Positions 1-37,988 of a stretch of DNA of 37,988 nt are shown one piece after another (the stretch's first letter is position 1; each line of letters begins with the position of its first letter). The notes below the pieces were generated by a model. That model did not search any database. It saw only the letters and a list, made by a program, of their open reading frames with translations, and was not told where the DNA came from. A program made the position numbers and the translations under genes. The stretch covers positions 1 through 37,988 of the forward strand of contig JACOSY010000061.1 of assembly GCA_016178595.1 (NCBI GenBank), read 5' to 3'. Origin of the DNA: Ignavibacteria bacterium (lineage in GTDB: Bacteria > Bacteroidota > Ignavibacteria > UBA10030 > SZUA-254).

Positions 1-132
1 ACAAACTTCGACGCTGTCTCCAATGCTGATGTGAAACGTTTAGAACGACGCATGAACAACAGACCAAGAAAAATATTACATTATCAAACACCACGCGAAG
101 TCTTTAACCGACGTGTTGCACTTGCTCATTGA
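1..132 (+). CDS. IS30-family transposase, C-terminal fragment
   Basis: The last 43 codons of a transposase are open from the window edge to a TGA at 130-132. The peptide includes RRMNNRPRKILHYQTPREVF and ends VALAH. The NNRPRK...TP.EVF pattern is typical of the end of IS30-family DDE transposases. The catalytic residues lie upstream, outside the window. The stop falls inside the presumed terminal repeat, as in other members of this family. An identical copy in the opposite orientation closes the window. Confidence 0.85.
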   Translation, partial: TNFDAVSNADVKRLERRMNNRPRKILHYQTPREVFNRRVALAH

Positions 133-139
133 ATCCAGC
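1..139 (+). mobile_element. IS30-family element, right end only
   Basis: This is the 3' end of an insertion sequence, cut off by the window start. It holds the last codons of the transposase and stops at about position 139. Positions 5-139 are the same, by eye, as the reverse complement of 37854-37988, and the two copies diverge right after GAATCCAGC. That point is taken as the element's outer edge. The terminal inverted repeat probably covers about 115-139 and includes the transposase stop codon. The other end and any target duplication lie outside the window. Confidence 0.8.
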
Positions 140-191
140 TTTTTGAATCACACACTATTCACCACACTACTTAGTCGAGAAAGGGGAACAT

Positions 192-3100
192 ATGAAATCA
201 CTGGCTTCCACGTTGTTCTTTGTTGCCGTTGTTGTTCTTATAGCAACGACGTTGAGCGTCACGCAGAACTGCACGCCGACGCCGAACCCTCACATCACCT
301 CGTCATTTACGCCAGACTCGAGCTGCATAAGCAAGAACTCGGCTGGGCTGCCGGACAGACATGACTGTCTCTTCGCGTGCGAGCATCAGTACTCGACGTT
401 TTGCACGGCAATGAATGCCGGCAGCACGTACGCGTGGGTTGTCAGCCCTCCGGCTACAATCGTGTCGGGACAGGGGACGTATTGCGTCACCGTGCTGTGG
501 GGTCCTGCAGGCTCAGGCAATCTTACGGTTACCGAGACAAATTCTTCCGGATGCCAGGGAACCGACAAAGTCTGTATCGAAATCATCCAATCTCCTGTCG
601 CCATGTTTACGGTAGACACGACTGTGTGTAAGAATGTACCTCTCACGTTCACCAACACCTCGATCGGTGGTGCGACGTATTCGTGGAATTTTGGAGATCC
701 GGCCAGCGGAGTGAACAACACCCTGACCACCTATTCGCTAACATCCCCGACTCATACGTACAACACCGGCGGAACGTATACGGTGACGCTTGTTGTTACG
801 AACATCTGTGGCTGCAGTGATTCCGCGACGGCCACCATTCACGTAAGCAACGATCCAGGACCGGAGATCGAGTGCCCTGCAACAGTCTGCGCTTTTTCCA
901 AGGCGTGCTACTCCACGGGCTCCGGTTGTCCTGGAGCGGTATACAATTGGTCCGTCAGTGCCGGCGCTGCGATCATCAGCGGTCTCGGCACCAACAGCAT
1001 CTGTGTGCAATGGGGTAATGGTCCTGTCGGCACGGTTTCTCTCTCCATCTCTAATTGTCCCGGTATCTGTTCCGATACTACAACGGTCAGCATCCCGATC
1101 ATTTCGAACACGGCGACTGTGATCGGTCCGCTTGTTGTATGTCCCGGTGATCTCTCAAGCTACACGGTTCCTACGTGGCCCGGAACGTATTATAGCTGGA
1201 CGCTTTCCGGTGGAGGCACGATGCTTGATAGCGGGTTCTCTCCGACTGTTCAAATCCAGTGGGGATTTACACCCGGTATCTATACATTGAACATTTCATG
1301 GAATAACATTCTCTTGCATTGTGGCGGGAACGCAACGATTCAGGTTGAGGTGAGAAATAAGTTTTCTATCTTCGGTCCGGCAGGTCCGTTCTGCATCGGC
1401 GATTCGTCCTCATACAATGCGAATGCGGTTGCAAACTGGAGCGTTACAGGAGGAACGATCAGTGGAAGCCCATTCAATACAAGTTCCATCACTGTTCATT
1501 GGGCGACATCGGGCACTCAAACAGTTTCCGCGTCTCCCGTCAACGCAACACAATTTTGCAACGCTGCCGATAGTATCAAGGTTGTCGTCGATTCCGTTCC
1601 GAAGGCTCTTTCGATTTCCGGCCCCCAATCGATCTGCGTGGGAGGAACGTATCAGTATACTGCGACGACATCTGGCGCCGGTTACACCGTGTTCTGGACG
1701 GTAATGGGTAGCGGATCGATTTCCGGCTCGAACACCTCGAATCCGGTCAGCGTCCAGTGGACCGGACCGGGAACGATTTCCGTGCAGCAAGTGAAATCAA
1801 CGCCGCCATTCTGTATGTCGGATACGATTTCGCTTTCTGTGAATGTCTTCTCATTCTCAAGTATTTCTGGTCCTGATTCCGTGTGCATGGATCAAACCGT
1901 TTCGTACGTCGTTTTTCCACGCGACACAAATCTCGTTCATACGTGGGCCGTTGTCGATAATCTTAATAATCCTTCGCCGTACGGAAGCATCGTCACAGGA
2001 CAAGGAACCGACAGCATCACGGTTCTCTGGCACGGACCCGGCAACATCACCGTCTATCTCCATGTAACGATTTGCGGTACGACCTACTCGCTGCCCATAA
2101 CGATCTTCCCGAAACCAACACCGACAATAACGATGACGGGACACGTCTGCGATCCGGGTGGATCGGTGGTTCTCACTGCGAGCGGCGGAACGTCGTATGT
2201 GTGGACGCCGGGGGGCGCCAACACGGCATCGATCGTTGTGAATAATTTCAGTGGAACGTACTCAGTCGTAGCGACAGGACCCGGAGGATGCACGGGAATG
2301 GCAAGCATCGTGGTGCCGCACACGCCGGGGCCCATTGCGTCGATCTCAACGCCGAATCCGACGGTGTATTGCGGTCCGCCATATCCACCCATCATCGATA
2401 CGCTCTACGCACTCCAAGGCGCGGGATACTCCTATGTCTGGTCGCCGGGTGGACAAATAACGCCAACCATTGTTGTTAATGCCGTAGGCTCGTACTCTGT
2501 CACCGTGACTGATGTGAATACCGGGTGCATGACAACATCGAATATTATTACTATCGATACGGTCAACTGTCCGTCGGGTGGGTGTATACCCGTTGGCACA
2601 ATCGATTTCACGATAACGACACCGATCTGCAATCCCGTTCAATTTAATGGAACAACTTCCGGAGGGATAACAAATACAATCTGGAATTTTGGCGATCCTG
2701 CCAGTGGAGCGAGCAATACATCTGTGCTCACCAATCCGACTCATCTGTTCACGCAAGCAGGATGGTATACCGTCACGTACAGTGGCATTGATGCAAATGG
2801 CTGCGCGATCAGTGTGAGTCATGCGGTTGCGGTTCCGCTCGCGGCTGATTTCAGTTTTGCGGTTCATTGTGACACGGTACGGTTCACCGACCACTCGACG
2901 TTCCTGCCGCCGAACGCCATCACCTCATGGAATTGGAGTTTCCCCCTCGGGAACCCATCGGCATTCGTCGGGGCAGCCCCTCCTCCCGTTCAATACAGCA
3001 CGTCGGGTCCGCACAGTGTAACGTTGACCGTTTCCAATGGAACATGCACCGTATCGATCACCAAGACTGTCACGACGACCGCACCGCCATCGGCGACGTT

Positions 3101-6050
3101 CACGATGCCGGCGTCGGGGTGTGCCAATAATGACATTGCTATGTCTTCGACCGGGTCAGGTATTTCAACGTGGTCGTGGAATTTTGGCGATGGCGCGACT
3201 TCGGCGATCCCGAACACATCTCATGCCTGGACGTCACCCGGCACCTATACGGTGACGCTCACTGTGGCAGACGCCTTCGGATGTTCGAGCACATCATCGC
3301 AGCAAATTACCATTACGGCTCCAATACCGGGATGCTCGATTAGTCCCGGTGGTCCCATTACGTTCTGTTTACCGGGATCCCAAGTCCTTACTGCATCTCC
3401 GAGTGGAGGAGGATATACGTTCCAATGGTACAAGAATAATGCGGTGATCCCACTGGCGACCTCGAGTACCTACATGGTAACTCAATCCGGAAGCTATACA
3501 GTTGTCATAACCGATCCAAGCGGCTGCAGGTGCTCAGCCGGACCGGTCGTCGTCGTTGCGAACCCGGCACCACCGGCAACGATCATATCGGATAAGCCGC
3601 CCGTCATCTGCGGCCCCGGTTCAATTACGCTCTGTGCACCGCCGGGTAACTACACGTATCTCTGGTCAGATGCGAATGCCACGACGACCCAGTGTCTCCC
3701 GCTTTTCCTCACGTCCGGTGTCTACACCTACACTGTGACCGTGACGGATCCAGCTACCGGTTGCTCGGCAACTTCTGCGCCGTTCACTATCAACGTCTAT
3801 CCTGCTCCTGCACCGCCTACGATTACAACGAGCGGACCGACGACAATCTGCAAGGGCGATTCGGTAAAGCTCACAAGCTCGAGCGCAACAGGAAACATGT
3901 GGAACACGGGTGCGACAACGCAATTCATCTGGGTTCATACTCCGGGCACCTATACGGTGACGGTGACGGATCCAAACGGATGTACTGCAAGCGCCAGCAT
4001 CCAAGTCAAATTCCAATTAATCGACTTCAGTCTCTTCCCGTTCGGATGCGACTCACTTTGTGACACGGTGAAAATTCCGGGCCCAATCGGCCCGTATTTC
4101 GGGTACTACACGTATCAGTGGCTCTACAACGGCAATCCGATTTCGCCGCCAAACGGCACGAACGATACATTGACGCCGGTCGGGAGCGGTACGTATTCTC
4201 TCATTCTTACCGGACCGGCTCCGTCATTCTGCAAAGACACATCAGGACTCTACAACCTGACGCTGAAGCAATGCGATAGCTGCTTTGGGAAAATCTGCGG
4301 CAGGAAATGGAACGACAGCAACGGTAACCACAAATTCAATTACGGAACGGAGGTCGGAATACGGAACTGGAAGATTTGTCTTGTCAAGTGCAACCAGGAC
4401 GGCTATCCGAGTAAAGATACCGTGGCCTGTACGCTCACGGACTCGCTCGGCTTCTATTGCTTCAATAAAGTTCCCTGCGGCTGCTACTGTGTTGTGGAGG
4501 AACATCGTCCCGGATGGGCGCAAACGTGGCCGATTACGCCGCCATACTATTGCCTGACGGTTACCGCCAATTCCGCAACGGAAGGACTGGACTTCGGCAA
4601 CAAGTTCAAGTGGATCAAGATTTGGGCGACGAAGGATACCATCGGTGTGCCGAACGAGAACGTGCTGCCGTCCAATGTCATCTATCCGATCTGCTATCCA
4701 TGGCCGATCAAAATTTCACGTTCGACCGATGGTGGACATACATGGTCGGTTCTCTTCAACGGAGTCCTCACCGATGACATTCAGCCTCTGCCGGTGTGCC
4801 TGCCGGGCAAATACTCTATCGTGCGGAAGCACGTCGGCAATTACACATTCGATCGAATCTACGTTGACGATATACTCTACTCTGACAACGAGGATTCTGC
4901 GGTAGTGGATCTGCCGGACTCGGTGACGGGCGTGTCGATTCTTTTCCTCCAAACATACACACCCGACCAGTCTATCAAGTTCCGCACGTTCACGGCGGCG
5001 CAGCTTGCACGAGACGATCAGGCGAAACCGGTGAAGCGACCCAGACCGGGGAAGCCAATGGTTTTCCCGAACACGGCAAACGTCATCGACGAGATCCTGC
5101 GGCAGCAGCCGGGCATTCTCATTGCTGGTTTGCCGGATCAACACTATAACCCGAAGTTGATAAAAGGATACCTGCAACCCAAATCGCAGGGCGACGTCTT
5201 CAAAACGTTTAACGGCAAAGGAGGCCCGCATACGGGAACACCGCGCGGCTTTGCCTTCGACGTCAATCATAAACTCATCACGAAACGTCAGAAGAGCATG
5301 CCTTCCTCGAAGCATGACAATCTGTTCCTTGCAAATCTCCTTGCGCTCAAGATCAACATCTGGGCAAGCGAACGAGGGAAAACGCCGAGAGGATTCGGTG
5401 ATCTCGTGTACTTGCCGCCGGGCGGCGGCTCGCCCTGGTTCGTCGACGGGCCGGAATGTAAAGTCTCGATGATCGCTGAGGTTGCAGACGAAATGTTCAC
5501 CAACTGGGATCTTGGAGTGCCGGATCAAAAATACCTTGATGTCAACGCGATCATGGAACAGTTGAACGCATCGTTCGCCGGTTCGCTGCCGCTCACGGCA
5601 AATGATACGGGTTCGTGGATCGGCAGTCCGAAGCTCGTGCTCAACGGTGTCAAGCCGCTTTCGGATGTACCGTTCCTCATTCAGGTTGAAGGCGCTCAAT
5701 CGCGATGGAGAACCGATCAACCGGTTATCGCGACGCAGGAACCTGACGAGCCGCTGCTCGACCAGAATTATCCGAACCCGTTCAACCCGACAACGGCAAT
5801 TTCCTTCACGCTGCCCGAGCAATCGATCGTAACGTTGAAGGTGTACGATGTGCTGGGTCAACAAGTGGCGACGCTCATCGACCGGCAGCTCCTCGACGAG
5901 GGCTCGCAGCAAGTGCTCTTCGATGCAACAAAACTCTCCTCGGGCGTCTACTTCTACAGGCTTGTCGCAGAGTCGACGATCATCGACGACGAGGAAGGAG
6001 TGCAGTCAAAGGTCAGCGTCAGCATGAAGAAGATGCTGTTGATGAAATAG
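192..6050 (+). CDS. Giant secreted PKD-repeat protein with T9SS type A sorting domain
   Basis: This is a predicted surface or secreted protein of 1952 residues. It has an N-terminal signal peptide (about residues 1-25, a hydrophobic run after MKS). Then come many Ig/PKD-like repeats. The clearest PKD cores are WNFGDPASG near residues 165 and 830 and WNFGDG near 995. Cys-rich PKD-like repeats fill about 220-680. An SdrD-B-like domain (GRKWNDSNGN) lies at about 1363-1470. A less recognisable region follows at about 1560-1840. The end is a T9SS type A sorting domain from about 1852, starting QNYPNPFNPTT and ending KKMLLMK. Such tails direct export across the outer membrane through the Por machinery, after which the tail is removed. 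The start is supported by AGAAAGGGGAAC just upstream of ATG. It begins only about 50 bases after the IS30 end, so the native promoter may be disrupted. The ligand or role is unknown; adhesion or matrix binding is inferred from the repeats. Confidence 0.9.
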   Translation: MKSLASTLFFVAVVVLIATTLSVTQNCTPTPNPHITSSFTPDSSCISKNSAGLPDRHDCLFACEHQYSTFCTAMNAGSTYAWVVSPPATIVSGQGTYCVTVLWGPAGSGNLTVTETNSSGCQGTDKVCIEIIQSPVAMFTVDTTVCKNVPLTFTNTSIGGATYSWNFGDPASGVNNTLTTYSLTSPTHTYNTGGTYTVTLVVTNICGCSDSATATIHVSNDPGPEIECPATVCAFSKACYSTGSGCPGAVYNWSVSAGAAIISGLGTNSICVQWGNGPVGTVSLSISNCPGICSDTTTVSIPIISNTATVIGPLVVCPGDLSSYTVPTWPGTYYSWTLSGGGTMLDSGFSPTVQIQWGFTPGIYTLNISWNNILLHCGGNATIQVEVRNKFSIFGPAGPFCIGDSSSYNANAVANWSVTGGTISGSPFNTSSITVHWATSGTQTVSASPVNATQFCNAADSIKVVVDSVPKALSISGPQSICVGGTYQYTATTSGAGYTVFWTVMGSGSISGSNTSNPVSVQWTGPGTISVQQVKSTPPFCMSDTISLSVNVFSFSSISGPDSVCMDQTVSYVVFPRDTNLVHTWAVVDNLNNPSPYGSIVTGQGTDSITVLWHGPGNITVYLHVTICGTTYSLPITIFPKPTPTITMTGHVCDPGGSVVLTASGGTSYVWTPGGANTASIVVNNFSGTYSVVATGPGGCTGMASIVVPHTPGPIASISTPNPTVYCGPPYPPIIDTLYALQGAGYSYVWSPGGQITPTIVVNAVGSYSVTVTDVNTGCMTTSNIITIDTVNCPSGGCIPVGTIDFTITTPICNPVQFNGTTSGGITNTIWNFGDPASGASNTSVLTNPTHLFTQAGWYTVTYSGIDANGCAISVSHAVAVPLAADFSFAVHCDTVRFTDHSTFLPPNAITSWNWSFPLGNPSAFVGAAPPPVQYSTSGPHSVTLTVSNGTCTVSITKTVTTTAPPSATFTMPASGCANNDIAMSSTGSGISTWSWNFGDGATSAIPNTSHAWTSPGTYTVTLTVADAFGCSSTSSQQITITAPIPGCSISPGGPITFCLPGSQVLTASPSGGGYTFQWYKNNAVIPLATSSTYMVTQSGSYTVVITDPSGCRCSAGPVVVVANPAPPATIISDKPPVICGPGSITLCAPPGNYTYLWSDANATTTQCLPLFLTSGVYTYTVTVTDPATGCSATSAPFTINVYPAPAPPTITTSGPTTICKGDSVKLTSSSATGNMWNTGATTQFIWVHTPGTYTVTVTDPNGCTASASIQVKFQLIDFSLFPFGCDSLCDTVKIPGPIGPYFGYYTYQWLYNGNPISPPNGTNDTLTPVGSGTYSLILTGPAPSFCKDTSGLYNLTLKQCDSCFGKICGRKWNDSNGNHKFNYGTEVGIRNWKICLVKCNQDGYPSKDTVACTLTDSLGFYCFNKVPCGCYCVVEEHRPGWAQTWPITPPYYCLTVTANSATEGLDFGNKFKWIKIWATKDTIGVPNENVLPSNVIYPICYPWPIKISRSTDGGHTWSVLFNGVLTDDIQPLPVCLPGKYSIVRKHVGNYTFDRIYVDDILYSDNEDSAVVDLPDSVTGVSILFLQTYTPDQSIKFRTFTAAQLARDDQAKPVKRPRPGKPMVFPNTANVIDEILRQQPGILIAGLPDQHYNPKLIKGYLQPKSQGDVFKTFNGKGGPHTGTPRGFAFDVNHKLITKRQKSMPSSKHDNLFLANLLALKINIWASERGKTPRGFGDLVYLPPGGGSPWFVDGPECKVSMIAEVADEMFTNWDLGVPDQKYLDVNAIMEQLNASFAGSLPLTANDTGSWIGSPKLVLNGVKPLSDVPFLIQVEGAQSRWRTDQPVIATQEPDEPLLDQNYPNPFNPTTAISFTLPEQSIVTLKVYDVLGQQVATLIDRQLLDEGSQQVLFDATKLSSGVYFYRLVAESTIIDDEEGVQSKVSVSMKKMLLMK

Positions 6051-6057
6051 TAACCGA

Positions 6058-6146
6058 ACTCACCCTGTAGTCCCTCTCTAAAATTAGAGAGGGACGCAAA
6101 ACGCTCTCCTTCTCTACCTACGTAGAGAAGGGGGACGGGGAATGAG
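6058..6146. repeat. Double palindrome downstream of the PKD gene
   Basis: Two hairpins lie side by side. GTCCCTCTCT at 6070-6079 pairs with AGAGAGGGAC at 6086-6095. CCTTCTCTAC at 6108-6117 pairs with GTAGAGAAGG at 6122-6131. The outer sequences CTCACCC (from 6058) and GGGGAATGAG (to about 6146) are also roughly complementary. This looks like a dispersed REP-like intergenic repeat that may also end transcription of the gene upstream. A weaker relative (CTCACCCGCAGC...GGAGAGGATG) may sit at about 27532-27566. No T-run follows, so intrinsic termination is uncertain. Confidence 0.6.
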
Positions 6147-6149
6147 TCC

Positions 6150-6203
6150 GAAGAGAACAAGGACAAAGATCAATTAGTGAAGAAGATGCTGCTAATGAAA
6201 TAA
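6150..6203 (+). pseudogene. Leftover T9SS sorting-tail end (ends KKMLLMK)
   Basis: A short frame open only from the palindrome region ends with codons for DQLVKKMLLMK and a TAA at 6201-6203. This nearly repeats the last residues of the PKD gene (MKKMLLMK), whose stop is 150 bases upstream. There is no start codon or complete gene. It is best read as the surviving 3' scrap of a duplicated or deleted T9SS-exported protein gene. A chance match is unlikely given the seven identical residues followed directly by a stop. Confidence 0.5.
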
Positions 6204-6265
6204 GATTCATGGCAGATGAAAGGAGTATCGGCTTCATCTAGTCATCTACAGTGAATTCTGTTGAG

Positions 6266-6296
6266 CAACGGGCGGATCGATTCGATCCGCCCGTTG
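6266..6296 (+). terminator. Perfect 15-bp hairpin, likely terminator
   Basis: CAACGGGCGGATCGA at 6266-6280 and its exact reverse complement at 6282-6296 are separated by one base. A T-rich run (TATTTTGATTT) follows. In RNA the centre would open to give a loop of a few bases. It would end transcription coming from the PKD gene or its remnant. The right arm touches the presumed -35 of the next gene. Confidence 0.7.
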
Positions 6297-6323
6297 TATT
6301 TTGATTTAAGGTTCTTGTATATT
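6294..6323 (+). promoter_or_regulatory. Putative promoter for the YggU-like gene
   Basis: TTGTAT at 6294-6299, an 18-base spacer and TATATT at 6318-6323 resemble a primary-sigma promoter. The -10 ends only 6 bases before the ATG at 6330, so the message would be leaderless or nearly so. No convincing ribosome-binding site is visible, which fits. Confidence 0.35.
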
Positions 6324-6329
6324 GAGATC

Positions 6330-6548
6330 ATGAAAATTTCAGTCCGCGTGAAACCCAATGCCCGAAAGAATGAAGTGAAGGATCTCGGTGAAGGGAAGTA
6401 TATCGTGAGTGTCACTGCGCCGCCTGTCGACGGTAAGGCGAATGAGAAAGTTGTAGAAGTGCTTGCCGAGTATTTTGGCAAACCAAAGCGTGCCATCACG
6501 ATCATGCGCGGTGTGAGCGGGAGAAGTAAAGTTATTGAGATTATGTAG
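6330..6548 (+). CDS. yggU: DUF167/YggU family protein
   Basis: This is a small protein of 72 residues from the DUF167/YggU family. It shows the family signature: an N-terminal strand with RVKPNARKNEV, then VTAPPVDGKANEKVVEVLAE, then a basic stretch ending GVSGRSKVIEI. Family members have a compact alpha/beta fold and no firmly known function. The ATG at 6330 was chosen because similarity starts exactly there. An in-frame start farther upstream would run through the terminator hairpin. It stands alone between two scraps of T9SS sorting tails. Confidence 0.85.
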   Translation: MKISVRVKPNARKNEVKDLGEGKYIVSVTAPPVDGKANEKVVEVLAEYFGKPKRAITIMRGVSGRSKVIEIM

Positions 6549-6550
6549 GA

Positions 6551-6637
6551 AAACCTTTCGCGGACCTGCATGACGTAACTCTACCACTCGCTGTCGGCAC
6601 GTTCACGCAGACAAGGAAGATGGTGTTGATGAAGTAG
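6551..6637 (+). pseudogene. Leftover T9SS type A sorting-tail (GTFTQTRKMVLMK)
   Basis: Right after the YggU stop, one frame reads without interruption to a TAG at 6635-6637 and ends AVGTFTQTRKMVLMK. Tails of the form GTFxxTRKMxLMK are a hallmark of T9SS type A sorting domains in this bacterial group. The upstream parts (PNPFNP motif, GVYFYRL) are missing and there is no start. It is therefore the 3' relic of a deleted exported-protein gene. It is the third such ending within 600 bases. Confidence 0.6.
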
Positions 6638-6660
6638 CGTTGATTACTGTAATACTAATG

Positions 6661-6700
6661 AAACCCTGGCGTAAGGCACAACGTACGCCGGGGTTTTTCT
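6661..6700 (+). terminator. Rho-independent terminator
   Basis: AAACCCTGGCGTA (6661-6673) pairs with TACGCCGGGGTTT (6684-6696) with one mismatch. The loop is about 10 bases and a T-rich tail (TTTTTCTTTCC) follows. It lies 24 bases after the sorting-tail relic and just before the rlmN promoter. It probably belonged to the lost gene and now ends transcription from YggU. Confidence 0.8.
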
Positions 6701-6704
6701 TTCC

Positions 6705-6733
6705 TTGCATCCCTTTCTCCCTTTTCGTAGATT
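6705..6733 (+). promoter_or_regulatory. Putative rlmN promoter
   Basis: TTGCAT at 6705-6710, a 17-base spacer and TAGATT at 6728-6733 are followed 14 bases later by the rlmN ATG. The match to consensus is moderate. The position directly after a strong terminator and the spacing seen at other genes here support it. Confidence 0.35.
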
Positions 6734-6747
6734 GTACACGAATTTGC

Positions 6748-7896
6748 ATGAGTAAAGTCAATCTCAAAGGACGAACGCTGAGCGAGCTGGAGGAGTTTTC
6801 TCTCTCCATCGGCGAACAACACTACCGCGGCAAGCAGCTCTTCGATTGGTTGTACATGAAAGAGGCATCGACATTCGAAGAGATGACCACGCTGTCGAAA
6901 CCACTGCGTGAGAAACTTGCTGCGGCGGCGAGGATCGATTCAATCGAGCTTGTCGAAAGGCAGGCCTCGCACGAAGACGGCACGACGAAGTTTCTCTTCG
7001 AGCTCTCCGATGGAAAACGGATCGAAAGCGTGCTCATTCCGCCACGGACCGCCTTCTATAGTCCTGGCGCACGCAACGAGGAAGAACAGAAGCGCCTTAC
7101 CTTGTGCGTCTCTACACAAGTCGGCTGTGCGCTCGATTGCACGTTCTGCGCGACTGCTTCGATGGGGATTTTGAGAAATCTCACGACGAGCGAGATTGTC
7201 GATCAGCTCCTCCAGGTGAAGAAACTTTCCGGCAAGCGCATCACCAATCTTGTCTATATGGGAATGGGCGAGCCGATGATGAACTATGATAGCGTGATGA
7301 ACTCGACCGAGATCATCTCGACAGGTATGAGCATTGCCGCACGACGCATCACGATTTCTACGGCTGGATGGGTTCCAAAGATCAAACAGTTGGCAGACGA
7401 AGGTCGGAAGATAAAGCTTGCCGTCTCACTTCATACACTCGACGATACTGCGCGATCTAATCTCATGCCTATTAATAGAAAGTTTCCGCTTTCCGATCTG
7501 CTTGATGTTGTGAAATATTATTACGGCAGGACGAAACAGCGGGTCACGTTCGAGTACATTCTCTTTGATGGATGGAACGATCGTGAAGAGGATCTCCGGC
7601 AGCTCATCAAGCTTTCAAAAACGATCCCCTGTAAAATAAACATTATTCCGTTCCATAGCATTAAATTCATCCATCCAACTGGAATCTCCGCCAAGCTTCA
7701 CCCGACGCCGCACAGGCGCATGGGGGAATTCGTTCGACGCCTTCGCGAAGCGCACATGACGGTCTTCGTCCGAAGCAGCGCCGGAGAAGACATCGATGCA
7801 GCGTGCGGCCAGCTTGCGGTGAAAGTTGAACGACGGCAGCAGCAACCGCGCAAGATGACCACAGTATCCACCACAACGCACTACCAACCTGCATGA
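6748..7896 (+). CDS. rlmN: 23S rRNA (adenine-2503-C2)-methyltransferase RlmN
   Basis: This 382-residue radical-SAM enzyme puts a methyl group on C2 of A2503 in 23S rRNA; E. coli RlmN also modifies A37 of some tRNAs. The sequence shows the CxxxCxxC cluster motif (CALDCTFC) that binds the 4Fe-4S cluster. It also has the GMGEPMMN segment and the C-terminal GEDIDAACGQL, whose Cys forms the methyl-carrying intermediate. The length matches the family. The ATG at 6748 (MSKVNLKGR) is preferred because earlier codons would read through the terminator and promoter. The stop overlaps the start of the next gene by 4 bases (ATGA), so the two are translationally coupled. Confidence 0.95.
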   Translation: MSKVNLKGRTLSELEEFSLSIGEQHYRGKQLFDWLYMKEASTFEEMTTLSKPLREKLAAAARIDSIELVERQASHEDGTTKFLFELSDGKRIESVLIPPRTAFYSPGARNEEEQKRLTLCVSTQVGCALDCTFCATASMGILRNLTTSEIVDQLLQVKKLSGKRITNLVYMGMGEPMMNYDSVMNSTEIISTGMSIAARRITISTAGWVPKIKQLADEGRKIKLAVSLHTLDDTARSNLMPINRKFPLSDLLDVVKYYYGRTKQRVTFEYILFDGWNDREEDLRQLIKLSKTIPCKINIIPFHSIKFIHPTGISAKLHPTPHRRMGEFVRRLREAHMTVFVRSSAGEDIDAACGQLAVKVERRQQQPRKMTTVSTTTHYQPA

Positions 7897-10337
7897 AACA
7901 ATGTTTCTACGTCTTGTTCGTGTTCTGGAGCTCGTTCGTTCTTGCACAGGAATCCCAGCCGCCGCCGGCACACGCCACGCGAGAGCGAACGTATGACGTT
8001 CTTCACTACAAGCTCAACCTCACATTCGACGTGAGAGGGAAATCGTGCCAGGGAGACGCGGCAATCATGCTCGTTCCTCTTCGTCCGGGTCTCGATACGA
8101 TCGATCTTGATGCAGCTGGGCTCAACGTAACGAGAATTACACTCGAAGATTCGAAATTGGAGTACATTCTCTCCGGCGAGACACTTGCGATCGCTCTTGG
8201 CAAGCCGTACGGCATTCACGATACACTGACGCTAAGTATCCGCTACTCCGTGACTTCACCGAAGAAGGGACTCTACTTTATCCAGCCCGACAGCGGTTAT
8301 CCAAACAAACAATGGCAGGTGTGGTCGCAAGGTGAACAGACCGACAACCATTACTGGTTTCCCTGCTATGATGCACCGAACGACAAGGCAACAAGCGAAG
8401 TTATCGCGACAGTCGACGATGGCTTCACGGCAGTCAGTAACGGGAAGCTTGTGAGCGTGAAGCACGACACCAACAACCACACTGCGACATTTCACTGGAT
8501 CGAATCAAAACCGCACGTGTCGTATCTCATCTCGGTTGCAATCGGCGAGTATGTGACTGTAAGCGATTCTTGGAACGATTGTCCTATCGATAATTATGTC
8601 TATGCACGTCAGAAAAGCGATGCGATGCGATCGTTTGGGAAGACGCCAGCGATGCTCGAGTACTTTTCATCAAAGATCGGCTACCGCTATCCATGGGAGA
8701 AATATGGACATGCGCTCGTGCACGATTTCATGTACAGCGGCCAGGAAAACGTCAGCATCTCCACGATTACCGACCGAACGATCCACGATGCCCGCGCGCA
8801 TCTCGATAACTCCAGCGACGCTCTGGTTGCACACGAGCTTGCCCATCAATGGTTCGGCGATCTTGTGTCCTTCAGGGACTGGTCGCATTCATGGTTGAGC
8901 GAGGGATTCGCGTCGTACTTCGAGATGCTCTTTCAGGAATATGACAAGGGCCGTGATGCCGGATGGAAAGAGATTTCCGATGCACAGACGGCGGTTGTGA
9001 ATTCCGACCGGTTCGATAAACGCAGGCCCACGGTCACGAACCGTTATGTGAACCCGAGCGACCTGTTCGATAATCGTATCTACCAGAAGGGTGCTTGCGT
9101 ACTGCACATGCTCCGCTTCATTCTGGGTGATGAGCTTTTCTGGAAGTCCATCAATCACTATGTCGAAAAGTTCGCGTTCAAGAATGTCGAGACGAATGAC
9201 TTCAAAATTGCGATCGAAGAAGCGACAGGATACAATCTGGATTGGTTTTTCGACGAATGGCTTTACAAGGCCGGATACCCGGAGTTCGACATCACGTCAC
9301 GATGGGACGATCAAAGTAGAACCGTTCAACTGACTGTTCGACAGGCACAACGGACGGATTCATTGACAGGAGTCTTCAGAACGCCGGTTGATATCGAAGT
9401 CTGGGTTCATGGTGAACCTGTCATATACCACGTTGAGATCACAAAGCAGAATGAGACTTTCTCTTTTCCGGCGTACCAGGAGCCGCAGCTTGTTCTGTTC
9501 GATCAAGGGAATTGGATTTTGAAGAAAGTGAATTTCCAGAAACCCATCGAGCAATGGATCTTTCAGCTTGAACACGCGCAGGAGGGAGTTGATCGGCTCA
9601 AAGCAATTGACGAACTGACGTGGGTTGCAGACTCGCTGCCGGTTCGGAAGGCGCTTGAGCATGCGATGCTTGAGGATCATTTCTCCGATGTTCGCCGCGA
9701 AGCCACATGGGCGCTCGGTGATGCAAAGAAGATCGTGGAACCGGACAGCCTGTTGCTGGCGTACGGCGATCGGGAGTCGAAAGTCCGCGTGGCGGCAGTT
9801 ACCGCGCTTCGCCAATTCCATGACGACCGTGTTCTGAAAACGCTTCGGTATGCCTTTTCAAAAGACTCCAGCTACGCTGTTGCAGCAGCTGCGCTTCGCT
9901 CACTGACATTACTCGATTCCATGCAGCGCAAGCAATACCTCGCAGAAGCATTAAAACGAGATTCGTACAATGAGGTCATTCGCTCGACGGCTCTCGATAT
10001 GTTGGCTGGCATTGGCGACGACAGCGCGCTCGAGCTTGTCAAATCCTACAGCACGTACGGCATCGAGCGGAACGTGCGCCTTCAAGCGATACGCTTGCTT
10101 GGCAAAGTATGGGGGACTCATGAGGACGTGTTCCTCTACATTCTACGATATTTGAACGATCCAAGCTTCCAGGTCAAGCGTGCACTGTTAGATGTGTTGG
10201 GAGGATCGGGGAATCCGGTAGCGCTCGGGCCGTTGAATAAATTTCTGGAACGGGAATCCGACAGCCGGCTGCTCAAGGGCGCACGGGAAGCAATTGAAAA
10301 AATCCAGCAAGCACAACACGACAAATCTGGTCACTGA
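7893..10337 (+). CDS. Exported M1-family aminopeptidase with C-terminal HEAT repeats
   Basis: This is a zinc metallopeptidase of 814 residues that would trim N-terminal residues from peptides outside the cytoplasm. The signal peptide ends at about VLAQ (residue 18). The zinc site is HELAHQW with H314, E315 and H318, and the third ligand is E337 in SEGFASYFE, giving the standard HExxH-18-E spacing. The substrate loop reads YSGQENVS (residues 281-288), a variant of the usual GAMEN with Gln in place of Met. From about residue 560 to the end are helical repeats resembling HEAT repeats (for example REATWALGDAKK). The gene overlaps rlmN by 4 bases and is followed 13 bases later by adk, so it sits in one transcription unit. 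Membership of M1 is secure; substrate preference is not readable. Confidence 0.92.
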   Translation: MKQCFYVLFVFWSSFVLAQESQPPPAHATRERTYDVLHYKLNLTFDVRGKSCQGDAAIMLVPLRPGLDTIDLDAAGLNVTRITLEDSKLEYILSGETLAIALGKPYGIHDTLTLSIRYSVTSPKKGLYFIQPDSGYPNKQWQVWSQGEQTDNHYWFPCYDAPNDKATSEVIATVDDGFTAVSNGKLVSVKHDTNNHTATFHWIESKPHVSYLISVAIGEYVTVSDSWNDCPIDNYVYARQKSDAMRSFGKTPAMLEYFSSKIGYRYPWEKYGHALVHDFMYSGQENVSISTITDRTIHDARAHLDNSSDALVAHELAHQWFGDLVSFRDWSHSWLSEGFASYFEMLFQEYDKGRDAGWKEISDAQTAVVNSDRFDKRRPTVTNRYVNPSDLFDNRIYQKGACVLHMLRFILGDELFWKSINHYVEKFAFKNVETNDFKIAIEEATGYNLDWFFDEWLYKAGYPEFDITSRWDDQSRTVQLTVRQAQRTDSLTGVFRTPVDIEVWVHGEPVIYHVEITKQNETFSFPAYQEPQLVLFDQGNWILKKVNFQKPIEQWIFQLEHAQEGVDRLKAIDELTWVADSLPVRKALEHAMLEDHFSDVRREATWALGDAKKIVEPDSLLLAYGDRESKVRVAAVTALRQFHDDRVLKTLRYAFSKDSSYAVAAAALRSLTLLDSMQRKQYLAEALKRDSYNEVIRSTALDMLAGIGDDSALELVKSYSTYGIERNVRLQAIRLLGKVWGTHEDVFLYILRYLNDPSFQVKRALLDVLGGSGNPVALGPLNKFLERESDSRLLKGAREAIEKIQQAQHDKSGH

Positions 10338-10350
10338 AGGACGATTCTTT

Positions 10351-10998
10351 ATGCGGCTGATACTCTTTGGTCCGCCCGGTGTCGGTAAAGGCACACAGGC
10401 AAAACTTCTATCCTCACGATTCCACATCCCCCATATTTCCACAGGCGACATGCTGCGTGAAGCTATTGTTGCGGAGACGGAACTCGGCAGGAAGGCAAAA
10501 GCCACCGTCGATTCCGGACAGCTCGTTTCTGACGACATCATGATCGGGATTATCCGCGATGTTTTACAGTCGGAAAAGACGAAGAACGGCTTCATCCTCG
10601 ACGGCTTTCCGCGCACGGTGCCACAGGCAAAAGCTCTTACCGATCTTCTCAAAGAGCTCCGCATCGTGCTCGAGTCTGTCATCAACATGGAAGTGAATGA
10701 TCGGGAAGTGATTGAACGGCTCGGTAAACGACTCACATGCAAGAGTTGCGGAAGGATATTTAATCTCGGCATCGATAAGCTTGCCGATCCGACGAAGTGT
10801 CCACACTGTGGAGGTGCATTATACCAGCGAGAGGATGACAAACCGGAGACGGTTGCAAAGAGGTTGAACGTGTATGCCCGGTCGACCGCGCCGGTGAAAG
10901 AGTACTACAGACAGATTGGACTTCTCACGACCGTGGATGCCTCCGGGGAGATCAATGAGGTGAACCGGCAGATTCTTGCGCTTCTCAACCGTCGTTGA
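10351..10998 (+). CDS. adk: Adenylate kinase
   Basis: This enzyme of 215 residues interconverts ATP + AMP and 2 ADP in the cytoplasm. The P-loop GPPGVGKGTQ lies at residues 7-16. The AMP-binding segment (ISTGDMLREA) and DGFPRTVPQA are both present. It is the long form with a zinc-binding lid: four Cys in the pattern CxxC...CxxC (CKSC at about 130, CPHC about 20 residues later). The start at 10351 is set by similarity (MRLILFGPPG) and by GAAGGA 9 bases upstream. An earlier in-frame ATG would overlap the peptidase gene. The stop TGA shares one base with the start of the next gene. Confidence 0.96.
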   Translation: MRLILFGPPGVGKGTQAKLLSSRFHIPHISTGDMLREAIVAETELGRKAKATVDSGQLVSDDIMIGIIRDVLQSEKTKNGFILDGFPRTVPQAKALTDLLKELRIVLESVINMEVNDREVIERLGKRLTCKSCGRIFNLGIDKLADPTKCPHCGGALYQREDDKPETVAKRLNVYARSTAPVKEYYRQIGLLTTVDASGEINEVNRQILALLNRR

Positions 10999-11765
10999 TG
11001 TTCTCCTGGCTTGAACCACAGCACCGACCTTTGATCGTTGCACACCGCGGGTCTTCCGCCAATGCGCCCGAAAATACACTTGCTGCGTTTCGCCGTGCTA
11101 TTCACGATGGTGCAGATGCGATCGAGCTTGATGTGCGGTTATCGAAAGACAACGAGCTTATTGTCTTTCATGATAGCAGGCTTGATCGGACATCCGATGG
11201 TTCAGGATATGTGCAAGATGCGACGCTCGGCGAACTGAAAGAACTGAGCGCAGGCTCTTGGTATAACAAGCGGTTCGCTCAGGAGCGGATTCCGACGCTC
11301 GCCGAGGTTTTCGAAATGTGCGGTGGGAAAGTCGGTTTGAACGTCGAAATCAAGGCAGATCGTCGGAGCCGGTGCATGGCTGAGATTGTTGAGCGATGCT
11401 GCAAGCCGATCAAACAATATCACCTCAAGCGATCAGTTCTCGTTACTTCCTTCCATCATCATTTCATCGAATATTTGAAGGAGCGGCATCCGGGGATTCC
11501 TGGAGGACTTCTCGTTCATCCGCTGAAACACGTCGCAGGCTCGACGGTAAACCTCGCTGCGAAACTTGGAGCAGAATACGTTATCGTCGGCAGCACATCG
11601 CTTCGGCAGTACGTTGTGCGTAGAGCGCATGACAGAACGTTGTTCGTAGGAGAATTCACGGTGAATACGCGGAGACGATTCGAACGTGCAGTTCGTTACG
11701 AAGTCGATACGATCATCACCAATGACCCCGCCCGGATGCAAGGGTTTCTTTCTTCCCTAAAATAG
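10998..11765 (+). CDS. Glycerophosphodiester phosphodiesterase
   Basis: This is a 255-residue GDPD-family enzyme that hydrolyses glycerophosphodiesters to glycerol-3-phosphate and an alcohol. N-terminal motifs are clear: VAHRGSSANAPENT (catalytic His and Arg), AIELDVRLSKD (metal-binding Glu and Asp) and VFHD (second catalytic His). VEIKAD follows farther on. There is no signal peptide, so it is likely cytoplasmic. The ATG overlaps the adk stop by one base (TGATG), which implies translational coupling. A TTG one codon earlier is possible but weaker. It is the last gene of the rlmN-adk run and is followed by a hairpin. Confidence 0.92.
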   Translation: MFSWLEPQHRPLIVAHRGSSANAPENTLAAFRRAIHDGADAIELDVRLSKDNELIVFHDSRLDRTSDGSGYVQDATLGELKELSAGSWYNKRFAQERIPTLAEVFEMCGGKVGLNVEIKADRRSRCMAEIVERCCKPIKQYHLKRSVLVTSFHHHFIEYLKERHPGIPGGLLVHPLKHVAGSTVNLAAKLGAEYVIVGSTSLRQYVVRRAHDRTLFVGEFTVNTRRRFERAVRYEVDTIITNDPARMQGFLSSLK

Positions 11766-11766
11766 A

Positions 11767-11790
11767 AAGCCCCCAACAGTGTGGGGGCTT
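11767..11790. terminator. Hairpin between converging genes
   Basis: AAGCCCCCA at 11767-11775 pairs with TGGGGGCTT at 11782-11790 around a 6-base loop. Read on the minus strand it is followed by a T-rich run (CTTTCTATTTT), so it should terminate the leftward lipoprotein transcript. It may also serve the rightward phosphodiesterase transcript, though that side lacks a strong T-run. Confidence 0.7.
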
Positions 11791-11817
11791 AATGCTGAGT
11801 GGTACGACAGTGAATTC

Positions 11818-12384
11818 TTACTTCTTCGCCTTTGTGTACACCTGTGTATAAAGCTTTAGATTTACGGTGAAGTGGAGGTTCGTACCGTTTACATTCCCGA
11901 ACGCGCGCACTGTTACCGATGAGGGTGGCGTATCTGATTGAAGCTCCTGGAGGAGATTGACCAAATATGTTACACCGACCGAGTTGAAAACAAACCCGGA
12001 AATAGTATTATCGAAAATGGACCGCTCTGATGTAAATGCGGAGAATGGAACATTGCTGATGGTGAATAAGGGATTGCCATCAACAGTCGCTGAGCCAGAG
12101 ACTTTTGTTGTATCACTGGTTCCGTCAGTGAGGCTGTCTATTTGAAGCGTGATGTTGAATACTTTGATTGAGTCTACTGCTTTATCAATCGAGCTCAGGA
12201 CATCTGCAATGTTTAGTGTTCTGGACTCATCGAATGTCGTTCCGCTAGTGCCCTCAACGCGGAGTTTGGCACTCAACGGCGATCCGTCAAAAAGTAGCGG
12301 GTTGACTCCAACGTCACAGCCGGTGACGAACGCCCCAGCCAGAACGAGAATGACGCCAATCAATACAACGCAGAACGTTTTCAT
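11818..12384 (-). CDS. Predicted lipoprotein of unknown function
   Basis: This 188-residue protein has a lipoprotein signal. A hydrophobic stretch ends FVTGC, with Cys at residue 23 as the likely lipidated residue. The rest is rich in Ser, Thr and Val and is predicted to be mostly beta-strand, with no family I recognise. AAGGAA lies upstream of the ATG. It follows the outer-membrane-like gene by 30 bases on the same strand, so the two are probably co-transcribed and may act together in the envelope. A shared function is only inferred. Confidence 0.75.
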   Translation of the reverse strand: MKTFCVVLIGVILVLAGAFVTGCDVGVNPLLFDGSPLSAKLRVEGTSGTTFDESRTLNIADVLSSIDKAVDSIKVFNITLQIDSLTDGTSDTTKVSGSATVDGNPLFTISNVPFSAFTSERSIFDNTISGFVFNSVGVTYLVNLLQELQSDTPPSSVTVRAFGNVNGTNLHFTVNLKLYTQVYTKAKK

Positions 12385-12414
12385 GAGTATTCCTTTCAGA
12401 GTGGAAAATATTTT

Positions 12415-13314
12415 TTAGAGTCCGAATCCTATGCCAGCGCTGGCGACGGTGACCTTCCCGACATTAATGTCGGCATTCAAATGGAGGATGACGAGGTTGA
12501 GGCTGAGGCCCGCTGTCGCACGAATCTTGTTCTCGCCGTCGATGTCGAGATTCACTACCGTAGGTGGGTTTGAGCCGGTATAGGTGTAACTCAATGACAT
12601 TGTCGAAGTTTCGTACTGAACACCGCCATAGAGTGTGGCGACAGAATACGACTTGCTGATTTGTGCACCGATGTTGAACGCCTTCGCACTGAAGATATCG
12701 CCGATGTCAAGCTTCTGATAGCAAACGCTTGCAGCGAGATCGGCGGGGAATGTCGGGAGGTAACGGCTGATGCTGTGGCGTACGCCGATGCCGAAGAGCG
12801 TAACTTTCGGGAAGTCGTCATGTTCGGGAAGTGGGACATATCGAAGGACGGCCTGCGTTCCAAAAATATTACCGACAGTCAATTGAGGCGAAAGGAATGG
12901 GACAAAACTTGTCTTCACCTGACCGTTCTGATAATGATACTCCATGCCTGGAACAGGACCCTGGACAATTGCGCCAAGATCACCAAAAACCGTTGCTGTC
13001 TGAACAGGATACTGAGGGTACGGTGGATCGGGCGCAGCGGCTGTGTATGTTTTCTCTGCATCACCGATGAGTGTGCCCATGGCAACAAGGCGGACGTTGA
13101 GGTATAACCCCGATTCGCCGATTTCCGCCGAGTTGTAGAGTCCAGAATTCATATTTGCCCCAAAAGCATTGACAAATGGTTGCACGTACCCGCGCACGTT
13201 GTCAGACGAAATTTGTTTGACAGCATCCTCGAACGGGTTCTGAGCACGGATAGTCGTTGTCCCCAGCAGTAGAATGCCGACGAAAAATAACAGGAAGCGA
13301 TGTGCATAAGTCAT
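12415..13314 (-). CDS. DUF6588-like outer-membrane beta-barrel protein
   Basis: This exported protein of 299 residues has a signal peptide ending TIRAQ and a body of alternating hydrophobic and polar strands with frequent Gly and aromatic residues. It ends ASAGIGFGL, like a beta-barrel terminal strand. The arrangement (an N-terminal QPFVNAFGANMNSGLYNSA segment and a long barrel) recalls the DUF6588 family of Bacteroidota, a tentative match from memory. The start at 13314 (MTYAHRF) was chosen because GAAGGAGAT sits just before it; an ATG 16 codons earlier lacks a ribosome site and would spoil the signal peptide. It probably heads a two-gene unit with the lipoprotein. Confidence 0.75.
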   Translation of the reverse strand: MTYAHRFLLFFVGILLLGTTTIRAQNPFEDAVKQISSDNVRGYVQPFVNAFGANMNSGLYNSAEIGESGLYLNVRLVAMGTLIGDAEKTYTAAAPDPPYPQYPVQTATVFGDLGAIVQGPVPGMEYHYQNGQVKTSFVPFLSPQLTVGNIFGTQAVLRYVPLPEHDDFPKVTLFGIGVRHSISRYLPTFPADLAASVCYQKLDIGDIFSAKAFNIGAQISKSYSVATLYGGVQYETSTMSLSYTYTGSNPPTVVNLDIDGENKIRATAGLSLNLVILHLNADINVGKVTVASAGIGFGL

Positions 13315-13388
13315 GGCATCTCCTTCAAAATTGTGTGCTCGTAAGGTATCGAAATGAAACAATTAAATCAACTATGGACTGACTGTGG

Positions 13389-13402
13389 GTGACTCTTGTC
13401 AC
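13389..13402. promoter_or_regulatory. CRP/FNR-like palindrome in divergent promoter region
   Basis: GTGA-N6-TCAC (GTGACTCTTGTCAC) is a perfect dyad in the 191-base gap between the divergent outer-membrane gene and the TPR-CHAT gene. The half-sites match the CRP/FNR superfamily consensus. A second palindrome, ATTCATGAAT, follows at 13406-13415. No such regulator is encoded in the window, so this is only a candidate operator. Confidence 0.3.
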
Positions 13403-13463
13403 GCAATTCATGAATCGGAAGCGGGCAAAGAAGCGTCAACTGTTGTTGGCGATACGTCTGGCA

Positions 13464-13492
13464 TTGTATGTTTGAGACGACTTTGGTATATT
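13464..13492 (+). promoter_or_regulatory. Putative promoter of the TPR-CHAT gene
   Basis: TTGTAT at 13464-13469, a 17-base spacer and TATATT at 13487-13492 resemble a primary-sigma promoter. The ATG follows after 13 bases, giving a leader of only a few bases. No clear ribosome site is visible before the ATG. Confidence 0.35.
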
Positions 13493-13505
13493 CCAACCAT
13501 TTCCT

Positions 13506-16142
13506 ATGAAGCGAATGACCTATTATCGAATACGTTTACATCGAGGAGTCTATCTCCTGCCACTCATCCTTCTCGTCTGTTTGTGCCTGTTGCTTGCTGG
13601 CTGTGGGTCGAACGAGGAAGAGAAGCTTCGCGATGCCGCCAGTCGTGCTGCGAAGGCACAGGAATTGTTCGACGCTGAACAATACAGCCAGGCGTTTCTT
13701 TACATCAAGGAGGCAATAGCGATGAACGTGGGAATCTCAAATGATACCGCTCTTGCTGAAAACGATCTCCTTGCAGCGCGCTGCCAGCGACAACTTGGTG
13801 AATACGATGCTGCGCTTGCCAGTTACCAGAGTGCAGTCCAGCGTTCACATGGGCTTTCTGATAGAAACCGCGAACGAAAAGCGCTCATCGCACTTGCAGA
13901 GTTCCACTCATTGATGAGTCGTGATAACGATGCACTCACAATCGCAGCGGATGCGGCGACATCTGCAAAACTCTTCGCGAACGTCGAAGATGCATACAGA
14001 GCAATGACGATAGTTGCGACTGTATGCCACAAGCTCCAACGATACGATAAGGAAGTCAAAACTCTCGAAGAGTTGCTCGTTCTTGATAGCCTCAGCCGGA
14101 AAGAGCGAGATAGAAACCATCTTTACGCATTGCTTTTCCGGGCAGCAACATCGGCGAATAAGGGCATCCGATCGAACGATGTGTTCAATCGCTGGCTCAG
14201 CGCATCCAAGCGCACCAGCGATGACCGAGGACTCGGTACGGCATATTACGAACTCGGGCGCTACTACGCAACAGCGAACCGGCCGGATAGTGCACTCCGT
14301 TCCTTCTCAATTGCTCTTGAAAAACTCTCCAGCGTGGATGACCGGCTTCTCCAGGCTGATGTTTGGACAGCCATCGGGTATGCCGCTTACAATCAACACC
14401 AATATGAGAACGCCAGGACGTATTTTTCCAATGCTCTTGAGCGCACGGGGCAGCTCGGCGGATTTGCACCAACGCAACTCCTTCGCCTTTCTATTCTTTC
14501 GTGCGAATGGAAACTCAATAGCGCAAGCCCATCGCAGGAATACCTGGCGCATATCTTTGCACTAAGAGATTCTTGCAAGCGTAATGGTTTCTGGCGCGGT
14601 GAAGCGTTTACGCTCATTTTGAGCGGTATGGTCCACGAGAAATTCAACGATCAAGCCTCAGCCATTCAATCCTCTCGAGAAGCATTGCGCATCATCGATC
14701 GAACAGTGCCTGGTGCCGAGACCGACGAGCGGGACTTTGCAGATGTATTTTTTGCGGGCGAGAGGACCGACTGGTATAGCACGTGCGTGCAGCTCGAATG
14801 TGCACGAGGGAATGCCGACAGTGCCTTTACGGTTCTGGAGCAAAAGAACCTTCGCGATCTCATAGATTTCTTCTCGCGGACAAACCTGAAGACGCCGGAC
14901 GCAAAAATCAATCAGTCGATTGAAAACGTCGAGTGGCAGTATAATGAAATACGATTGAATGAGCGTGATGTACTCGATGAATTGCGCCGCTACGGCCGAA
15001 AGTCGGACGACCGATTGAATTCACTCGTGAATCGTTATGCTCAGCACCGTGAAAATCTCACAAAATGCATTCAGGCTTTGCAAGAAGTGAGTCCGAATTT
15101 TGGCAGGTTATTCTCCCTGGAGCCACTCACCGTCCGATCAATTCGCAAGACACTTCCTGCACAGAGTGTCCTTGTTGAATTTGCGCCAACGGCAAATACT
15201 CTTTATAGCATCATCATCCGACCCGATACCGCGTACGTCCGAAAAACAAACGCGACAAGCCAGTACCTCTCGTCAGTCATCCGAGATTATATGCAGCTTA
15301 TGGGCGAGCTTCGCCTCACAACGTATGGTCTGAGGATGAGCGAGCCTGCCGCTCTCAAGCGCATCAATGAACTATCTTCCGTTCTACACACACTCCTTAT
15401 AGCTCCCATTCTATCCGATATTCGTAATGCGCAAAAACTCTATGTCGTGTTGCCGGAGGAATTCGAATGGCTTCCGGTGCACACGCTCCGCGGCGAAGGG
15501 GGTGCACTGGGCGAGCGGGTCAATGTCAGTTACCTGCCGACTGCATCGGCGCTTCTTTTCCAGCAGCACCAGGAACGATGGGCGAAGAAGATTGTTGGCG
15601 TGGGTCATCCGGGTACGACAGGATGGGATGTCGAGTACGAATTGAAAGACATCCGCAGTTTCTTCGACGGAGTCGGTCTTCTCTTCGATACTGCGGCAAC
15701 ACTGAACCATCTGGTGGATTCTACATACGATGTGCTGCATATTGCTGCGGAGTTCTACCTCGACCGTGCAGTACCCGAGAAATCGCACGCGGTTCTCGCG
15801 GATGAAGCAAGACCGGTGGGATTACGAAACGTCCAGCTTGGGGAGATGCTGAAAATTCCGGCGCCGCAGACACTTGTCTTCAGCAATATCTCGGCCACGC
15901 CCGGCGGGTTGTCGCGCTATGCACCGCTTGCATTTCTGGCAAATGGCACTCGAACGGTGATTGCGTCGATGTGGCAAGGGGACCGTCGAGCAAAGAAAGC
16001 GTTCGGCGAAGGACTCTATACGAATTTATTTGGCGCGGTGCCAGCAGGCGAAGCATATTATCGGGCGATAGTCGGGATGGCAAAGCGCGATGAAATGTCG
16101 CACGTCCAACGTTGGGGAATGTACTACCAGTTCGGGAAGTAG
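13506..16142 (+). CDS. TPR-CHAT lipoprotein with a degenerate (pseudo-)caspase site
   Basis: This 878-residue protein has a lipobox (LLAGC, Cys33), so it is probably anchored to a membrane. TPR-like helical repeats run from about residue 40 to 420, and a coiled helical linker extends to about 540. A C-terminal CHAT domain (caspase HetF-associated) covers about 550-875. The CHAT fold is recognisable from SVLVEFAPT, ILSDIRNAQKLYVVLPEEFEWLP, VSYLPTASALL and VIASMWQGD. In active CHAT proteases the catalytic His lies in a motif like LHIATHG and the Cys in VLSACxTG. Here those positions read LHIAAEF (744-750) and VFSNISAT (791-798), so both catalytic residues appear to be lost. This suggests a binding or scaffold role. 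Start: ATG 13506; an ATG three codons later is also possible. It converges on the next gene with one base between the stops. Confidence 0.88.
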   Translation: MKRMTYYRIRLHRGVYLLPLILLVCLCLLLAGCGSNEEEKLRDAASRAAKAQELFDAEQYSQAFLYIKEAIAMNVGISNDTALAENDLLAARCQRQLGEYDAALASYQSAVQRSHGLSDRNRERKALIALAEFHSLMSRDNDALTIAADAATSAKLFANVEDAYRAMTIVATVCHKLQRYDKEVKTLEELLVLDSLSRKERDRNHLYALLFRAATSANKGIRSNDVFNRWLSASKRTSDDRGLGTAYYELGRYYATANRPDSALRSFSIALEKLSSVDDRLLQADVWTAIGYAAYNQHQYENARTYFSNALERTGQLGGFAPTQLLRLSILSCEWKLNSASPSQEYLAHIFALRDSCKRNGFWRGEAFTLILSGMVHEKFNDQASAIQSSREALRIIDRTVPGAETDERDFADVFFAGERTDWYSTCVQLECARGNADSAFTVLEQKNLRDLIDFFSRTNLKTPDAKINQSIENVEWQYNEIRLNERDVLDELRRYGRKSDDRLNSLVNRYAQHRENLTKCIQALQEVSPNFGRLFSLEPLTVRSIRKTLPAQSVLVEFAPTANTLYSIIIRPDTAYVRKTNATSQYLSSVIRDYMQLMGELRLTTYGLRMSEPAALKRINELSSVLHTLLIAPILSDIRNAQKLYVVLPEEFEWLPVHTLRGEGGALGERVNVSYLPTASALLFQQHQERWAKKIVGVGHPGTTGWDVEYELKDIRSFFDGVGLLFDTAATLNHLVDSTYDVLHIAAEFYLDRAVPEKSHAVLADEARPVGLRNVQLGEMLKIPAPQTLVFSNISATPGGLSRYAPLAFLANGTRTVIASMWQGDRRAKKAFGEGLYTNLFGAVPAGEAYYRAIVGMAKRDEMSHVQRWGMYYQFGK

Positions 16143-16143
16143 C

Positions 16144-17040
16144 CTACCAGCTCCGTTTCACTTTGACGCTGCCGAGTCCGGCGTCAATGCGAATGTTCAT
16201 CCTCCCCGGTGCACTCCGGTAGTTCGGACTAAAGTAGTTGTTCTCTCCTTGCTCGGTAAAACTGCGGTCAAGGTTGATGTGTGCGAGGAGACTTTTCTCG
16301 TAAATGACTTTCACGCCAATATTTTCCGGCACACGGACGACGAGCGAACCGAGTCCGACTTCAATATCAACATCGACCTCCTTCTTCAACTCGCCGCTGA
16401 AATCGAGCGTGTAGCTACCAACTCCTCCTTCAAACTTGAGATGGTTGAAGTTTGCGTTGCAGAGGCCCTCGCCATCGAACTTGCTCAGGCCGGACTCGAT
16501 CGTCAAATCTTCGATCACATTCTTATTCGGCTTATTGAACTGTAAGGAAACCGAGCTCGCACCAGCCGACAATTTCAAGTCCTTCACATTCAAGCCTGTC
16601 ATATCGAAGTCACCCTTTCCCAGTCCGAGTCCCAGCTCGAATGAAATCGGTATTCCGTCAGGAAAACGCATCTCCCACGTATTCGACTTGAAGCCTTCAA
16701 AGTTGATGGAATGCTTCTTCGCATGCGACCTCACATCAGCACTCGTGTTCACCTCGAGATAACCAACCTCGTCCCGTACCGTGTAGTTGATGTAATCGCC
16801 GAGGTCGTTGCCTCTGTCAGTATCAATGTCAGAATCGAAGGCAAAGTGAGGTCTCCCACGCGCAATGGAAACATCGCCGAAACCGGCATCGATAGTCACT
16901 TTCATCTCTCGTTCGTTTGTGATTGGAATTTCCTTGTGAAAGTGTTGGGAAGAGAAGAACGAGAAACCACCGAGTACAATAACGAGTAGAGCGAGCGAAA
17001 GGATAAGAATATAGAGAAACTTCGGCGTCATGGATTTCAC
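16144..17040 (-). CDS. Membrane-anchored toast-rack (LiaF-like/DUF2154-type) protein
   Basis: This 298-residue protein has one N-terminal membrane helix (about residues 8-30) followed by a long exported beta-rich region. The region has repeating GLGLGKG, GGVGSYTLDFSG, VGLGSLVVRVPE and DAGLGSVKVKR turns. This is the right-handed beta-solenoid pattern of toast-rack/LiaF-like proteins, some of which regulate cell-envelope stress systems. It begins 33 bases after the ECF sigma factor on the same strand, so it is likely co-transcribed. It could be that sigma factor's membrane partner or target (inference). No zinc-finger anti-sigma motif is seen. An ATG three codons downstream is an alternative start. 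Confidence 0.8.
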   Translation of the reverse strand: MKSMTPKFLYILILSLALLVIVLGGFSFFSSQHFHKEIPITNEREMKVTIDAGFGDVSIARGRPHFAFDSDIDTDRGNDLGDYINYTVRDEVGYLEVNTSADVRSHAKKHSINFEGFKSNTWEMRFPDGIPISFELGLGLGKGDFDMTGLNVKDLKLSAGASSVSLQFNKPNKNVIEDLTIESGLSKFDGEGLCNANFNHLKFEGGVGSYTLDFSGELKKEVDVDIEVGLGSLVVRVPENIGVKVIYEKSLLAHINLDRSFTEQGENNYFSPNYRSAPGRMNIRIDAGLGSVKVKRSW

Positions 17041-17073
17041 CTACTCCCTATACGGCGTCCGTGGAATATTGTT

Positions 17074-17757
17074 TCAGTAGTGAGAGATCTTGTCACGGAG
17101 GTATTTGTTGAGAAGTTCGCGTGCGCGGAAGATGTGTGCTTTGACCGTGCCAATCGGCAGCTTGAGGATTTTGGCGATCTCGGCGTAATCGCGTTCTTCG
17201 GTATGCCGGAGAGTAATAACACGCTTGTATTTTTCCGGAAGTTTATTGATCGCTTCTTCGATGAGGGTAGTGCGTTGCTTCTGGATGATCGACTTGTCAG
17301 GTTGATAGGTTGTATCCGGAAGCTCGAAGTGATAATCACTCTCCTCCATAGCGATGGGCTTATCGATGGAAAACGTTTCGAGCTTCCTTTTACGAATGTA
17401 ATCGATACTGCTATTGGTCGCAATCTTATAAAGCCAGGTAGAGAAAGCGTATTCTTCATTGAAATTCTTGAGCGAAGCGAACGCTTTGACGAACACTTCT
17501 TGCGTCAGGTCTTCGACCTGGCCCCTCTCATGAACAATGCGATAGATGAGGTTGTAGATCGCATCATGATACTTCTTCATCAAATGTTTGTATGCTGCTT
17601 GATTGCCGTCGAGCGCTGCGTGGATGAGTCGTGCATCTTCTTTCCGGGATTCAACTTTGCCGCTGCTCTGGGGAGGTCGTCGAATTGCTGTGGCGGAGTC
17701 GGGAATGTGCTGGTGTGGAAGATTGCGCGGTGCTTTCTGTGATTTTCTCTGCGGCAT
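17074..17757 (-). CDS. ECF-type RNA polymerase sigma factor
   Basis: This sigma-70 family factor of about 227 residues would direct RNA polymerase to a special promoter set. Region 2 is clear (YRIVHERGQVEDLTQEVFVK then FSTWLYKIATNSSIDYIRKR). Region 4 has the helix-turn-helix (LPEKYKRVITLRH...YAEIAKILKLPIGTVKAHIF). The N-terminal 35 residues are basic and Pro-rich, an unusual extension. The ATG at 17757 is preferred, but its GAGGA lies directly against it. A TTG at 17778 gives 234 residues. The downstream toast-rack gene replaces the usual anti-sigma partner. It diverges from tmk. Confidence 0.92.
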   Translation of the reverse strand: MPQRKSQKAPRNLPHQHIPDSATAIRRPPQSSGKVESRKEDARLIHAALDGNQAAYKHLMKKYHDAIYNLIYRIVHERGQVEDLTQEVFVKAFASLKNFNEEYAFSTWLYKIATNSSIDYIRKRKLETFSIDKPIAMEESDYHFELPDTTYQPDKSIIQKQRTTLIEEAINKLPEKYKRVITLRHTEERDYAEIAKILKLPIGTVKAHIFRARELLNKYLRDKISHY

Positions 17758-17824
17758 TCCTCGTCTGTGTGTACTCAAGCTTGGTTAAAGTAACGAAAAA
17801 ATGTGCGAGAGGCAAGCAGCCTAT

Positions 17825-17853
17825 TTGAATAATAACGGGAATTTGGTTATGTT
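17825..17853 (+). promoter_or_regulatory. Putative tmk promoter
   Basis: TTGAAT at 17825-17830, a 17-base spacer and TATGTT at 17848-17853 lie in the gap between the divergent sigma-factor and tmk genes. The tmk ATG follows 33 bases later. It probably serves tmk and the S41 protease gene behind it. Confidence 0.4.
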
Positions 17854-17886
17854 CATACAACATGTGCAGCCATCCACGACCAACCG

Positions 17887-18501
17887 ATGTTCGTTACCTT
17901 CGAAGGGATTGACTACTCGGGCAAGACCACGCAAGCAACACTTCTTGTTGAGCATCTGAAGCAACTCGGCAACGATGTCGTATTCCTTCGCGAACCCGGA
18001 GGAACGGCCGTGTCGGAGAAGATTCGTGCAATTCTTCTCGATCGCAGCCACACCGGTATCGCGCAAACGACCGAGCTGCTTCTGTTCTCTGCGGCGAGGT
18101 CCCAGCTCGTGCAGGAAATTATTATTCCCTCGTTACAGGCACGGAAGATTGTCGTGTGTGATCGTTTCTACGATTCGACGACGGCATATCAAGGGTACGG
18201 CCGCGGTCTTGATCTTGACGACGTGCGCCGGCTTAATGCAACGGCAACGTCGGGAACGAAACCTGATATGACCGTGTTCGTCGATGTGGAGATCGAGGAA
18301 ATTACCCGAAGGCTTCGTGCAGGCGGCGGCACTGCTGACCGCATGGAAACATCGGGCCGCGATTTCTACGAACGAGTCATCGACGGATACCGAGAGCTTG
18401 CGAGGGCAGAGCCGAATCGCTTTGTGATTGTCAATGGCATGCGACCGGTGGAAGAAATTCAGGAAGAAATATGGAACATCATTCAGCAAACGTTCTTTTA
18501 G
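17887..18501 (+). CDS. tmk: Thymidylate kinase
   Basis: This enzyme of 204 residues phosphorylates dTMP to dTDP, an essential step towards dTTP. It has the P-loop EGIDYSGKTTQ; the usual form is GIDGAGKTT, so Tyr-Ser replaces Gly-Ala. It also has FLREPGGT, the DR(F/Y) motif (VCDRFYDSTTAYQG) and an Arg-rich lid (EITRRLRAGGG). The length is normal. No good ribosome site precedes the ATG. The S41 protease gene begins 13 bases after the stop. A deoxynucleoside kinase is encoded nearby on the other strand, so two steps of dNTP supply are close together. Confidence 0.94.
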   Translation: MFVTFEGIDYSGKTTQATLLVEHLKQLGNDVVFLREPGGTAVSEKIRAILLDRSHTGIAQTTELLLFSAARSQLVQEIIIPSLQARKIVVCDRFYDSTTAYQGYGRGLDLDDVRRLNATATSGTKPDMTVFVDVEIEEITRRLRAGGGTADRMETSGRDFYERVIDGYRELARAEPNRFVIVNGMRPVEEIQEEIWNIIQQTFF

Positions 18502-18514
18502 AGCAGAGGGATTT

Positions 18515-20188
18515 ATGAAGCATTGGAAAGCAGGCCGGAAGAGATTGGTATCCTGGGCCATTGTGAGTGCATTCGTCATTTGTAGCGCAGTCGTTTTCGG
18601 ATTCAAGCGATCGGATCAGGATTACTTTCTGAAAATCAACAAGAGTATCGACATTTTTGGGCGCGTGTACAAAGAAGTTGCGTTGAACTATGTCGACGAA
18701 GTTGATCCTGAGAAATTCATGGAGGCCGGTATCGATGGCATGCTCGGCATGCTCGATCCCTATACTAATTTCATCAATGAGACGGAAGGCGATCAGGTTG
18801 AGCTTATCACAACCGGCAAGTACGGCGGTATCGGCGTCACTATCGGTCTGCGGGACAACCGGGTTACCATCATCACCATCATGGAAGGATACTCGGCGCA
18901 GCGGCAAGGTTTGCAGCCGGGCGACCACATCCTTGACATCGACGGAAAACCTATGGGGGGGATGAAGCCCGATGGAGTTCGATCACTGACGCGCGGCGAG
19001 CCGGGAACGGAAGTCCACGTAAAAATTGAGCGGGACGGTGAGCCAAAACCTCTTGACTTTGCACTCGTCCGTGAAGAAATCCAGCTCCACAACGTCAGCT
19101 ATGCCGACTTTGTCGACGATGGCATTGCGTACGTCCGGCTCGAGCGATTCTCCCGGAGTGCAGGCGACGAGCTTCGCCTGGCCATCAAGGATTTGAAGCT
19201 CAAAGGAACAATAGGAGGACTCATCCTTGATATACGCGATAATCCCGGCGGCCTTCTGGATGTTGCAGTCGATGTAGTGGAAAAATTTCTCCCGAAAGGA
19301 AGCCTCGTTGTCAGTACGCGCGGCCGGAAACCTGAAACCGAAAAGAAGTACTTCGTCACGGAAGAACCGATGCTGCCGGAAATTCCGCTGGTCATTCTCG
19401 TGAATCGAAACAGTGCAAGTGCAAGCGAAATCGTTGCGGGCGCAATTCAAGACCTCGATCGCGGCATCATCCTCGGCACGCGCACGTTTGGGAAAGGATT
19501 GGTGCAAACAATTACCCCGCTTGTGTATAATACGCAGCTCAAGATTACCACGGCAAAGTATTACACGCCGAGCGGCCGCTGCATTCAGGAGATCGATTAC
19601 ACGCACAAGGGCAAAGACGGGCTCTTTGCCGTTACACCGGATAGCCTGCGAAAACAGTTCAAGACATTGAAAGGCCGGGTAGAATACGAGCTCGGAGGCG
19701 TTCAGCCGGATACGACTGTGACTGAGCCCGAGCACAACACATTCTACGATGAGCTTCTCCGCAAGTCGATGTTCTTCAAATACGCAACCCGCTATGCATC
19801 ATCGCACAAAGACGCTCCTCCACGATTGAATGACGACAGCCTGATTACGAATTTTCGGCGCTTTCTCGATGAGCAGCATTTCACGTATGAAGATGAAGCG
19901 GAAGTGAAAGTGAAGGAACTCAGAGACGTTGCCGAGAAATCGAAGTACAGTACGATCGTCATGGAGGAGATCGAACGTCTGAACAGGAGCTTGAGCGAAG
20001 GAAAGGCAACCAATCTGGAGCGGAACCGGCGCGATGTGCTCACCTCCCTGAACGTGGAACTTGCAAGCCGGTACAAGGGCGAGCGGGGCCGCATCGAAGC
20101 GTCGCTGCCGGACGACGTTCAGCTTACCGCTGCACGGGGTCTACTGAAGAATGGAAAGGAATACACCCGGCGATTGACCATGCGTTAA
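18515..20188 (+). CDS. S41 C-terminal processing peptidase
   Basis: This is a serine protease of the Ctp/Prc family, 557 residues, exported or anchored by an N-terminal membrane segment (about residues 10-30). A PDZ domain at about 100-180 (GGIGVTIGL...GLQPGDHILDIDGKPM) recognises substrate C-termini. The catalytic Ser is in NSASASEI (S302) and the Lys in TRTFGKGLVQ (K327), with the spacing of 25 residues seen in E. coli Prc. The C-terminal third is longer than in minimal CtpA and is helical and charged. The start at 18515 follows AGAGGG by 4 bases and gives the signal anchor; an earlier ATG lies inside tmk. It could process envelope or exported proteins, but its targets cannot be read from the sequence. 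Confidence 0.93.
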   Translation: MKHWKAGRKRLVSWAIVSAFVICSAVVFGFKRSDQDYFLKINKSIDIFGRVYKEVALNYVDEVDPEKFMEAGIDGMLGMLDPYTNFINETEGDQVELITTGKYGGIGVTIGLRDNRVTIITIMEGYSAQRQGLQPGDHILDIDGKPMGGMKPDGVRSLTRGEPGTEVHVKIERDGEPKPLDFALVREEIQLHNVSYADFVDDGIAYVRLERFSRSAGDELRLAIKDLKLKGTIGGLILDIRDNPGGLLDVAVDVVEKFLPKGSLVVSTRGRKPETEKKYFVTEEPMLPEIPLVILVNRNSASASEIVAGAIQDLDRGIILGTRTFGKGLVQTITPLVYNTQLKITTAKYYTPSGRCIQEIDYTHKGKDGLFAVTPDSLRKQFKTLKGRVEYELGGVQPDTTVTEPEHNTFYDELLRKSMFFKYATRYASSHKDAPPRLNDDSLITNFRRFLDEQHFTYEDEAEVKVKELRDVAEKSKYSTIVMEEIERLNRSLSEGKATNLERNRRDVLTSLNVELASRYKGERGRIEASLPDDVQLTAARGLLKNGKEYTRRLTMR

Positions 20189-20222
20189 TCGCGATGATCT
20201 CTTCTGTTTGAAGGGCAATACG

Positions 20223-20894
20223 TCAGGCAGGTACGTTCGTCGGCGTGTTGCCCTTCTCCGTTTGCAGGTAACCTATCTCCATCAGCTTTCCCTGGATAAG
20301 AAGTAGCATCCGGTTGAAGTCGCCGCGCTCGTGCACGAAATCCACCTCGTCCGATGGGATGACAAGAAGCGGCCCTTCTTTATAGCTCCCGATCCACTCC
20401 CGGTAATGCATGCTGAGTTGCTCGAGATATGTTCGCGGAATGCTTTGCTCGTACTCGCGTCCGCGGCGGGAAATTTGTTTGAGTAACGTTTCAATTCGTG
20501 CGTCGAGATAAATGAGGAGATCCGGAGGCCGGAGGTAGTGGATCATCACATGGTACAGCTCGACGTAATTCTCATAGTCCCGCTTGTCCATCTTGCCAAT
20601 CAGAAACAAATTCCGCGCAAAGATTTCAGCGTCCTCGTAGATCGATCGATCCTGAATGACGCTCTCGCTTCCGTCGACAATTTTCTTGTGGTCGTTAAAT
20701 CGTTTTGAAAGAAAATAGACCTGCAAGTTAAACGACCACCGGTTCATATCTGCGTAGAAGTCGGCAAGGTACGGATTGTCATCGACTGATTCGTAGAACG
20801 ATTTCCAGCCGTAATGCTCGCTGAGAAGTTTTGTGAGCGATGATTTTCCCGAGCCGATATTGCCGGCAACGGCAACGAAGAGTTTGGATTTCAT
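20223..20894 (-). CDS. Deoxynucleoside kinase
   Basis: This is a dNK/dGK-dAK family kinase of 223 residues that phosphorylates salvaged deoxynucleosides to monophosphates. Seen are the P-loop AGNIGSGKSS (residues 10-19), the DRS motif (VIQDRSIYEDAE) and a lid with RRGREYE. The substrate-site Glu-Ser segment (FYESVDDNPY) follows the P-loop. Which base it prefers cannot be decided from sequence. It converges on the S41 gene across 34 bases with no clear terminator. It lies just downstream of the NCS1 transporter but appears to have its own promoter. Confidence 0.9.
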   Translation of the reverse strand: MKSKLFVAVAGNIGSGKSSLTKLLSEHYGWKSFYESVDDNPYLADFYADMNRWSFNLQVYFLSKRFNDHKKIVDGSESVIQDRSIYEDAEIFARNLFLIGKMDKRDYENYVELYHVMIHYLRPPDLLIYLDARIETLLKQISRRGREYEQSIPRTYLEQLSMHYREWIGSYKEGPLLVIPSDEVDFVHERGDFNRMLLLIQGKLMEIGYLQTEKGNTPTNVPA

Positions 20895-20904
20895 GTGTGA
20901 GTCG

Positions 20905-20933
20905 AATATAGAGGATTATCTTTACATTTCCAA
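20905..20933 (-). promoter_or_regulatory. Putative promoter of the deoxynucleoside kinase
   Basis: On the minus strand TTGGAA (20933-20928), a 17-base spacer and TATATT (20910-20905) precede the ATG by 10 bases. The leader would be only a few bases. The same TATATT core close to the ATG is seen for the YggU and CHAT genes. Confidence 0.4.
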
Positions 20934-20954
20934 CAAGTTCGTGAATCCAAACAA

Positions 20955-22370
20955 TCACCTCTTCATCATCACCGCATACACCCCGAACGCCACCGCGAAT
21001 CCGACGAACCAGGCGTAATCATACAAGAATCTCAGATCGGATACAAACAAGCCAATCAATGCAACGACGACTCCACAGGCCAGCGCGACGATGGCTTTGA
21101 TGTTGAAGCCGTTTGTGTACTCGTACTGTCCGCCGCGGATGTAGAGGTCTTTGACGTTCAATAAACGTTTTCGAACGAGGAAGTAGTCGGCAATGAGTAC
21201 GCCGGCAATCGGCCCCAAAAATCCTGAATAACCGACAAGCCAGCCGAAAATATACGTGCCATAATCGGAGAGAAGTTTCCACGGCATCATGACGATGCCG
21301 ATGAAGGCCGTGATGAGACCGCCGGTCCTGAAGCTAATTTTTCGCGGTGCCACGTTCGCGAAGTCGTTTGCAGGCGAGACGACGTTCGCCGCGATATTCG
21401 TCGTCAGCGTTGCGACAAGAAGCGAGATCATCGCGAGGATGATGATGAAGGGATTATCGAACTTCGCAAGAAGCGCGACCGGATCCCAGATCGCTTCACC
21501 GAAAATAATGATGGTTGCCGATGTCACAGCGACGCCAATGAACGAGTACAACGTCATCGTGGGCGGAAGGCCGATTGCCTGTCCGAGCATTTGCGCCCGC
21601 TGGCTTTTGGCGTAACGCGAGAAGTCGGGAATGTTCAACGAGAGTGTTGCCCAGAATCCCACCATGCCGGTGAGCGATGGAACGAAAAATTTCCAAAACT
21701 CACCGAGGGTCTGAAACTTGCTCGGCTGCGAGAGAATCGGTCCCCAGCCGCCGCCTCGTTGATACGCCCAGAAGAGAAGCGCCAGTCCGACGACAATCAG
21801 AAACGGTGCAGAGAGCGACTCCAGCCAGCGAATCGATTCCGTCCCTTTGACGATGAAGTACACATTCATTCCCCAAAAGATCGCGAAACTCATCCACGGT
21901 CCGAAGCCGAAGCTTGCCCACGATGGGATGAGAGCGACGAGGAGTGCGTTTAATGCTTGTCCGCCAATCCACGTTTGGATGCCGAACCAACCGCACGCAA
22001 CGATTGCACGCAGAAGCGCCGGAACATTGGAACCGAGCGTTCCGAAGGATGCGCGCGCGAGCACGGGAAATGGGATGCCATACTTCGTGCCGGCGTGGGC
22101 ATTCAGGATCATGGGGATGAGGACGATGAGATTGCCGAGCGTGATGGTGAGGATCGCCTGCCACCAGTTCATCCCGCCGGCAATAAGACCGCTGGCGAGC
22201 ATGTAGGTGGGAATGCAGACAGACATCCCGATCCAAAGTGCGGCGATGTTATAAGTCGACCATGTGCGCTGTGCAAGTCGGGTTGGGGCAATGTCTTCAT
22301 TGATGAGTGAGCTATCGTTGAACTGGGAAACATCGATCTCGACCAGATCGTCTCTGCGGGCGTTGTGCAT
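20955..22370 (-). CDS. NCS1-family nucleobase:cation symporter
   Basis: This is an integral membrane carrier of 471 residues with about 12 hydrophobic segments, the LeuT-fold NCS1 family (Mhp1, PucI and relatives). Family features include the N-terminal NEDIAPTRLAQRTWSTYNIA, AGTKYGIPFPVLARASFG, and WFGIQTWIGGQAL, part of the substrate path. Members take up uracil, allantoin, hydantoins, cytosine or purines with Na+ or H+. The dihydropyrimidinase and preA/preT genes 9-15 kb away make uracil, thymine or a hydantoin a reasonable guess. GAGGAGA precedes the ATG. It starts 50 bases after the TPR-membrane genes on the same strand. Confidence 0.92.
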   Translation of the reverse strand: MHNARRDDLVEIDVSQFNDSSLINEDIAPTRLAQRTWSTYNIAALWIGMSVCIPTYMLASGLIAGGMNWWQAILTITLGNLIVLIPMILNAHAGTKYGIPFPVLARASFGTLGSNVPALLRAIVACGWFGIQTWIGGQALNALLVALIPSWASFGFGPWMSFAIFWGMNVYFIVKGTESIRWLESLSAPFLIVVGLALLFWAYQRGGGWGPILSQPSKFQTLGEFWKFFVPSLTGMVGFWATLSLNIPDFSRYAKSQRAQMLGQAIGLPPTMTLYSFIGVAVTSATIIIFGEAIWDPVALLAKFDNPFIIILAMISLLVATLTTNIAANVVSPANDFANVAPRKISFRTGGLITAFIGIVMMPWKLLSDYGTYIFGWLVGYSGFLGPIAGVLIADYFLVRKRLLNVKDLYIRGGQYEYTNGFNIKAIVALACGVVVALIGLFVSDLRFLYDYAWFVGFAVAFGVYAVMMKR

Positions 22371-22420
22371 CTGCGGGTCTCCTCAATGATGATGAATACT
22401 AAAACGGTTTTGCGTCTCTC

Positions 22421-24394
22421 TCAATGTGATCGCTTCGATTCCTGTAACAGACTCTCTGCTTCTGCGACGTTCAACTGCGCAGCTTTCTGAAAATATTCAT
22501 GTGCGAGTTTCTTGTTTCCTCTGTCATTATAGGTATTCCCCAGGTTGTAGTATGCTTCTCCGTACATCGGGTTTAGCGCAATGGCCTGCTTGTACTGAGT
22601 GATCGCATGGTCGATATTTCCTTGCTGTGCGTAGACGCTTCCGAGGTTGTTGTGCGCGTTCGCGTAGAACGAGTCGATCGAGATCGCTTTCCCGTAAAAC
22701 CGGGCTGCGTCACCGAGATCATCCTGTTTGAAGTATGCATTCCCGAGATTCAAACAGAAATTTCGATACACGATCCGTAGGCTGGTATCGTTGGAGGTAT
22801 GGGAAAGCCACTGCTCGTATGTGTTGATCATCTCTTCGATCTTCGCATGGCCGCCTTGTGTCCAGCCGGTGATCAGGTTCTCATAACCACGGAGATCGTT
22901 TGGGAATAGCTTGTTGAACCGCTTCCACGATTCAATTGCAAGGCTATCATTTTTTATTTGCCGATAATACTGTGCCCGGTGAAGACTTGCAGTATAATAG
23001 CTGCCCTGGGAAACCGTTCGTGTATCCAGGAGCGCTTCGTATCGTGCGAGCGTCGCATCGGCCTTTGCGTTCACACTCCAGTATGAGACTGATTGAAGAA
23101 GCGTGAGAATGATTGCCAGTGCCCAGAAGCGCACTGTCAGCTGGTCGGTCGTTTCACTCACGAGCAGTATCGCGAGGAGTATCGCAAGAAATGCGTATGA
23201 TGCAAACACGTCCCAATCACGTGCCGCACCCAGGTCGAACTTTATGACAATGAGGACGAGGAGTATCGGAACAAGTGCTGCCGCTGCAAATCGTTTCAGA
23301 TCCGTACCGAAAATACCGTGCAGTGTGCCCTTCAGTGCAGCGAGGAAGAGAAGAAACAATGCCGGTAATGCAATCAAGACCAGAAGATTGGCAAGGTCAA
23401 GAACATGGAACGGTGAGAGGAGCGTGTACGCCTGCGATTCGGCATTGGCAGGGTCGGTCGGTTGCGTCAGGGACAAATAATGATGATGGGGAACATAGGA
23501 GTAATACTGACTTACGTCGAAATTTATGGCAACGAGAATACCAACGAAGACCGCTGCGAGCACGCCGAATCCAGTCAACACAGCCTTCAATCCCCGCTGG
23601 CGGTATTCCCGGTATGCGAGGAAAAGGAGTGATGGCAGAAGTACGACCGTCATGTAATGCGTCAGCGCCATCAAGAGAAACGCAATGGCCGCAAGTGTAA
23701 AGTACTTGTCTCTCCGGATGCAGATCGCAGCGGTAAGGATGTACGAGGAAAGTGCGACGAGTACTACAGGGTACGTTTCAACGTAACCGAAAAAGAGCTG
23801 CATCGAAGGGAGAACCAGGACAAGAAGGGACCCAAGCAATCGCGCCGTCGGATCGGCAATGGATATTTTTAGAGTGAAGTAGGATATGACGACAAAAGAG
23901 ACTCCGAGAACAAGATCGGCAATAAGAAACCCGTGCAGAAACTCGGTGTAGGTCATCGGTACACCGATAATGTTGAAGATAATCCAGAAATAAACAGTGG
24001 CGATCGGCTCGTCTCGGAAATACAACGGTGCGGTGCCGTGAAATGCATCGGAGAAATTTTTCACCAGGAAAAAACCATCGCCAAGAAGTGGAGCTTCAAT
24101 CCGAAAAAAGATCGCGAGACCCGCAAATGATCCGATCATGAGAACCAACATGAGAACAGGATGTGCGTCGAAGTAACCTGCAAGCCTGCGGACGAAGGGC
24201 ACCACATCTGCCGTGCTCAGAATTATTACAGCAAACAGAGCAACGGCGATTGCCGTGATGAAGAGCCACGCCGGCAAAAAGCCGAACGAGTGAAACCCCC
24301 ATGTAAAGCTTGTGGGAAAGAAATATCCGACGAGCTGAAGTCCAACAAACGCTGACGCGATGGCAAGAAGAATGCGAGTAGTCTGATTCACCAT
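22421..24394 (-). CDS. GT-C-like multi-spanning membrane protein with C-terminal TPRs (copy 2)
   Basis: This 657-residue protein has roughly 12-14 membrane segments (residues 5-445) followed by TPR repeats (about 450-650; the last three are textbook, for example NAHNNLGSVYAQQGNIDHAI). The layout resembles eukaryotic TMTC O-mannosyltransferases and bacterial GT-C glycosyltransferases. In the first outer loop, PLLGDGFF and RDEPIA supply acidic residues like those of GT-C enzymes. FFGYVETYPVV and FDLGAARDWDV are also present. Its neighbour has the same three motifs, so the pair is a tandem duplication. It overlaps that neighbour by 7 bases. Sugar transfer is inferred, not shown. Confidence 0.8.
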   Translation of the reverse strand: MVNQTTRILLAIASAFVGLQLVGYFFPTSFTWGFHSFGFLPAWLFITAIAVALFAVIILSTADVVPFVRRLAGYFDAHPVLMLVLMIGSFAGLAIFFRIEAPLLGDGFFLVKNFSDAFHGTAPLYFRDEPIATVYFWIIFNIIGVPMTYTEFLHGFLIADLVLGVSFVVISYFTLKISIADPTARLLGSLLVLVLPSMQLFFGYVETYPVVLVALSSYILTAAICIRRDKYFTLAAIAFLLMALTHYMTVVLLPSLLFLAYREYRQRGLKAVLTGFGVLAAVFVGILVAINFDVSQYYSYVPHHHYLSLTQPTDPANAESQAYTLLSPFHVLDLANLLVLIALPALFLLFLAALKGTLHGIFGTDLKRFAAAALVPILLVLIVIKFDLGAARDWDVFASYAFLAILLAILLVSETTDQLTVRFWALAIILTLLQSVSYWSVNAKADATLARYEALLDTRTVSQGSYYTASLHRAQYYRQIKNDSLAIESWKRFNKLFPNDLRGYENLITGWTQGGHAKIEEMINTYEQWLSHTSNDTSLRIVYRNFCLNLGNAYFKQDDLGDAARFYGKAISIDSFYANAHNNLGSVYAQQGNIDHAITQYKQAIALNPMYGEAYYNLGNTYNDRGNKKLAHEYFQKAAQLNVAEAESLLQESKRSH

Positions 24395-26508
24395 GAGTAT
24401 CCGTTCTGTGTGAGGACGTGTTGCGCTGCTGCGCTTCCAAGATGAGCAGCCTGCCGGTACATTGACATGGCATCCTTCTTCTTCCCGACTGCCTCCAGCG
24501 CCTGTCCCATCTGCTCGTAGGCCCCAACGTATGAGGAATCGAGCGCGATGGCTTTTGCGAAGCAGGGTATCGAAACGTTTGGCTGACCCATTGCCATGTA
24601 CACGCTCCCGATGTTCCGGTAGCCGCGTGCGTACATCGAATCAATCACGGTAGCTTTCCGGTAATACACGAGTGCCGAATCGTACAAGCCCTGATTATGA
24701 TAGAGAAGGCCGAGGTTGTTATACGCGGCCAGAAGTTTTGGATTGAGGTCGATAGCGCGCCGGTATTGCGCCGAGGCATCCGACGGTCGTCCGGCATTGA
24801 ATGAGGCTGCGGCCGCAAACAGGCAAAAGTTGGCGTAATCGTTCATCGTGGCCGTATCACTGGGAGCGAGCTGCAACCACCGTTCGTAGGCATCGGCGAT
24901 TGCGGGATACGATCGTTCTCCCGTCTCCCAATACGATTTCGCAAGCTTGGCATAACCACGAGTGTCGTTGGGAAATTGCGTAACGTAACGTTGCCAGATT
25001 GTAACCATGCTGTCTGCTTCTTTTCTGTAGTACCGATACATAGTGAGGTGGTAGGATGTCTGATAATAGCCGCTCTGCGGCATGATTCGCCTGTCCATGA
25101 GCGACGCCACCCGCATAACGCTCGCCGCTTCTGTCGCGTTGATGGTAAAGTATGGCCATGAAGAGAGAGCTGTTGCGACGATGACAATGCCCATCGAGCG
25201 AACTCTTGCCATACTTCCATCCTGCAAGAAAAGGAAGGCGGCACACAGTGCGACCATGGCGAAGTAGGGAGCCGTCACATCCCAGTCTTTCGCCATCCCG
25301 AGGTCGAACTTTGCAGCCATCAGGAAGAGGAAGAATGGAATCGCACAAAGGAACAATGCCACGTGCACCCGGGTCGCGAACAACTCCGACGATTTCCGTA
25401 TGCTCAGTGAGAGTAGAAGCAGTGCGCCGGGCGCCATCAAGAGCAGCAAGTTTGCGAGGTCGAGGACATGATATGGAGCGAGCAGCGAGTATGCTGCGTA
25501 CTGATCGGTCGCATCGCTGAATGAGAGCAGATGGCTTCGCTCCGCATCGGGAACAAAGCGGTGGAACTCGAATCCAACCGCTGCGAAGATCGCGGCTATA
25601 ACAGTTGCTCCCGATAGAACACCAATTCCTACGGGCAATAATCCATTCTCTTTGTACTCGATATATGCGAGATAGAATAACAATGGCAGAAGAAGGACGC
25701 CGAGGTAATGCACAAAAATCAGAAGGATGAATACGGGCGCGACTACCCACAATGGAATCCGATGCCGAAGATACAGCAACACGACGAGCAGCGTCACGGA
25801 GAGAGCCAACAGCACGACGGCGTACGATTCAGCATAGCCGAACAAGAGCTGGAGAGAGGGAGATACGCATAGGTACAGGAAGACGAGAAGTCTTCTGACG
25901 TCATAGCTCTCCGGGAAGAGGAGCAGTACGGAAAAGGAGGTCGTAACGATACAACAGTAGCCGAGGAGAAGCTCACCGATGAAAATGGCGCTCATAATCT
26001 CCGTGTGTGATGATGCGTGAAGGAGACTTGCCATCGCGTAGAGGAATGCAAACGCGAGCGGCTCGTTGCCGAACGAGAGACGGTGTTCGCCCTTGATGGT
26101 ATTCTCAAGGTTGTTCGTAAACGTGAAGCTATCACCAAGAAGCGGAACCTGTATCCGGAACGCTATTGCAATCCCGGTGAAGAGTGCGCACGTAAGAACG
26201 ATGAAGCGCCACTGCTTCTCTTCCATTACTTTCATGATCGGTCGCAGCAATTTCTCCATGTTGCTTGTTGTGCAGTAATACAGGCCGACGAGTGTCGCAA
26301 CAACATACACGATCAGGTACGGGAACGGGAGAAACCCCAAGAAGTGAATACCCCAGAGTAATCCGCTCGGATAAAAGTAGCCGGCGACGTGCAAGGCAAG
26401 GAGTACGAGCGAGAACGCGACACTGATAGAGACGAGAGAGTTGTTACCCGACGCGTCTGTGTCACTGATGGACGTAATGATCTGATGCTGAGTAGTTGCG
26501 ATACTCAC
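24388..26508 (-). CDS. GT-C-like multi-spanning membrane protein with C-terminal TPRs (copy 1)
   Basis: This 706-residue paralogue of the next gene has an about 25-residue polar N-terminal extension and then a dozen or more membrane segments. It carries the same landmarks (PLLGDSFTFTNN, GNEPLAF, LLFGYAESYAVVL, FDLGMAKDWDVTAPYF). At least four TPR units lie from about residue 500, including AAYNNLGLLYHNQGLYDSAL. The start is a GTG at 26508 without a ribosome site, 9 bases after the DUF1028 gene, so it is probably translated by coupling. It overlaps the following copy by 7 bases. A GT-C glycosyltransferase role is inferred from the layout and loop acidic residues; no sugar-donor enzyme is nearby. 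Confidence 0.8.
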   Translation of the reverse strand: MSIATTQHQIITSISDTDASGNNSLVSISVAFSLVLLALHVAGYFYPSGLLWGIHFLGFLPFPYLIVYVVATLVGLYYCTTSNMEKLLRPIMKVMEEKQWRFIVLTCALFTGIAIAFRIQVPLLGDSFTFTNNLENTIKGEHRLSFGNEPLAFAFLYAMASLLHASSHTEIMSAIFIGELLLGYCCIVTTSFSVLLLFPESYDVRRLLVFLYLCVSPSLQLLFGYAESYAVVLLALSVTLLVVLLYLRHRIPLWVVAPVFILLIFVHYLGVLLLPLLFYLAYIEYKENGLLPVGIGVLSGATVIAAIFAAVGFEFHRFVPDAERSHLLSFSDATDQYAAYSLLAPYHVLDLANLLLLMAPGALLLLSLSIRKSSELFATRVHVALFLCAIPFFLFLMAAKFDLGMAKDWDVTAPYFAMVALCAAFLFLQDGSMARVRSMGIVIVATALSSWPYFTINATEAASVMRVASLMDRRIMPQSGYYQTSYHLTMYRYYRKEADSMVTIWQRYVTQFPNDTRGYAKLAKSYWETGERSYPAIADAYERWLQLAPSDTATMNDYANFCLFAAAASFNAGRPSDASAQYRRAIDLNPKLLAAYNNLGLLYHNQGLYDSALVYYRKATVIDSMYARGYRNIGSVYMAMGQPNVSIPCFAKAIALDSSYVGAYEQMGQALEAVGKKKDAMSMYRQAAHLGSAAAQHVLTQNGYSW

Positions 26509-26517
26509 GGTGTACGA

Positions 26518-27501
26518 TTACTTTTTTCCTGCAATGCCGAGAATTTTCTTTAATCCCTCTTCATCCACCTTCAGAAGATCTACCGTTGGCAAGCGTGGTG
26601 TCAGCTCCGCCCAGTTCGGATCGGCTGCGAAGATTTCCTTGAAGAGAGGGAGCGATTGGTCGAGTCGTCCGGCATTGACGAGCGCAACTGCCGTCCAGTA
26701 TTTCATTTCGAGATTGTCGGGCATCATGTTCATGGCGGTGCCGTACTCTTTGAGCGCGCCATCGATATCGTTGTGCTCGGTGGCGAGGTCGCCGGCATTC
26801 ATGTGCTGGTATGCCCGGTGGACATTGACGACGCGGCGGAGCTCTTTGAGCGGTTCCGGGTTATCTTCGACGCGGAGATCCATGATGCGGTCCTGCCATG
26901 GCTTGCCCGTTGGTTTTCCGCTCACGATGAGTATTGCAGCAGATTGTTTCCCGCGGATGTCTCCGCCGACGGACTGCGCCGCATCGAGTGCTGCAAGCAT
27001 CCGATCAGCGAGATCACCCCTTGTTTCGCGATACGCTTTCGCCATTGCAGGCCAGACTTTGTCGTTGAGCATCAAGTTTGCTTCGACGGTGAATTGTTCA
27101 CCTTCGATGTGGCCTGCGGAAGGGATGCATTTCGAGCCCGTATGTGCGGCAACGGTTCCTCTCGCATCCGTCATGGCAACCTGGCGAACATCTTTCCCCG
27201 GATCGGAAGCAAGTAACCCATCGAGTGCTTGCCGTGCCGTCTTGCCGGCGCGCATGAGATCGAGTCCAAGCGGACCATACGCCGGATCGACGAACGATTG
27301 CGTTGCCACTGCACCAACGCCCGCTTCCGCCCACGGCACAAGCGGACCGACAGAGAACCAATGCGACTGCACGGCGACGCCGAGCTCGCCGGTAACCGAA
27401 TCGCGAGCGACGATCGAAAACGTGTGCACCGGACGGTCTTGCGCCCGGAGTGTTGTGATAAGAAGTATCGCGAATATTAGCACACTCATTTGTTGTTTCA
27501 T
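26518..27501 (-). CDS. Exported DUF1028 (Ntn-hydrolase-like) protein fused to TPRs
   Basis: This 327-residue protein has a signal peptide ending TLRAQ, then a DUF1028 domain (about 25-215) that starts HTFSIVARDSVTGELGVAVQS and contains GVGAVATQSFVDPAYGP. DUF1028 proteins are thought to resemble Ntn hydrolases, with Thr of TFSIVA as the likely nucleophile. Here that Thr lies about five residues after the expected signal cleavage, so extra trimming would be needed. The C-terminal third contains TPR-like helices (ALKEYGTAMNMMPDNLEMKY). The start at 27501 is fixed by GGAGGTTAT directly upstream; an earlier ATG would spoil the signal peptide. It leads the row with the two TPR membrane genes. The substrate is unknown. 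Confidence 0.87.
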   Translation of the reverse strand: MKQQMSVLIFAILLITTLRAQDRPVHTFSIVARDSVTGELGVAVQSHWFSVGPLVPWAEAGVGAVATQSFVDPAYGPLGLDLMRAGKTARQALDGLLASDPGKDVRQVAMTDARGTVAAHTGSKCIPSAGHIEGEQFTVEANLMLNDKVWPAMAKAYRETRGDLADRMLAALDAAQSVGGDIRGKQSAAILIVSGKPTGKPWQDRIMDLRVEDNPEPLKELRRVVNVHRAYQHMNAGDLATEHNDIDGALKEYGTAMNMMPDNLEMKYWTAVALVNAGRLDQSLPLFKEIFAADPNWAELTPRLPTVDLLKVDEEGLKKILGIAGKK

Positions 27502-27675
27502 ATAACCTCCATTCAATGTGTTTGTCAACGACCTCACCCGCAGCACTCTTCTGCCGGAGAGGATGAAAAGCGAAATTTTATAGGATGAGGCGACATTGTT
27601 TACATGCGAACCGGAAGTAAAATAGAAAAATTCTGAAGGAAGGTCAATGGCTGGATATAAATGTGGAGACCGATC

Positions 27676-28500
27676 TTACTGTTTGTGGCCTAGTTCCTTG
27701 ATCTTTGACTTCACTTGTTGGATTGTTTGATCGTCTGCGCCGAATTCTTCGAGAGAGTGGAGGTACAGCGCCATCTCTGCAGCGGCAGCAGGATTATCGC
27801 CATTCGCCTCGAGACAGCGGGCGATATCTTGATGAACAGTATAGAGCCACACGTCCATATCTTCCGGCAACTCACCGATACGGAGAACTTCGCGGTAGTG
27901 CATGATTGCATCATTCCAACGCTGGAGAAACTCGTTCGCCTGTGCAAGGTCGTAATGCGCCTGACGGTTGTTCGAATCGAGACGGACGATCGTTTGCAGG
28001 TGAGGCAGTGCCGCTTCGGAGCGTTCCTTTGTCAACGGTTTCTCAGCACCGTGTAGCAACACGCCAACCAACTCTTCGCGTGCAAAGATACTCGTCGGTG
28101 CTCGCTCGACCGCTCGGTATAACTCTCGTTCGCCCGCCGCCCATTGCCCCTGCTGTCGAAAAAGTTGTGCCTTGCCGATATAGGCTTCCGCGCACGACGA
28201 ATCGAGACGCAGTGCGGCGCCGAATAATGAATCGGCTGAGAGTATGTGGTTTTCCTCGAGTGCAATCAATCCTAGATATGCCAGTGACGCTGCATGATTC
28301 GGATGCGATTGGCTGATGGAGAGAAATTCATTCCTGGCTTCTGCGAGCGACTCGCCCGTATCGTCGTGCTCGTTGAAAAGATTGATCGCTTTATTGAATC
28401 GAGCGGTGAACGCCGTATCCTATTGAGCCGTAACGCAGCTTACGATGATCAGGCTGACGGCGCAGTAGCACAGAGTTTTTATGATGGAAGATCCGTTCAT
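27676..28500 (-). pseudogene. Exported TPR protein gene broken by an in-frame amber codon
   Basis: From an ATG at 28500 the frame encodes a signal peptide (MNGSSIIKTLCYCAV...VSCVTAQ, 26 codons), then a TAG at 28422-28420. The same frame stays open for 247 more sense codons to 27676. The part after TAG reads DTAFTARFNKAINLFNEHDD and then clear TPR helices up to ELGHKQ. The signal peptide runs straight into the mature region and other exported proteins here have AQ at this site. The TAG is therefore most simply a CAG-to-TAG change in an intact gene of 275 codons. A TTG at 28269 could restart translation of 197 residues without a signal. A sequencing error or amber read-through are the alternatives. 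Confidence 0.75.
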
Positions 28501-28625
28501 TCGTTGGTGTGGAGTTTCCTGTTCTTTTGTTCGATCAACTCGCCGAGTTTTTCATCTATCGTTTTTCTCCTCAGCGGGCAAAGGAAGGAGTTACTTGCTA
28601 ACCCATCACGTTTGTCGATCCTGCC

Positions 28626-28765
28626 TCACCGGTACGCATCCTTCCTGTGTCGGACGGCGATAATATCGACGATCTCATTCTTGTCAAGAACTTGACGGTT
28701 CGTGCGTCGAGAGCTTCGAGTTCTTTGCGAGCAGCCCGAGTGAATGTTACAGTGTATTTACGCAC
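28626..28765 (-). pseudogene. RelE/ParE-type toxin gene with internal deletion
   Basis: A GTG at 28765, overlapping the end of the antitoxin's original frame, starts RKYTVTFTRAARKELEALDA, a typical RelE N-terminus. After RTVK the frame changes, and the sequence continues in another frame as LDKNEIVDIIAVRHRKDAYR with a TGA at 28628-28626, a typical RelE C-terminus. About 40-45 residues between the two, including the central strands, are missing. The toxin cannot be functional. It pairs with the frameshifted antitoxin just upstream. Confidence 0.75.
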
Positions 28766-28944
28766 GCAGCTTGTGCTGGAGTCGTTTCTTTACCGACTCG
28801 AGGGATTCCCCGCGGTTCGTTCGCACGTGCCCGGAAAATGTAGTTGTCGTAAATATCCTCCCAGAGTCTACCATGCTTTCGAAGGTCAATGATAACGGCG
28901 GTCTTCTTGCCTTTCGGATCAACTACGTACTGTATGCCCGTCAT
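28758..28944 (-). pseudogene. Antitoxin of a decayed RelBE-type pair, +1 frameshift
   Basis: The gene starts at an ATG (28944) behind AAGGAG with TGIQYVVDPKGKKTAVIIDL and continues to RARANEPR. An extra G in the run GGGG at 28808-28811 then shifts the frame. If one G is removed, the sequence continues ESLESVKKRLQHKLRA and stops at 28758, giving a normal antitoxin of about 61 residues whose end overlaps the toxin start. As it stands, translation runs on in the wrong frame to 28747. HGxLWED...RANEPRESLESVKKRL is a pattern I know from antitoxins beside RelE-type toxins. The change sits in a homopolymer, so a read error should be excluded. Confidence 0.75.
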
Positions 28945-29006
28945 AGAACATTCTCCTTGAGCTTCTTCAACATTTTTTACATGATCTATCCAGAAAATGT
29001 ACTGAT

Positions 29007-29912
29007 TCACGGTCTGGAAGTCAATTCACTGTCTTCCAAAATCCTCTGAATGCACTGCCTTTCGTCTTCAGTCAGTGGAAGAAGCGGTGCGCGTACGTGC
29101 CCGCCTTCATAGCCCATGAGCGTCGAAGCATACTTGAGTCCTGCAATGCCGAACGTGTCGGTGACGGCTTTGTTCACGGAGATAAGCTGTGCCTGCAGCT
29201 CGTGTGCGGCGAAATGTTTTCCTTCCTCGAAGAGCCGCTGAACTTCGCAGCATTGCGCCGGCGCGCAATTGGCAAGTGCCAGAATGCCTGCACGGATGCC
29301 GAGCTCGAGTGCCGGATACAGGATCGATGCGCTTCCGACAATCAGCGACCACGTCTGCGGCACGACGTTCTTAAAAGCCTTAAGCTGCTCGGCGCTGCCA
29401 AGACTGTCTTTCATGCCGATGATGTTGGGATGCCTGCTCAATACGCGTACCGCTTCTGCCGAGACATTCACATGCGTGAACTTCGGGACGTTGTAGATGA
29501 GAACGGGAATTTCCGCTACGTTTGCAATGGTTGTATAGTGATGGATGAGTGCGGCGTCGGTCATCTGTTCACAGTAGAAGAACGGCGTGATAATGAGCGC
29601 AGCATGGGCACCGCGACGTGCCGCTTCGTTCGTAAGCCGGATCGTCTCGCGCGTCGATTCCAGTCCCGTTCCGGCAAGAACAATACGATCCTTTGCTGCT
29701 GCCTGCACCGTCAGCTCAATGAGCGTGAGCTTCTCCGTTTCTGTAAGATACGGCGTCTCGCTATTCGAGCCGAGGACGAGGTAACCGGAAAGCGGCGTGG
29801 CATTCCATCGCTCGATGTTGCGACCGAACGCGTCGTAGTCCACATCCCCGTTCTCTTTGAACGGAGTGATCATGGGTGGGAGGATGCCGTGGATTTGTTG
29901 GGAAGGATTCAT
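29007..29912 (-). CDS. DapA-family aldolase, closest to 4-hydroxy-2-oxoglutarate aldolase (HOGA1-like)
   Basis: This class I aldolase of 301 residues has a TIM barrel. The Schiff-base Lys is in IGMKDSLGS and the partner Tyr in LIYNVP. The pyruvate-binding loop reads VLGSNSETPYL instead of the GTTGE of true DapA. That loop, AGTGLEST, ALIHHYT and the C-terminal GGHVRAPLLPL closely resemble the animal mitochondrial enzyme HOGA1 as I remember it. The likely reaction is therefore cleavage of 4-hydroxy-2-oxoglutarate (or a similar 2-oxo acid) to pyruvate and glyoxylate, rather than lysine synthesis. It starts 10 bases after an intact toxin gene and is followed by the remains of another toxin-antitoxin pair. 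The substrate is not proven. Confidence 0.82.
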   Translation of the reverse strand: MNPSQQIHGILPPMITPFKENGDVDYDAFGRNIERWNATPLSGYLVLGSNSETPYLTETEKLTLIELTVQAAAKDRIVLAGTGLESTRETIRLTNEAARRGAHAALIITPFFYCEQMTDAALIHHYTTIANVAEIPVLIYNVPKFTHVNVSAEAVRVLSRHPNIIGMKDSLGSAEQLKAFKNVVPQTWSLIVGSASILYPALELGIRAGILALANCAPAQCCEVQRLFEEGKHFAAHELQAQLISVNKAVTDTFGIAGLKYASTLMGYEGGHVRAPLLPLTEDERQCIQRILEDSELTSRP

Positions 29913-29922
29913 AACGAAATTC

Positions 29923-30177
29923 TCATCGATAAATTTCTCTTCGATGTCGAACCTTCATTACGAGGACAAGCTTTTCTTTGTCATGAATTTCGTAAATGAT
30001 TCGATAATCGCCAACCCTGGCGCGCCATGCTTCCCGCCCTGAAAGTTTGGCTGTTCCCGGAAGTCGTGGATCTCGTCCGAGATGTGTTAGGCAAGAGAGA
30101 ACGCGGGGGAGAAAGTCTTCCGGAAGTTTATCAAGCTCTCGCGAAACGGATTTTGGGATGATGACGCGATAACTCAA
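29923..30177 (-). CDS. RelE/ParE-family toxin
   Basis: This 84-residue toxin of a type II toxin-antitoxin pair probably acts as a ribosome-dependent mRNA endonuclease (RelE) or gyrase poison (ParE). The fold is clear: SYRVIIPKSVSRELDKLP, then LSGREAWRARVGDYRIIYEI, ending MKVRHRREIYR. The basic and Tyr residues of the C-terminus suit a RelE-type nuclease. The start is a TTG that overlaps the antitoxin stop (TTGA), so synthesis is tied to the antitoxin. All family landmarks are intact, unlike the decayed pair 1.2 kb away. Confidence 0.88.
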   Translation of the reverse strand: MSYRVIIPKSVSRELDKLPEDFLPRVLSCLTHLGRDPRLPGTAKLSGREAWRARVGDYRIIYEIHDKEKLVLVMKVRHRREIYR

Positions 30178-30398
30178 CGTTTTTTCTTCAGTCGTTTGCG
30201 GAGATATTCCTCGAGAGTTACCGCGTTCCCCTCTCGGACTTCGAGCTTGATCTTGTTCTTGGCCTCGTCGTACTCCCTAATATCTTCAAGCTCTTCGATT
30301 GCCTCGACGAATTTTTCATACGTCGAGAGATCGATCACCGCGGCAACCCGTTTGCCGTGTTCATCGGTGACATACTGTGTTTTTTTTGCGGGATGCAT
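30174..30398 (-). CDS. RelB/Phd-type antitoxin
   Basis: This 74-residue antitoxin is encoded directly before the toxin and overlaps it by 4 bases. The N-terminal part (TQYVTDEHGKRVAAVIDLST) is the DNA-binding/dimerising beta-alpha region. The charged helix EAIEELEDIREYDEAKNK would block the toxin. AAGGAATC precedes the ATG. A TATATT at 30438-30433 with a T-rich -35 region may be the promoter, which such proteins usually repress themselves. Its N-terminus resembles that of the decayed antitoxin at 28944. Confidence 0.85.
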   Translation of the reverse strand: MHPAKKTQYVTDEHGKRVAAVIDLSTYEKFVEAIEELEDIREYDEAKNKIKLEVREGNAVTLEEYLRKRLKKKR

Positions 30399-30523
30399 TG
30401 CACGATTCCTTAATGTGAAGTGGACACAATGAAATATACGATTCTGGTAAGAAATTCAAAATTGCCTGCCCAGTTTAAGAGTATGTGAATTTTTGATCAT
30501 TAAGAAAGATCAGCATGGATGCA

Positions 30524-31399
30524 TTACTTGGATTGATGTCGTTCAACATCGTCGAAGAACGAATATAATTTCGTTTTCTCTTCAGGAAGATATATCTTGA
30601 AATCGGTTCTTTTCTCCCCCAAGAGGATCATTTCACGGGATACCTGGTTCGAATTAACGATAAACCGCGTTTTGTTATTCACGCTATCATTGATCGTCTT
30701 GACGGATGATAGGCTCGGGACTCCTACTCTAAACACAACCCAAAGGTATGTGTCGAAGAGGGTGCCGAGATCGTTTTCGTAAAGAAGCAGAACATGGAAT
30801 GTTCCCGTTTGACCTGGGTCGCGGATCAATTTCATTCCAACAGTAATAGTAAGCGAATCCTCATGTTCAGGCATCAGACTGATCTCGGAGAAGTATCCAT
30901 TCCATTCACTGACCCTGATCTTATTTGGCTCGGCTTGGAAGAGCAATGGCATTCTAAGAATGGGGACACCCACCATTGAATCGAATGAGACCACCCCGGT
31001 TATTTTTGCAAAAGCTGAGCCAGTATTCTTAATCTTTAGGTCAACTTGCACCGAATCATAGGGAATAACCAATGTGAGGTGTTTTTTCTGAATGTCTTGT
31101 GGCTCAAACTTTATATTCTTAAGATCAATGTGGAAACGGACGTCTTTAACTTCGATGCGAGGTCGATATTGAAGTGCGTTCTGCTGATATTGGAGGAAAT
31201 CGATTTCACGCTGATGGGAGCAAGTTGTGATAATGTTTGCGATACCCAGCAATAAAGAGATCAACGCGATAACATTCAACCGGGTAGCCCACTGCGTGAT
31301 TCTCAGGATCCGCTTAAAGTTGGTCGTAAAGAAGCTGTTTAGCGAGTTACGATTTTGAGGTTTCATCAGAGACACTGCAATTGAAGCATCCGATATCAT
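30524..31399 (-). CDS. Hypothetical single-span membrane protein
   Basis: This 291-residue protein matches no family I recognise. A basic N-terminus (about 1-38) leads into one hydrophobic segment (about 40-60, VIALISLLLGIANIITTC). A beta-rich outer part follows, with KNTGSAFAKITGVVSF and other Ig-like strands, and a charged C-terminus (RTDFKIYLPEEKTKLY). Base composition is more AT-rich than in neighbouring genes, which hints at recent acquisition. The start at 31399 has no ribosome site; an ATG 11 codons later (MKPQNRN) is equally possible. It ends 125 bases from the antitoxin gene and begins 18 bases after the dihydropyrimidinase stop. Confidence 0.65.
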   Translation of the reverse strand: MISDASIAVSLMKPQNRNSLNSFFTTNFKRILRITQWATRLNVIALISLLLGIANIITTCSHQREIDFLQYQQNALQYRPRIEVKDVRFHIDLKNIKFEPQDIQKKHLTLVIPYDSVQVDLKIKNTGSAFAKITGVVSFDSMVGVPILRMPLLFQAEPNKIRVSEWNGYFSEISLMPEHEDSLTITVGMKLIRDPGQTGTFHVLLLYENDLGTLFDTYLWVVFRVGVPSLSSVKTINDSVNNKTRFIVNSNQVSREMILLGEKRTDFKIYLPEEKTKLYSFFDDVERHQSK

Positions 31400-31417
31400 T
31401 TTTCGAGGCCAGTTGCC

Positions 31418-32806
31418 TTATCTCCACGCTCCAGCAAACGCATCGCGCTTAATAAACTTGCCGCGGCCGGCTTTGCCGAGCCATTGTCCATTCTTCACAA
31501 TGATGTCGCCGCGCGAGAGGACGGTTTCGGCATTGCCTTTCACTTTGAATCCTTCGAACATCGAATAGTCGACGCGCATGTGGTGCGTCATCGCAGAGAT
31601 GACGTGCTCTTTGTTCGGATCCCATATGACGAGGTCGGCGTCGCTGCCGATGGCAACCGTTCCTTTGCGCGGATACATCCCGAACATTTTCGCCGGCGTC
31701 GTCGAGGTAATCTCAACCCAGCGGTTAAGCGAGATGCGTTTCTTATTCACACCGCCTTCGTACAAAAGCTGCAAACGGTTCTCGATGCCCGGTCCGCCGT
31801 TGGGAATCTTCGTGAAATCATCTTTCCCAAGCTCCTTCTGTTCTTTGAAGCAGAACGGACAGTGATCGGTCGAGACGACTTGCAAGTTGTTGGTCTTCAA
31901 TCCATCCCACAACTTGTCCTGATTCCATTTTTCTCGGAGCGGTGGAGTGAAAACGAACTTCGCGCCCTCAAAGTTCGGACGATCCAAGTCTTCGATCGAG
32001 AGAAAGAGGTACTGCGGACACGTTTCGGCGTAGGCAAGCACGCCTTTGTCGCGTGCTTCCGAAACGCGCTGAAGTGCGTCGTACGATGAGAGATGAACGA
32101 TGTAGACCGGAACGCCTGCGATCTCGGCAAGCGCGATGGCGCGGTTCACCGCTTCCGCTTCGGCAGTTGTCGGGCGGGTAAGCCCGTGATAGATCGGCGC
32201 TTTCTTTCCTTCCGCAACAGCTTTCTTGACAATCACGTCGATGACGCTGCCGTTTTCCGCGTGCATGCAGATCAAGCCGCCGTTCTCCGCCGTCTTCCGC
32301 ATTGCCTTGAAAATCGTCGCATCGTCGACCATGAGTACGCCGGGATATGCCATGAAGAGCTTGAAGCTCGAAAGACCTTCGCGCACCATATCGTTCATGT
32401 CTTCGATGTGTGCGTCAGGCAAGTCGGTGACGATCATGTGGAGTCCGTAATCGGCGCAGGCTTTGCCTTCGGCTTTCTTCCACCAGATGTCGAGCGCTTC
32501 GCGCATCTTCGTCCCTTTTGCCTGGATGGCGAAGTCGATAATCGTCGTCGTCCCGCCGAATGCCGCTGCTCGCGTACCGGTTTCGAAATCGTCGCTCGAG
32601 GTCGTTCCACCGAACGGCATGTCGAGATGCGTATGCACGTCGATGCCGCCGGGGATGACGAACTTGCCCTTCGCGTCAATGACGGTGTCTGCCTGGATTG
32701 CGAGATTGGATCCGATCGTTGTGATCTTGTCACGCTCGATGTAGATGTCGGCGACGTAATCCTGTTCTGCCGTGATGATGCGTCCGTTTTTAATGAGCAT
32801 GGACAT
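31418..32806 (-). CDS. hydA: Dihydropyrimidinase / D-hydantoinase
   Basis: This cyclic amidohydrolase of 462 residues opens the ring of 5,6-dihydrouracil or dihydrothymine, or of hydantoins, giving N-carbamoyl amino acids. All binuclear zinc ligands are visible: H58 and H60 (DVHTHLD), the carboxylated Lys K149 (SSFKLFMAYPG), H182 (CMHAEN), H238 (VHLSS) and D314 (STDHCPF). Y154 in MAYPG is the substrate Tyr. The start at 32806 follows GAAGGAG by 8 bases; a second ATG two codons later is a weaker choice. With preA/preT 2-5 kb upstream on the same strand, it fits as step two of reductive pyrimidine breakdown. Hydantoin use cannot be excluded. Confidence 0.94.
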   Translation of the reverse strand: MSMLIKNGRIITAEQDYVADIYIERDKITTIGSNLAIQADTVIDAKGKFVIPGGIDVHTHLDMPFGGTTSSDDFETGTRAAAFGGTTTIIDFAIQAKGTKMREALDIWWKKAEGKACADYGLHMIVTDLPDAHIEDMNDMVREGLSSFKLFMAYPGVLMVDDATIFKAMRKTAENGGLICMHAENGSVIDVIVKKAVAEGKKAPIYHGLTRPTTAEAEAVNRAIALAEIAGVPVYIVHLSSYDALQRVSEARDKGVLAYAETCPQYLFLSIEDLDRPNFEGAKFVFTPPLREKWNQDKLWDGLKTNNLQVVSTDHCPFCFKEQKELGKDDFTKIPNGGPGIENRLQLLYEGGVNKKRISLNRWVEITSTTPAKMFGMYPRKGTVAIGSDADLVIWDPNKEHVISAMTHHMRVDYSMFEGFKVKGNAETVLSRGDIIVKNGQWLGKAGRGKFIKRDAFAGAWR

Positions 32807-32899
32807 AGAGAGTCTCCTTCATGGATGAAATGTGTTGGAGGAATGTACAAAATCTTCCGATGATTGTCATCTGGAACGACAGGCGTAAGAACAAAGGAT

Positions 32900-33241
32900 T
32901 TACTTCACCCAGAGTATCGTGATGCCTTCATTCGGTGCGCCGAAATCCTTGCTGATCGAGAGATCGAGTGTAGCGGCAAGTTCTTGAACAACCGGATTGA
33001 ACGGCGTAAGATATTCTCCGGGAATCGAAGACTTGATGCGAGCACGTTGACGATACATCCAGTTTCGAACAAGCGTCTTTAGCGTCCCGCCTTTGCCGCT
33101 GCTGCCGAAACCGTGGATGATCTTGATGACGCGGAGGGAAGAGGAGAGATGGGCTTTACGAAGAGCTTCATCGAGCACCGCCTCCGCCTCTGCACCGGGC
33201 AGAGGCGGATGTGCGATGTCGAGAGTATAGATGATGTTCAT
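32900..33241 (-). CDS. Smr-domain protein
   Basis: This is a stand-alone Smr (small MutS-related) domain of 113 residues. The core HGFGSSGKGGTLKTLVRNWM, after LRVIKIIHG, matches the HGxG loop and following helix of Smr nucleases, which cut branched DNA or RNA. The usual LDLHG near the start is replaced by TLDIAHPPLPGAEAEAVLDEA, so one expected His/Gly motif differs and activity is uncertain. No ribosome site precedes the ATG. It starts behind an inverted array of 7-base repeats that separates it from the DinB-like gene, and ends 94 bases before the dihydropyrimidinase start. Confidence 0.75.
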   Translation of the reverse strand: MNIIYTLDIAHPPLPGAEAEAVLDEALRKAHLSSSLRVIKIIHGFGSSGKGGTLKTLVRNWMYRQRARIKSSIPGEYLTPFNPVVQELAATLDLSISKDFGAPNEGITILWVK

Positions 33242-33254
33242 GCAACGGGAAAAC

Positions 33255-33340
33255 GGTTAGAGGTTTCGGTTTACAGGTTCGAGAAAAAATATCTCTCAGT
33301 CAATTGCGAACCTCGAACCTCGAACCTCAAACCTCAAACC
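33255..33340. repeat. Inverted array of 7-base repeats
   Basis: Four 7-base units on the plus strand (GGTTAGA, GGTTTCG, GTTTACA, GGTTCGA at 33255-33282) face five units of the reverse complement (GCGAACC, TCGAACC twice, TCAAACC twice at 33306-33340). The unit is GGTTYGA. The arms could fold into an imperfect hairpin of about 28 pairs with a 23-base loop between the DinB-like and Smr genes. A further four-unit array lies at 37558-37585. It may be a dispersed repeat family; its function is unknown. Confidence 0.65.
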
Positions 33341-33347
33341 CGCTTTT

Positions 33348-33842
33348 TCACATCCACGGCTCGTCTGCCGATGGACCGTAGATGGATGGTACCTTTGCAT
33401 CAGCCATGCGAAGATAAATGGAGAACTGACCGCGATGGTGAATGGTATCCATCATCATCATCCAGAGCGTATCGCCGCTGCGCATGTCGCCCATAGTTTT
33501 CGGGGCGACCATGAACTTGATCATTTTATTAAAGTCGGCATCGGTCATTTTCTTTACCTTGTCGACGAGCTGCCCGTGGCTCTTCTCATACGTCGAGGTG
33601 ACTTCCTGCATCGAGGCGGGGGGCTTCGGCATGTTCATGAAATCGAAGTTGCCGGTCAAGGCGCCGTTGACCATCACCGGCTCTTCGGACACGATCCTCC
33701 ATGCTAATTCCTTCGCAGTCGGACACTTGCCGTGTGGCTGCAGATCCGGTTTGTTTGCAGGGTACGACTTCAACACTTTCATTGTTGTGTTGAACTCACG
33801 CTCCCAGTTTTGGATGAATTGCTCTCGCTCTGTTATTGGCAT
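33348..33842 (-). CDS. DinB-like (four-helix metal-binding) protein
   Basis: This 164-residue DinB/DfsB-like protein belongs to a family of cytoplasmic four-helix bundles; some are thiol-dependent metalloenzymes. The C-terminal metal motif is seen in DTIHHRGQFSIYLRMA, followed by the usual VPSIYGPSADEPW. The first metal-binding His, normally in a helix-2 segment like AWHL, appears to be Arg here (ELAWRIVSEE), so metal binding may be altered. AAGGAG lies 8 bases before the ATG. It is in the same direction as its neighbours but separated by gaps of about 100 bases. Function unknown. Confidence 0.85.
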   Translation of the reverse strand: MPITEREQFIQNWEREFNTTMKVLKSYPANKPDLQPHGKCPTAKELAWRIVSEEPVMVNGALTGNFDFMNMPKPPASMQEVTSTYEKSHGQLVDKVKKMTDADFNKMIKFMVAPKTMGDMRSGDTLWMMMMDTIHHRGQFSIYLRMADAKVPSIYGPSADEPWM

Positions 33843-33962
33843 AGATAACTCCTTCCTAGAGTTGTAAGTGATTTAACAAAGGTCTTTTAAGACAGCGTTC
33901 AACAGATGTTCGATTATTAAATATTCAGAGGATGCGTGGGCGATCAAGTCAGGAATTTTTTA

Positions 33963-34223
33963 TTAATAGCCAGCCAGCTTAAGAGCTTCTTCGCGAGGAA
34001 TAGCAACCATCGTTTCTGAGGAAGCTATATCCGTCAGTTGGGTTGAAGCTTTCATTGCTGCTTTTTCATCGGGCCACTCTGTCGTGAATACCGCATCAAA
34101 TCTTCCGAGTGTCCAATATGCCGAAATGATTTTACCTCCCGCACTCTCGATAACTTTTCGAGGACGCTGGAGTTCTTCGGCGGTAGGCTTTCGTCTAAAT
34201 TTTGCCAGGGTTATCGTAATCAT
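33963..34223 (-). CDS. GYD-domain protein
   Basis: This small cytoplasmic protein of 86 residues has the GYD-family (dimeric alpha-beta barrel) pattern: KVIESAGGKIISAYWTLGRFDAVFTTEWPDE. The family's namesake GxYD is a GRFD here. The biochemical role of the family is not known. AAAGGAAA precedes the ATG. It lies alone between AT-rich gaps of 120-126 bases that hold no other gene I can support. Confidence 0.82.
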   Translation of the reverse strand: MITITLAKFRRKPTAEELQRPRKVIESAGGKIISAYWTLGRFDAVFTTEWPDEKAAMKASTQLTDIASSETMVAIPREEALKLAGY

Positions 34224-34349
34224 TGATGAGTTTCCTTTCTTGCTATCGGGTTAATGATCAATGGATTTCAATTCTCTGTTTTTGAATGAACTCATTTTAT
34301 TAAATCAATTATCTTAATACAGTCACTCACGATAGCTCTAACGTACGCG

Positions 34350-34805
34350 TTATTTTTTCTCCTCTATCGGCACTAAATCGAATTTGCCCGGTTGCTGACA
34401 TAAGAACGTGCATCCGGAATCTCCTACAGCGCCGCTGGCATGTCGATCCTTTGCGCCGTACGAGAGGTAAGAACCAGGCCCGAGCTTGGTTTCCGTGCCA
34501 CCTTCGGGCGTGTAAAACATCGTTCCGGAAATTACAACGGTCTTTATCGGGTTGGTATGATAATGGAGTGGAAACTTGGCGCCTGCCGGAAACTTGTAGA
34601 ACGCGCCATAAGCGCCCTTATCGGGATCTCCCCACAATACCGCTCTCTTGACGCCGCCGGTGTTGGGAACTTCAACCCATGTAAGATTCTCTGCGGGCCA
34701 AACAGTGGCTTCCTTTTTGGTTTTCTTCTGGGCGATGGATTGTGTTGCTCCGAGCACCATCAGCGTTGCGATCAACAAAATAAAGAGCGATGAGAAGCGT
34801 TTCAT
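34350..34805 (-). CDS. Exported cupin-domain protein
   Basis: This 151-residue protein has a signal peptide ending QSIAQ (about residue 26) and a single cupin barrel (about 45-140). The metal-type motif is FPLHYHTNPIKTVVISG and the second strand set is LGPGSYLSYGAKDRHASG. The arrangement resembles DUF4437/ChrR-like cupins, which bind a metal ion; the substrate is unknown. GGAGAAT lies 7 bases before the ATG. It begins 84 bases after the preA stop on the same strand and could be transcribed with the pyrimidine genes, but no link in function can be shown. Confidence 0.83.
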   Translation of the reverse strand: MKRFSSLFILLIATLMVLGATQSIAQKKTKKEATVWPAENLTWVEVPNTGGVKRAVLWGDPDKGAYGAFYKFPAGAKFPLHYHTNPIKTVVISGTMFYTPEGGTETKLGPGSYLSYGAKDRHASGAVGDSGCTFLCQQPGKFDLVPIEEKK

Positions 34806-34889
34806 AGATGATTCTCCATGATTGATGTTGTGATGAAATAGTGATTTAGATTAAGGTACAACTACTGCAGTCGAAATACAAAATCGTTT

Positions 34890-36200
34890 TTAGTGAATAT
34901 CGATGCCGTGCTTTTTCTGGAACTGCCGCAAACTTTCCCACGTCAGCGGCTGCGGAAGCTGTTTCATCAATTGGTTCCAGGTGATTGCCTCTGTCCCATC
35001 ATCCTTCCGCACCATGGAAATGCAGTTCTCGACGGGGCAGAGGAGGAAGCAGAGCGTGCAGCCGACGCAATCCGCTTGCCGTACGCGTGGTTGGTTCTTT
35101 CCATTGTGCGGAATCATATCGATGCACTGATGGGCGCTGTCCTCGCAGGCGATGTAACACAGGTTGCACTGGATGCATTTTGATTCGTCGATCTCAGCAA
35201 TTGTTCTCGCCAGAAGGTTGAGGTTTCCGAAATCGGTAATACATCGGAGCGATTTTCCCCGGAATTGCTCGATCGATCGATAACCTTTTTCTTCCATCCA
35301 GTTGGACAATCCCTCGGTCAGGTCGTCGATGATGCGGAAGCCATAGTGCATAGCGGCTGTACATATCTGCACGCTTGACGCACCAAGTAACATGAATTCC
35401 ACTGCATCGCGCCACGTGGAAACGCCGCCGATGCCGGAGATGGGAAGATCGACTTCAGGATCGATGGCGACCTGTGAGAGCATGTTCAACGCAATCGGTT
35501 TGATGGCAGGTCCGGCATAACCGCCATGACCTCCTTTGCCGTCGATGGATGGCCGTAATTCCAACGTATCGAGATTCAAACCCATGATACTGTTGATCGT
35601 ATTGATGAGGGAGATACCCTGGGCGCCGCCTTTTCTTGCCGCGCGTGCGGGAAAACGGATGTCGCTGATGTTGGGCGTCAGCTTCACAAGCACAGGGATG
35701 GTCGATACTTCCGTCACCCACCCGGTGATCATCGCGCAATATTCCGGCACCTGCCCGACGGCGGATCCCATGCCGCGTTCACTCATGCCGTGGGGGCAGC
35801 CGTAATTCAGCTCGATGCCGTCGCAGCCCGTGTCGATCGTTCGCTTGACGATATCGTGCCATGTTTCTCGTTTCGATTCGACCATGAGCGAGGTAATAAC
35901 GGCGCGATCGGGCCACAGTTTTTTCGTCTCGGCGATCTCCTTCAGGTTAACGTCAATCGGTCGGTCGCTGATCAGCTCGATATTATTGAGGCCTGCGATC
36001 TTCTGTCCATTGTAATCAATCGCGCCATACCGGTTGAAGACATTCATCACCGGCTCGCCGATGGTTTTCCACACGGCGCCGCCCCAGCCCGCTTCGAACG
36101 CCTTGCACACCTGGTAACCGGAATTCGTTGGAGGGGCGGAAGCCAGCCAGAAGGGATTTGGCGATTTGATACCGCCGCAGTTGATGGAGAGATCGGCCAT
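34890..36200 (-). CDS. preA: NAD-dependent dihydropyrimidine dehydrogenase, subunit PreA
   Basis: This 436-residue catalytic subunit, with FMN and two 4Fe-4S clusters, reduces uracil or thymine to the dihydro form together with PreT. An FMN-binding TIM barrel fills the first 330 residues (IKSPNPFWLASAPPTN, KLTPNISDI, GYAGPAIKPIAL, ISGIGGVSTW). A ferredoxin domain with CIQCNLCYIAC and CVGCTLCFLLCP is C-terminal. The loop after CPHGMSERGMGS has Val where mammalian DPD has its catalytic Cys671. The ATG at 36200 is chosen for AGAGGTGAGT in front of it; a GTG at 36206 would overlap the preT stop (GTGA). It directly follows preT, so the subunits are co-expressed. Confidence 0.94.
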   Translation of the reverse strand: MADLSINCGGIKSPNPFWLASAPPTNSGYQVCKAFEAGWGGAVWKTIGEPVMNVFNRYGAIDYNGQKIAGLNNIELISDRPIDVNLKEIAETKKLWPDRAVITSLMVESKRETWHDIVKRTIDTGCDGIELNYGCPHGMSERGMGSAVGQVPEYCAMITGWVTEVSTIPVLVKLTPNISDIRFPARAARKGGAQGISLINTINSIMGLNLDTLELRPSIDGKGGHGGYAGPAIKPIALNMLSQVAIDPEVDLPISGIGGVSTWRDAVEFMLLGASSVQICTAAMHYGFRIIDDLTEGLSNWMEEKGYRSIEQFRGKSLRCITDFGNLNLLARTIAEIDESKCIQCNLCYIACEDSAHQCIDMIPHNGKNQPRVRQADCVGCTLCFLLCPVENCISMVRKDDGTEAITWNQLMKQLPQPLTWESLRQFQKKHGIDIH

Positions 36201-36202
36201 AC

Positions 36203-37552
36203 TCACCTCTTATTAAAGATAAACGTATCAATCCCATGCGCCGCCTTTTTTCCGTCAGCAGCAGCATTCACCACTTCCTTACCGCCGTTGATACAATCGC
36301 CGCCGGCAAAGTATTTTGGGTTTGCCGTTCGCATCGTCTCGGTATTCACAGCGACGTTGCCATCGACGAATTCCATGCCGCCAATCTGTTCGAGAAAATT
36401 TTCATTTGCATCCTGGCCAATCGCCTTGATGATCATATCGACCGGAATCTGAAATTCCGATTTGGGAACCGGCTCGAGGGATTGCTTGCCTTTTGCCACG
36501 GGATTTCGCAATCGCATCTTCACACATTCGAGCGCTTCAACAGTGCCGTTGCCGATGATCCGTTGTGGAGCTGTGTGGAAGTGAAAGAGAATGCCGTCGT
36601 TTTTTGCAAGCTCATACTCGAAGTCGTACGCCGACATATCGTTTTCGCCGCGGCGGTAAACAATCGTTACCTGTTCTGCACCGAGACGCTTGGCTTCGGT
36701 CGCAGCGTCGATGGCGGTGTTGCCTGCACCGATAACAGCAACACGATGACCGACATCGACTGTGCTCCACTTTCGCGGCGTCACGCTCGCAATGAAGTCA
36801 AGTGCATCAACGACGCCTTTCAAATCCTCTCCGGGAATCTTAAGTGATGGAGACTTGCCGAGGCCAACGCCGATGAAGATTGCGTCATGTTTCTTTTCGA
36901 GTTCGGCGATGGTAAGATTTTTCCCAATCCACATTCCTGTCTTGATCGTTACGCCGAAGCTTTGAACCAGCTTCACTTCATTCAAGCTGTCCTTATAGGT
37001 CATTTTGTATGGTGCGATTCCCCATGTATCCAGACCGCCGGCAACGTCTTTGCCTTCGTAGATTGTCACGTCATAGCCGAGAAGGGCAAGCTCGGCTGCA
37101 CACGCAAGTCCCGATGGACCTGCACCGATGACGCCGACCGACTTTCCGTTTTTCGGCGCTGGCGTGAATAGTGCCGGCATCCCATGCTCGAAGTACCAAT
37201 CGATGGCATAGCGCTGGAGCCGCCCGATCTTGATCGGCTCCTCGCCGCGATCGTTGTACACACATGCACCTTCGCACAACACATCCACCGGGCACGCTTT
37301 TGCACACGTCAGCGCGATCCAGTTTGAAGCGAGGATCGTTTTTGCCGATCCTTTCACATTACCGGTGGCGATCTTCTTGATGAAGGTGGAGATGTCAATA
37401 TGAGTGGGACATGCCTTCATGCAGGGAGAATCAAAACAGTAGAGACAGCGGTTCGCTTCTGTCACCGCCTGATTCTGTGTGAAAGCGGGATGGATGTCCG
37501 CGAAGTTCTTCTCGTACTGCTCGTTTGTCAGTTTGGGCGCAGTGTTGTTCAT
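36203..37552 (-). CDS. preT: NAD-dependent dihydropyrimidine dehydrogenase, subunit PreT
   Basis: This 449-residue FAD subunit passes electrons from NAD(P)H to PreA. It resembles the glutamate synthase small subunit. N-terminal Fe-S Cys motifs are CLYCFDSPCMKACPTHID and CAKACPVDVLCEGACV. The FAD-binding loop is VGVIGAGPSGLACAAEL, the nucleotide loop is VAVIGAGNTAIDAATEA, and the C-terminal FAD contact is FAGGDCINGGKEVVNAAADG. The start overlaps (ATGA) the stop of a four-helix-bundle gene that has been cut by IS30. The promoter of this operon may therefore be gone or replaced by one from the element. Confidence 0.93.
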   Translation of the reverse strand: MNNTAPKLTNEQYEKNFADIHPAFTQNQAVTEANRCLYCFDSPCMKACPTHIDISTFIKKIATGNVKGSAKTILASNWIALTCAKACPVDVLCEGACVYNDRGEEPIKIGRLQRYAIDWYFEHGMPALFTPAPKNGKSVGVIGAGPSGLACAAELALLGYDVTIYEGKDVAGGLDTWGIAPYKMTYKDSLNEVKLVQSFGVTIKTGMWIGKNLTIAELEKKHDAIFIGVGLGKSPSLKIPGEDLKGVVDALDFIASVTPRKWSTVDVGHRVAVIGAGNTAIDAATEAKRLGAEQVTIVYRRGENDMSAYDFEYELAKNDGILFHFHTAPQRIIGNGTVEALECVKMRLRNPVAKGKQSLEPVPKSEFQIPVDMIIKAIGQDANENFLEQIGGMEFVDGNVAVNTETMRTANPKYFAGGDCINGGKEVVNAAADGKKAAHGIDTFIFNKR

Positions 37553-37853
37553 TGAGTGGTTCGAGGTTTTGGGTTTGAGGATTGAGAAGAAACCAGTTCA
37601 TCCGATTCAACATATTCTTCTATGTATGGAGCTACGGGGTCTTTCATAAAAGAAGGCATCTCGAATTTCCGATCAACAGCTTGAATGTATCGGAGAAGTT
37701 TTCCGCAAAGGTTATTACAATCGTGAAAGAGTTGAGTGAACTTCTCGTTGTTAGTCAGTGAGCCAGTGTGGTGGAGTAATTCAAGATGTTCCAGTGTTTC
37801 TTCACACGATCCGTAGGAACGGAAAAGATGATGGATGAATTCATTTTTGTACT
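37549..37853 (-). pseudogene. Four-helix-bundle (S23/IVS-type) protein, 5' end removed by IS30
   Basis: A frame of about 100 codons is open from the IS30 edge to a TGA at 37551-37549. It begins QYKNEFIHHLFRSYGSCEET and continues with helical HLELLHHTGSLTNNEKFTQL. This matches the second half of the four-helix-bundle family found in 23S rRNA intervening sequences and elsewhere (role unknown). The first half, with the usual IPSNIAEG segment, is missing because IS30 begins at 37854. The tail SSNPKPRTTQ comes from a 7-base repeat array. The stop overlaps the preT start. Confidence 0.75.
37558..37585 (+). repeat. Tandem 7-base repeats (GGTTYGA)
   Basis: Four units (GGTTCGA, GGTTTTG, GGTTTGA, GGATTGA) lie just before the preT start and inside the last codons of the truncated four-helix-bundle gene. 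They share their unit with the inverted array at 33255-33340. Confidence 0.55.
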
Positions 37854-37988
37854 GCTGGATTCAATGAGCAAGTGCAACACGTCGGTTAAAGACTTCGCGT
37901 GGTGTTTGATAATGTAATATTTTTCTTGGTCTGTTGTTCATGCGTCGTTCTAAACGTTTCACATCAGCATTGGAGACAGCGTCGAAGT
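37854..37988 (-). mobile_element. IS30-family element, right end only (inverted copy)
   Basis: This matches positions 5-139 of the window in reverse complement, with no mismatch seen by eye. The element's outer edge is at 37854 (GCTGGATTC), where it meets the four-helix-bundle coding sequence. The rest of the element lies beyond the window. Confidence 0.8.
37861..37988 (-). CDS. IS30-family transposase, C-terminal fragment (inverted copy)
   Basis: This is the last part of the transposase on the minus strand, ending at a TGA (37863-37861). It encodes the same residues as the fragment at the window start, from FDAVSNADVKRLERRMNN to VALAH. The N-terminal part and catalytic residues are outside the window. 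Confidence 0.85.
   Translation of the reverse strand, partial: FDAVSNADVKRLERRMNNRPRKILHYQTPREVFNRRVALAH

Follow-up and report, generated by a model that had tools for sequence, protein, structure and literature searches.

A putatively lipid-anchored TPR-CHAT protein with a predicted loss of protease activity in an order of Ignavibacteria

An 878-aa open reading frame in the window (the whole stretch of 37,988 nucleotides that was analyzed) raises the question of what a CHAT domain does in a lipoprotein in which neither catalytic residue is found at its expected place. The sequence-only reading had described a lipid-anchored TPR-CHAT protein that seems to be a pseudoprotease, and had proposed that it became a sensor or scaffold on the envelope, perhaps linked to the ECF/toast-rack pair that it faces.

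Domain architecture and predicted fold

The gene and its parts are as follows:

13506..16142, + strand: predicted TPR-CHAT pseudoprotease lipoprotein, an ORF of 878 aa with an ATG start and no internal stop
13506..13604, + strand: lipoprotein signal peptide with the lipobox LLAGC and Cys33 (codon 13602-13604)
13608..14765, + strand: TPR superhelix, approximately residues 35-420, assigned by Pfam TPR matches, paired helices in the model and a TPR-domain structural match (Z about 26)
15129..16139, + strand: pseudo-CHAT (caspase-like) domain, residues 542-878, assigned by Pfam CHAT and by a model matched to separase and Craspase TPR-CHAT
15624..15662, + strand: WDVEYELKDIRSF, residues 707-719, the most conserved run of the pseudo-CHAT family

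The description as a TPR-CHAT lipoprotein was borne out. The lipobox Cys stands behind a signal peptide, as in bacterial lipoproteins, and 44 of the 47 family rows keep a Cys in that alignment column, the three exceptions being truncated or late-started. About 10 TPR-like hairpins follow (TPR_12, 5e-12), and the CHAT family profile (PF12770) matched residues 623-877 with E=2.7e-20 and a score of 73.4 bits (cut-off 24). This protein was the only CHAT match in the source genome. Sequence searches of the PDB, run with the protein as well as with full-length profiles, gave TPR proteins, and no CHAT chain, among the best matches listed.

The structure prediction and superposition that the sequence-only reading had called for were performed with an AlphaFold2 model built from 47 aligned sequences (mean pLDDT 91.8, pTM 0.89). 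Residues 542-878 matched two caspase-like CHAT folds, that of the Craspase TPR-CHAT chains (Z about 25) and that of the protease domain of separase (5fc2; Z 24.6, 3.2 A over 301 residues); the TPR part matched LGN-type TPRs, and the fold also matched Myxococcus xanthus DdvA (8rot and 8rw5). As modeled, the caspase-like fold of the protein is intact. Unlike the window protein, separase, on which the CHAT part superposes, is an active protease, with a role in chromosome segregation. The Craspase protein Csx29 has the same order of TPRs followed by CHAT, but it keeps the His-Cys pair, is cytoplasmic and is activated by RNA with Cas7-11, whereas the window protein has a lipobox and no dyad. A Pfam scan found no Cas families among the window proteins scanned, and an Rfam scan of the window gave no match. 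In a promoter and terminator scan, whose results were set aside, promoters were no commoner than in shuffles, and terminators numbered 10 against 5.5 +/- 2.5.

Loss and conservation of the catalytic site

The His and Cys columns were fixed by aligning the CHAT domain with 17 canonical CHATs from the same class, which were chosen by their HG and C motifs, so that their 17/17 dyad holds by construction. The alignment placed the two segments named in the sequence-only reading at these columns:

15735..15755, + strand: LHIAAEF, catalytic-His segment, residues 744-750, with E749 (15750-15752) in the His column
15876..15899, + strand: VFSNISAT, catalytic-Cys segment, residues 791-798, with I795 (15888-15890) in the Cys column

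E749 thus replaces the His of the A[TS]HG segment of active CHATs, and I795 the Cys of the S[AS]C segment. Nearly all family rows are non-His at the first column. In 52 family rows from ECF-selected loci, a few of them masked or cut at the dyad site, one row had His in the His column, together with a residue other than Cys in the Cys column, and no row had Cys there. A complete dyad was carried by 0 of about 50 members of the same order and by 0 of 4 members of the group f9, which by its group code belongs to another order of the same class and has E and S at the two columns. The same loss was seen in 30 homologues retrieved with the protein itself, a set that has genomes in common with the ECF-selected one. 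The loss is therefore a conserved one, in the protein's own order and in f9. The sequence-only reading would have failed had other residues supplied the His-Cys pair; the CHAT domain of the window protein (542-878) contains no Cys at all, 25 of the 47 aligned members likewise have none there, and no Cys-rich column exists in the domain that could substitute. Judged from these alignments, the 878-aa protein is a pseudoprotease.

The CHAT domain was the best conserved region of the family (mean column entropy 2.18 versus 2.69 for the TPR part). Omega in five close pairs was 0.03-0.16 for CHAT and 0.10-0.17 for the rest of the protein, values that are rough because dS is near or above 1 in most pairs; in these pairs, purifying selection acts on the CHAT domain no less strongly than on the TPR part. 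Protein length is stable at about 850-900 aa. In the phylogeny, the inactive proteins, including those of f9, formed one clade on a long stem (SH-aLRT 100), with long branches near the tree base flagged. This topology suggests that the dyad was lost a single time, on the long, fully supported stem. Given this single clade of inactive proteins and the purifying selection that acts on their CHAT domain, the data point to an ancient, maintained pseudoprotease rather than a decayed gene.

At phylum scale, strong full-length matches in the sample drawn were found only within the protein's own order; the f9 members were found in other searches, and a genome contig search with the single protein as query gave no match. 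The named relatives are metagenome assemblies of Ignavibacteria/Bacteroidota. Several relatives are without the CHAT gene, some genera having lost it, and therefore CHAT is not essential everywhere.

No conserved non-catalytic CHAT family was found in the literature searches made, and few, if any, seem to have been described. The closest precedents would be the pseudo-orthocaspases, as non-catalytic proteins, and Myxococcus DdvA, as a TPR-CHAT protein in sigma-factor control with the dyad kept. Like the window family, pseudo-orthocaspases are bacterial caspase-fold proteins with His-Cys replaced and retained in evolution; unlike it, they are of the p20/C14 type, not CHAT, have another architecture and occur mostly in Cyanobacteria and Alphaproteobacteria (PMC6426788). 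An order-wide lipid-anchored pseudoprotease would mean that the CHAT fold can be retained for binding alone, and it calls for caution against annotating dead-CHAT genes as proteases or cell-death effectors.

Gene neighborhood and probable role

Three neighboring genes bear on the role of the protein:

12415..13314, - strand: DUF6588 protein, predicted outer-membrane beta-barrel and candidate partner, divergent from CHAT here (Pfam 1.1e-47; model and fold matches; gene order)
16144..17040, - strand: toast-rack (LiaF_C/DUF4097-like) protein, convergent neighbor of CHAT
17074..17778, - strand: ECF sigma factor, on the same strand as toast-rack and just upstream of it

The most likely role of the pseudo-CHAT protein is that of an envelope-anchored protein-binding scaffold or sensor; the earlier proposal of such a role stands as the best reading, drawn from the anatomy of the protein. 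Because the dead form has been retained across the order under strong selection, a binding scaffold in the envelope is probable, rather than an enzyme. From anatomy and gene order, we favor with reasonable, though not strong, confidence a lineage-specific, catalytically dead TPR-CHAT lipoprotein that is anchored in the envelope and acts by binding, not cutting. The protein would be exported and lipid-anchored to the envelope, and a peptide or protein would be held in its TPR superhelix. A second docking or ligand site, capping the superhelix, may be formed by the conserved surface of the pseudo-CHAT domain (H659, W707, E712, D715, R717, N813, K831 and E835). The partner would most likely be an envelope neighbor, the DUF6588 barrel first and toast-rack second, and the pseudo-CHAT lipoprotein family thereby offers a testable set of envelope partners.

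The DUF6588 model is beta-barrel-like with a signal-like N-terminal helix, and its best Foldseek matches were outer-membrane proteins, at low TM-score. In many members (several families) and in f9, its gene directly precedes CHAT on the same strand; in the family to which the window belongs, the two genes are divergent in most members. With equal or better positional support, DUF6588 appears at least as good a candidate partner as the ECF/toast-rack pair. The C25 (gingipain/PorU-like) protease of the source genome (L211) may be another candidate. Regulation of a CHAT or C14 paralogue is unlikely in the source genome, because no other CHAT and no C14 caspase were found there. In f9 (L172, L173 and L175), CHAT is followed by a protein of approximately 770 aa whose start resembles that of a carboxypeptidase-regulatory/TonB-receptor type outer-membrane protein.

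The protein does face the ECF/toast-rack pair, tail to tail, with 1 bp between the CHAT stop at 16142 and the toast-rack ORF end at 16144. Of 20 contexts that were chosen by CHAT within the order, 19 show the same arrangement downstream of CHAT (exception L035); counts from the larger locus set are biased toward CHAT/ECF linkage, because that set was selected by ECF. CHAT, toast-rack, ecf and DUF6588 remain together despite changed flanks (L047 and L049), and the CHAT/toast-rack/ECF order persists where adk and tmk have been lost. As gene order the link is real, but it is not obligatory. The ecf and toast-rack genes occur without CHAT in relatives from the same family and from f2, with toast-rack directly adjoining DUF6588 in some, and in f9 CHAT lies behind DUF6588 near gdpd/adk, with the toast-rack gene on another contig. 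Part of the order may be plain synteny, because flanking adk, gdpd and tmk are also largely kept.

A lipoprotein that senses the envelope state and signals through toast-rack to the sigma factor, as a split analogue of DdvA, is an unlikely explanation on this evidence. DdvA, an anti-sigma factor, has an extracytoplasmic TPR-CHAT part (PMC4374960; PDB titles, fold match), and thus combines TPR and CHAT in one ECF-linked envelope protein whose fold the model matches. Toast-rack proteins, moreover, have been proposed as hubs that assemble membrane stress-signaling complexes, and argued to be intracellular (PMC11237479), unlike the family members here, whose N-termini look exported by eye. However, DdvA is a transmembrane protein and retains H and C in the aligned segment (ATHG and ACEGG), whereas the window protein has only a 32-residue lipoprotein signal ahead of its TPRs, with neither a transmembrane helix nor an anti-sigma domain. 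The CHAT and toast-rack/ECF genes are convergent and form no operon. Compared by eye, the upstream regions of ecf and CHAT look different, and no common ECF-type motif was seen upstream of ecf, CHAT and DUF6588. The further step, that the non-catalytic CHAT subfamily acts as a receptor at the envelope for an ECF/toast-rack stress pathway of Ignavibacteria-type bacteria, a protease fold turned to signal binding, is quite unlikely.

Residual alternatives and further observations

It is very improbable that the protein is a protease whose catalytic pair has migrated or been replaced, for instance by a Ser-based one. Of 47 rows, 40 keep Ser793 and 45 keep His659, but Ser793 lies two residues ahead of the Cys column and aligns to the structural Ser of the LSAC segment of active CHATs. 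The substrate loop behind the Cys column (GEG..GL.R in active CHATs) is shortened in the window protein, and replacement of Cys627 by Ala or Ser abolished cleavage by Craspase (PMC9729208). A decaying remnant without function, which the loss of the gene in some genera might suggest, can practically be dismissed in view of the absence of stops, the stable length, omega well below 1 and strong conservation across the order.

PADLOC gave only weak TPR and incidental matches. A second, weakly CHAT-like family of the order turned out to consist of WD40-like proteins whose C14-type caspase domain retains AGHG and DACHSG. Secreted-looking WD40-like/C14 proteins were seen at L180:2911-5364 and L181:4165-6609, in relatives from f4 and f6 within the order, and are absent from the source genome. 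Elsewhere in the window, positions 192-6050 encode a PKD-repeat protein of 1952 aa that carries a Por_Secre_tail domain, used for sorting in type IX secretion, and 20955-37552 holds a cytosine/purine permease, an amidohydrolase and a dihydroorotate-dehydrogenase-like Fe-S protein with a pyridine-nucleotide oxidoreductase partner, a set that resembles reductive pyrimidine breakdown.
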